From: Warburgia ugandensis
Taxonomy: Eukaryota; Streptophyta; Magnoliopsida; Canellales; Canellaceae
Length of the DNA: 64,000 nt
Direction of reading: 5' to 3'
NCBI GenBank assembly: GCA_035236585.1
Contig: CP141135.1
Location: forward strand, 72,703,057 to 72,767,056
This document shows positions 1 to 64,000 of the stretch, piece by piece. The notes below the pieces were generated by a model, which searched no databases, was not told the DNA's origin, and saw nothing but the letters and a program-made list of their open reading frames with translations. Made by a program: the position numbers and the translations under genes. Every line of letters starts with the position of its first letter. Position 1 is the stretch's first letter.

Positions 1-840
1 CAAAATGTTATTAACATAATATGATCTTAATTGAGTCCATAATTCTTTATAAATCACTAAAAAAGTAACTAATCCTCCTTATCTGAGCAAATTTCCATAA
101 AGACTGGCAATCGCCTTCTGGATCCCGGACGGCATTGAAGATCTCAAATTTGCAGGCGGTGTCGATACACGTCTAGTATCTGCCGCTGGTTTTAGTGCCG
201 ATACCGGTGCCGGTGACCGCGGTGGCGGAGATGCTAACTGGTTTTAGTGTCACAATAGTTTCCATGAATTAATCACCACCGTACCATGGGATCATCTCAT
301 CCATCTGATTAATATACTAACTTGTATGGTTTGCCATGACCATCATCCATGAAATTTACTTGTATTAAAACTGTACGTGTAGACATGTACGGTGATCCAG
401 ACCACTCATTCACCTGCAAGCATCTGAATTGGATAAATCTAGAACGAATATTTCGCAGAGGAGATCATCGAAGTGACGGCTCTGAATGTTTAAAGGTAAA
501 AATATATAGGCAATCTTAGAAGATCAAAGTTTGCATCATCATTGGAGAAGATTTCTTGGGTATATCATAGCGAATCTAGTTGTGGATGAAAGCTCAACGG
601 TGTAGACTTTAGATCACCATTCCATTTTGGCTCTTAGCCATTTAATCCATGCCGTGAATTAAATGAGATTTGAATGAGGAAATCGATATTTACCTCAGAT
701 TTATCTCTTGCCTGCGTCTCCTTTTTCCCATGAGCTAATGATACAAAATACAGATGGACCTCATCTTTCAATGATCCAAGCCGTTCATCTTCTTGGCCCT
801 ATCTTTGATGGACTGTCTACTAAAAATCTCTTCCATCACA
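1..840. other. No gene recognised
   Basis: I see no splice-supported coding sequence, RNA gene or clear repeat here. A short GC-richer patch near 160-235 contains a direct repeat of ctggttttagtg but has no recognisable coding frame. Confidence 0.5.
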
Positions 841-849
841 TGGTTCCAA

Positions 850-1045
850 CCCTATGTTTTCATGTAGTAGTAACTTGTGAAAGAAAGGGTGTAACAAGAT
901 TTCAGTATCATACCGTCCACTTTACAGCCTTTAAAGAAAAAAGGGTATAAAGTTTCTGACCCTATGTTGTCATGTAGTATTTCCTTGTGAAAGAAAGGGT
1001 GTAACAAAATTTCTGTATCATACGATCCACTTTACAGCCTTAAAA
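850..1045. repeat. Tandem duplication, about 110-bp unit, two copies
   Basis: Two adjacent similar copies share the blocks cctatgtt(t/g)tcatgtagta, gtgaaagaaagggtgtaaca and tccactttacagcctt. They occupy about 850-935 and 961-1045. No function is visible. Confidence 0.75.
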
Positions 1046-1104
1046 AAAAGTCTAAAAAATGCAAGTGTTTAATTAGGTCGATCAAATGAAGAGCGTGGAG
1101 CACT

Positions 1105-1105
<1 letters not shown>

Positions 1106-1146
<41 letters not shown>
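1106..1146. repeat. (GA)n microsatellite
   Basis: Uninterrupted GA dinucleotide tract of about 20 units. It is not close to a recognised gene. Confidence 0.95.
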
Positions 1147-1151
<5 letters not shown>

Positions 1152-1694
1152 ATGACCTGGCATTTAGTGGAAGAGAGCCTAGAAACGGACGATGGGGTTG
1201 TTTGATGGCCTGCCATGGCACCAGCGTTCTGTGTACAAAGAAAGATGGGTTCTATGCAATCACACTGGAACAAACTGTGAAGATCAGTATTACAAGAAAA
1301 AGCAGAGAAGAAAAAATTTAAGAGGGAACGTGGTTGGAGCCATAACCTTATATCTTCTAAGCGTGGAATGTTTTCTGAGCTGTTCAAAGTGTAGAAGGAG
1401 ATTAGGACTCTTCTACTATTACATTATAAAGTCTAAAAGGGAGATTAGAGTTCTACTCGGTCCAAGCAAACGATTTTAAGAAACGTAAATAAAGGAGGAA
1501 GTTGTTGCGAAGATCAAGCTTCATGATACTCTTTCCTAAATAGAAATGCTTAGAAAATAAGGTCCAATGGGCAACTTTTCAAATCTCAATTAAATATATA
1601 TACAAAATGTACAATACAACTATTTCTCTATCATCAAAAAATAGGTACTGATATATTTCTCATTTCTCCAAAGCTTCCTAGTTTGTTGAGATGG

Positions 1695-1996
1695 ATAAGC
1701 AGTAAGATAAGAAAGAATATAATTAGGAATGAAAATATTAGATGAAAATTTAGGGGGACCACCAATAGGTAAGATGAAGAAGATTAGACTTAGATGGTTT
1801 AGACATGTCGAAAGGAGACTAAAAACGAAGGAGTAAGACAATGTAAGTAGAAGATTCTAAAAAGGCAAGGAAAAGCCCATAAGTGGATAGAAGTAGTGAG
1901 AAAATATTTAAAAACTTTAAAACTAAATAATAGAGGAATAAGATTAATGTGGATGACCCCTAATTAGGATAAGGTCTTTGATGATAATGATGAGAA
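1695..1996 (+). mobile_element. RTE-type LINE, 3' end fragment
   Basis: The segment matches the 3' end of the RTE copy at 35721-36700. It carries the remains of the conserved C-terminal region (an RLRWFGHVQRR-like segment, then a VVRKDL-like segment), followed by the family terminal sequence gacccctaattaggataagg and a degenerate (GAT)n tail ending near 1996. It is strongly 5' truncated and diverged, and no coding frame survives. Confidence 0.75.
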
Positions 1997-2014
1997 TCAA
2001 ACTGGCTCTCCTAT

Positions 2015-2235
2015 ACTCTTATGCTATGGTCTCTTCTCAATCACTCTTTCAAAAAGTTTCATGTTATAACTTATAAGTTTGATCCCTCAATAATTAGTAC
2101 AACTCTACATATCTCCTTTATTCCTATAAATTCCTATAATATAGCTTTTGCTCCATTCATCTGACATTTTCTTCGATTTTACAATCTTGTTATACAAATT
2201 TATCATCCAAAATTTTCAAAATTGATTTTCTACTA
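2015..2235 (-). mobile_element. RTE-type LINE, reverse-transcriptase fragment
   Basis: On the minus strand this resembles the N-terminal part of an RTE reverse transcriptase (a DEWxKS segment, a YKNKGD-like segment, NYRGIKL-like, then MKLFERVIE). Several stops interrupt it. The same region is present in the longer copy at 9042-11995 around 10030-10110. It is an old fragment lying tail-to-tail with the piece at 1695-1996. Confidence 0.6.
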
Positions 2236-2307
2236 TGAAACAAAAAAATAATAATCAAAATAGTACAAACAAGTTTCCCAAACATGTATATAGGAAGTAT
2301 AAAAGTA

Positions 2308-2311
<4 letters not shown>

Positions 2312-2373
<62 letters not shown>
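2312..2373. repeat. (TA)n microsatellite
   Basis: Perfect TA dinucleotide tract of about 30 units. Confidence 0.97.
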
Positions 2374-2379
<6 letters not shown>

Positions 2380-3540
2380 ACTAGGACAAAAAAAGGTTAC
2401 AAAGGTTACTACAGATGGGATGCTAATAACACGAGAAATGATAAACTAAAGCTCTTTAAATAAGCTTCAAAGTGGGCTTCCTTTAATCTCACCAGATGTC
2501 TTATTTAAGCACATATTTTGGTTAACTACCTTTGACCAATAAAATGCACTAACCACTTGTGTGGGTTAAATGGAACATGTGTCATCATGATAAGTAACCT
2601 CCTTTGAGGCCTAGTTAGAATTCTTTTTTTCTTGAATGATAGACACACACTATGCACAATCTCAAACCCTAGTGCCGAACAACACTATGCACAGTTAGTG
2701 CCAAACAACATGGTGCCTCTCTTCGCTATCCTTGGTCGGTGGTTCTAGATAACACTTTTCCTTATTGGGGAGATTTCAAGTACATTTAAGAATTAGGACA
2801 GTAGTTTCTAATTAGTTAGTCCACTTTTATTCCTATATTGGTGTTTGCTTACCAAGTTGTAAAATCTTACACAATCACAGTTTTACAAATCCTAACCATT
2901 ATCTTTTGAACATCTTAATTAACCATGCTCGTGCATGGTCCTAGTAATTGTTGTTTTGGACGTGAAAATGGATATAAAATCTTGACCATTCAAAGGTATC
3001 GGATGCTGCGCGCATGAGATTTTGAGGGTGTTTTCCATCTAACTATAATCCCGCAAGATCGACAGTTCAGATCACAGAAAATCTGGGGCCTTCTCGTCCA
3101 ATTTTAGCTGCCCATTCAACTTGTACGTTTAGTAGAGCTAGCCCCAGATCTTGCAGTCTCCTTTCATTCGCATTGACCACGTAAAGTTGGACTACTCGTA
3201 GAAAAATTCCAATTGGACGAGCAATTCGTTAAGAGTAAAATTGTTGGTGTTAAAATGGTTCAGAGTCACTTTTGATAATCTACCGCTCATCCTACGAACA
3301 AGTAGTGTGAACGAACTTCTCTCCCGTAACCTCCTTCTGTTGACACATCCAGACCTGTTTCGAGAACGACCCGTGGACGACGTGCAATATTTAACTCATT
3401 TTCGATTGGGCCACCTATGTAATATCAATCATCCAAATCCATCCATTGATGACCCAGATCGGTAAAAATCAATCATCGCGAATATTTCTGATCGTTCGAT
3501 AAAAATATTTTGACATAAGGGTATTTTTCCTGACCGTTGC
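2374..3540. other. No gene recognised
   Basis: AT-rich intergenic sequence. Small open frames near 3241-3465 have no recognisable domain, no start context and no splice partners, so I do not call a gene. Confidence 0.45.
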
Positions 3541-3639
3541 TCTTCAACCACCAAAGTAGGGCTACAGATCAAGGGTCTTGATCATGCTATCATGATCTCT
3601 GAAGTGGATAAATAGGCAATGGAGTTCCTTATATGGAGT

Positions 3640-3955
3640 TATTATGAGGTGGGGTGTCGTTATAAATAGATGGAAAATATTAACGGGCAAATGTATTGAT
3701 AAGGCTAACCGTTTCAGTGATCCAAACCGTCTATTGTTTGGCTAACGCTCTGGATGAACCATGCGCGAAATTCAGAATCCAACGGTAACATTTACTTGAC
3801 TAATCAAAGGCTTAGGATCATCTACGGTGAAGAATTTGTATGTGAGCTCTGGCTTACGACATGAATGGTTACGATGATTGAAGCAGTGGGCTCCATTTCT
3901 ACACTTACCGCTAATATTTTCTGTCTATTTATAGTGACACCCCACCGGATAAGAA
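3640..3955. mobile_element. Inverted-repeat (MITE-like) element
   Basis: The left arm, ggtggggtgtcgttataaat followed by agatggaaaatatta, starts at about 3648. Its reverse complement, with a few mismatches, ends at about 3945 (taatattttctgtctattta, then tagtgacaccccacc). The arms are about 45-50 nt and enclose about 200 bp without coding capacity. Weaker similarity continues outward (ttccttat in both arms), so the original element may have been about 0.5 kb. No target duplication could be fixed, so the superfamily is unknown. Confidence 0.6.
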
Positions 3956-4634
3956 CGTATTCTTCCTGTAAGGAAACCACCGGACAGAGTGTCCTGGTGT
4001 TACCTTTTGTATGTCATCTTCAAAACTGTCTACCAAATCAACGGCCAGGATCATAACATAATGTTATTGGCCCCAGATTAGACATTCTCGTTCAACCGTG
4101 TCCTTTTAGTCTATTGCTAACACGCTACTGTGTTGTTTCTCGGTAAATGTGGGACCCATATTTTGAATGATTTTTAACCGTTAATCTAACCTCTTGCTAT
4201 AGATGATCATATACCAGAAGTAACATACTTTGCAGGATCCTGCCATTGATTATTTATTTGTTTATTAAATTTAAGCTGTTTTGAGTGTCACCAATTTACT
4301 AACGATTTTACTGGTGGAATAAACCAATCTGATTTTTTGGGTTAGGCTCATTTATGGCAAGATTGTCAAGATGAACGGATGAATTATCAAAACATGGGCC
4401 CCGCAACTGAAGAAGCTAGCGTAATATGCCAAATAAGGGTGTATCCGATGGGAATAAAGGGGCTTATTTACAAATGGCATCTGAATATAGTTGGAATGAA
4501 ACTGCCGTTGCCACGTCAGATTTTTTCGGTGGGACCCACGTGACCGCAACCATATGTTGGTTTCGCGGGCTTTCAAAACAGAAGGACCCTTTTCATTCGC
4601 TGTTCTCTTTCAAACAGAGTTTCTTCCTGGGCAA

Positions 4635-4661
4635 CCTCTCTCTCTCTCTCTCTCTCTCTCT
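4635..4661. repeat. (CT)n tract in putative leader
   Basis: About 13 CT units within the putative 5' leader of the CCCH gene. Confidence 0.9.
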
Positions 4662-4839
4662 GCTGAGCGCGGCGATTTCGTGGAAGAGGAAGACAGGGAG
4701 AAAATCTTCGGATCTGCAATCGGATGAACGGAGGTTAATCGAGGTAGAAAAGGAATCTTCGATCAATCTGGACATTTTCTTAGCTGGAACATGTAATCAT
4801 TTGAATTCTTTGTTATGAATTTCGTTTTTTCTGAAAAAA

Positions 4840-5740
4840 TCTGAATCTAGTTTGATTGTTCCGAAGATCTTTCTCCTATTTCTGGTGAAATGATCTTAGT
4901 TTTCTGATTAGAAGCTTTTTTTTTTTTGCATTTCTAATGAAAATAAGCACTAAAGAAGGCGAAATTTGCTGATCGGAAAGATTTTCGTAGTTTACTGAGT
5001 TTGAAGAACTAAATTGAAGCTTGAATTTACTTTTTCTGCTAAAAGATTTGTAACTAGTTCAATGTTTCCGGTGATATTTTCCCTGTTTCTGGTAGACTAA
5101 TCTAAGATTTTGCGGATAGCAGTTTTTTTAGAGGCAGTGCTAATGAAAATCGACCGGAAAGAAGGAAAGAAAATTGAAAGGTAAGGCGGAATCTCTGGAC
5201 CGGAAAGATTTTCGTAGTTTTGAAAGCTCTTCGAGCTTGAATTTAGTTTTGCAAATTAGAAATTGTTTTAGCTGGATTCAGTTTCGTAAAGGCGGAATCT
5301 CTGGATCGGAAAGATTTTAACTTGACATTGCAGAAAATAAGCAGAAAAGAAAGGAAAATTTTGAAAGCGAATCCCCCAATCGGAAAGATTTTCGCAAATG
5401 TGATGATTCCAACGATCCTTTTTCTATTTTTTGCAAAGACTAATATCTGATGCGTCAAAATTTTGTTCTCCAGATCATTAGTGAAACTTTGAAACGAAGG
5501 GAAGGACTTTGAAAATGCAGGTGGAAACTCTCAATCGAGAGAGATTTCGTAATTTTTAGAAATATTTCAACTTCAGTTTTCTTGCAGAAAAAGCAACACA
5601 GTTTCTGACCATTAAATTGCTTGATGAGGGAAATTGTTTGGAAAATGAAGAAATTTTTAATTTTCAGCATCTGAATCAGGGGAAACCGTAGAAATTTCAA
5701 ATACTTTCAAGCTTCGCGCTTCATAGAGAACCTGTGGTTA
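4840..5740. repeat. Degenerate tandem array in the leader intron
   Basis: A block containing cggaaagattttcg recurs near 4972, 5200, 5306 and 5380, with a weaker copy near 5533. Two or more copies are preceded by ggcggaatctctgga. A second block (tttctggt followed by an aatctta-like segment) alternates with it. Spacing is uneven, about 75-215 bp. The array looks like repeated partial duplication of one leader-intron segment. Confidence 0.6.
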
Positions 5741-6546
5741 TGCAGGCTGAAAGTCTAGGTTTTTGGCTTCTTCTTTCTTTCATTGTTTCTCGGATTATTT
5801 GTAAGTTACGATTTTGCTTGCGGAAAGTCTGTGTTATGCTCTTGTTTCTTCGATTGTTTATCAAATTACTTGAACAATTCCTTTATGCTGAAAATTGTTT
5901 GGAAGATTTGGAAACATGGTACCTCCATTAGGAGAAATTCCAGCCGAAATTTTGAGCTTCATTTTCTTATAGCTAGATCAACTTTTTCGTTATCCATTGA
6001 TTTTCTTCTTTATTAAGCATTCAAAAAAATATGTTCTTTCTTATACAGAGTATCAATATTTGCAGTATTAAGGTGGCTAACTAATTCCGTTTCTCTATGT
6101 CATCATATCTTTATCTATCCACATGTAATGAAATCCGTATGCATGTATACACAGCTACGGACATGTATATGCATATTATATACATCCATAATGTCATACA
6201 TATGAACATGCAAGCATGCGTTGCTAACATATGCACATGTATGTACGTACATCATGCATGGACATATATGTATTGGTTCATCAAAAACATCTGCCGAAAA
6301 AACGCCTGCTTTCCACTGAAAACTCAGTGTACATATATAAGAATTATCTCCATTCCTCACCCAGTTAACCTCCTTCGTTCAAATGAAGACGCAAAAACTA
6401 TCAAAATGCCGTGAAAGATACGAAGAGAGGGAGGTTTTGTATCACGAACTCGTGTTTTTCCTGCTCCTGGCGAAACGTAATTTATCGTCCTCTCCAAAAC
6501 AGAGAGAATGGCTATACGAATGTAGAAAAGCTGACAAGGAGATATT

Positions 6547-7171
6547 ATGGAGATGTTCTACAGCAACAACACCAACAGCAGCAACAGTGACAGCTCTGAG
6601 AAAACGAGCAGCAGCAGCACCAATTCCCTCGACTCATCCAACAAACCCATGATTCGAAGGACCGGTTACCCTCTCTCCGTCAGTTCCTATCTGACTCCAG
6701 CATTCAGCTCCTGTCTCAATCTCAACCCTTATTCTCCCGGCTCTCCCGATGTGGAACCTGCCCTTCTCCGCTTCTCCCGCGCTGCCACTGGAATGTTAAC
6801 GTCGGAAACCGATCAATTTTTTACTCCAGCAGCAGCGGATTCCAATCAACTCCACTTCCTCCAACAGCATCACAAATTATCTCCCCTTTCCACCCTGGGA
6901 TCTTCTTCTTGGACCCCTGCTCTGTCGCCTATCGAGAACCTGGAAACGCCTCCCTCGAGGTCTCCGCCCGTGTACAGAACGCCGGTGAAGTTGACGGAGG
7001 AGGAAGTTCTGGTGATGGATGAGATTCCTGTCAATGCATTGGGCGGGAATCGGTCGAGGATGGTGCCCGATTGTGGATCGTATTCTTCTGCTGCAAACAA
7101 TCTCTACAAGACCGAGATTTGCCGCGCTTGGGAGGACAATGGGAGTTGTCGCTATGGATCCAAATGTCAGG

Positions 7172-7241
<70 letters not shown>

Positions 7242-8080
7242 ATTTCTCACTTTGTCATTCTTATTTTGCAGTTTGCTCATGGGAAAGAAGAGCTCCGACC
7301 ATCTACACGCCAGCCGAAGCAAAAGCCAGAGGTTAGTCAAACACTGTTTTTTCTAATTTCCGCAAGGAAGCACAACTTAATGCCGCCGTGTTTTAATTGA
7401 TATACCGTCTGCTTATTTCTGACTAGATATTTCAGTCCTTAGGTGGTGAGAAGTACTATTCCATATCCTTTTATTCCCTGAATTGAAGCCTTAAATAGAA
7501 GGGAGAAAAAGAAGATAAATCAAGCCCAAACTTGCACAGTATTGGTCAAATGGCTTGGTCTAGTGGAACCCACTCGCTCAAAAAGTCCAATCAACCCTGT
7601 GCGGGTCCCAGTAATAAACGGCAATAATCCCAAAAGCCTTATGCAATCTTGAGACTTCTCTTTTGTAATTCTGACTTACTGAGTGCTGCTGACCGAATTT
7701 ACCATTCATTTTGACAACTAGACGGTTAAGATAGTATGGCGATAGAGATTGTAGGGTCAAGATGATTTGTTTATATATGAATTGGTGGGACCAACCTATT
7801 GGTTCTAACCCATTTCGGTTTCCTCATACAGATCTGTGCAGCGTTTGCTACTACTGGCTTATGCGTGTACGGAGCAAAGTGTCGTTTCCTTCACCAGCAG
7901 GCGACTCCTAAACCAGCACCTGCGAGGTTGCCAGTGGCAAACCGGAGCCAGATGAAGTACGAGGAATTGGTCGCGCTAGGAATGGCAGATGAAGCAACCG
8001 AGGCATATGTGAAGCAACTCTTATACGGCCCAAGCACGAGACGGAGACTGCCGGCTTTCAAAGAAATTTGCCCGGATTAG
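6547..8080 (+). CDS. Tandem CCCH zinc-finger protein (TTP-like, C3H14/C3H15 type)
   Basis: Three exons, 6547..7170, 7272..7331 and 7832..8080, join in frame with GT-AG introns to encode about 310 aa. The protein has a Ser/Thr/Asn-rich N-terminal half. Finger 1 (CX8CX5CX3H) is split by intron 1 right after KCQ and continues FAHGKEELRP in exon 2. Finger 2 (CX8CX5CX3H, ICAAFATTG to FLH) is in exon 3. The first finger has the usual YKTEICR lead-in. The second has KQKPEIC where the family usually has K-Y-K-T-E-x-C. Two fingers with about 18 residues between them are typical of tristetraprolin-like proteins that bind AU-rich mRNA; in Arabidopsis, C3H14/C3H15 act in secondary-wall and anther development. 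RNA binding is inferred from the fingers and the target is unknown. The start is the first ATG of the frame that runs into finger 1. Confidence 0.93.
7175..7240. repeat. (CT)33 filling CCCH intron 1
   Basis: The 101-bp intron (7171-7271) begins GTGA and then runs directly into about 33 CT units. Two thirds of the intron is therefore one microsatellite, starting at intron position +5. Confidence 0.95.
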
Positions 8081-9041
8081 GAAGCCCTTTGCTTACCGCC
8101 AGTGCTTTCACAATCTCCAGACATACAGATTTGCCTTCTTGCTTTCTTCTGCTTACTTTTTCTAGCTAGTTCTTGTTCAGTTTAACCTCAATTGTTTGCT
8201 TAAAGCATGTTTCTGGGACACCTTAGAAGGAACTAAGGATACAGAAGCTGTGCTTGTAGGCTCCACAAGTGACATGATGGTTGGATCGTTTGTTTTCCTT
8301 TTTGGTTATGAATTGTCCTGACTGCATCGTAGAGGACATCATCTGCAGTCGATGAGCCATTCCTCCGATCGAGCGTCCAATTACTATATTTGATCAATGA
8401 GAACGTCCAATTACTCATTCAAATTCCGTTGACGAGGCCTTCTATCGGCTTAGATCGAAGCAGTTTCAGTCCACCCATTTGGGCAGGACGATGAATCAGG
8501 TGGACTAATCAAAGGGTGTCACCACGTAGTAGTTGCTTGATTCAGAAGGTGGGACCAAGGGTGATATCTTCTTTGTGTTCATGTTTTACCTAATTAGCCG
8601 TGTAATTAATCTTTATGTTTATGTTATAAAGGTCTTGCTTACATTCGGATCAGTATTACTTTGTTTATGATATAGGAAGTGCCATAATGTTGCATCTAAT
8701 GTAGATACGAGACCTAGGAAATCAGTTTTTCTCCTGTGGTTGGAGCCGACAACGTAACGGACTTGTGCACAATCTGCCTTTAGATTGGGTTTGAGCCCCA
8801 TGGCTTATCAGTAAGATAAAGTGAGCTTTTATAGAATTAAGTCTAGCGCTTGGTTGAAGACCAACTAGGAGTCCCCTAAAGTATATTTGGTAGCAGGTAT
8901 GAGCTGCCGCAATTTTTCTTTAGCCGGAGATGAATTCTTTGCTTGTAATGAGTTATTTTTCTCAAAAGTGAAATTTGCCAACTCCTTAGATATATGCATT
9001 TCCATTGAAAAAATATTTTTTCATGAAAAGCATTTTATTCG
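8081..9041. other. 3' flank of the CCCH gene; no further gene
   Basis: 3' UTR and intergenic sequence. Short open frames on both strands have no domain content. No clear repeat was recognised before the LINE tail at 9042. Confidence 0.5.
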
Positions 9042-11995
9042 TCATCATCATTAAGACCTTATCCCAATTAAGGGTAGGTCATATGAATCTTGTATCATGG
9101 CTTCATTTAGTCCTAAAGTTTTAAGTCTTTTTTCACCATTTCTATTCACATTCTTTTGGGCCTTTTCTTTGCCCTTTTAGAACATTCTAGTTGCATTGCC
9201 TCACTCTTAACTGGTGCTATTTTTGGTCTCGTTTGGACATGTCCAAACTATCTAAGTCTAATCTCTCTCATCTTGTTACCTATTAGGTTGTCCCTAAGTT
9301 TACTCTAATGTTTTCATTCTTAATTCTATTCTTTCTTGTCTTGCCAATCATCCATCTCAACATCTTCATTTTTGTGACGTTCCTTAACAGCCCAACATTC
9401 TGATCCATAGGACATGGCCAACCTTATAACTATCCTATAGATTTTTCCTTTTAGCTTCAATGACACTTGTCGATCATACAAAATTCCAGATGCACATCTC
9501 CATTTGTTCCAATTAGCTCGAATTCTCTGGATTACCTCCCTCTCAATCTCTCCACTCTCACAAATCATTGATCCTAGATACAGAAAGTGGTATTTTACGG
9601 GGACTTTTTGGTTATCAATAATCTTAACTGGTGTTCCTCTCCTTGCTAAAATTGCATTCTATATGTTTTGTCTTTTAGATTCTAATGCTTTTGTCCATAA
9701 CTCTAGCTTTGTGTTTATGCCCTCCATTGTCACATTAAGTAAAACTAAATCATTTATAAATAGCATACACCATAGAATTTTCTTGTACAGATATTTTGTT
9801 AACTCATCCATAACTAGCATGAAAAGGTATGGGCTCAATGCCGGCTTTTAGTGTAATCCTACAATGGCAGAAAAATCATTGGTCTTGCCACTAATGGTCT
9901 TAACTATTGTTACTGTTCTTTTATACATATTTTTAATTATGTCTATATGCCACCCCAAAACCCCTTTCTCATTCAACCCCCTTCATATTAACTCTTTAAG
10001 AACTATCATAAGTTTTCTCTATCATAAGCTTTTTCGTCATTTTCTTTGATTTTATAATCTTATTAAACAACTTGGTCGACCAAATTACTCAAGTATCTCC
10101 CATATGCTTCTAAACCTTTATTGATATATCATCGGGCCCCATAGCCTTTCCTGATTTCATCTTTTTCAAGGCCTCTTTCACTTCAGGTATTCTAATCCTA
10201 CTTTCATATCTATAGTGTCCAACGTTATTTAGGTTTATAATATTTGCAGTCCCTATATTCTTAGAGTCATTGTCATTTAACAGTTTTTGAAAGTAAGTTT
10301 TTCATCTTCGTTTGATCTCCTCATCTTTGACTAATACCCTTTGATTATCACTTCTAATGCACTTAACATTATTTGTCCTTACCCTTATGTTATCTTATTT
10401 TTACAAGTTTAAACACATATTTCTCACATTCTCTTATTGCTAGTCTACTATAGAGGTCATCATATGCCTTAAGTATAGCCTTTTTTACTATTCTCTTAGC
10501 AACATTTTTAACATTCTTATACTGTTTGTAGTTTTTATTATTTCTATTGTTCTACCATGCTTTAAAATACACCCGGTTTTCTTTAATAACTTTTTGCATT
10601 GTTTCGCTCTACCACCATGTTTTCTTTACTAAGTGTCTTTTACCTTTAGATACTCCTAAGACATCTTTTGCCATTTTTTTAATGGACTCAATCATATTAG
10701 TCCACATGGTGTTTACTTCTGTTTTATAGTTCCAGTTTCCTTCCACCATAACTTATTTGTGAATGAGGTTATTTCTCTCCTTTTTAAGTTCTAACACTTA
10801 GTTTTTGGATACCTATTAAGTTTATTTCTTTTCTTCTATCTTTTAATATAGATATCCATAACCATTAACCTATGTTGTGAGGTTAAACTCTCACCAGGTA
10901 TCATCTTACAATCCTTACACACTGATTTTTTAGTATCCCTAAGTAGAAAAAAATCTACTAGACTTTTATGAAGTCCACTTTTAAAGGTTATCAAGTGTTC
11001 ATCCATTTCCTTAAATAATGTATTTGCAATGGCTAGGTTATATGATAAAGTAAAATAGATGATAGTTTCTCTCATCTTATTTCATTCTCCTATACCATAC
11101 CCTCATTGTATCCTATCATATCCTTCTTTTTCTTTTCATGCATGGTCATTTAAGTTAGCTCCTATGAATATACCTTCACCGTTGAAAATTTATTGCATGA
11201 CTTCCTCCATATCTTCTAAAAATTATCTCTTGATCATATTTTATAACCCTACTTGTGCTGCGTAGGCACTTATAACATTTATAATTTGCTCTCTTAGAAC
11301 AAGTTATATTATTATAATTTTATTACTGATTCTTTTAACATCCACAACTTTATCCTTTAATTCTTTATATACTGTTATTCCTAAGTCATTTATGTTATTA
11401 TTCTTTCCTATGTATCAGAGTTTATACCTATTGATTTCTCCATTTTTGGCCTATTTTTACTTAGTTTCTTGGATACAAGCGATATTGACTCTCCTACTTT
11501 TAATCAATTCTACTAACTCCATACTCTTACCTATCAATGTCCCTATATTTTCATGCGGTGATATAAATCTTATGCTCTTGACATATTTAATTTACCCGCG
11601 CACTTTTCAACCTCCATAACATGCACTCATTCCCACTTTTCATTGCATGTGTTGTTTCCGAGGGAATGCTCTAGCGGCCTTTACCTATTTTTTATTACAC
11701 CTAGGATCTGATATAGTGTCACTTTGGGGGGAACGCCCTAGTAACTCTTATCGTTTTTCACCACAATCAGGATCCAATGCATCGTGTCACTTATGGGAGA
11801 CGCTCTAGCTTGAGAGAATGTCAGTATTTTATTTATGTCATGTTAGGATTGCCATACTTTTAAGAAGATTGAGATTATTTTCATTTCTTACAAACTAATG
11901 TACAAATGCATATTCATTTACAAGTATGAAAGAAATAACAAAATTATCTTCAACTTCTTCTATACCAATTGTCACCTGATGCAAGACCCTCTTTC
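9042..11995 (-). mobile_element. RTE-type LINE, nearly full length, decayed
   Basis: Read on the minus strand, in order: a 5' hairpin-type untranslated unit (about 11850-11995); endonuclease remains (an IGTL-GKSMEL-like start near 11550, a GGDLN-like segment near 11160, and the segment ending IPGESLTSQHRLMV near 10900); reverse-transcriptase remains; and the C-terminal segment SGEIEREVIQRIRANWNKW near 9550. The family terminus cctacccttaattgggataa and a short (GAT)n tail end it at 9042. Many stops and frameshifts are spread throughout, so it is inactive. At about 2.95 kb it is close to RTE length. I found no convincing target duplication. Divergence from the copy at 35721 is obvious by eye, so it is older than that one. 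Confidence 0.85.
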
Positions 11996-13260
11996 TTTTT
12001 TCATTCGAGCTTTTTTGAGTTTTTGGCATAATTCAACTTTAAGACATAAAAGGCTTTCCACGTAGGATTCTTTTCCCTTAAAAATTAATTTACATCCATT
12101 TCCTAACAACCGAACGCCCTAATTTTAATAATCGCAAGTGATCCAATAGACGAGATTTTTGGACCATAAACCATGTAAATCATGAACAACGTTGTGAGTG
12201 GTCTTGATTTTCCAAAATATGGACCTACATAGAGAAAATTTTGTCCAATACCACATGGTACTTGCATGGCCTCGAGAATCGAAAGAATTAGCTAGACATC
12301 TATGACTCTGGTAAAGAAAGGTAAAATTGGGACCCTGATTCTTCTTGATCAATCCCATTCGTCTTGTGGGGGCTGTCTCGTAGAGACACCAACGAGAACT
12401 CTTCTGCATCGGACGGTCCTTCATAGCTGATTGTTTTTAGCTGTAGAATTTATTTTTGAACATTCTTGGTGGTAAATATTATACCTTTAGAAGGATAAAA
12501 ATATTGTACCTTTAGAATGATAATGTATTTGATGGATCCAGAAGACCTTTTGAGGCATGACCTACATAAAGAGGGGCCAAGAAGATGAGTGCTGCGGCTC
12601 TCCCAAAATTTGAGCTTCACTTGCATAACTGAGTTTAAATAGTCAAATCAACCATTTGATCAATTATAGTCGTTACCATTGGGTCCCAAGTGTAGACAAG
12701 TATGTATAATAATGGCCGTTGATCTTGGAGACCGTCCCGAGTGGTTTGACAAGACGCCATGCCTTCCATCCATGGTTTAGCTATTGAATATCTTTCCGTT
12801 TTAATCATCCATTAACAGCCGCAAAATAAAGGCCTAGAATTATCATCGAAGTAATACGAGATGGATGGTCTCGATCATATGCTTGGAATCATTCAATCAT
12901 CAATCAAGTCCTACTGGATGGACGGTTTTGATCATAGAAAAGTGTGGGGACTCACTTCTATATGTGCCTTTCCGTTCATAAGTCAAACATATGAAGCTAG
13001 TCCCACCTCTGGTTGATCCCACCCGGTCATTTGATTTCTACTACTTTCTTCTTAGCAAAAGTACATGACAGGCCAGATGAACGGGTCAGATCAACCAAAA
13101 GATGGATCCCATAGCGAAAAAAATCCATAAAGGACAAAATCAAGTTAGTGACCTAACTTGCGCACGTGCGTGGACACACAAACGCCTATCTGTACAAGAA
13201 ACCAAAATCTGATAATTGCTAAACTAAGCGCCGTTAAGGCACTTCCGTACAAATAACAGG
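11996..13260. other. No gene recognised
   Basis: Intergenic sequence between the LINE and the p23 promoter. It contains many short phrases of the kind gatgaacgggtc(a/c)gatca, common in degenerate non-coding repeats. The frame at 12125-12424 (-) has no recognisable domain. Confidence 0.45.
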
Positions 13261-13620
13261 CTACTTTTGAATGATCCAATCGGTCTATTTAAACCGTCCG
13301 TTTTATACTATTAAAAGTACGTTCTCTTTAGTATTTAGGCTCATAAGTTGATATAAATGATCAATTTCTGAATATCCAAAACAGGATCAATCAGATGAAC
13401 GGGTCCGATCATCTAATTATGAGTGTTCCAAGTTTGAATCGTACGACGCGTCTATCAACTTCTCTGGCTTTGGATATCTTCTGAACCGTCCGTTTTTCTT
13501 TGATCAAAAGTACATTTTTGCTAATTATCTAAAATCATCAGTCGTATAATTTTGCAATTATTGGAAATGCCAACCCAGATCAATCAGATAAACGGGTCAG
13601 ATCATCTAAATATGGGAACA
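13261..13620. repeat. Two diverged tandem copies upstream of p23
   Basis: Copies near 13275-13440 and 13475-13620 share, in the same order, aaccgtccgtttt, aaaagtac and then gatcaatcaga(t)aacggg followed by gatcatctaa. This is a roughly 170-190-bp tandem duplication about 200-550 bp upstream of the p23 start codon. Confidence 0.65.
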
Positions 13621-13702
13621 ATCATGCAAAAATGAAGTGCTTCAAAACCAAGCTCCCCCATTCGGCGCTTTGGGATTAGTGGCCCAGGTCACTCTCCATG
13701 CC

Positions 13703-13712
13703 CCATATATGC
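13703..13712 (+). promoter_or_regulatory. Candidate TATA element of p23
   Basis: The run ccatatatgc lies about 105 bp upstream of the p23 ATG, followed by a pyrimidine-rich leader. This is a motif match only. Confidence 0.3.
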
Positions 13713-13814
13713 TCTCGTAGACTTCACCATTTTCACCATTCTGCTCTCAGCCCTCGTTCTTGTTCCGCAACTCCATTTTTCTTCAGCCAAGAAACCAGCC
13801 AAATCTACAAGAAA

Positions 13815-13982
13815 ATGAGGTAAAACCTACTTCAACTCTATCATATGTGCACTCCTGAAATGCAAGAATAAAAGTAGAGAGAGAGAAAGATTATGGGTTT
13901 CCTGTTTCTGTAAATCTGTTTAGCTTCTGTTTGAGATTTCAATTCCATGGTGTTTCTTCTGGGTATTATTGTTATGTATTTT

Positions 13983-14068
<86 letters not shown>

Positions 14069-16471
14069 TTGAGGCCGAAGGTTTTTTTTTCTGTAAGATT
14101 TAGAAGAGATAATGTGTGATAAATGTTGAACTTCTTGAGCTCTTTGAAAGTTGAAATAGGCTTTCAACTTCATTTTTTAGGTTTTGTGGGTCGATAATGT
14201 GGGATGATGATTTAGAAATGCATTTTCTGAATGCAAATGGTGGTTGTTAGATGCTTGTTCAGCTGACAGAGTTTGTATATATACATGAATTAGGAGATCA
14301 CTTCTTTTTTTTGGCTGTTGGATTTTGGGAGTTTTCTGATAATCTGCTTAGTTTCATATTTTTTGGAATATTAATTACAATACATTTTCTTGCTGTCATT
14401 TATTTACCTCATTTTATTGTGGTTTAGGGTTTGTTTACTTATCCGGTTTTGTTAGGATTAATTTAATTTCTATTGTTTTGATGATAATTGAATATAAAGT
14501 AAATTGAGGGTAGTTAGTTGAGATGGAATTGAATTCTATGTTGTAATCCACCCTTTTGTGGAATGTACTTCTGAATTCACCAACAGCTGAAGTCCTACCA
14601 TTTTAACAAAGATGATGGATTCTTCACGGCAGATGGATTAGAGTGCACCCCCATGAAATCTTGGAGTTCACCATAGAATTCGAACCCGTCTTCTCTGATG
14701 GCCCTTTAGCTCACTACTTACCTTGTTGTTATCTTGACAAGCTAAGGTCTTTGAGACTCAATTCCTTCTCTCTGGTCTAATTTGCATTGTTTCCGGGTTC
14801 AATTCCATTTGAGCACCTGTTTGTCTGTTATCTTTCACTTGTATGGTTTTGATGGTAAATTGAATGACATAGTAAAAATGTTAGTCACACTACTTCTCTC
14901 GTTTTATACAGACAAACTAAGGCCCTATCCCCGAAATTATAACCTAGAGACTAAAGATTCCACTTGTTCTTGGAGATAACTGTGCTGTCTCTGCTTCATG
15001 ATAACTGCTGTTGTCTGGCAAAATGAATATTCTCAGTCTTTGTTTTGGATGCTAGAAATTCCTTTATATATACTGTGCACTTTATGTGCTGTTTTATCGT
15101 TAAATGTATGATTTGCTTAGTGTATTAGCTTTACTTTGTTTCCAGCTAATCTGTCTGTTCTAATTTCAGCCGACATCCTATAGTTAAGTGGGCACAGAGA
15201 GCAGACAAGCTTTATATCACTGTTGAACTACCAGATGCAAAGGATGTTAAGTTCAAACTTGAACCAGAAGGGAAGTTCTACTTCTCTGCCAAAAGTGGTG
15301 CCGATAACATACCTTATGAAGTTGACATCGACTTGCATGATAAAATTGATGTGGAAGTAGGTGTCTGTTAGAAATTTGTTAGTTTTCCCTGTCTCTTATA
15401 GATAAAGAGAATCATAACTTACAATTAAGAAATGCATTGCAGGAGAGCAAGCCTAGCATCGGTCTGAGGAACGTATGTTACCTTGCGAAGAAAACAGAGA
15501 AGAAATGGTGGAGTAGGTTGATAAAGCAGGCGGGAAAGCCTCCTGCGTTCATAAAAATAGACTGGGACAAATGGGTTGATGAAGATGAGGAGCCTGAACG
15601 CCGATGTAAGTCTTGATCTTAATCTTTGTATTTGTCACCTTTCATGCATTTATAGGTTTTGTGTATTGTTCTGGCTTATCTGATTATGTAATTTGACATC
15701 CAGCCGGGGATGACATGGACTTTGGTGACATGGATTTCTCGGTACGTGGTTAAATCTGGTTTGTGGAATCTCCAAAGCATTGCATATTTGTTGCATCATC
15801 CGTTCTCACTGCTGTTCTCCCCTATGCAGAAGTTGAACATGGGTGGCATGGATGGTTTTGATGTTGGTAATGCTGATGACACTGGAGGTGAGTTTTTGCA
15901 TTATCCCAAACACAAGTTTTAGGCGTCTGCCAGGATAAACGATGATTATGCATATTTATAGGAATCTTTCAGAGTCTTGATTGCTTTCCGATACTTAAAT
16001 TTGTGCTTGTTGTCATTGTGAAATAGAGACACAATCCAATGAACTTGCGTTTGCACACGCTTCAGTGCTCTGAAAATGTTGAAAAACTCCCAGCTCTCTT
16101 GACCAAAGTAATCTAGCCTTTTTTCTTGGGAACAGTAAATGAGAGGCCCTTCTAGCACCATTGTGGTTGAAGCCCTTAGCTCAATGCCTGAAACCATTGA
16201 AGCAAGTAATGTTGTCATCATCTGTGCATGGAAATTCTTTTTACAGTTTAGTATTGTTGTATTCAGATGGCGTTTCCTTTTACTGGACATGACTTTGATA
16301 CATGCTACTAATGGTTGTCATCGTCTGTATTTAGATTCGTTGTAGTTCACTGTTTAGTGTAACCCGATTATGTTTCCTTCTACTGCAGATGACAGCGACA
16401 CAGAAGAAGAGACGAAGGTAGAAGCAGCAGCACCATCAGATGCCGGTGACTCATCCGAGGTGAAAGCTTGA
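13815..16471 (+). CDS. P23: HSP90 co-chaperone p23
   Basis: Six exons join in frame: 13815..13819, 15170..15356, 15443..15605, 15704..15741, 15830..15887 and 16389..16471. They give 177 aa. The first exon holds only ATG AG, and the start MSRHP is completed across a 1.35-kb intron, as in plant p23 genes. The CS domain follows (VKWAQRADKLYITVELPDAK at the N-side, then LRNVCYLAKKTEKKWW and IKIDWDKWVDEDEE). The tail is Gly/Met/Asp-rich (FGDMDF, MGGMDGFDV) and ends acidic (DSDTEEE). p23 binds the closed N-terminal dimer of HSP90, slows its ATP hydrolysis and stabilises client complexes in the cytosol. All introns are GT-AG and every exon phase agrees, so the gene looks functional. Plant p23 tails vary in length; this one lies between the two Arabidopsis forms. 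Confidence 0.95.
13985..14064. repeat. (CT)40 in p23 intron 1
   Basis: Perfect CT tract of about 40 units, about 165 bp inside the first intron, on the coding strand. Confidence 0.96.
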
Positions 16472-17953
16472 AGCAATAACTGATGTCGTTCATCTCATGT
16501 TCCCTTTATCTTTATGCATTTTGGCTTTGATAAAAGCGTATAATCTGTCCCTTTATAATTACCAGTTTGTGTTACAAGGCCACTAATGCTTTGGATTTTC
16601 CCTTCCCGTTTTAGAAGAGATTAAGGCCTTGTTTGTTCTGTTACCATTTTGAAACTTTGATCTACCAAAAAAAAAGAGAAGGTAAATCATTTTCAACATT
16701 TGGCATGGAGGACGCCCAAGTGGCATTGATACTGTCTGTGGTTGATCTCTATTTTCTTGTTTGTCGGGCTTATGGTAAGGAGAATATTGGCTGTTTCAGT
16801 TGCTAAGTTTCTTATTGGGTGCTCCAAGGCTCAAGTAGGTGGCCGAAATGGTGCCGCCCTTGGGTCTTTGAAATGGCATGGGTCCAAATCTGAAAGCTTC
16901 AGTTTGGGCCTGGGCCTTGGTGCCTCATGAGTGGCTGGCCATGTCCACAGAAATATCGTCTTTCGTTCTACATTTGTTCAACTCGAAAGAGCTGCAATCT
17001 ATTTCTGTGCTTAGGTAGACCTCAAACTTGACGGTCGGTGTAGTTTTCCCAACTGATTTAGTTCAAATTTTCTCAATTATGCGTTAATTATTTTTTCTTT
17101 TTTTTCCCCTTTTCGGGGACAGTCGAATAATTAATAAGCACATAACCCCTCCCATATATAATCCTGGGCCAAAGCACAAAGCAATGTCGAACAAGCGAGC
17201 GAGGGGAAATGCTAGTTTGCGATTAGCTGCACAAGGATTGACGCATTAATGGTTCTCCGACCACTTTGTTTGAGTTCGTCTAACTTCTACTCTGTTATCT
17301 TCCTTCATCGACTGGATTTCCGTCGGTCCATTCAAAATGCACGGGTATATGGTGCCTCAAGACGTTACAATCCCAAATGTGATCGTCACCTAAAATGCCA
17401 TCTGAGAGGATCTTTAATATCTCAAGATGCCTCCACTCAGATATCCATTTTATACGAAGTGGCAATATAAGTTGCCAATGTATACCAGCAAATGTCTAGT
17501 ATAATTGGTCGCAGGACACATCCAATGTATAGTGCAATTGGTGGCAGACGACTGAGCATCCTCAGACTCGTTTGGTCGCCGGTTCTAAGTGGCTGCTTTG
17601 GCTGAGAATTAGATTAGTGTGCGTGTGACTAATTTGCTTTAAGATTCTTCGCTTGTAAAATAAATTATTGGTAAATGCGTTACCCATCAATTCAAAGGCG
17701 AGTGTTCAAATTTGGGGTATTAAGTAGCATCAATTTGTCCATAACATGACCAGTAAAATGTCCTGTTTCTTTGCAACGAGAAATTTATAAGGAACGGCAT
17801 AGAACATAAAGGAAGATGGGCTTCTGTGAAGGGTTCCAAACTCTGCAGTAAGTACGTTTGCTATGACACCAATAACTTGAAGCACGCTGTGGAGGTATAA
17901 TGCTGCAGTATACGAACGTAGCCTTTAATGGTATTCATGATAACACAAAGCCA
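16472..17953. other. Convergent intergenic region, p23 / capping protein
   Basis: Holds the 3' UTRs of two convergent genes. No further gene was recognised. Small frames near 16742-16930 and 17249-17470 lack domains. Confidence 0.5.
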
Positions 17954-20900
17954 TCAGCAATCTGGGAGTTTCATTGTCACTTCCGGTTGTGGCCGTAGGG
18001 AGAAAACCATCTCTTTCGTCTTTCCGAAATACACCTGTTATTTGAAGGCTAATTAGCCTAATGTTTTATAGAACTAGTTCACCGTCACGTAGAATTGTAA
18101 GGGAAGCACCAAAAATTACCTGATCTAACGAGTTTCTCAGCTTACTCTCCATTTCTTCTATCATTCTCCCCAAGTTACAGAGGTGTCCCTCTGCAACGGA
18201 AAGGTCTACGCTCATCTGCAAGAATAGGTGAATCCTAAATTACCCATTGTGAGGAAGATACTATCATCAATTGATATCACATGCTGCCACCAACGTCAGA
18301 CTTTGACTAATTGTAAGGATTATGACAAAACAAAAAAGTGAAACACTAAAAAGCAACTTTATTTTCCCGAGTAAAGTTTCTACTGTTTGTTGTCCAAAAT
18401 GAAAGAATTTATCCGAGTAAAATCTGTGCATCATCAAATTAACACTAGGCAGATAACCTTTTTTGTTAGTGGTTTAATACCAGGTAAGCGACTCCTTTAA
18501 ATTTATAGAGGCAATTCACTCATAAACATGCCCGTCTACGGGGGATACAGCTACATGGAAGAAGCACAATAGCTCAAACAGCATAGCTACATTCATAGAC
18601 AACCATATGGAAGGGGCCTGACATTCATTAATTTCTGTTACCATGGTATTGCAATGACATTCTTGTGTACGAGCACTACCCTAGAAAAAGAAGAAGAAGA
18701 AAGCATGCGAGTGCAATTAATCAGGCTAGAGATAAATCAGTCAGGTTAGTTAACAACCAGAAGGGAGTCGGAATTACAAGCCTTGTGCATATGCCTAATC
18801 TAAAGTCAGTTCTTTGAAAGTCTATCATGTAATAGTAACTGAAGCAGAAAAACATGACTGTATTTTATGTTACTATTGTCAGCCTCAACACAGATGCATT
18901 ACCACATCTTTTAGAACACGGATTGAGTGATGCAACTAACTTCTTACTAATTCAGGAGCATCAGAGTTTTCTTATTGAGTTGATAGGGAAAATTTTGCAT
19001 AGATGAGAACTGCACCTAGGCAATTCCTTGTTAAGTAGGAAGTATTAGCTGGTGAGAGACACAGCCCAAAACTTCATTAGTTGCTATATGGTCGCATGGG
19101 AATATATTAAGCTTCTGAAGTTACAGTTCAATGCCATTTTGTCAAATACTTTCGAAATGACACGTGACTGTATTTGCTGAAGGACAGTTATACGGCTATT
19201 CTTGTACTTAATATCATGTAATCGTTTATCCTCAGGTTATTTTATCTATTGTAAGTCAACAGTTCGTCATACATTATTATACTATTCCTTAGTACCTGCA
19301 TCAAGCATAAGAATGTACCACGGACAAGTAACAAAAGGGGTCCAACTTTCAGAAGAAGAAGAAAACAAGGAGACCAGCACCATGCCAGATCTTCTCTCGA
19401 GAGCAAGCATCAAAAACACAAATAGAAAAACAAAACATGGAAAAGTTCTTAGATACAAAAATTTATCGCACATGTAGGAATCTGACAACTAAGGTGACAA
19501 TTTAACATTCAAATCTTTGACCATGCCATGTATAAAGTTATAAACCACAACAAAGCTGACACCTCGATCAAGGTGGAGCAAAACTGCAGTGACTAATGGC
19601 TTTTGATTCAAGCATCTTCCAAATCCTATGATAAGATAAGCATGCCTGAAAAAGTAGTCAATATTAAGTTTTTGAAGTGTATATGATGTTTATAAAAACT
19701 TTGGGACTAAATGAAGCCATGGTATTTAATAGAGTGGAATGGAGGAATAAGATACATGTGGCCGACCCCTAATTGGGATAAGGTCTTGATGATGATGATG
19801 ATGATGATATGATGTTTATAAAGATTGACTCAATAACGCAATTTAGAAGGGCCATACCATTTTAGTTTCTGATCCATGCGTGACCATGGAGCTGATGACT
19901 GTTTATATCAGAGAGGAAGCAACATCTGTCGCCACTTTAATGTATCTACTTAACCCTGGAAACTTATCAACTTATTCCTTGTCTTATTTTAAACTTCAGT
20001 GGCCCCTTAGGCAACAATCTAATGCATTTCATTTACTTGAAACCAATCATAAAAATAAATCTGGAAACTGCAGATAAAATCTTTACGAATGGTCACTTAT
20101 AACATTATCACATTAGTGGATAGAGCTAGAACAAGTCGGAGATAGTTGATCCTACTACAACAGTTTGATCTTGCTACAACAATCAATAATAATCCAAGTG
20201 AACAACAAAACAGTACATAAAGATCATCATCATCATCATAAAGACCTTATCCCAATTAGGGTTCGGCAAAACAGTACATAAAGATCCAAGCCATATTTCA
20301 ACCATCATTGAAGGGGGGTACCTGTCTCCTGATAGATCCCGACAAATTGAAGTTGCCTGATGACTTCTCACTTGTGGTCAATGACAGCATCACAGTACTG
20401 GTTAAGCAGTAATGACCTGCTCCCTCTTCCTCAGGCCCCACCTAGTAAGAAAACAAAATATTAATTAATCATGACAGAAACATGATAGAACTATTTTCAT
20501 TCAGATGGAATTCTTAGGCAACAAAGCAGATGTGGTGAATATCCATTTATCTGGATAACATGAATAGCATCCCACGCACCTTGCAGACACCCTCTTCGAC
20601 CATGCGCTGTCTTTGAACCATCTTCATATGCAGCAACAATAACATATCAATGCACTGTATAGCAATATTGTTTTGACAGAGAGATTCCACGCAGTATAAA
20701 AACTGACCTTTTTTAATTAAAAAGCAGGCTACAAAGCATTCATTATCATCTTCCCACATGTATACTGATGAAATGCCTCCTTCATAATACCTAGAAATGC
20801 ATTTGTGTAAAGTATTGCTATTACTTCTTCAGAAACAAGAAAGCTTCCTTTCAACTTTGCAAGATGGCATTTCTTGCACGCTAACTAGATAAAGAAGATA

Positions 20901-23900
20901 TATAGAATAATAATTGAATATATTGCCAACATAAGAAAAAGATACAAAAGACCATATGAATATAGTGTAGGACAAGGGAAGCAAAGGACCTCACTGGTCA
21001 CGATAAATTGCAAAGATATCATTTGCTTCAACTTCAAGTTTCCTCAACTCCTCTGAAGGGTATAGTGCATCTTCCAAGGGAGGATAATATTTGTTTGACC
21101 AAGGTGATCTACAAAGGAAAAGAGCAAGTGAAAGACTACAATATCTGAATTCAGTTCCTAAGAAAGAATAGAGACAGAACATAAACAAAATATCTAATAT
21201 CAGAGACAATATTTGAGAATATTGACATACCTTCACATTTTAAGAAGAAAACAGAAACATATATTCTAGCATTGACTTAGCTCTTACCTATATGAATCAG
21301 CATCTCGGTTGTATTCACAGAGAACGAACTCTTTTCCAGACTCCAAGTCGCTTAAAATCTGTTGTTGGTCAAGAAAAGATTTAAAAGCACTCAATAGTGC
21401 TAAGAAAATGATAATACCTTTACTTTCTATGATCATATGGAGAACATACTACATTGTTGAAGAACTTTTAAAACCAATAATTTACTAAAAGTAGTTTCCA
21501 GCAATAAATTATTGATAAACAAATAATAAATGAAAATTTCGAACCATATCCAGCTGTATGTAATTCAATAAAAAAAAATCAGAAGCATGTCACAAGTAGG
21601 ATGAATTATACGACACACATATAAACAAACTGAATATGAAAGAAGAAGCTGTTGTACTTGGTGAGTAGCCCTTGAAACAGATCTTACTTGCCAACAGGGT
21701 GTGGACATAGCTGAATTGCTGCACGCTAATGAGACATATTCTCAACAGAGCTATGATGCCTCAGGTGCCCAATGCACCCCATTAAAGTAAACACATGCAT
21801 TGCATATGAAGAATTTGTCTTTAACTGGTCCAACCAAGCAATAAATAGACTCATTGCCACTTTCCGCCATTTGATTTCTATTTAGTAAAATTGTATTTTT
21901 CCTACTACCTTTATATTTTACTCTCAGAAGTACGTTATAATCCAGAATCAAGATACTTTCTGGAATCTTATGTAAACTCTTATCTACAATGTTACAACAT
22001 ACAATTAACAGGGAAGACATGTATCCACCACTCTCAATTGTTCTTCTTAAACAATGGAGTAACTAATCACCCTACTTACAATGTATAATTTACATATAAC
22101 TTCATTTCTTAGACTGGCATCAGCAGCTCTCCTCAGAAAAGAAAACACATCTTATTAAATAAGCACAAAACCTAATACCACACTCCATATAAGAAAATAT
22201 CATAATTAAAATAATACAATCCACACAGCCCATATCATGACGAGGATATGAAAACTAAAGTTCGAATTTCTAAACAAATCCATTAGTGACATTCAGAACC
22301 CCAAGGAATCAAAGAGGCTCTTAACTGTAAATAGACAGTGTAGAAAGAGACAGAAAAGCTGCATGCTAATGAGATATCTTGTCCCTAGAGCTTTGCTGCC
22401 TTTGATGGATCATACAGCTGATCAGAACAAACATGTTCACAGAATGGAAAGAATTTGTTTAAACTGGACCAACCAAGCAATGAATACACCAATCAGATCT
22501 ATAGCAATGACGGTGCCTACCCTGCAACAGAAGAGAATGTTTAATTTCTTTCCTCCTCTCCATTTTATTTCCATTTAGTAAAAAGAGTGTTCCTCCTCTT
22601 ACCTTTATACTTGACACTGGGCAGCCCGGTGCACGAAGCTCCTGCCTATGCGGGGTCCGGGGAAAGGGCGGACCACAAGGGCCTAAAGTACACAGCCTTA
22701 CCTTGCATTTTGCAAGAGGCTGTTTCCACGCCTTGAACCCGTGACATCAAGGTCACGCAACGACAACTTTTACAGTTGCGCCAAGGCTCTCCTTCAAGAC
22801 ATAGCCCTACAAGTGCTAAAACAATTTCAGATGAAACTTTGTTGGAGCTGGGTGTACTGTTGCTTGAAATTATGTATACATGAAATGACTCGTCATCAAT
22901 GGAAGCATTAAAATCACATCAGTTTAGTAACACCACAAAGGAAATGTGGTTTTGACAAATATCTGGACCTCAAAGTTTCCAAACAAAGAACAGTAAAGTA
23001 TTATGTGTGAATCGAAGCTTGTCAATTATGTTATGGAAGTAACTCTTGGACCATTCCGTTCTAGTAAGAAATTACAACATAAACTGCAACAGAACATTAC
23101 AGTCTGCATTCACATCATTCTGAAATTCCAGAATGCTGTGACTATTTCAGTCCTTCGATAATACATTTTTAAGATCCCCAATATGTTCAAAGTTAGTACT
23201 AGTAGCCACTAAGGGCCTCTTTGGCAGAAAAAAAAAACAAAAAAACAGCCCAAAGCCAATATGAACTTCAATAACGAAAGCCTCTCTTCACCAAATACCT
23301 TTCACACCTAATGTAGCCTTTTGCCAACAACCTTTCTTTCAAAATCCCCTTAGTGAACCTAACCAAAGTCCAGGAACAGCTACAAAGGCTTCAAAGATGG
23401 TAGATTGAAGTATTAAGAAATCACAAAAAACCTTTTTTAGTCGTTGATAACTCTGAAAAAGAAAGACTGCCTATCTTTTCTTTCATCTTGGAGGAAATAC
23501 CATCAGGTAGAACTAATTTGACACCCTCGGGTAACATCCGTGGTTTACCTTTTTCCCTTTTGATTCTAATACAAGAGTAAATTACATAAAAAGCAATATG
23601 AACATCAGCTATATAAACATACCCATGAAAAAGAAAAATTCCAAAGGCGAAAAACATACAGGTAGCAACCACAGAAATGCACAAAAACCAGCCAAAAGTA
23701 AGAAATTAAATAACGAGAAAAGCAAAGCCCAGAAAGCTAAAAACAACAAAGATAGAAAATTGCGTTACCTGGGCAGTGATTCGCATCGAAAGCAGTAACA
23801 AGAAAACAACCATCCAGATCATTGACAACAAGAGGGTGACCCACCTCAATATCCACAAACAAGGATTCATCAAGCTGAGGGAACTGTTGACACTAAGAAA

Positions 23901-25012
23901 CATATTATAATCCAAAAGCAAGATGCATCCAGAACTTTACGTTATAATCCAAAACCAAGACACCATGCAGAACTTACATATCAACCAAGATACCATCCAG
24001 AACTTTACATACATTATTGTCTAGTGTATTACAACATATGAGCCACTCTTTTGACTGTTCCTTGGAGACACGGTTGAGAAGTGCCCATTTTTCTTGATGT
24101 GGAAGCCATACTAATAAGGGTGTTGTGTTCGGTTTAAAAGGCATGGTTTTCTATGGTTGTAATTTCCTAGAGAAAGCGAATATCCATCACTCTCAATTGT
24201 TCTTCTCAACAATGCAATTACTTAACGAGCCTGAGAAATGCAATTTTACATAGGCATGAAGAGTTTTCCACACAAAAGAAACTTAGATCTTTACTAATAA
24301 GCACAGCATTCAAAACTGCACTCGATATGCACAATCATCATAACTAAACGTAAACTAACGTGGAATGCGTAGCAGGACCTAAACATTTAGGAAAACAAAA
24401 GGTTCAATTTCGCTACAGAAATTATCTACAACAAAGTAAAATCAACTGATGACATTCAAAACCAGAAGGAATCGAAAGTAGCTCTCTTCCTAACAATACA
24501 AAACCACATCAATCAAAAGCAGGCCAACTGGAATCTGAACATATCACTTACATGCACCACTGCAAAAACCAACGCAATCAACACAAATCCACAAAGACCC
24601 CTAACAAAAGCTGCAGAAGAGAAATATGCAAGATCTACTGGAGAAGGAACTACTTCCAGCAATCAACTCCAAGAAACTACAACGATCACAGATTGATTCA
24701 CGATCTAGACACTGCACACCCTTACAGAACTAAAAATCAAAGGGTTAAAAACCAGTGCCTCAAGCATTTGTTAAAGAGACACAAGGATCGGTTGCAGAAG
24801 GTGAAAAATCAGTAAAAGAAACCATACGAACACAAGAGAAGAGCAGATCAAGAAAGGAAAAGGTAGAGGAGAGAAGAAATTTCACCTCGAGAGGTTGATC
24901 GACTTGAGAGAGAAGATCGGAAGTGTTAAGGAAGGAGAGAGAGAAGAGCAGAGAGAGCTGTCTCTGAATCATTTGGAGAAATTCTCCTCATCAAATCCAT
25001 GGCTGCTTCCAT
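17954..25012 (-). CDS. CPB: F-actin-capping protein subunit beta (possibly disrupted)
   Basis: Eight exons on the minus strand: 25012..24886, 21358..21288, 21108..20995, 20790..20708, 20621..20551, 20441..20322, 18215..18120 and 18034..17954. Family landmarks are clear: SPWSNKYYPPLEDALYP, ELRKLEVEANDIFAIYRDQ, YYEGGISSVYMWEDDNE, HGRRGC, MIEEMESKLRNSLDQVYFGK, ending KLPDC. The protein pairs with the alpha subunit to cap actin barbed ends in the cytoplasm. Two faults stand out. In exon 1 the conserved start (MEAAMDLMRRISPNDSETAL) runs into TAA where the family has Gln, and 2 nt are missing just after it, so the following DLLSQVDQPLE is in another frame. The donor after exon 5 reads CAG|AT, not CAG|GT. 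A downstream ATG (24972) would give an intact frame with an altered N-terminus (about 240 aa against about 254 expected). A GT 9 nt upstream of the bad donor would keep the frame and lose three residues. It could be a recent pseudogene, a tolerated variant or an assembly error. Confidence 0.85.
19697..19806 (+). mobile_element. Short RTE 3'-end insertion with 16-bp target duplication
   Basis: 110 bp of RTE 3' terminus (ctttgggactaaatgaagcc to gaccc ctaattgggataagg, then (GAT)n) is flanked by perfect copies of atatgatgtttataaa at 19681-19696 and 19807-19822. It lies in capping-protein intron 6, on the strand opposite the gene. Confidence 0.92.
20226..20266 (-). mobile_element. 41-bp RTE tail insertion with 20-bp target duplication
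   Basis: Only the tail (ATC)n plus aagaccttatcccaattagg and a few more bases is present. It is flanked by identical caaaacagtacataaagatc at 20206-20225 and 20267-20286. It lies in the capping-protein intron between exons 6 and 7. Confidence 0.93.
21690..22620. repeat. Diverged direct repeats within capping-protein intron 1
   Basis: The segment near 21715-21925 (gctaatgagac, aagaatttgt, ccaaccaagcaat, ttatatttt-like end) recurs diverged at about 22360-22618. The adjacent stretch 21935-22320 (gttataatcca, tccaccactctcaattgttc, ttaaataagcaca, gacattcagaaccc) recurs at about 23935-24490. The intron has grown by local duplication. Confidence 0.65.
22619..22794 (-). mobile_element. Au-family SINE
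   Basis: Near full-length copy. On the minus strand it starts with a tRNA-like head (gagccttggcgcaactg, B-box region ggttcaagg), then cagcctcttgcaaaatgcaa and ggtccgccctttccc, and ends accgggctgccc. It lies inside capping-protein intron 1. Confidence 0.85.
23935..24490. repeat. Second copy of the intron-1 duplication
   Basis: Diverged copy of about 21935-22320, sharing gttataatccaaaaccaaga, atccatcactctcaattgtt and gacattcaaaaccagaagga-like blocks in the same order. A private insertion separates two of the blocks (about 24050-24170). Confidence 0.6.
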
Positions 25013-25019
25013 TTTCAGA

Positions 25020-25023
<4 letters not shown>

Positions 25024-25052
<29 letters not shown>
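25024..25052. repeat. (GA)n in capping-protein 5' leader
   Basis: About 14 GA units (CT on the gene strand) lie immediately upstream of the capping-protein ATG at 25012. Confidence 0.95.
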
Positions 25053-25056
<4 letters not shown>

Positions 25057-25842
25057 CTGTGAAGGGAATGGGATGGATGGGGGCGATTCTTCGGGCGCGT
25101 CGTTTCTTCCGAGTTAACGGAAAATGGCACGAGAAGTGCACTTGCTTTCTCAAGGAAGAGGCATATTTTTGGAACCATGGTTGTTATTAGTTTCCATTGG
25201 TATTTTTCTTTTCTTTTTTTTTTAATGAAAAATTATAAAGAGAAACACTTTGCTTGGTCAAAGAAGAAGTACACTTCTGAGCCTACATGTGGCAATTTCA
25301 TCCAAAAGACCATATTTTTGGAGCCTACCTTTGAATGTTTTGACTCAATTGTCTCATTATTCTAGATATAGATTATATAAGCATGTGGATCATTCTAGAC
25401 AATCATTCATGCCATATGATCTTTTACTTAGAAGCAAAGTTAAAGCAATAAGGCGAATAATTTTGATCATGCAAAGGTTGGCTCCAAAAAGTGACTGCTA
25501 GACTGCACCTCATAATATGTTTAGTTAAGCATTCCTCCATTTCAAAAGTTGGGAAAATATAAACCATTAATTTTGGTATCATAGCATTGTCAATGAAACA
25601 TCCAACATCCGATTGGCATGGGACCTCGGTCATGTAGCTTAGTGGTTAATGGTGTACAAGTTTATTAGTATGGATCAACACATTTTCATTTGGGACTACA
25701 AAATGTGCTTATTGAGTGGTTTTGCATGCTTTAGAAGGATATCTGAGCGGATAGAAGTGCGACGTCTAGATCACTTAATCAAAACGGTAGGTGGGTAAGC
25801 ATTACTTTGAGTGGGTTTCCACTAGAATTGTCTTAATAGAAA
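25053..25842. other. Upstream region of the capping-protein gene; no other gene
   Basis: Promoter-side sequence with AT-rich intergenic DNA. No domain-bearing frame was recognised. Confidence 0.45.
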
Positions 25843-26014
25843 GGGGACAGTCCCGGTGCACCTATGGGGGACGGGGTTTGGAGAAGGGGCGGACCATAAG
25901 TGTCTATAGTATGCAGTTTTACCTTGCATTTTTACAAGAGGCTATTTTTACCTCTTGAACCCGTGACCTTGAGGTCTTACAATCACAACTTTTACCATTA
26001 TGCCAAGGAATTTT
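25843..26014 (-). mobile_element. Au-family SINE, diverged
   Basis: Full-length layout on the minus strand: tRNA-like head with gtcacgggttcaag, then cctcttgt, gtccgcccctt and a terminus reading gcaccgggactgtcccc. It is older than most copies, judging by scattered substitutions. Confidence 0.78.
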
Positions 26015-28412
26015 CCTAATATAATGATTCTAATTTTCAGCCGTTGATTTTTGGACCCCTTGCTGATGAATGCAGAACACTATTATTAATATTATGAAAA
26101 TCTAATTATGAGATAGAATTTAAAGGTTTACAATTGTCAGATTACATTTTTCCCTTTTCTTATTTTTGTATTTTCAGGTAAAATTGTCAGATTTTAACTT
26201 GAGACCCGGTGCGAGTAGGCAATCTATAGCCTAAAGTCTCGTTCGTTTGGGGTGCTTTCCATTTCAGTACTTTTCAAAACGTCTTTGGCGCTACTTTCTT
26301 TCAGGGACACGGTTGGAAGGTTGTCCGCGGGATATGCTTTTATGTAGAATCTGCCTGGTCTCTACTGATGCACCAGTCCTCAAAAGGTTAGTTGCACGAA
26401 TCGAACCGTCTTTGGTGGATCAAACCATTCTCCAGCTTCAGATATCTTGGTTGATTTGAGCGTCCTTAAAAACTCTGTTTCTGAATTGAATGTAAACCGC
26501 TTGTATATGCAAATTTCTAACGGTCTGTTTACCGAGATTTAGAATATTCCAGATATTAGAATTATCCAGTCTGCAAGCACTTCGGACTACTAGATATCAA
26601 AAGCCAGAGATCATTCCCCGTTCATTCGGAGGGGAGCCTGGCACACTACTTGTCATACTATCCAGTAGCATTCCTGAACATCAACACTTGAAAATTGTGG
26701 CTAAAACAGTCTTTTTGATTGGTATTGCAGTTACTCTTTAGTTAGGACATTGGAGCTACATTACTGATTGATAAATCTCTAAAATTGGGTCTTTTTTAAA
26801 TTAATTTAATCGTTAAATACTATAATTTATGCATCTAGAGAATAGTCACTTCAAAGTGAATCTATCATTAACTAAACAATCATTTGGTTATACCATTTTG
26901 AGCTTTGCTCTAATAGAAACTATTTCATCATTTGCCCCAATAACGGTTTCTTTGATCTCATTTGTATTCCGATAAAAGAAAGTGTCTTCTCAATCTAATC
27001 TAATGAGGAGTCCGTTTTGACATTGTTTGAAATCATCCATCCTACGTTAGCAAATAAACTATATTACATAGTCCGTTTTAGGAATTGGCAACTTTCCCAT
27101 TCAGTTACTTTGGTACTGGACATGCCCCCAATGGATACTACTGGGTCAGGGAAATTACATAATAAACATCCATTGCCCCCCCAATTTTTTGTGCTTGACC
27201 TATGAAATGGGGTGAGTCGATAAAGCATAAATAAGATTTCTACGGGTAAATGTGCATAGATCGTGCAAGACAAGCTGGCTAACTTGAGAGACGCTCAAAT
27301 TTTGGGCTCACCATGTTAGAGTGGATTTCAAGGGACTTAACAACCAATAGAGAATGAAAGGCTAAAAGTCAGAAGAACGACCATACGAGGTTAATCCACC
27401 GTGGCAACCCGACCCTATCTCGAAATACATTAAGAGAAGAGAATGCCACAAGTTCATGACTATTACCAATTATGAATCAATATGGCTTCTTCATAGCAAC
27501 TAACCATGGAACTTGTTCGCTACTCTTATTGTTTCCTTTTTTCTCGGAGTTCCTTATTCGTTATTTCCGGATCTTTTTGCTGCATTCACATACAACAAGA
27601 AATAACCACCAACTTTTAGTGCAGCACCTGCAATTTGGTGTTCTCAGGTTCTATTGTGCCTACGCCACGACGGTCCCACAAACGAGTTTTTAACACCACC
27701 TCCACACCTAGGCTGCAAGTCCCCCAATCGAGAATGGAAGGCTGAAAGTCTAAGCAACAGGTACCTCAGATCAATACATTAGATGTGGAGAAATGATTGA
27801 TAGAGAGGACATATCATCACCCTAAGTTGATTATTTTTCTTGCTTAGCATAAGAATCTTCATTTTGTTGATAAATAGGGTTGGCCAACAACAAATGCAGC
27901 TTCTATATTCATAAGTAAATGCCTTCTTGTCTAACAGTGGCTGGGTGATGCTAAGCCGCTGATCAACAGCTTGAGCCAAAAGATATCTTTTACAAGGTAT
28001 TGATCGATGGCTTAGAAAAAAGCGATCACAATCAAGCAAAAATGGTTGCATTAAGCCCACCAGTTCAACAGATACAATCACATCTTCCTGTCATGAGTAT
28101 TAGCTTTAAATGAAACCAGATTAAGCAATTAGACAACGGACAAATGACTGTTGGATGGTTGAGATCGGATACAGGGTCATGCTCCTGTCACCCTTCCCAC
28201 CACCAAAAGCAATTTGGTAGCTGATGATAAATTTGCCCTTTTTTTTTTGAATCATGCAGGGTTTGTTCACAGATTGTAGTCTATAAATATAGGTATACAG
28301 GCAAGGGATCAATATAGAAGGAACAATCTATTAATACATAGACAAACTACAAGCAGCATATAGTTTATTAACTCACCAAAATTAAGTGGCGCCCAGTGAG
28401 ACCCAGTTTTCA
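26015..28412. other. Long intergenic region without a recognised gene
   Basis: About 2.4 kb between the SINE and the 3' end of the tRNA pseudouridine synthase gene. Small frames (for example 26247-26459, 27017-27205 and 27472-27693) show no known domain. Two similar phrases near 27350 and 27730 (agaatgaaaggctaaaagtc / agaatggaaggctgaaagtc) hint at an old duplicated repeat. Confidence 0.4.
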
Positions 28413-31400
28413 TTAGCTTGCTTCATTTGATGGTTCATGTGAAGAAGTTGTGGAGCTCTTACTATTGGTCCTCATATTTAATTTTGCACGTCGTTCTCTA
28501 TAGGATGCTGCAAACAGTGCAAGCAGTAGCAATGAAAATCATCACCGTCATCACCATCATCATCATCATCAAAGCCTTATCCCAATTAGGGGTCGAGCGG
28601 CAATGAAAATGAAAACCATTCATTCTTGTAAACATAGAAACAGGTCAAGCAAAAACAATCTTTCTGTACAGAAAAGTGGAATCAGTATAACTCAGATTGG
28701 ACTGTATAAAAGGGACTCACGCTCAGTTGGACGCAACAAAAGAGGAACATGGACTCTTTTCTTCTTGTGGTTTTGTGAGGGAATTCTAGCTGCAATTCGA
28801 TGGATGCATCAGTAATCCGAACAAAAGCAATGCATCTCTTGAAAATGTTGGATATTGCTAGAGACATACCAGGTATAGACAAGCTAGCAAGACCCTCCTG
28901 AAATAAGGCAGCTTGAAGCGTATAGGTGTGGTATTCATTCTTCAGGTGCTCTCGCAAGGCTTGCTCTGCATCTGTATAAAATATCACCAATTATGTTATT
29001 GAAAATTAGAGTTCACAAATTACTGGAAGTGTATTCCCCAAGCCTGTGTTGGAAGTAATTTCCTAAGTTCCTTTCGTAACAATCTGAAAATGAAAGGAAT
29101 ATACAATGGAAATTTACACATGCAAGTCAAGTAGTTATGTTCCAAATGATTTTGTTTGCCCAGAAGTAAAACAAGCAGAATTCTGAGTGGATCACAAAAT
29201 TTAAGAGCTAAATCATCGGAACCAGAAAATCAACCATATGTTCACTATATTTCTTTTGATGGTATCTTAACAGTAACAAAATAAGACAAGACAATGGGGT
29301 TACAGAATTCCGTGGTACTGCAATTAAGTACATATTGCGTGTAAAGCAAACTTATTTAAAACCATAAAGAAGAAAGAAGAGAAAAATGCAACGAAACCAA
29401 AAACGAGCACAACTGTGCTGTGGTTAAACTTTGCGTTAAGGCCCTGCATGCATGAGAATATAACAGAACCATTCAGAAGATGCATATTTGGTGGCTCGGT
29501 GATATACAAAATGGTAGAGCCACAAAGCATACGAACTGATATCAGTTGGAGAGGTGTGAAAGATATTGCATAAACTAATGAATAAAGGAAAGAACTCTTA
29601 TTGGATCACCAAAGAACTAATAAATCATGCGTCTCAAATAGATTTTTTTTCTTTTTTTATTCTGGCTGGTGGAAACAATTCCAATATGAGATTTGCCAAT
29701 CACAAACGTTGCTGGTTCAGATATATTCCTGGATTAAGATGAAGATGCTAAAGGTATCATTTCTTGCACCTTGACATGCTCTACGAGAAACTTTTTCAAT
29801 TTCAGGGTAACAAATGAATAAAGCAGATGTAGCATTTCATTTTCTGAAGATGAGTGAAACAATTTATTGGTAAAATACCTGAAGAACAGACAAAGGTGAG
29901 ACCTTCAAATTCACAGGATTGAAGAATCAATGGAAGCTCAGAGGCCATGCTGTACTGAGGCTTTCTAGGAGTCCTGCTAGTATCCAGTAATGCATCTATT
30001 ACCTGCATCATATTCAACATTAAGAATGAAGCTTTCTCGTAGTGGGCAGATAGGAAGAAATACAGAAAGAGTATTTAGAGAATCTCTCCTGCAAAAAATG
30101 ACTAAAAGAGCAGCCCCGGTGCACGAAGTTCCCGCCTATGCGGGGTCTGGGGAAGGGTCAGACCACAAGGGCCTGTAAAAAATGACTCCCAAGAAGTATT
30201 TGCCATACAAATCCTACCAAAGCCTCAATGTATTATTATAGTTCCCTTCAACAAGTACAAGTTCGCACAGTCAAAGCCAAGCTATTACTTTCCAAGAGAA
30301 TTAACAAGGTAATCCACTACTGGTCCCCATCTAACTCCACTGGAACAGAACTTGCCATGTATTTAGCTAGATGTTGCTCCTAGTACAAGGTAAGAGATAG
30401 AAAGCATAGCAGAGTTTCCATTCAAAACTAAAAGACTTACATTGTTGGAAACAAACAAAAGGCACAAAAATGTTTGTGTTGATCACTTCCAAGAAAAAAT
30501 TTAACCAAAGAAACTAGCCTCAAAAGAAAGACAGAGAGCTGAAGATCTTCTAACAGAGACCGTTACTCGATTACTAGCATGAATCGAGCTGTCTATTACT
30601 TCCCCGAATGTTTTTCTCCATATATGAAGTAACAGATAGAGTCCAAAGAGGGCATCGCCAAGAAGAAACTAGAACCAGAAGCAATAAACTGCAGTGCATG
30701 AATCATTTGAATGTACGCCTATGTACATCCACTGGCTTCTTCCTAGTATTGTTCACAAAATAGTAGGGTGCATCTAACCAAGGTTTTTCAAAGAAATTCA
30801 TCACTACACAAGATTTTTCATTTAAAATAGTATCAAGTTTGTAGATCAACAACATAAAATTGTTCCTAAAAATATGCCTGAGGCACTTTATTTGCTCGCT
30901 TAAGATTAGATTCAGTTTCTCATAATAACCAATCAACAAGTACGACTAATGGAACAAGTGAAACATCATGTCACATCCTGATAAAATAAAATTGTCTAGT
31001 TTCTCGAAACCAATGTGTTAAAATAAGGATGTTGTATACGCACACTAGGAGATTCAAGACCTCGACCAATCATAAATAGCACAGCAACCATACATCGGAC
31101 CTGGTGCCATATAAAAGCACTACCTTTAACTGTAACTGCCCATATATCTTTGCCATTAGACCTGTGATGCAATCCAGAAACAGATGCATAAATAAATGGC
31201 ACTGCATGCTAAATCTGAGAAGGAAGATACACATACACAAAAATAATAAATAAATAAATAAGCCTCACGAATGTTCACAGGTTTCTTCTCCACCTTGAAG
31301 AACAGACAAAATGCTCACATAAAACTAGTGCCATGAAGTCACTACCCAAGAGGCACCAAGAACTACTATAACCACTCACAGCTTGGTTAAAGAAATCATA

Positions 31401-34400
31401 TGAAACAAAAGGAAAAACCAAAAAAGACCATAAACTTGTGATAGATATTTAGCCTAAGAATAAATACAAGCTCACAAAACTGAGCTACAAAGAGTTCCAC
31501 ATTCGTGCACTTTTGCATCTTGGAGAAGTTTTCAACATGGGAATCATGGGCGGAGGATGAGTTATTGAAATAAGCATCTCAGTTCATACCCATTGTCCAA
31601 CTCCTTGGAGATCTGGACATGTAATGCATGAACTAGAAATTCAACATCTTTGTATGGAGGCAACATCTCCTCATTTTACGTATAGGGAAATGTAAAAGAG
31701 AAGACTAGCTCTTTGTGACAGAAGCAAAATTCACAAAAGAGCCCCAGGTCATAGCAGAGATGATTTGAGTAAAGAAATTCTTTTTACTGAGAACCAACAG
31801 AAGGCCCAAAATGTCCAAGATAGCATGCTAATGTTAATAGTGGGGCCATAGAGCTCCAGCAGTAGCAAAATCAGTGGACTAAGATATAAAGGTTTATCAA
31901 GATTCTTAGGTGACATCTATTTATTTATTCTGAAATAGGTTTAGAAAATTGATCAAACTCTACCCAGTTAACTTCTGTTGAACTAAGATGCGTCCAAAGA
32001 GGTCAATGCGGAATCAACGGTTCCGTAGAAAACTAAATTTTGTTCATTATAGTAAAGAGAGAATGAATGAAACAGATATCTTTGCATGAAAATGGATACA
32101 GGACACATCTTCATGGAGCATCTCTGACCTGTCAATGCAAGGAGAAACCTCGAAAGATGTGATCTTTCGCCTGTAATTGTGCACATTCAGAGCATCCATT
32201 TTACAGAAGTTCCTGAAGTCATGTTCCCCTACAAACTTCTTACCCGCCAACTCCATTGCCTGACAACAAATACAGCCAAGCAAAGCAGCATTGTGAATAC
32301 TACTTACAGGGAGAAGAAGCCACACAACTATGATGAAGTACATGAAATATAGACATGAATACCAATGTATCTAGATCTCCTTTCCAAAATAGGTATTTAT
32401 ATTCCCTGCTTAAACAGCTGAACCTGCAAGCTCAGAAGGAAGAATAGTCAAAAAAGGATTTGGATCTAATTCTTAGCAGGAATCCATATAATTATGATCA
32501 AATGCCAACAATTGTTCGGAAAGTCAGACCCACTGCTACAGGTACATTATACTAGCGTAGTCCAATAAATAGTATGAAGCCATAGGAAACAATTCCAATG
32601 CTGATGTATAGTGGACAAAGGTAAGTTTTTCAAACATAAGCTAAGTGAGATCACTGTCAAAGACATTTGGAACACAAAATGCCCTTCAGAGAGCAAAATA
32701 TGTGGATTCTCTCGTATACCACATGGAAAATATTCATGCTTAACAAGTTGGAAATGTAACCATTGAAGCTTATGACACCTCATCTAAGGTTCCAAATGTT
32801 CAAATTCTACTGAAGTTCCCGGCCTCAAATATTGGATTTGGAAAATTCACTTGCTCTCTTAATAAAATTACGAAGTCTTAACAAGTAATGAACTTCAACA
32901 GAGAACAAATAGTCAATAGAACAGTCAAATAACTGTTAAATCCCTTGTCTGATACAAGTATGGGATTGTGGCAAGGAAGCCTTTACTTTTCCTCTATGAC
33001 CTTGTCCCTTCCCCTCCAAGGGCAGCCCCACCTTCCGACCCTGTTCCTCCTTATGCACCAAACGAAGTCTCATAGCATGTGCTAGAAAAACTGCATTTTA
33101 GGATAGATTGTGAGCTTCATATGGATATTTATAAGGACTTGTTACCAGGGTTTAGACATCTTTATTGAATATTGGTAGCTCACAGATAATGTTTGTAGTT
33201 TAGGTCCAATATTGAATATTTACCAATGAGCACAATGAAATAGATCCTGTTCCTTCTAGAACTCAATAAAGACCAAACCTCAGCTCACTTTGGATTTGGA
33301 TGTTCTATACATTATCAGAATGGCTAGCAGAAACGACATCAAATATATTGTGAGCGGCGGATGACTTCCCATTCACCAGCATCTGCTCAATGTGCTCCTC
33401 CAAGCAGATCCTTGGATCTTGATGGTTATCACAAATATTTTTGCCAAGCCATTATGGGGCCAAGAAACTAAGATAACAGAAATGCATCATATGTCACACC
33501 ATAAATTTACCAAGGGCAGACTTAAGCAAACAAGCCAGCCACCTAGGTCCAGATAATCAAAGGGACAAAGAAAGGATGCAGAATGGACATACATCAGATC
33601 ACTTGTTACTGCTTGCCTTACATCAAACCCACCTCCCTCAATGAAAAATTATCTTTGCACTATAAATAGTCACCAACACTATTGCAGAACAAGCAAGAGC
33701 ATGGAAAGGTTTCATATATTGTAGATTTACTGAATATTTGTCTGAGGAACAGAAATAATATGAGAAAAGATAGAAATAATAGAACCTTGCATGAAAATCA
33801 ACAGGAGCAGGGGACCAGCATATGACCCGTATATCTTTTGGAAGAGCTCTGTTCAGCACCTTTACGTAATCAATTTCTTCTTCTGCAAGAGAGAAGCTAA
33901 ATAGAATTACCAAATTTGGGAGACAATGAAGAATGCCAATTACAATATTAACTCCACACCTGACAAGGGTTCATGCAACTTTTATCCAAAACTATTACAT
34001 AATTTACATACTTTAATGCCAAAAGCAAGAAGAAAGATTATGAATCTTAAATCTAGGAAGCCGTGGGTACTTTCACAACCATTAGGATAATTAAAAAGAA
34101 CATCCTATCACAAAATCAACTCACCTTTTCAACAAAAAAAAAAAAGGTTTTATGAAACAAATCATCTAATGATACACAGTTCAGTAAACGAGTAGAGGTC
34201 ACAGAAGCAGACCACATGTTTGTTTTGTTGAAGCTTCCTGGAAGATCAAATTCTCCTTAGTGTCCTTGAGACGTGATCGCAGAAAAAGAGAAATAACCTG
34301 CATCAGGTACTTCTTATCAGTATCAGCAGACAAAACTTGTTGTATTGGAAACGTCATGGCAATGACATTTATCAGAATTCCATGTTATAAGCTGTTCAAA

Positions 34401-37400
34401 CTGATGGAATCTTCAGATCACATCTGATGTTTACATTTCCAACAAAAATCATGCTAACTAATACCTAGACACCTTCTACCAGATGATGGTCCAGCATCTA
34501 CCACTGGATACCAAAATGAAGCAAAAAGGAGCTTTAAGAAAAACTTACCTGCCCGGTTGAAGAAACCCCCTTGTCTGTTCTACCACATCTTGTGTATCGT
34601 AACTCCTCCTTGTCACCAACCAAAAGTTTAGTCTTCTGAAGCGCCTTAAATATTTCAGACTGGATAAAAACCCAACTATATAAGACAGAAAGTGAAAACC
34701 CAAAATAGATTAATTGAAGTTAGAAAGTCCCAAACTGATGCTGGCCTGGCATTTTCAGTTCTTCATTTAAATAACGATCAATTACCTCTATCAAACCCTA
34801 ATAGAAAACTCCAAAACCAAATCACTAAAATTAGTGGAGGATATACATTCCTGTTGTTTCATGTTCCAAAGCAAAAAAATTTAATTGTAGAGAAATATTA
34901 AGGAGGGAGAAAAGCACCTCAACAGTTGGATCCATTTGCGCTTCTGAAGCAAAACCATAAAACCTGTAAACAAGGCAGACATCAATATGAAACCTTCACC
35001 TCATTCACTTATCCGTAACGAGGCAACAATTTCCTTCTTTAAAAACAGTGCTACTGAAACTGTACATATAATTTTACAACAAGGCTCAGAATTTGCATCA
35101 TAGGAGATCAAATATTTGCAACCTACTATTTGGCTTTAAATGCACAAGATATATCTAGTATCATTTGTGTTATCAACTTTTGTTAGACATGCAAAGGACA
35201 TATGGAGGTTTTTTTACAATTCTATATAATGGAACTTCTAGCAAGAGCAGAAAATGGCTAAGTATGCCACTCAAGTAAAAAGAGATCTTTGCGAGACTTA
35301 AGATTCAACTTCAATGATGCAATTCAAGCCCAATTGGATGATTTGTAGAAATCAATGGAGTTACTTACAAAATAAACTGCTAAGAAATATATACCTCTGA
35401 CCAAAGTACATGATTTTCAGGGCAACATATCTCTTGCCATGGTGGTCCATGGTTCTCAAGTTGCAACCTGTACCAAAGCAGAGAAAAATGCTTGCAGTTA
35501 CCATCAAGCTTACTGGTAAATATAAATACCCTAATGCATTGTAATCACTCATTATTTTGTTGATGCCATAGCATGAAATAGAAAACAAGGTAAAGAAATG
35601 ATGGGAGAAGATCCAAACATATTCCACCTGAACAGAAGCTCATATAAAGAAATCTGATCTCTGGTAATTCTAAATATGGAAGTGTTAGGTGAGGCTGAAA
35701 AGGTTAAGACTTGCTGGTTTCATCATCATCAAGACCTTATCCCAATTAGGGGTCGGCCACATGAATCTTATTCCTCCATTCCACTCTATTAAATACCATG
35801 GTTTCATTTAGTCCCAAAGTTTTTAAATCTTTCCTCACCACTTCTATCCACGTTCTTTTGGGCCTTCCCCTTGCCCTTTTAGAACCTTCAACTTGTATTG
35901 CCTCACTCCTTCTAACTGGTGCCGTTGGTGGCCTCCTTTGAACATGTCCAAACCATCTAAGTCTAATCTCCCTCATCTTGTTACCTATTGGTGCTATCCC
36001 TAAATTTCCTCTAATATTTTCATTTCTAATTCTATCCTTTCTTGTCTTACCACTCATCCATCTCAACATCCTCATTTCTGCGACACTCAGCCTATGAGTA
36101 TGATGTTCCTTAACTGCCCAACACTCTGATCCATAGAGCATGGCCGGCCTAATAGCCATCCTATAGAATTTTCCCTTTAGTTTGAGTGGCACCCGCCGAT
36201 CACATAAAACACCCGATGCACATCTCCATTTGTTCCAACCTGCTTGGATTCTCTGGGTGACCTCCCTCTCAATCTCTCCACTCTCATGGATCAATGATCC
36301 TAAGTATTGGAAGTGGTCTCTCATGGGGACCTCTTGGTTATTAATCTTGACTGGTACTCCACTCCTACTCTCCTTACTAAAATTACATTCCATATATTCT
36401 GTCTTAGTTCGGCTAATTTTAAATCCTTCCGATTCTAATGCTTTTCTCCATAACTCTAGCTTTATGTTTACACCCTCCCTTGTCTCATCAAGTAGGACTA
36501 TATCGTCTGCAAATAGCATGCACTAGGGAATCTCCTCACGCAGATGTTTTGTTAACTCATCTATAACTAATGTGAAAAGGTATGGACTCAATGCTGATCC
36601 TTGGTGCAATCCGACAGTGACAGGAAAATCACCAGTCACGCCACTAATGGTCTTAACATTTGTTACTGCTCCCTCATACATATCTTTAATTATGTCTATA
36701 TACCCCTGAGAGTAGGAGTGGCACTAATGCACCGGATCCCATCAGAACTCCGCAGTTAAGCGTGCTTGGGCGAGAGTAGTATTAGGATGGGTGACCTCTT
36801 GGGAAGTCCTCGTATTGCACCCCTCGTTTTAACTCCACCAATGCCGGTCCCAAGCCCGGATAAAAAAGGAGGAGGGTCTTGTGTCAGGTGCCAACCGGCA
36901 AGGGGGAAGTTGAAGATGATTCTATTATTTCTTTCTTACAAATGAATATGCATTTGTATATTAGTTTGTGAGAGAGAAATGAAAATCATCTCCAGCTTCT
37001 TAAAAAATGGCAACCCTTGTTCAGGTAGCCAGCCGACAATGGGGAAGTTGAAGATGATTCTATTATTTCTTTCTTACAAATAAATATGCATTTGCATATT
37101 AGTTTGTGAGGAAGAAATGAAAATCATCTTCAGCTTCTTAAAATATGGCCACCCTTGCGTCAGGTAGCCAGCCGGCAAGGGTGAAGCTGAAGATGATTTT
37201 AATGAAATTCATCTTCAGCTTTTAAACTATGGCAACCCCAACATGACATGAATCGAAGACTTGCTGGTTTATGTCACTTAAGTTGTTTTATAAGTTTTGA
37301 GGCATGAATTAGAACTTCTAGGCAGCAAGTTTAGCATCATAGACAGAGGTTAGAGCATTTGCCAGCCATATCACCTATTAATTCCTAATAATACAAAAGA

Positions 37401-38528
37401 AAATTTAAAATAAAGATCAGGCCTATTTTTCTTGTGCAAATAGAGAAGTGGCATCAAAATGACATCATGAGTAATGCACGTTATGCGACATGCAGTATCA
37501 GAAGTCCATGACTATCTAAAGCATGTATGCACTAGCAGATTTGCAGTACAAATACAGAATGCAAAGTACAAATCAACCACTGAAATTAACCTGAATTTTT
37601 CACTTTTGACTTTTTCTTTGTACACTCAGTAGGGTTTTCATCATGTAAATCGTTTCCATTTCCATCCTTCTGGCATGTGTTCTTAACTCTTCCATCTTCA
37701 GAGCTCCCATTGACAGAACCAGACGCCAGCATATCCCCTATTGCAGCCAACTCCATATCTTCAGCCGAACTATTACTACTAATGACAGAACATTCACATG
37801 AACCAGAAGCAATGTGACTTGTTTTATCCTTATCAGTGTTTACTTCAATCACTTCATCCTCTACCTGCAACACAATTAGCCAAATAAATCCAGTGGGCAG
37901 TCGCACTTCACATTCTCAAATCAAGTAGCAAAAGCAGGACCGATTTGCGCAAACTTCTAATGTACAGAAGTTGAACTTTTCGTCAATTTGAATGATGTCA
38001 TGAACTAAATTATGGCTCAAATTTACAACAGCAAACTACAAATATTAACAGAGCAGTCAAATGAATGCTAGTTCTTAATTCAATATGATTTTCTTTCTGG
38101 AAACTCACTGCAACATATAAAGAAATGACTTCTAATCATAAAAAGAAATAAAATAAAAAGAAATTCGAACCTTACTGCAACAGCAATTTGCTAGTCGAGA
38201 GCACAATCTTGCATTCTCCAGCTCCAATTCCTGATTTTTCATCATTTACATAAACAATCTTAAGCTAAAAATTCACATAAAACTGAATGAACAACCAACA
38301 ACATAGAAAACTGCTTTATGGGAAGTAAAAAGCAAATAAAGAAACCCTAAATTTGCGAAAAAGTGAGTAACAGGACTTGCTTGCGAGAGGAAAAGGGATG
38401 GATTTTACCGCAACTCTGCTTCGGAGAGATTGCAGGCGAGTCTGGAAATGGAGAATGAGATCTGGACCGTGTAATGGTTCCAGAAGAGGGTCCAGATTCT
38501 CTGATATTGGAGTTGCTCCATCAACCAT
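28413..38528 (-). CDS. PUS3: tRNA pseudouridine(38/39) synthase, PUS3/DEG1 type
   Basis: Fifteen exons on the minus strand: 38528..38409, 38230..38171, 37864..37591, 35467..35395, 34963..34918, 34659..34549, 34297..34213, 33882..33786, 32423..32363, 32259..32129, 31161..31044, 30002..29879, 28971..28870, 28789..28721 and 28507..28413. Phases agree throughout and give about 521 aa. Domain order: an N-terminal segment rich in leucine and arginine, an acidic linker encoded by exon 3, then the TruA-like catalytic domain. That domain has YVALKIMYFGQRFYGFA, the catalytic Asp in RYTRCGRTDKGVS (exon 6), GKKFVGEHDFRNFCKMD, the FIWHQVRCMV segment, and RTPRKPQYSMA. It ends KKKRVHVPLLLRPTEPSYRER plus a Ser-rich tail. 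The family isomerises U38/U39 in the tRNA anticodon stem. The exon 7 donor (G|GTCTGC) is weak and chosen by phase. Intron 3 holds an RTE insertion and the last intron an RTE tail. Confidence 0.93.
28540..28599 (-). mobile_element. 60-bp RTE tail insertion in the last PUS3 intron
   Basis: A (ATC)n tail plus cttatcccaattaggggtcg is flanked by gcaatgaaaat at 28529-28539 and 28600-28610 (11-bp target duplication). On the gene strand it ends 32 nt upstream of the final exon acceptor, in the region where a branch point is expected. Confidence 0.88.
30111..30174 (-). mobile_element. Au-family SINE, 3' part only
   Basis: Only the 3' third is present (cggggtctggggaagg to gcccggtgc-type end). It is flanked by (c/t)aaaaaatgact on both sides, so it is a 5'-truncated insertion with a target duplication of about 12-13 bp. 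It lies in a PUS3 intron. Confidence 0.85.
36721..36824 (+). ncRNA. 5S rRNA fragment (nt ~17 to 3' end), retroposed
   Basis: Matches plant 5S rRNA from gcactaatgcaccggatccc through agttaagcgtgcttgggcga and ggatgggtgacc to tgcacccct, with about three transition differences. The first about 16 nt are missing, replaced by unrelated sequence at the LINE junction. The internal promoter blocks (agttaagcgtgc, ggatgggtgacc) are retained. It is embedded in a LINE insertion, so it is a retroposed fragment and not part of an rDNA array. Confidence 0.93.
36883..37245 (+). repeat. Three tandem hairpin units of the RTE 5' region
   Basis: Units begin gtcaggt(a/g)(g)cca(a/g)cc near 36883, 37021 and 37160. 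Units 1 and 2 are about 136-140 bp and have complementary arms (gaagttgaagatgatt against aatcatctycagcttc) around an AT-rich loop containing aatatgcatttg. Unit 3 is short, with most of the loop missing. A single diverged unit occurs in the LINE copy near 11850-11995. Confidence 0.82.
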
Positions 38529-38564
38529 GGTTTCGACTTTCGAGTTCTACTTGCTATTGCAATA

Positions 38565-39298
38565 GAGCTGCTTTGGCGCTCTGTTCACAAGAAGTCGAAA
38601 GATTGTCAGCGGCTTAATCCATGCCGTTGGTGGGTCAGTCCTAAGCCTTTGATTTGTGGATACAGACTGCTGGGACCCATGGATTAGCGAAGAAATGTTT
38701 TGCATAAGAAATGAATATCTGAGGAAATCTGTTTCCATCTCTAACTTCTTCCTGCACTTTCTGATTTTCATGGAAATGAGATTCCATGTTTTAAAGGAAG
38801 TCTTTGTGAAAAATATTTTAGGCCTTAAATTGTATTACCGTCAAACCTTGCTTGATTCAGATGAATCCTTTTAAAGTGAATTGTCGAGAGATCCAATCAC
38901 ACACGGGGATTAAATGCAAAATAATCACTTAGTAGTGCCCGATCAAATCAGTATTCATGATAATCAAACAGGTTCGATAATGGCCTATGAAACCTTTCTA
39001 TTAATGGCGGAGTAATGGGTAAGTCCTAACTTAATTAGGAGCAAGATTATTCCTAATTCAATCAGCAAAGAATAATCCGACATAATCCAATAAACCAGAT
39101 TATATATGCCTAGCCCTGTCAGCTCCGTGGTCAATACTTACAGTATCATAATTACATTATTAAGTTGTTTCCATTAAACTAAAATTATTGTAACGCTATC
39201 TCAAGTTGGACTAAAAATAATATAATCCAATAATATTAAAATCAGTCAAACTCACCCAAATCACGGGAAATTGGATGATATTAAAAATAATTAAAAAG
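38565..39298. other. Intergenic: PUS3 promoter side
   Basis: Between the PUS3 start (38528) and the 3' end of the epimerase gene. No gene or clear regulatory motif was recognised. Confidence 0.45.
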
Positions 39299-39380
39299 GC
39301 AGCCCAAGTACACAAAGCTCTGGCCTTATTTTGCATTTTGCAAGAGGCTGTTTTCATTACCACTGCACCAAGGATCCCTT
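39299..39380 (-). mobile_element. Au-family SINE, internally deleted
   Basis: Both ends of the SINE are recognisable (cagcctcttgcaaaatgcaa, and a ggctgcc-type end), but the middle and part of the head are missing. Confidence 0.7.
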
Positions 39381-39599
39381 TAAAATTAAGATTGATTACT
39401 CCATGTAATAATTTAGAAGATCCTTAACACACTCACTGAACACCAAGAGAAAAATTAGTGAACTGGCCTAAATCGTTTGAAAAAAATTATTACATCCCAA
39501 TTCTCTAAGCCCCCTACTGCCGAAACATTAACAAGAACTCATCGTTTAGAGTCTCCCCAAATACCTCAATGACCCAGTTCACGTTTCCCGTCTCCAATC

Positions 39600-42341
39600 C
39601 TAGAAGGAAAACCTAAACAACATGTAATGCCTGTAAACCTGCCCCGGCTTCACAACGGTTGAAGGGAAGTTGGCATGGTTTACAGCATCGGGGAATCCTT
39701 GGGTCTCCAAACAAAGCGCAGCGTGGGGACCATAAATGTATCCACCTTTGCCCCTAACATCCTTCAACATGTTGCTAGTGTAAAACTGTAGCCCAGGCTG
39801 GTTCGTCCAAAGCTCCATTGCTCTACCAGATTTATGATCCTTCACTACAGCTGCTTTGTTCAATCCCCGGCGAGAGTCGAGCACGTAATTGATATCGTAG
39901 CCGCCGGGGAGATCGTCGATCCGGCTGCCGATGGTGTTGGGTACAAGGAAATCGTAGGCCGTGCCTTTGACGGGGACGATTTGGCCTGTGGGGATTAGAG
40001 ACTTGTCCGTGGGAGTGTAGTGGGAGGCAAAGAGTTGGAGTGTGTTCGAGAGGATGTCACCGCTATTGTGGCCTGCGAGGTTCCAGTAGGTGTGTTGGGC
40101 AAGGTTGACGAGTGTGGCCTTGTTTCGAGGTTTGGCTTTCATGGTTACCCGTAAGTCGTAATCTCCGACGATTTTGTAGGTCACGGCGACGTCTAGATCG
40201 CCGGGGAATCCTGCATTGGTGGTGAAAACGTTAGTTTTATGTGGGAACTATATGCATGATGCCAACGGTTCAGATAGTAATATTACTCGGAGAATATAAT
40301 AGCAAGATCATCCAAGGGATGCCATGCAACATTGTGAATAATTTGGATTTTCAGAAATTTGAGCCCGCTTTGGTTGAATCTGGTTATAGCCATTCTTACA
40401 GTTTAGCGAGGGGCTCAGTTATTGACCCTAGCATTACTGACTATAGGAGAAGGATACAACACGTTCGAGTCCACCGGACGTACACCGAAGTTGAGTGTGT
40501 ATGCTACCAACAGCAAACAAATCATAGTAGGGGTCATAGATGGGCCCACCACTTGCTGGAAAATCATAGGCTGATAGAGCAAGCCTGCTCGTGGTGGGCC
40601 TCGGTGGAGACAATGAGCGTACCAAAGTTCAGTGCATGAGCTGTATAAATAAGATCAATTTTCTGGTTTTCTGACAATCTAGGTATGGAAATCAGGTCAT
40701 ATTTTCTGGGAAAAAGTAACCTTAATGGCAGATTTACCAGAAAATAAAGCGAAATGCGCCGGAATTTACTGAAAGATGCCGGAATTTCTGTTATTTTTGC
40801 CCGACTGGAACAAAATATATAGCTATGCTTGAATAGCTTTTATTAAGAAGAAGCTACTTTCAAGAAAATAATTACTTCTATAATTGATTATAAAATTTTA
40901 ATTAACAAAGTTTAGACTGGTCAAGGAGCTGGGAATAAAAAAAATGGCCTTAAAATTTTTTTTTCTTTAAAAAAACAACTTCGGTCCACTCGCCAATGGC
41001 TCTTGCTGGCGTCTTTTTCTTTATGTAACCATACATCTTAAATAACCAGACAGAAAAAGATCCAAGCCGTTTAAAATCTCAAAAAATAAGAAAAAGGACA
41101 AAGAAAATGGAAGTAGGCTTTGATGAAGGGTGCCAATATCAATCTGATAAAGCTGATTTGAACAGAAAAATGGAAGTACCTTGTTCTCCATCAAAGCTGC
41201 TATAAGTGAATGTAATATGTGGAAAATTTCCGGCTTTGTGATCTTTCACACTCCAAATAACCTTGCTAAATCCTCTGTGCCCACCTATATTAAAAATCTA
41301 ATAAAATTTACCAAAATATAAAAAAGACAAATTAAAAAAAAATAAAATGAAAAATATATACCATGAAGTATGTTTTTTCCTTCATTTGCAACTAATCTAT
41401 AGGTGGTTCCATTTAAATCGAAATGAGCCCCACCGATCCGATTTGCCACTCGCCCAACAACTGCTCCGAAGTACGTGGTATCATTCTACAATAAAATAAA
41501 AAAGAAAATGATAATGAAATTAGAATCAGAGAGAAATTGTAATACAAATAAATACAGGCAACGTGATTATAGAAATTTATAAAAAATTTGAAAAATTAAA
41601 TTTTGGATGCAATTACACCAATGTAAGTTCTTCTTATTAACAAAGTTCACAATAGAGAAAATGTCATAAAATTAAAACAGTTTGGATTATACACACACAA
41701 AAAAAGACAGCAAATCAAGAAAATGTTAAATGACAGGGAGGGAAAATTAGAAAATTCAAAAAAGAAATAGAAAATTACAATTTTGTTTATAAATTAAAAA
41801 GTTAAGAAATAAATATACTATTTACTTGGCAACTTCTCTAGTAAAAATAAATATTATATTAATATTCAACATCATGAAACTCTTAGACAAAATTAGAAAG
41901 TTCATAGCCGAGAAAAAAAGGGAAAGAGAAAACAATGGAAGTGAAAAAAATTAGAACTTTTTTAAAATATAAAAGATAAAAAGTCTGTGATTGGAGTTGG
42001 AGAGATAATAGACTTGATGCTTAGGGTAGAAATGTTGAAGAAAAGTCAAAAAATTAAAATTAAAGATGAAAATTCGCATAAGAAAACATTATAAAAGCAT
42101 ATAGTTGTAAGAGAACAAAGACATTTAAAAATAGAAAGTTAGAAAATGTAAAGGCAAAAACAGAAAAAGTCATGGAATTTGGTATTTCATAAGAAGATGC
42201 GTTTTAAATAGAATTTTTGGAAAGTTTTTTTTTAAAAAGATGGGTATTTTTTTTTAAAGTATGACATAGCTAAAAAATATGAATCCTTTTCAATTAAAAA
42301 AAAAAAAAAAAACAGGTGTTTTCTTACTATGGGTGTATCTC

Positions 42342-42405
<64 letters not shown>

Positions 42406-42934
42406 AAACCAAAGATGAGGATATCCAAAACTGAAAATTCCTATCAGAATGACAACACCCAGAGGCAAACATGGCTGGAAAAATTTCTAAGAAACCAAAA
42501 TACCATCTTCCTCTTAAGAACTCAATCTAGACTTGATGAAACAAAAGATCATCCAAGAAATCAGAACAGAGGTAAATACAAGAGAAGTATCTCACAAAAT
42601 ACGGAATGACCGAGTCAAAGCCAAGAGCAATATCAGCTAAATTTCCTGCAAAAACAACACCAAACCCAGAAAAAGAAATCAAGACCAATACCTGCATTCA
42701 ATCAACAACCAGAAAAATCCTTCCAAAAAGAAGAAAAGAGAAAGTCGAGAAAAAATCCAAACCTTTTGAATCAGGTACAATGACTGAGATCACAGTGGCC
42801 CCCCAGTTAGTGATCTTCACAGAGAAATCCCCCTTCCTAAGCTCATAAACCCCAACATATTTACCAGTTGAAACAGATAAATCTACAAGAGACAGAGCAA
42901 AGAGGAGGCAGAAAGCCACAGATATCTTCCCCAT
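39600..42934 (-). CDS. Aldose 1-epimerase (galactose mutarotase), secreted type
   Basis: Five minus-strand exons, 42934..42763, 42645..42596, 41485..41362, 41284..41180 and 40210..39600, join in frame to about 353 aa. Residues 1-23 form a signal peptide (MGKISVAFCLLFALSLVDLS). The galactose-mutarotase fold follows: ITNWGATVISVIVPD, YFGAVVGRVANRIGGAHF, a GGHRGFSKVIW segment with the first catalytic-site His, then NLAQHTYWNLAGH with the second. Asp sits in a DINYVL segment and the catalytic Glu in CLETQGFPDA. It ends VYRHYMLFRFSF. The enzyme interconverts alpha and beta anomers of aldoses; the signal peptide suggests entry into the secretory pathway. All introns are GT-AG and phases agree. The start is the first ATG before the signal peptide, and the frame does not continue upstream from another ATG. 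Confidence 0.94.
42344..42402. repeat. (GA)n in the epimerase intron 2
   Basis: Perfect GA tract of about 29 units in the intron between exons 2 and 3. Confidence 0.96.
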
Positions 42935-42997
42935 GGCTGAAAGCAAGAACCCAACAAGGAGTTTAAGGAAAAGGATGGGAATTTATGCTGACGATGT

Positions 42998-43017
42998 AGA
43001 GAGAGAGAGAGAGAGAG
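42998..43017. repeat. (GA)10 in the epimerase 5' leader
   Basis: CT on the gene strand, about 65 bp upstream of the epimerase ATG. A ccaattat (CCAAT-like) motif on the gene strand lies further upstream at about 43025-43032. Confidence 0.85.
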
Positions 43018-44743
43018 CTACCTATAATTGGATAAAGATTAAAAGTGAAGATTTAGTAGAATAAAAGATAAGGATAAATTTTGGTTAACTACGGAAAAGC
43101 TTCCGTTGACTTGGTAAACTCAAGTGGGGCTGGAAATTGATAAGCGCACGAATTGGATTATATTTGTGGAGGTGGGAAGTAGGGTAGTACTGGGACTGTC
43201 AAAGTTGGTTGCTCTCCTAGTCTTGATCCACCGAAGATGGCCCACAGGAAACTTACTCAGCCAAAAGCATCCTACATTTGGCATGAAAAGCCCCATTTAT
43301 CTCATTTTTTCAACTTTAGAGCACTACTGAACAAAAAAACATAAATAAAAAATTTATATTATTCAGGAATTATGAAGGCCGTGTTTTTTTAAGTTGCATT
43401 AAATTTGTTATTTTTACAAAGTTTCTAATGGCTCTTTTCTTCTGATAAAAAATAAACTTTTTAAGTGCTACAATTATCCAACTGACATACCATTTGATCT
43501 CCAAGTCATTGAAAACTAGAGAAACTAAATGAATAGGTCAGATAATCCAAACGTGGGCTCCTTTCAGGACAAATGTATGACACTTATGGCTAAGGTCCAT
43601 TCAAGGCCTTTCGCCTAGCATTCATTTGTACATATTTTTATTGGGTTAGCACAATTTTGGTTGCTGAAGATGTAAGGCACTTCCTTCCCTTTTGATTTGG
43701 TTAAGGGCAAGAAGGGATTCAAATTATTCACATAATAGTTCGTAGTCACGTGCTCTAATCCTCTGAGCTCTAAGCCTAACCCATGTCAGCCATATTTTGG
43801 TTTAAGAAGATGGGAAAGTGCATTTCTCTAGCGCCCACGACCCCACTTATAATGAGGGGGCTAAAGACACTGATCTACATGGAGGTTCAATAATTATAAT
43901 TTGTCTGTGAAAATTAAATCCAATTAAACTTTCAAACCTTGTAGCCAGCAGATTTCACATTTTCATTGGGTTTCTTTAGTTTGTACTCAGAAGGTCGACT
44001 GAAACATTAGCTGGACACCTGCATATCTTATTTCTTGGCAGTGTTGGCCGGCTTAGTGGACTTAAAACCGGCCCTTTTCATCTTTGAAAGTGATTTCCGC
44101 AATGGAGAGTCAAACTACACATTGAATAGGCTTCACATTGAGTTGGCCTTGTCCCAGGAATCTCTTTGGAATTTCAGCCGCTCGGTTTGTGGGGCACGCA
44201 TGGACGGCTAAAACACTGGAAATGAGTAATTTCTTTTCTTTTTTTAAAATATGGTTTCTCTCTCTAATATCATCATCGTCGTCAAGACTTTATCTCGGTG
44301 ATGATGAAATGTTCTATCCTGATTAAGGGTTAGGATTATTTCTTAGTGAAGGACCATGCACTTAGAGTGCACGACATAGCGTGCATAGTATCTATCACAG
44401 TTACAAAAATCTCCGAAGAATTGAAATTTCCAAAATTTTCCCCAGAGTTTGGGCATATTTGCCAAATTAAATATAAATTGATGAAATTAAACTCAAGTTT
44501 TGAAGAATATTTTATCAAATTCTCAGATATTTATCTATAGATCTAGTTAGAATATACACTAAAATATTAAAATTCAGTTCCTCATAATTTGTTTTCTTTA
44601 TTTTTCCATCTCTTTCAAAAAAATTTACAATTTTTTGCTCGCGACTTATTCCTAAATCCGAACTTTGTAACTGTGATATTGACTATTAGTAGATCCATGC
44701 ATGTCCTCACGTAATAACTTTATAAATGATTCAGTGTTCATGT
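43018..44743. other. No gene recognised
   Basis: Intergenic sequence upstream of the epimerase. A short RTE-tail-like phrase (atcatcatcgtcgtcaagac) occurs near 44268-44290 but cannot be bounded. Other open frames have no domain. Confidence 0.4.
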
Positions 44744-44758
44744 CTATGTAATATGATT

Positions 44759-44933
44759 GAAGGGGAGCCTTGGTGCAACGGTAAAAGTTGTCGTCATGTG
44801 ACCTTGAGGTCACCGATCCAAGGCATGGAAACAGCCTATTACAAATGCAAATGTTGTGTACTTTAAGCCCTTGTAGTCTGCCCCTTTCCTAGACCCTGCA
44901 GGAGCTTCGTGTGCACTGAGACTGCCCTTTTAC
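44759..44933 (+). mobile_element. Au-family SINE with 15-bp target duplication
   Basis: Full-length layout from ggggagccttggtgcaacgg to actgccctttt, flanked by perfect ctatgtaatatgatt at 44744-44758 and 44934-44948. Confidence 0.92.
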
Positions 44934-45283
44934 CTATGTAATATGATTCATTTGTTTCTAGTGGAGTAACTTGGAATGCTCGACCACTGCTTTTGGATCC
45001 CCACTTAGTTCTAAAGACGAAGTATTAAGTTCTTATTCATACTCAATACAGAAGCGACTGCCCACCATTTTGCAACATAGTTTGTTTGCTCATGTTTGTA
45101 GAAGAATTTTTTTATTAAAATCTCTAAAAACTATCCGACAATTCTTTTAATTCTATATCCTTTCCATTCCATTCCCTCTACATATTCAAATTAGAAGGTG
45201 AATAAGAGGCTTGATTGAGTGTGCTTAGGCAGCGTTGGAACGCTGTTTGTAGATTATTTTTATTTTTATTTTTAAGAAATTCA

Positions 45284-45458
45284 GGACAGCCCCGATGAAC
45301 AAAGCTCCCGCATATGTAAAGTCTAGGGAAGAGGCGAACCACAAGGGTCAATAGTAGGTAGTCTTATCTTACATTTTACAAGAGGCTGTTTACATACTTT
45401 GAACCAGTGACCTCAAGGTCACACGATGACAACTCTAGTATTACACCAAGACTCCCTT
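45284..45458 (-). mobile_element. Au-family SINE, full-length layout
   Basis: Minus-strand copy from the tRNA-like head (accttgaggtcactggttca) to the ggggctgtcc terminus. Moderately diverged. Confidence 0.82.
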
Positions 45459-45775
45459 CTTTTTTTCTAATAAATGTCTGATAAAAATATATTTGAATGC
45501 ACTGTTTGTTTCTACTTCAGAGAAGATATGATTTGAAAGATGCGTTTGGATATGCCAATATTTTTCTGAAGAAATAGTATCCCAACGCAGACTTAGTGTT
45601 GATTGTTGTCCATTTGCTTGGATTGTTAATCTTTCAAAAGCCTTTTTCCTACTGTGGGAAGGCCACAAAGGTGACTGCATATAAAGAGAAAACACCCTCC
45701 TTTTCTCTTTGTTGAATGCAATGATTCATTAATCAAATAAAGCAGTACATTAGATGATGTAATACCTTGAGAGAA

Positions 45776-45926
45776 GTGGAGCCTTGGCGCAACGTAAAAG
45801 TTGTAGTCATGTCAAAACAGCCTCTTACACAAATACAAGGTAAAGCTGCCTACCGTAGGCCCTTGTGGCCCTCCCCTTTCCCAAACTCCACATAGGAGGG
45901 AGCTTCATGCACCGAAACTGCCCTTT
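45776..45926 (+). mobile_element. Au-family SINE with deletion in the head
   Basis: gtggagccttggcgcaacgt at the start and gaaactgcccttta at the end. About 20 nt of the B-box region are absent. Confidence 0.8.
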
Positions 45927-46538
45927 ATATAATACCCTAAGCATTATACCAAGTGCATCCACACTATCAAGTTGAGCACACTGAGATGTAAAACCCTTTT
46001 TGCTAAGACATCTTCAACCCTACGGGCTTTCCCAGATAGACACTCTCCTGTTCAGAGGGAGGCATACGAAACTTACAAAGGCTGTTTGGCACATGAATCA
46101 TAAGTTGTGGATAAACTTATCAATGGATGGTGACTTTAAACCCTAGCTATGGAAGGCCTAAACGTCATTATAATTATCCAGACATAGATAAAAATCGTCC
46201 TCAAACCTTTGGCGGGATGTCGTTTAAGAATTCTACCCATGATTAATGCTGCAAATATCAAGGCAAAACAAAATATTATCCATAGATAGCTTATTCTAGA
46301 TATTGCTAGCCCATTGCCAAACAGCCCCATATTTTAAGGTTTTGATACAATCAAGAATGGCAGCATTTGGTCTTGAGTGAAGCCCAATGGGTATATTTCC
46401 TATTTGTACACCCTTTTTCCTTTGACTTCTCTCTTAATTATGGTCATGAGGTTTGCATTACGCCAATCTTGAGATTCAGCTGAAAGGGACTATTCTGATG
46501 ACATGTACAGGGTCTTTTTTCTTATTACAATATCTGAA

Positions 46539-46716
46539 GGGGAGCTTTGGCACAATTGTAGAGTTGTATCGTATGCAATCTTAAGGTCAAGGGTTCAAGT
46601 TGGGAAACAGCCTCTTACAAAATGCAGGGTAAGGCTGTGCACTATTGACCCCTGTGATCCGCCCCTTCTCCAGACCCAGCATATACGGAAGCTTTGTGGA
46701 CCGGGGCTGCCCTTTT
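46539..46716 (+). mobile_element. Au-family SINE with target duplication
   Basis: Full-length layout. Flanks are tacaatatctgaa (left) and tacagtatctgaa (right), a 13-bp duplication with one difference. Confidence 0.88.
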
Positions 46717-47949
46717 CTGACTACAGTATCTGAATCTGCAGCATTTCGGTTTAGTAGATTATGTTATTTTCTTCACTTTCATGTTGTACAGCTTGCTTTA
46801 CATGTTATCCTTCATGAAAGATGAGAGACAGTCTCCAACTGGTGTCCACACAGAGTATGCTTTCCATGCCTTTGCAGTCTGGCTCAAGTTGGTCCCCCCC
46901 GCTGATTATTTTTCTTAGTAAAGCTTTCTTGAAGAATGTTTACATTTTGCCTGGGCCTCCTTTCAGCCAGAGCTTTGAAACCTTCTTCATCTTAAGCAAT
47001 AATTTTCTTTTACACCTCACAAACTGAAATGGGAGGTACAGCAATATTTATACCCCTAGTTCTATATAAGAAAAGATGAAAAGTGCAACCTAGGTTGGAT
47101 TGTTTTGGCACCTTGGACTTTTAATTTAGACGTTCTGTAAGGCTGATTTCCTGAGGATTCAATTATCTAGTGTAGGTATTAGGACTTTTGAGGAGCTATA
47201 GCTGTTTGATTAAAACTGTAGGAAGCCTGCAATGTCTACCAGTATTGTCTAAATCTATATCCATGATATGCATTTCTAGAGATCCAGTTGCCTTCTTATT
47301 CTTAAATTTGTGAGTATAAGATAAGGCCTTGTTGTCTCAAGCCTAGAACCTTAGGTTTTAGAACACCAGCCTATCCACCTTGCTGATAATCTCAAACATT
47401 ATTGTTTCTCTGCAGCATTCTTAAAAGGACACGGGCGGTTCCTAGATGTATATTTAGTTAGTATTATGCCTTGAACCCGTGACCTCAAGGTTACACGACT
47501 AACCATTGTGCCAAGGTTGCGTACTATAGGCCCTTGTGGTCCACCCCTTCCCCAGACCTGGCATACACAGAAGCTTCGTACACCAGGGCTGCCCTTTTTT
47601 TACATTTGACCTGTGAGTACCTTGAAGCTTGGGTTCTAGAACACCAGCCTCTCCACCTTGCATCTGATTATCTCAAATATTATAGTTTCTTTGCAGCATT
47701 CTTTACCACCAATTTGTCATGGTTGGGCTGAAAGATAAAAGATTGCAAATACTAAGTTATGGAATACTTCTTAATAGGAAAGATTATTACCTATCAGTCA
47801 CTCAAGTAACTTAAAGGAAGCTAGCTCTAGACTTTATCCTCGGCCTGTGCTTTATGAACCAGTAGACATGCTATGAATTTTGGAAAATGAACTACATCTT
47901 CTCTCATATCCCATGGACATTCATTTCCTTGTGTCTTAATGCAAAATCC
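46717..47949. other. No intact gene; duplicated flanks around a composite SINE
   Basis: A segment of about 90 bp (tagaacaccagcct, then ccaccttgc, then tctcaaa, then ttgcagcattctt) occurs at about 47336-47424 and again at about 47622-47703, on either side of the composite SINE. Small frames near 46821-47027 lack domains. Confidence 0.6.
47467..47599. mobile_element. Composite Au SINE, 5' half inverted
   Basis: 47467-47515 is the SINE head on the minus strand (gccttgaacccgtgacctca to attgtgccaagg). 47516-47599 is the SINE 3' half on the plus strand (gcgtactataggcccttgtg to cagggctgccctttttt). The halves meet where a normal copy would be continuous in one direction. Confidence 0.78.
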
Positions 47950-48696
47950 TGCAAGTCCAAGGTGATATCCGCGGAAAATATTACTGCAGCATTCCATGGA
48001 AGTTAGAAAACAGTATTTGTTATTGCAAAATCATCCACTAAAGCACAGGTTCTCCTTGGGGTACTTTGACTTATTTTACAAATGATACCAAGACAGTTTT
48101 TGAGGCCTGACCATGTAATTCCTAACTCTTTTTTTTGTCCATCCTCATGTTGCCATGGCCATTTTGAAGCTTGCAAGAAACTTACTATTGGCCTTCGTAG
48201 GCATTGGAACATGGTCTGGGTGGAGTTGTTCTGCATGTCGATGATGTCGGAGCTATTCTGGAACTGAAGGTAAATTTTCTCCCCAAGTAATTCTTATTCA
48301 TTTTGCTCCTCTATATTAGTAATTGAATACTTGTGGGAGGGTTAACCCGGTTATGATTTCCCCTTTCTATTCAAGATGTCCTTTGAACAAACTCGCCGTG
48401 ATACAGTCAAAATGTTAGCAATCTAATATCTCTAAATAGGTTATTCTGCATCATTCTTCTCACTACTCGTTCACTGGGTGTTGAGACCATAATGATCACT
48501 TCATCTCATAGTGGTTAACATTGTCAGGATTATTTTCATAGAAGGGATGAAGAGAGGAATCTTTTAACCTTTGACTAAGGCCACTGTAACACAAGTCCGA
48601 ATGGCAGGAACAGGAGATCGTGTATGGGGGATCTCTGCAGTCTCGTGAGACCTGGGGAAGGTCTTCTGGTCTGTCTTCACTTATCTATTTTAAAAA

Positions 48697-48828
48697 GGGT
48701 AGCTCGGGTACACTAAGCTCCCCCCTATGCAAGGTCTGGGGGAGGAGCGGACTATAAAGATCTATAGTATGCTGTCTTACCTTGCATTTATGCAAGAGAC
48801 TGTTTCCACATGCGCGAAGGCTCCCCTT
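48697..48828 (-). mobile_element. Au-family SINE, shortened, with 13-bp target duplication
   Basis: Flanked by cttatctatttta at 48680-48692 and 48834-48846. Part of the tRNA-like head is missing. It inserted about 25 bp after the third exon block of the broken DHQ-synthase-like gene. Confidence 0.87.
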
Positions 48829-49385
48829 CTTCTCTTATCTATTTTATGAATAGTTATTTATGCTTGCATGGCATGAGCAAGTTGGTAAAATTCAAGTCAC
48901 GTTGTTGAGATAATTATTTTTTATGTCTCATAAGCTTTCCTTAATGAGTTCCCATAGGAATGGCTGATATGAATGATTATCGTTTTGTGGTAATTGCTTT
49001 TGCAGGTTGGTTCCTTTGCTAGAGGACTTTTCTTGTCCATTCAGAATGTTTGGAGCCAAATTACACTGCTACCCTGCCTTTCCGGGTTAATGCGATGAGC
49101 TTTTGTATTTCTAGCGGAAAATTGTTGTTTTTCTCCATTGCCAATTTTTCATGAACTTGAGCCATCCAAGTTAATGTGGTCCATTTTCATCCATTTTTCT
49201 TGGCAGCACTTCAGTACATCTGCTGTATGAATTGCAGAAATTTTTTAACACAGAACTTCCATCTCTATCAAAAAGTTTTGAGACTAAAATGATTTAATGC
49301 TGTTTACGAGGTAGTAAAATGATGTATACTTATGCTAGTTTACCCAAGTTTCCAATTTGAGCTATATCAATGACCAAAAAGAATA

Positions 49386-49560
49386 GAGGCTACGCTTGTA
49401 CGAAGCTCCCACCTATGCAGGGTCTGAAGAAGGGGCAGACCGCAAGGGTCAATAGTACGCAGCCTTACCTTGCATTTTGCAAGAGGTTGTTTCCACGCCT
49501 TGAACCCATGACTTCAAGGTCACACGATGAAAACTCTACTGTTGTGCCAAGGCTCCCCTC
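49386..49560 (-). mobile_element. Au-family SINE, full-length layout
   Basis: Minus-strand copy ending in ttgtgccaaggctcccctc at its head side, with an eroded 3' terminus (gaggctacgcttgtacgaag). Confidence 0.83.
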
Positions 49561-49856
49561 CACTCCACTAATAAGCATGTGGCTGTTTTATTTCATTTCT
49601 GACATTCAACCTTTTTATGCTCTGAGGATATTTGCTGTCACTACTCAAATTACTTTGCTGCTTACAAAATGCCATTGCAGTTACAGGACTCGGACTACAA
49701 AGCTACACATAGCATCATTTTGCAGAATGCAGAAACTGTTGGTTTAGTCTGTCCTTGTGAAGGTTTGTTCCATTTGTGAACTCCGTTTCTGTTCTAGAGT
49801 GTTTTTCTATGTTCTTTATCTCTTGCTGTTTATTTACCTCCCAATCGAAGCTCTCA

Positions 49857-49972
49857 GAAAAGGAGTAGACCACAAGGGTCAATAGTACATAGCCTTATTT
49901 TACATTTTACAAGAGGCTATTTTCACGCCTTGAACCTGTGACTTCAAGGTCACACTACGACAACTCTCCCCT
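49857..49972 (-). mobile_element. Au-family SINE, 3'-truncated, copy A
   Basis: Head and middle of the SINE inside the first 209-bp tandem unit. The SINE 3' end is replaced by other sequence. Confidence 0.8.
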
Positions 49973-50066
49973 TCACTTCACTAGTAAGTATAGTGTCACG
50001 GGGTTGCACTTTCACCTATGCTAAACCCGTTCGGCAGTTTATTTACCTCCCAATTAAAGCTCTCAG

Positions 50067-50181
50067 AAAAGGAGCATACCACAAGGGTCAATAGTACATA
50101 GCCTTATCTTGCATTTTACAAGAGGCTATTTTTACGCCTTGAACCTGTGACTTCAAGGTCACACTACAACAACTCTCCCCT
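50067..50181 (-). mobile_element. Au-family SINE, 3'-truncated, copy B
   Basis: Same truncated SINE in the second 209-bp tandem unit. It arose by duplication of copy A or the reverse, not by a new insertion. Confidence 0.8.
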
Positions 50182-50202
50182 TCACTTCACTAGTAAGTAT
50201 AG

Positions 50203-50732
50203 TGTCAGGGGGTTGCACTTTTACCTATGCTAAACCCGTGCGGCACTTGTGCACAATTCTTTTTTCGGAGCACAAGTCAGCCTTTAACCCCAAACTCTCA
50301 CTTGCTAGGGCTAAACTCACTCAAGCACTCAAGCAATAAGAGGAACTCAAGAGAACTCAGAAAGAAACTCTCCTAATGTATTCACTTTAGCTGAACTGTG
50401 AGCTGATTACAAGTGATGAACTTATACCTATTTATACTTGCTCTCCCCTATCTACCTCCTCAATGGATGGTCCAGATTATTCCAAATGTCTACAATCCAA
50501 TGGTTATGGACTCCTCTAGAACTCTTTCTAGAGAACTCTACACACTTCTCTAACCCTCTACTTTTTTACATATTTAAAGAGACTTCTAAAAACCGGGCCT
50601 TCTAGATTCAGGCCAAGTTCCATGGACCTTCCCAGGCTGGCTTGATTCCCTAAGGCCAGCTCCACGTCCCAAGTGAGCCTTCTTTAGAGGCTGCAAGCTT
50701 GGTCACGGGCCTTGCAGTGCAAGTCCGTGACA
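50203..50732. mobile_element. Solo LTR (about 530 bp)
   Basis: Begins TGTCA and ends TGACA, with atag directly before (50199-50202) and after (50733-50736), consistent with a 4-5-bp target duplication. No internal retroelement region is present, so this is the remnant left after recombination between two LTRs. The superfamily (Copia or Gypsy) cannot be told from one LTR. The first about 43 bp also occur at 49994-50036 through the local tandem duplication. Age cannot be dated without a partner LTR. Confidence 0.75.
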
Positions 50733-51146
50733 ATAGGCTCCCTTCAGTCCACTAACAAGCATGTGGCTGTTTTTATTTCATTTCTGACATTCAACCTTTT
50801 TATGCTCTGAGTATATTTGCTGTCACTACTCATTGCAGTTACAGAGGGGCTCGGACTACAAAGCTACACATAGCATCATTTTGCAGAATGCAGAAACTTT
50901 TGGTTTAGTCTGTCCTTGTGAAGGTTTGTTCCATTTGTAAACTCCGTTTCAGTTCTAGAGCATTTTTCTATGTTCTTTATCCCTTGCTGTTTATTTACCT
51001 CCCAATCGAACCTGCAGGAGGACAAAAGCACAAGAACAGCCTTGCCAGTAACCTCGCTAAAAGTTGGAGATGAATTTATGTTAAGAGTGCAGGGAGGTGC
51101 TAGGCACACAGGAATAGAGATCCAGGAATTCGTCGTTGAGAAGTAA

Positions 51147-51488
51147 ATTGCAGAGCTATCCTTGCCTTTTTCCTTTTCTCTGTGGATGGATTAAAACACT
51201 TGTATTGAGACGGAGCAGAACTTGCTAGTTCTGCGTCCAAATTCCAGTGAGGCTTGAAACTATCCAGTCTTCGCTGCAGAATAAGTATGCACAGCTCCCT
51301 GCATTTGCTCTAAATCTTTTCATTATAATCAGGAAGTTCTTAGCAATCCAGACATGTGATCCGTGGTTCACATCTGGATTCCTGTACAGAAACTCCAGAA
51401 AAACATGTTTATTTTGAAAACTACAGTTTTTATGGAATCGAGAGATGCATTGTGTTATCATGTATGTTTATTATCAACTTCAATTAAA
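51147..51488. other. No gene recognised
   Basis: Spacer between the broken DHQ-synthase-like gene and the PPR remnant. The frame 51225-51461 (-) has no domain. Confidence 0.4.
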
Positions 51489-52900
51489 CTATGAGCAGGA
51501 TTGCTTCTGATTACTTACTTTTAAACTCACCTTGTTTCTGATTTCCCTGGTATTATCCCATTTCCCAATGGTATGCTTGGGTTCCAACTCAAGTAGGTGG
51601 TCCATTACTTGTCTTGCTAAGGCCATATTGTGTTGGTCTTGACAGGATCTAAGTAAGGTACACCATATTCTGACATCTGGTTCCATGGGCATACTTTCCA
51701 CAAACTAGAACGCCTCGTTTACTAGTCCTTCTCTGCATAGCAGATCCACCATGCATCCACAATGATCCATCCCTCGTTTCATACCATGCTCCTCTTTCAT
51801 GGACTGAAAACATCACCATCCCTCGTCCACTAGTCCTGCATGAATACATGCATATAAGCTGCTTAGAATGGCAACACTTTCTGGCTTAAATCCTTCTCTT
51901 TGCATCTGACTGAACCGGATGCCGTGCCCATGAAGTGCTTGTATTGTAGTAGTCCAAGAAACCATTGGTTTTTTTTCTGTTAAAAATTTGACAAGCATTT
52001 TAGATGTTACCACATTTTGCATGCATGTCCATTAGAGCATTTGCCAATGTAGTGTCCTCATATCCGTTTTTCTCGATGTAACAATAAATCCCTTACCTAG
52101 GTCAGAGCTTCCTGACTTTAAGCATGTATTTACCACAACCAGCAAGGAGATTTCATCACGTCTTACATTTGCAGATTCCATTCCCTTAACAAATCTGTTG
52201 TCTCATTTAGGCAAATGATATCCTCATATACATTGATCATAGCAGTCCATGAGACTACAGTTCTCACCTGCATCTTTTCAAAAACCCGTTCTTCGCATGC
52301 ATGTCAATCAGTGCGCTGTAGACGAACACGTCAAAATCTTTTAAGGCTATTAATCACATAAGCATGGACAGATTTTCCTTTTGTCAAGCCCCTTAGAGCT
52401 GACAAATGAGTAACCTTATTGGGTCACTCCATTCGATCTCACATTTTCATTAATGATAGTATCTGCAACTGAAAGTGCCTTAAAAGGATAACCTTTAGAA
52501 ACATGGTATTCCATAGAACTATATCTCTGAGTAGTTCCATGCAGATGTACGATTGCCAAATAAGCCATACATCTTTAGCAGCGCAGTCTCAATAACTAAC
52601 CCTCCTTCGAAACCTGCCATGTATCACTTCTCCTTCAGAAACTTCTGATATAAGCCCAAAAGCCTTGTTCCCAAACATAACAGCATAACTATATATATTC
52701 AATGCCTTCTTTCTCATGTCAGCATAGACCACAATGACCTTCCGGGACTGCTCTCCTTCAAAGAGACTCTGGTTATATTGTTCCACGTGTATGCATGTGG
52801 TTCATTCATTTGATGGGCAATTGAAGTTGCCAACTATGTTTCTACGAAGAGGATTTGAAGTAGACTTTGTTGAACTGTTGCATTGTTTTGCATGTTTCCA
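51489..52900 (-). pseudogene. PPR protein gene (PLS class), broken
   Basis: Read on the minus strand, pieces of a plant PPR protein appear in several frames. A repeat-like segment with MRKKALNIYSYAVMFGNKAF is near 52700. Another carries MLVKFLTEKKPMVSWTTTIQ and then SQMQREGFKPES and CIHAGLVDEGW near 51820-52010. An E-domain-like end, MPMEPDVRIWCTLLRSCQDQ, is followed by LLELEPKHTIG near 51550-51700. These are hallmarks of PLS-class PPR proteins, which bind organellar RNA. Several frame changes and stops separate the pieces, so no full protein is encoded. The RNA target and organelle cannot be inferred. Confidence 0.75.
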
Positions 52901-53419
52901 AGTCGAACATTATTAGTAGCTAAACCGTGAATGCCATCATTAGGCCTTTTAACCTTCCGTCTTTCTCAAAAGAAAAAAAAAATAAAAATACTGAGATCAT
53001 TTAATGGACGGTGGATTTTAGGCTAAGCTTCTCTTAAGACTAAGAGAACGCCTAGAATGTGAGTAGTTAGAGATCAATGAACTTCGGGCCCCACTTGTAA
53101 TCTTAGCCCTAACGTGGGTTCCCTATTTATGTTCTAAACATGATGAATGGTTTGGATTAAGAAAAATTATTACCATGCATGGAATAAGTGGGGCATACTC
53201 TCTCTCCACTTTAGTGTGTAAATCTTACTGGGACTTCTTTCCTCCTATAGTAAGATGTTCCTAATGAGTTTGGTAGCAAATGTAATAAAATATTAACACG
53301 GGCTACTGCCAAGATAGTTAACAGAGTACACAACAACTACCTAAAGTCAGAAGATGAACAAAAATCTATAACAAAACAATCCCCCTCACAAAAACAAAAC
53401 TGAATTTCCCTCATAGTCT
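52901..53419. other. No gene recognised
   Basis: Intergenic and 3' UTR sequence downstream of the L13a gene; no domain or repeat recognised. Confidence 0.45.
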
Positions 53420-56625
<3,206 letters not shown>

Positions 56626-56626
56626 C

Positions 56627-56634
56627 TAGGGTTT
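56627..56634 (-). promoter_or_regulatory. Telo-box (AAACCCTA)
   Basis: Exact AAACCCTA on the gene strand, about 32-39 nt upstream of the L13a ATG. Telo-boxes are frequent in promoters and leaders of plant translation-apparatus genes. Confidence 0.7.
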
Positions 56635-56639
56635 TGGAA

Positions 56640-57440
56640 ATTTCCATGACATTATTTTTGAAGAAAAAATGTGAGCGGGTGAAGGGACAACTGGACCCAC
56701 ATTTTTTATGATCTCCGGCGTTGAAATAGTGATGGCAAATGAGCATTATAGAGAAAATCTGATCCTCTTGAATATCTCACAAAATTATATAGTGAGCTCG
56801 CTGAAGTGAACCCCACTTTGGATGGTGGTTCCACAAATGGTTGATTAGACCCATTCATCTGATTTCTCTCAACTTTATGCCTTGATAACAGTTAGTGTTG
56901 GATGAACATAGAATCAGAATAAATGTTTTTTTAACCTAATTCAAAGAACAGTCCATGATCAACAAGTATAGTTTTCTGATTTTTATATTCATCCAATCAC
57001 CTTGATGTTGCGCATACAAGTGATTCAGGGTCAGATAAATCAAATGAATGAATCTGATCAACCTAGGGTATATAGTACAAAAGTGGGGCGCATTACTGCA
57101 GTATCCTATCATTGCACTTGTTTTACAAAAGGTGTAGCTAGAAAATGACAAATAATTCATCTAAACCTCTCCAAGTAAGAGACTTGTGGGTCCAGATGGT
57201 AAGTGTTGCTACTGGGAACCTAATTGGAGAGCCATCATATGGACGGATCAGATCAAGAACTATTTCGTAAACTTCATAAGCATTCCCACTTTCAACTACT
57301 TCGTAGAGGGACTCCCCAGCTTGGTTGGAGTGCATCCTGCCATTCTTAGAACGGTGGTCTTTGGATGGCTTGCTAGCTTGAACGAAATAATTATCACCAA
57401 TGATCACGTTGTGAGTGTTAGGAAAAAAGAAAAAGAAAAA
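56640..57440. other. Intergenic; one unassigned open frame
   Basis: The minus-strand frame 57138-57482 is open for 114 codons, but its first part crosses a SINE. The plus strand is open over nearly the same stretch (57186-57566). Neither has a domain I recognise, and splice partners are absent. It could be a diverged exon of an unknown gene. Confidence 0.3.
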
Positions 57441-57559
57441 GGCAGCCCCGTATACAGGGTTCAGCGCAGGGGCAGACCACAAGGATCAATATTATGTCTT
57501 AAACTAGTGACCTTAAGGTCACATGATGACAACTCTACTGTTGCGCAAAGGCTCTCCTT
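57441..57559 (-). mobile_element. Au-family SINE, internally shortened, with 15-bp target duplication
   Basis: Flanked by perfect ttgtgagtgttagga at 57409-57423 and 57561-57575. A few extra A-rich bases between the left duplicate and the SINE terminus are its 3' tail. Confidence 0.9.
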
Positions 57560-58229
57560 CTTGTGAGTGTTAGGATTCAGTTCTGAAAAATAATCTGAAG
57601 ACCAAACCAGAAGAAGATAAGATATGAATATGAGAACAAGATGATCAGAAAGTTGAAAACTTATTAGTCCAAGCGTGTCAAGCTGCAGTCCTTTGCTTAT
57701 ACACTTGAAAGTGGCAAGGGTCAAGATAATTGATCATCTGCTAGTGCATTACAAAGGATGAGCGCAACACCCTACCAAAAGTTGATTACATATCATGTGC
57801 TTGCTCTCTTCAAATGGCCCAGCTCTCTCCAGACTGATCTGAACTAAAGATTTTCTTTGATGGTATAGATGCACTAGTGACCTACCATAGGCGAGGTTCC
57901 TTCTTGCTTTCCTACGCTAGCAGGCCTTCTTCCCACGTTTTCATCCCTTCCATCAAAGTCATTTTCCACCTAAGGTATCTCTACAATCATAACTGTACTT
58001 CATCTGTGTCACTTCTGGTTGTGCTTCTGTTCATAAAACCATGGACTCCAAGCAGTGTATTTCAGGTAGATGCCCTGTTGCCTGCGACCAACTGCCTTAG
58101 ACAATATTGTTGGCAGAAGTGGTGAGATTATGTGGTATTTTTGTGAATGAGAACATAATTTTCCCTATAATGGAAACTCGGTTCAACCTTGCAGTCTCAA
58201 TAATTTCCCCTACAATGTACTTACTGCTA

Positions 58230-58407
58230 GGGCAGCCCCAGTGCACAAAGTTCCCACCTATACAGGATTCAGGTAAAGGGCGGACTACAAGAGTCTATAG
58301 TACACAGTTGTACCTTGCATTTTTGTAAGAGGTTATTTTCACGCCTTGAACCCATGATCTCAAGGTCACACGACGACAACTTTTACCATTGCAGCAAAGC
58401 TTCCCTT
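58230..58407 (-). mobile_element. Au-family SINE inserted in a kinase exon
   Basis: Full-length layout, flanked by perfect ccctacaatgtactt at 58208-58222 and 58408-58422. The duplicated target is itself kinase coding sequence (PYNVL), so the exon continues on the other side. Confidence 0.92.
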
Positions 58408-58588
58408 CCCTACAATGTACTTGAGGCTGCAACCCATAAATTTGATAGAAAATATATGCTTGGGGAAGTTGGTATATAGAGGATGGATTGGTACGTATAC
58501 TATGACTGCAGCAACAGCCGGCGAAGGGGTTCAAGTTGCCATCAAGAAGCTCAGGAAGGACGGAGGACAAGGCCACGTTGAATGGCAG

Positions 58589-59603
58589 GTAAGCTCTTTT
58601 CATTGGAGAAAATTGGGGAAAAGTATAGAAAATTTTAGTACAAGGCAATACATATATAAAAATGGTTTGTAAGTATTTGTAAGGTTAATTATTTTTTCTA
58701 GTACAAGTGAAGAATTAGTACACTTCTAAATCTGATCCCAGTTAAAGGAAAAAGAGGTCATACAAATCAGCGAAGAGGCTGATCTGTATGCTGTCAACTG
58801 CATAAGATATTTTGGGGAATTTATCAAATTAATTAACTAAAATAAAATGTATGCTAACGTACAGCACATGAGCCAATATAGTCAGGTGGCTAGGCTAAGA
58901 CCCCTCTCCCATAATTAGTTCACAGGTTTAGGGTAGTGAATTGCATCTCTTTGTCCCGAGTAACCTATTGGGTGCTTGAGTTACTAGTTCATGTACAAAA
59001 AGGTTTTAACATATAGAAAATGAGTTTAAACAAATAAACGCCAATTTTCTCATGCATAGTATTCTTTCTTGGAAGATTTGATTCATTCATCTTGTACAAA
59101 GTACAAGAATTAGGAAAATCATAAGAAATCAATGCATTTGGACGATATAAATCACTTATTTCATGTCTTTAAAAAATAAAATAAAATAAATAATTGTGAT
59201 TTCTAACTAAGGAAAAAATAGGATAAAAGTATCCAATGACATGATATTTGATCTCCAGGTTATTTAAGTCATTTCAAACATCACGAATGACTTAGATCTA
59301 AAAAAAATGGTCACCATTCATGAAAAACCTGGGCGTCTACTTCTTCGCTTGCCCTTCGAACGTGGACTCTTACATGTACTAGAAAATACTACCACATTTT
59401 TCTCTAATAATTTTTATCTTTAGAAGTAAAGGAAAAAAAAAATCATTCACACACACACACTCCTTAATGTAATTCCCAGCCAGAAGAGAAAACAGCACCT
59501 TGAATCTGTGACCAAGCGCATCCACAGAAGATGCCTTACTTAAGGCTCATATCATCCAATACTAAAAATCTGAATAACTATGTTCAACTATTTTACCTTG
59601 CAG
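58589..59603. other. Intron-like spacer inside the broken kinase
   Basis: AT-rich, with a short (CA)n run near 59450. No kinase-like or other coding blocks were recognised. Confidence 0.5.
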
Positions 59604-60145
59604 GACTTCAACCCCAAGCTTTTGGGTTTTGGTCTGGCCAAGTTTGGTCCAGCAGAGGGTGAAACCCATGTCTCAACGCGGTGCTTGGGACACTGATATT
59701 TTGCCCCGGAATATGTCTCACCCGTAAAACCTCAAATTATCCTCTCAAGAAATGTGATGTTCAACTCTATCTGTTGAGGGTCGAGGGCTCCACCTTCTCC
59801 GTCTTCAAACTCCGATTCGTATTTTTCATATAGAAATCTCTAATCAACTATAAAATCAGATTTATTTTGCATCATATCTAACAAATTTCTTGGTTCAGAC
59901 CAAAGAAATAGTATCACTTAATTATTATCAAATTGACTGCAATCTTTTTCTATCGGTGAGGATCACACCAAAGCTTAGAGGGTGAATGCGCATATTCTGA
60001 CTTAAAATGCAGACTAAAATACAAATGGGACAAACTATTTCAATGATTGCAGCCATTCATCTATTTGGCTGCGCCGTAGATGACAATACATAAATGTTAT
60101 CCAGGATTTGATGATTATAACCATTGATAAAAATGTGGTGCTTTT

Positions 60146-60302
60146 AATCATCATCATCAAGAACTTATCCTAATTAGGAGTTGGCCACATGAATCTTATT
60201 CCTCCATTCTCCTCTATTATTAATTAATTTGGCTTTATTTAGTCTCAAAGTTTTTAAATCTTTTTTCACCACTTCTATCCATGTTCTTTTGGCCATTCCC
60301 TT
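60146..60302 (-). mobile_element. 157-bp RTE 3'-end insertion with 17-bp target duplication
   Basis: RTE 3' terminus (aacttatcctaattaggagt onward to tatccatgttcttttggcca) flanked by aaaaatgtggtgctttt (60129-60145) and aaaaatatggtgctttt (60303-60319). It lies in the last intron of the broken kinase. Confidence 0.9.
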
Positions 60303-61200
60303 AAAAATATGGTGCTTTTGATGATGAATATAAATTATTGCCTTTTACCTTTTCAAAGAGGCATTTTGAAGGCTAAAAGTAAGAGGCTAGGATTACCAGA
60401 TTGGTTGTAGTTTCATTACATGATTCCTTTCCAGCGTGGCCTAGAAGGTTGATGGTTTGGATCATGGAGAAAAGTCTTCCCTTCTAATGTTTTCCAAGTG
60501 AAAATATGTGCACCCAAACGTATAAGAACCCGTTCACCTCAGGGAAAAGTACAGGGTGTTGCCATTCGTTGCCTATCTTCATTCATCCAATAATCAATGA
60601 CACTTCCATGAACACCATTTCGATTATCTTCTGACAGGTCATTTGACGCTAATGACCGGGGTGTACAGCTTTGGCTTGGTAGTTCTGGATATACTAACCG
60701 GCAATGGCGGATCCAGGAAAAACAGATGTAGGTTGGTTGGTGACCCAGCAGTGTTTGCGAGACCATATCTGAGGAATAAGTTGGACTTGCACCGAATCAT
60801 CGACGGGGGAATACTGCGGAAGTTCCGCATAGAAGAAGCATTTGAGTTTGCCGATATCATTCTCAGGTGCATCAACTCTGAAGCGAAAAGACGACCAACC
60901 ATGACGGAAGTTGTAGAGGCTCTGGAGCGTTTAGCACAGAGCAGGGATTACAATGTGAGTTCTTCTACTACCACCATTGTAAACTTCTTGTGGCAATGAA
61001 GGGGGAGAAGAACTAAGTGCTTCGAGCTTGACACAAAGACTTTGTTGATAACAAACCAACAACATCATTCATTGAGTATATTTTGACATGACTTTCCTAG
61101 AAACACTACTGGAAACTCGACTAGACTGAAAGTGGAGTTCATTGAGTTAACTCGAAACAACTCTGGTGACTTGTAAATAAAATTAAAAATAAATAATATG

Positions 61201-61316
61201 ATGATGATATTATTTATTTTTAATTATATTTAAAATTTACTTTATATAATAGGGGTCAAGGTCCTGATGATGATGATATTATTTATCTTTAATTATATTT
61301 AAAATTTACTTTATAT
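61201..61316. repeat. 47-bp direct repeat separated by 22 bp
   Basis: Copies at 61201-61247 and 61270-61316 differ at one base. The 22-bp spacer reads like a worn RTE terminus (caaggtcctgatg). It is either a tiny RTE insertion with an unusually long target duplication or a plain tandem duplication. Confidence 0.7.
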
Positions 61317-63726
61317 GCGCATGTCATTAGTGGAGAGCGAGTAAAGATGTGGTGGCGGGTAAAATTACAAGCTACGCTGTCTCGATCATCCAAACCATTT
61401 ATCTGGTAGAGCTTGCTTGCACTTCTCATAAAGTTTCTTTGGCAACAGTTGCCGGAAACTCTCCCTCAAGTGGAGAAGACAAGCTTCCCAATATGCTTTT
61501 GGGAAACGAAAGTTCATCTAGTTCTGTATTTCTTTTCTAATGCTTCATAGTTCTTACAGTTTTTAAGATTTATAATTATTATTATTTTTCACAATTCTCG
61601 TTTCTCTAATCCAACTTGCCCGTTTTCGTTTTCATTTCCTTCGTTGGCATCTAAGCCTACAACGTTCAAATCGGTTTTCAATTTACCCCATGCCTCATAT
61701 AATGAAGATGGTTTGGATCATCATGACGAGCGAACCCTCCTTGTGGCCTCGCCCGCTTATGTTTATCAAAGAAAAATATGAGCATCCACCTCACAGGAAG
61801 TTGTTTAATGCACCAAGCCTCGTATATCAACAAATTCTACCCAGAATCGTCTCAATAGCAGTGATGACCTGCTCATTATAAGATGATTTTAAGCTCATAG
61901 ATGAATTGCAAATGCTGCTTCTTGAGGTCAGTTGGAGGCTTTTACTGTGCAAAGGAGGAGGTTCAACCACCTCGACTGTGCAGAGGTTTGCACTACATTG
62001 AAGAGAGGTAAATACTGTGCTTCTTGTTGAAAAGAAGTTAAACAGGACAGAGAGGACAAGAAATCTCCTCAGAGAGACTTCCAAATCTATCAAATAAAGT
62101 TGAAACTTTTCCTTGTGTAGTTAATGAGAAACCGCAGAACAAAGTGATGTTCTTCCACCAGAAGAACTGTTACTTGCACATTGCTGACTTCAGTTTTAAG
62201 GTAAGTCTTTCACCGGTAATCTTTTCTGAAGAATGGCAAAACAGAGATTCAGGGCCATCATAACCTTGCCCCTCCACAGGTTTATCACTTCATAAATTCA
62301 GTTTTCTAGCTCGTCCATACAATTCTCTGTCTTAAAGTCTGGTCAGGGTGGTCGTTCCCAAGTCTATGAACTACCATAAGCCAAAAACCAATAGTTCAGG
62401 GAGGCTTGTGACAAAGCAACTGCAAGAAGTTCAATGCAAGGTCAAATACAGTTGCATCCTTGCACACGACCTGGTGTGACGAATCTCACACAAAATATGG
62501 CACTTGTTTATGCGCACAAGAAGGATGTGAGGACTGAAAATGGAAGTAGAAGTCAAATGCCAAAAACAAGGCAACAGAGTTTGACATCTCAAACATCCTT
62601 CCATATCCATATTCTAGCTACAACTCTAAATCAAGCTTAGTGAAAGGGTTATATGTGAACAGCAGGTGCCACTGAAGAGCAGGTTCGGGTGTGCAAGCAG
62701 GAGGATAGTGGCTGATAAAGAGCATCTAGAAATCTTCAACATTGTATAATATTAAAGATAAACAGTTAGCACATAAAAGACATTAACTTAATCATTATTA
62801 ATGGACAATGATATGCTGGAAATAACATAGAATCACTGTTAAAGGGGGTCATGATGGTATCCTTACAGTGGATGTTACTGACAGGAGGAAGAGGAGGAGT
62901 GTGAGCAGAAGCCGTAGTGAAATCCTTGAAGACTACAACTAGGAGTAAGAAGCCTGCACAGGAGCTACACTAGTATGAGCATCCTACTACTGGGATCCAA
63001 ACTAATGAGGATCCTTGGAGACATTTCAAAATCCTCACCAGACAACAGATCCAACAAGCTACAGAACATTGGGGTAAAATGAATTGCTTCCTGTTTCTCC
63101 TACCTCTGTTTTAAGTGTGCCATCTCATCTTGTTGAAGTTTGTTAAACTGCAGGAGGTAGATTATATCTAAGTCCAAAGAATCAGCCAAAAGTTGTTTGG
63201 CAAACCCCAAGAACATGACAATATATCATGAAATATCTGTGAAACCATAGAAGACCTTGGTTGTACAGTATCCTGAATAGAGGGTAATAGGATGCAGATA
63301 AGTGGCAATCGTTTGTGTAACATCATTCTAAATGAAAACAGAGAATCTCATCCAAAAAATCCTGGTTCACGAGTTTATGTTTACAAGATGGTGACTGCCA
63401 TGTTTTAGAAGTGGTTGCCAATAGTCAGATGCAAAACAAGCAGGTTCACATTCACATTGAAGAGGAAAAGCATAGATGTCTCTCAATTGCCTCAAAGAGG
63501 AAATTCAGGAACTAAAATGAATGCACTTAATTAGTACCTGTACATGGAAAACTAATCACATGCATCAAATATATTCAGCAACCAGCATAGAAAAAAGAGG
63601 ATCTGTTTTCTTGATGCAAGAACCTAAGCTTTAGACAAGATACTGCAACTTCCGGGGAATTACCAAAACCAAGGAGGCACAAAAATATGAACAAATACTA
63701 AACCAACTTTAGATCGAAATAGAGGA
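61317..63726. other. No gene recognised; likely 3' flank of the kinase at the window end
   Basis: About 2.4 kb without recognised domains. Frames at 61349-61540, 61690-61881 and 62434-62640 carry no motif. The part nearest 63726 should be the 3' UTR of the minus-strand kinase. Confidence 0.4.
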
Positions 63727-64000
63727 TCAAATGTGTTCTCTTCCGCGCACTCGTGGTGATTTCCGGTAGGATGGTAATGGGGATCCAGAAGGTGTGAGGT
63801 TCAATGGTGAAGGTAGGTGTCTTATTGGTGATTTCCGGGCAGGACTGGAAACTGCTGCCTTTTCTGTCTGAGAGACCTTGGCTACATTCTTTGAGGTCTG
63901 AAGCTGTTCTAGTGTAGCTAAAACTTCAGACATACGGGGCCGTCCCTTGGCTTCAGAACCAATGCACTGTAAAGCAAGGGTAGCGACCATACAGGCTCCT
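63727..64000 (-). CDS. Receptor-like cytoplasmic kinase (RLCK VII/PBL-like), C-terminal end, partial
   Basis: The last 90 or so codons of a kinase that continues beyond the window edge. It begins inside kinase subdomain XI (ATLALQCIGSEAKGRPRMSE, then VLATLEQLQT). It ends in a Ser/Pro-rich tail (SPARKSPIRHLPSPLNLTPS, then SYRKSPRVRGREHI). This matches the C-termini of plant RLCK VII kinases, membrane-associated relays downstream of receptor kinases. The frame is open across the edge and there is no sign of damage. It is distinct from the broken kinase at 58-61 kb, which lacks the Ser/Pro-rich tail. Confidence 0.88.
   Translation of the reverse strand, partial: GACMVATLALQCIGSEAKGRPRMSEVLATLEQLQTSKNVAKVSQTEKAAVSSPARKSPIRHLPSPLNLTPSGSPLPSYRKSPRVRGREHI

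Follow-up and report, generated by a model that had tools for sequence, protein, structure and literature searches.

The stretch of DNA analysed here, referred to below as the window, comprises 64,000 nucleotides of Warburgia ugandensis (C10:72703057-72767056 of a 1.12-Gb assembly with 14 contigs). It contains an insertion consisting, from left to right, of nt 2581-3571 of an RTE-type LINE on the minus strand, followed by an inverted unit made up of 5S rRNA nt 17-119, a 7-nt 5S trailer and nt 1-425 of the LINE (Table 1). Both LINE arms and the 5S piece are enclosed by one 15-bp target-site duplication (TSD). The two arms lie in opposite orientation, the 5' arm being inverted relative to the 3' arm, LINE nt 426-2580 are absent between them, and the pre-5S sequence is joined base-to-base to LINE nt 1. 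The locus thereby combines the marks of a twin-primed insertion (a single TSD, an inverted 5' arm, an internal deletion and microhomology at both joins) with that of a small-RNA/LINE chimera, namely a 5S 3' end joined to a LINE inside the same TSD.

Table 1. Features of the insertion, in window coordinates.
Feature	Position	Strand	Remarks
Left target-site duplication AAGACTTGCTGGTTT	35706..35720	+	15 bp, 100% repeat within the window
LINE (RTE-type) nt 2581-3571	35721..36711	-	End of RT region, C-terminal part, 3' end with TTGATGATGATG tail
LINE stretch GAGAGTAGGAGTGG (LINE sense)	36359..36372	-	Probable source of the inner-joint patch
Inner joint, GAGA + 10 nt GTAGGAGTGG	36708..36721	+	GAGA (36708-36711) common to LINE 3' arm
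5S rRNA nt 17-119	36721..36823	+	97% to 5S rDNA on contig C4
5S 3' trailer TCGTTTT	36824..36830	+	Ends inside the T-run behind the 5S gene
Type-P1 twister ribozyme-like motif	36826..36880	+	RF03160, 45.9 bits, E 4.9e-9; gathering cut-off 67.2
LINE nt 1-425, 5' UTR with 138-bp tandem repeat	36831..37255	+	39 other host places, 94-98% (best 40 of 3534 candidates scored)
Candidate second priming site	37256..37261	+	Target AAGACT against LINE nt 426-431 AAAACT, 5/6
Right target-site duplication AAGACTTGCTGGTTT	37256..37270	+	Same perfect 15-bp direct repeat

A sequence-only reading of the window had already described the perfect duplication at both outer edges, the LINE 3' half on the minus strand and the joining of the 5S 3' end to LINE 5' sequence in LINE sense, all of which we recovered. 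Its plus-strand layout of 5S nt ~17-120 running into LINE 5' sequence also holds, with the 5S part now divided into nt 17-119 and the 7-nt trailer. The junction string that it gave exists, but its 'tcgtttt' is the 5S trailer and the joint reads ...CACCCCTCGTTTT|AACTCCACC...; that trailer, the twister-like LINE 5' end, a patch at the inner joint and a second chimera on contig C8 had been overlooked. Divergence from the source is similar among the parts, amounting to 7 of 991 columns in the 3' arm, 6 of 425 in the 5' arm and 2 of 110 sites in the 5S (positions 78 and 110), the 5S sites being counted where the window is unlike all three rDNA units read. When the joined flanks of the insertion were searched in the host assembly, they were present at this locus only, with no empty paralogue. 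As judged from its sequence, the structure is most likely the product of a single retrotransposition event, a twin-primed 5S/RTE chimera.

The LINE family and its 5' end

The 3' arm matches 39 other host places at 98-99% over query positions 1-991 or 2-991 (best 40 of 10559 candidates), and 29 of these 39 copies were taken for sequence comparison. The host genome also has LINE copies in normal order whose two ends lie about 3.6 kb from each other; one with both ends present, C4:25440090-25443660, provided the nucleotide numbering (about 3571 nt). The Pfam RVT_1 model scored 21.9 bits on the 3' arm, under its cut-off of 29.6, a search of solved structures with the RT fragment gave no match at E 0.001, and a Pfam search of one N-terminal LINE ORF piece gave no domain. 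The element is putatively an RTE, on the grounds of its tail and of its resemblance to RTE sequences. The tails read TTGATGATG(ATG)n and are of the plant RTE kind, (TTG)n or (TTGATG)n, close to the plant RTE tails listed in PMC3747384. Elsewhere in the window, the same type of LINE is present as an older, decayed copy at 9042-12012 on the minus strand, with no 5S before its 5' part (12012-9042), and further LINE 3' fragments lie at 1684-1990, 19693-19798 and 60148-60300; an Rfam scan of the whole window at the gathering threshold returned one 5S. Self-comparison also revealed many mutual repeat matches of about 65-300 bp, some of them in tandem, among the stretches 22600-26000, 44700-50250 and 57500-58400.

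The 5' ends of 29 other copies were fetched. In 27 of them the match to the window starts at or within 4 nt of 36831, that is, at query positions 4-8 with LINE nt 1 at query 8; in L045 it starts at 16 and in L044 at 27. The upstream 40 nt vary from copy to copy among the 29, none of which carries a 5S, and LINE sequence runs on past nt 425 in all 21 copies readable in LINE orientation. For a TSD survey, 27 other copies were paired by both ends and 25 were readable (L044 and L056 were without a recognised 3' end). In 23 of the 25, both ends share a string of 11-23 nt of flank, tail letters possibly included; L039 and L054 gave no convincing TSD. The shared string borders directly on the AACTCC end in 22 copies, and in L045 on a start that is shorter by 8 nt; AACTCC is thus the most likely beginning of the LINE RNA. 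At G000:C5:59854500 (L040), a solo stretch of about 450 nt from the LINE 5' end, without any 3' part, lies between copies of the 13-nt repeat AGTATGTGCAATG. The 5' UTR repeats at window positions 36905-37138 form a long inverted structure resembling the plant miRNA precursor models MIR2646, MIR7533 and MIR6224, all well under their cut-offs.

The LINE 5' end also resembles a type-P1 twister ribozyme. Model alignments place the twister core and the U|A cut site where they are expected, and the expected cut falls between 36830 and 36831, exactly at the 5S/LINE junction and at the 5' end of 22 of the 27 LINE copies examined (25 readable). The match is stronger in copy L033 (49.4 bits, E 4.1e-10; cmscan, permissive threshold), and the model also matches the 5' ends of L085, L101 and the diverged copy L099. 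A genome-wide search listed 61 matches at 37.8-55.7 bits (best 62 of 44315 candidates), including the C8 chimera and not the window copy; none of the 61 exceeded the curated cut-off of 67.2, and RF03160 matched none of 14 control genomes. L099, 77-80% identical to the LINE where aligned, keeps helix P4 through a double change from CGG/CCG to CAG/CUG (G-C to A-U). The window copy has one G-to-A change within the twister core (ACTCCACC). Across the 29 copies, conservation is no higher in the core than in the remaining 5' UTR, variability being 1.8-4.7% in ribozyme columns against 1.2-1.7% elsewhere in the 5' UTR. No HDV-like ribozyme was found at the LINE end among 25 matches listed up to E 5, which did include twister. 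The twister cut site is U-A and stem P1 is dispensable, according to PMC6154101, and truncated yet competent twisters at the 5' ends of RTE elements are mentioned in PMC7761336 as work 'in preparation'. The LINE 5' end matches the type-P1 twister below the curated cut-off, and its self-cleavage is putative.

The 5S segment, its joints and a second chimera

The Rfam 5S model (RF00001, cmscan) covers 36708-36823 at 77.1 bits (E 1.4e-14). The 13 nt at 36708-36720 that it aligns as the 5S 5' end were rejected as such, being LINE sequence plus the small patch instead. Identity to host 5S rDNA, at 97%, spans 36721 (5S nt 17) through the trailer to 36830. With 36708-36830 as query, 39 other places were scored (best 40 of 2569), all on contig C4, with matches starting at 36720-36722 and ending at 36830. 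Three units read on C4 are 5S rDNA; two carry CACCCCTCGTTTTTAC after the 5S and the third CACCCCTCCTTTTTAC. As the window reads CACCCCTCGTTTT|AACTCC, four of the five trailer Ts were kept, and a Pol III primary transcript is expected to keep such Ts. The agreement of the trailer TCGTTTT with host tandem 5S rDNA up to the T-run points to pre-5S RNA, and not a Cassandra element, as most likely the template.

At the inner joint, all 29 other LINE copies read TGAGA|AACCCC on this strand and the window reads TGAGAGTAGGAGTGGCACTAATG, so that GAGA is counted as shared sequence; this microhomology is only 4 nt. The last G of the patch GTAGGAGTGG doubles as 5S nt 17. Positions 36708-36721 show a 14/14 complementary match to 36359-36372, where the LINE reads GAGAGTAGGAGTGG; this stretch is found in the intact copy L007 and is exact in 10 of 13 copies readable in that orientation. 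Of 5000 shuffled patches, one matched the reference LINE set over 14 nt and 404 did so over at least 10 nt, which makes a copied patch likely, though not certain if GAGA is discounted. The 10-nt patch was probably copied from LINE sense sequence, and it could have originated through a second template switch or through snap-back, templated end joining. At the outer joint, AAAACT follows LINE nt 425 in 12 of the 21 copies readable in LINE orientation and the other nine differ; the 5-of-6 match to the target would fit the need of priming by the second target strand, but is short.

The first 27 nt of the LINE match 1852 host places at up to 2 mismatches. With up to 3 mismatches allowed, a host-genome search for the junction, which the sequence-only reading had put forward as the way to separate template switching from a 5S-headed family, returned a single locus. 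A gapped pattern, in which no more than 30 nt separate a 5S 3' end from LINE 5' sequence, found two loci and no control match, and a second, exact pattern (5S 3' end within 25 nt of the LINE) found the same two. The resulting 2 of about 1852 is an estimate that may miss decayed cases, since the 5S searches used other, exact patterns. No multicopy family with this 5S-LINE joint, as a 5S-derived SINE would form, was found; an exact T-arm + CCA pattern for a tRNA head at the LINE end had 0 matches in the host genome, and ARAGORN found no tRNA gene in 32 loci.

The second locus (L085, G000:C8:77998050; also L087) carries a full-length 5S (100 bits) that is not inverted. The order there is 5S, trailer TACATTTT, AACTCCGCC and LINE sequence oriented like the 5S; a LINE 3' end lies about 3.6 kb downstream, with about 2 kb between unread. 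The bases flanking this chimera are adjacent to within a few nucleotides in related repeats (five compared; clearest in L093 and L094), so its 5S and LINE appear to have arrived together. No TSD was found around it, the best match being 9 nt. The 7 nt AGCTTTA before its 5S resemble rDNA spacer (AGTTTTA, AGATTTA), which speaks against a simple origin, as a plain 5S transcript would lack them. Its 5S variants and trailer differ from those of the window, and the identity of its LINE to L033 is 92%, as against 98% for the window 5' part; the C8 copy is therefore unlikely to be the source of the window insertion, and its joint is apparently a separate, independent case.

How the 5S and LINE sequences may have come together

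From the sequence we consider it probable that a twin-primed reverse transcriptase ran to the twister-made LINE 5' end and jumped end-to-end onto pre-5S RNA. The LINE RNA would have been cut by its own 5' twister, starting with 5'-OH AACUCC, and priming of its 3' end at the first nick would have given a cDNA that reaches back to nt 2581. A second cDNA would have started at nt 425, primed by the other target strand (...AGTCTT-3'); on arriving at nt 1 it would have fallen off the ribozyme-made end, and the enzyme would then have taken the pre-5S RNA 3' end (...CUCGUUUU) as its next template and copied to nt 17. Copying of a short LINE patch would have followed, either by another template switch or by templated end joining, and annealing at GAGA may then have brought the two cDNA ends together for sealing. 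The switch from the LINE 5' end to the 5S 3' end, as proposed by the sequence-only reading, fits best with the one TSD, the missing nt 426-2580 and the matches at the joins. That reading had made twin priming a later step of inversion; rather, the second primed cDNA itself would have run off and switched. Twin priming combined with an end-to-end jump accounts for all the joints.

The main alternative, which we regard as unlikely, though it would yield the same final sequence, is that RNA ligation came first, the 5'-OH LINE end being joined to the pre-5S 3' end by plant tRNA ligase or by the twister run backwards and the chimera being twin-primed afterwards. The clean end-to-end join at both loci fits ligation, and the 5'-OH left by a twister is what ligases require; for U6/L1, ligation reportedly comes first, to go by the title of Moldovan 2019. 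A Pol III transcript, on the other hand, normally ends in a 3'-OH and not a cyclic phosphate. Ligation would also recreate the U|A cut site next to the ribozyme and should thereby expose the RNA to renewed cutting, which favours the jump. Ligation or template switching is proposed for U6/L1 chimeras (PMC13174262), and retrozyme RNA that has been cut by its ribozyme is made circular in vitro by a plant tRNA ligase (PMC7761336).

It is improbable that the source LINE lay behind a 5S gene or a 5S-bearing repeat and that read-through RNA carried the 5S head. The C8 copy does show that a full-length 5S can directly precede the LINE, but it is unlike the window in its trailer, its 5S variants and its more distant LINE. 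The exact junction occurs once in the assembly, and the T-run and twister at the joint would end or cut a read-through RNA. Very little probability attaches to the 5S part being a piece of a Cassandra LTR, or a 5S insertion that is older and unrelated. The LTRs of Cassandra elements contain 5S sequence (PMC10853983; these retrotransposons are also covered in PMC7215508); here, no paired LTRs surround the 5S, which runs into rDNA trailer and LINE nt 1, and its scored matches are on C4, cover the trailer and, in the three units read, are 5S rDNA. An older insertion is opposed by the LINE sequence on both sides of the 5S, by the TSD that encloses it and by a 5S divergence like that of the LINE parts. 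The sequence-only reading had offered as an alternative an RTE lineage with a 5S-derived head as Pol III promoter; 5S-headed SINEs with RTE tails do exist, for example Ped-1 (PMC3747384), but with the 29 fetched ends free of 5S and differing in their flanks, and two 5S-adjoining places against 1852 LINE 5' ends, this has next to no credibility.

With the jump onto pre-5S RNA as the preferred reading, the twister would cut the 5S head from a chimeric transcript, which would explain the absence of a 5S-headed family; together with the T-run, which would stop Pol III, it would keep 5S heads from founding one. We predict that, as the twister would cut off the head whenever the chimera is transcribed, a 5S- or tRNA-headed RTE family could arise only after ribozyme loss, which is testable through the twister state across SINE and RTE families. 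We put forward as a conjecture, and a doubtful one, that the twister is the reason for the fusion site, its 5'-OH exposing LINE RNA to ligation with U-ended small RNAs. If this were true, ligation would proceed through tRNA ligase or the ribozyme's reverse reaction and the twister would take the heads off again one round later; RTE elements would sample Pol III RNA heads over and over, uninheritable until the ribozyme is lost, and ribozyme loss would be linked to SINE birth. Some known SINEs combine 5S or tRNA heads with RTE parts, their first gain of a head having so far only been deduced. In this one plant genome, two apparently separate nascent fusions are joined base-to-base at the same end, the one expected from the ribozyme, and the window insertion preserves one copying accident in fine detail.

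Comparison with known systems

Twin-primed, 5'-inverted LINE-1 insertions have reportedly been described by Ostertag and Kazazian, who are cited in PMC13174262. The present insertion shares with them the TSD, the inverted 5' arm, the internal deletion and the short matches at both joins, and it is unlike them in that copying of its inverted arm would have gone beyond the RNA 5' end and on to a second RNA. The reverse transcriptases of R2-type non-LTR elements run off an RNA 5' end and take the 3' end of another RNA without homology; unlike R2 template jumping, the insertion is a genomic fossil, with its joint at the end expected from a twister ribozyme. RTE 5' parts in SINEs are reportedly the subject of Kojima 2018. 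The 5S-headed SINEs, among them Ped-1 with a BovB tail and SINE3/AmnSINE1 with a CR1 tail (PMC3747384), likewise combine a 5S head with LINE parts; unlike these families, the joint described here was seen at one locus, and both its T-run and the ribozyme should prevent a family from forming.

No paper on a plant LINE/5S chimera was found by title or abstract, in literature short on subscription journals. Both 5S/LINE-1 chimeras and RTE twisters have been published, and their combination was not found in the literature searched. The twister-like motif at the LINE 5' end recalls the truncated twisters attributed to RTE elements in PMC7761336, where the statement concerned makes no mention of small-RNA fusion at the cut site. 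The sequence-only reading rightly pointed to U6-type LINE chimeras as known, and human 5S/LINE-1 chimeras have been reported already as well. Of the 27 human 5S/LINE-1 insertions described in PMC13174262, which are typically truncated and antisense, 20 have TSDs of 7-17 bp; the paper also cites both RTE-tRNA/5S SINE origins and Buzdin et al. 2003. As in the window, 5S and LINE were inserted together there, often within a TSD, and twin priming was proposed for the antisense cases. In those human insertions the 5S is typically truncated and antisense to the LINE, with the 5S start at the LINE joint; in the window, the 5S lies in sense and meets LINE nt 1 with its 3' end and trailer, the element is a plant RTE and the whole 5S-LINE unit forms the inverted arm.
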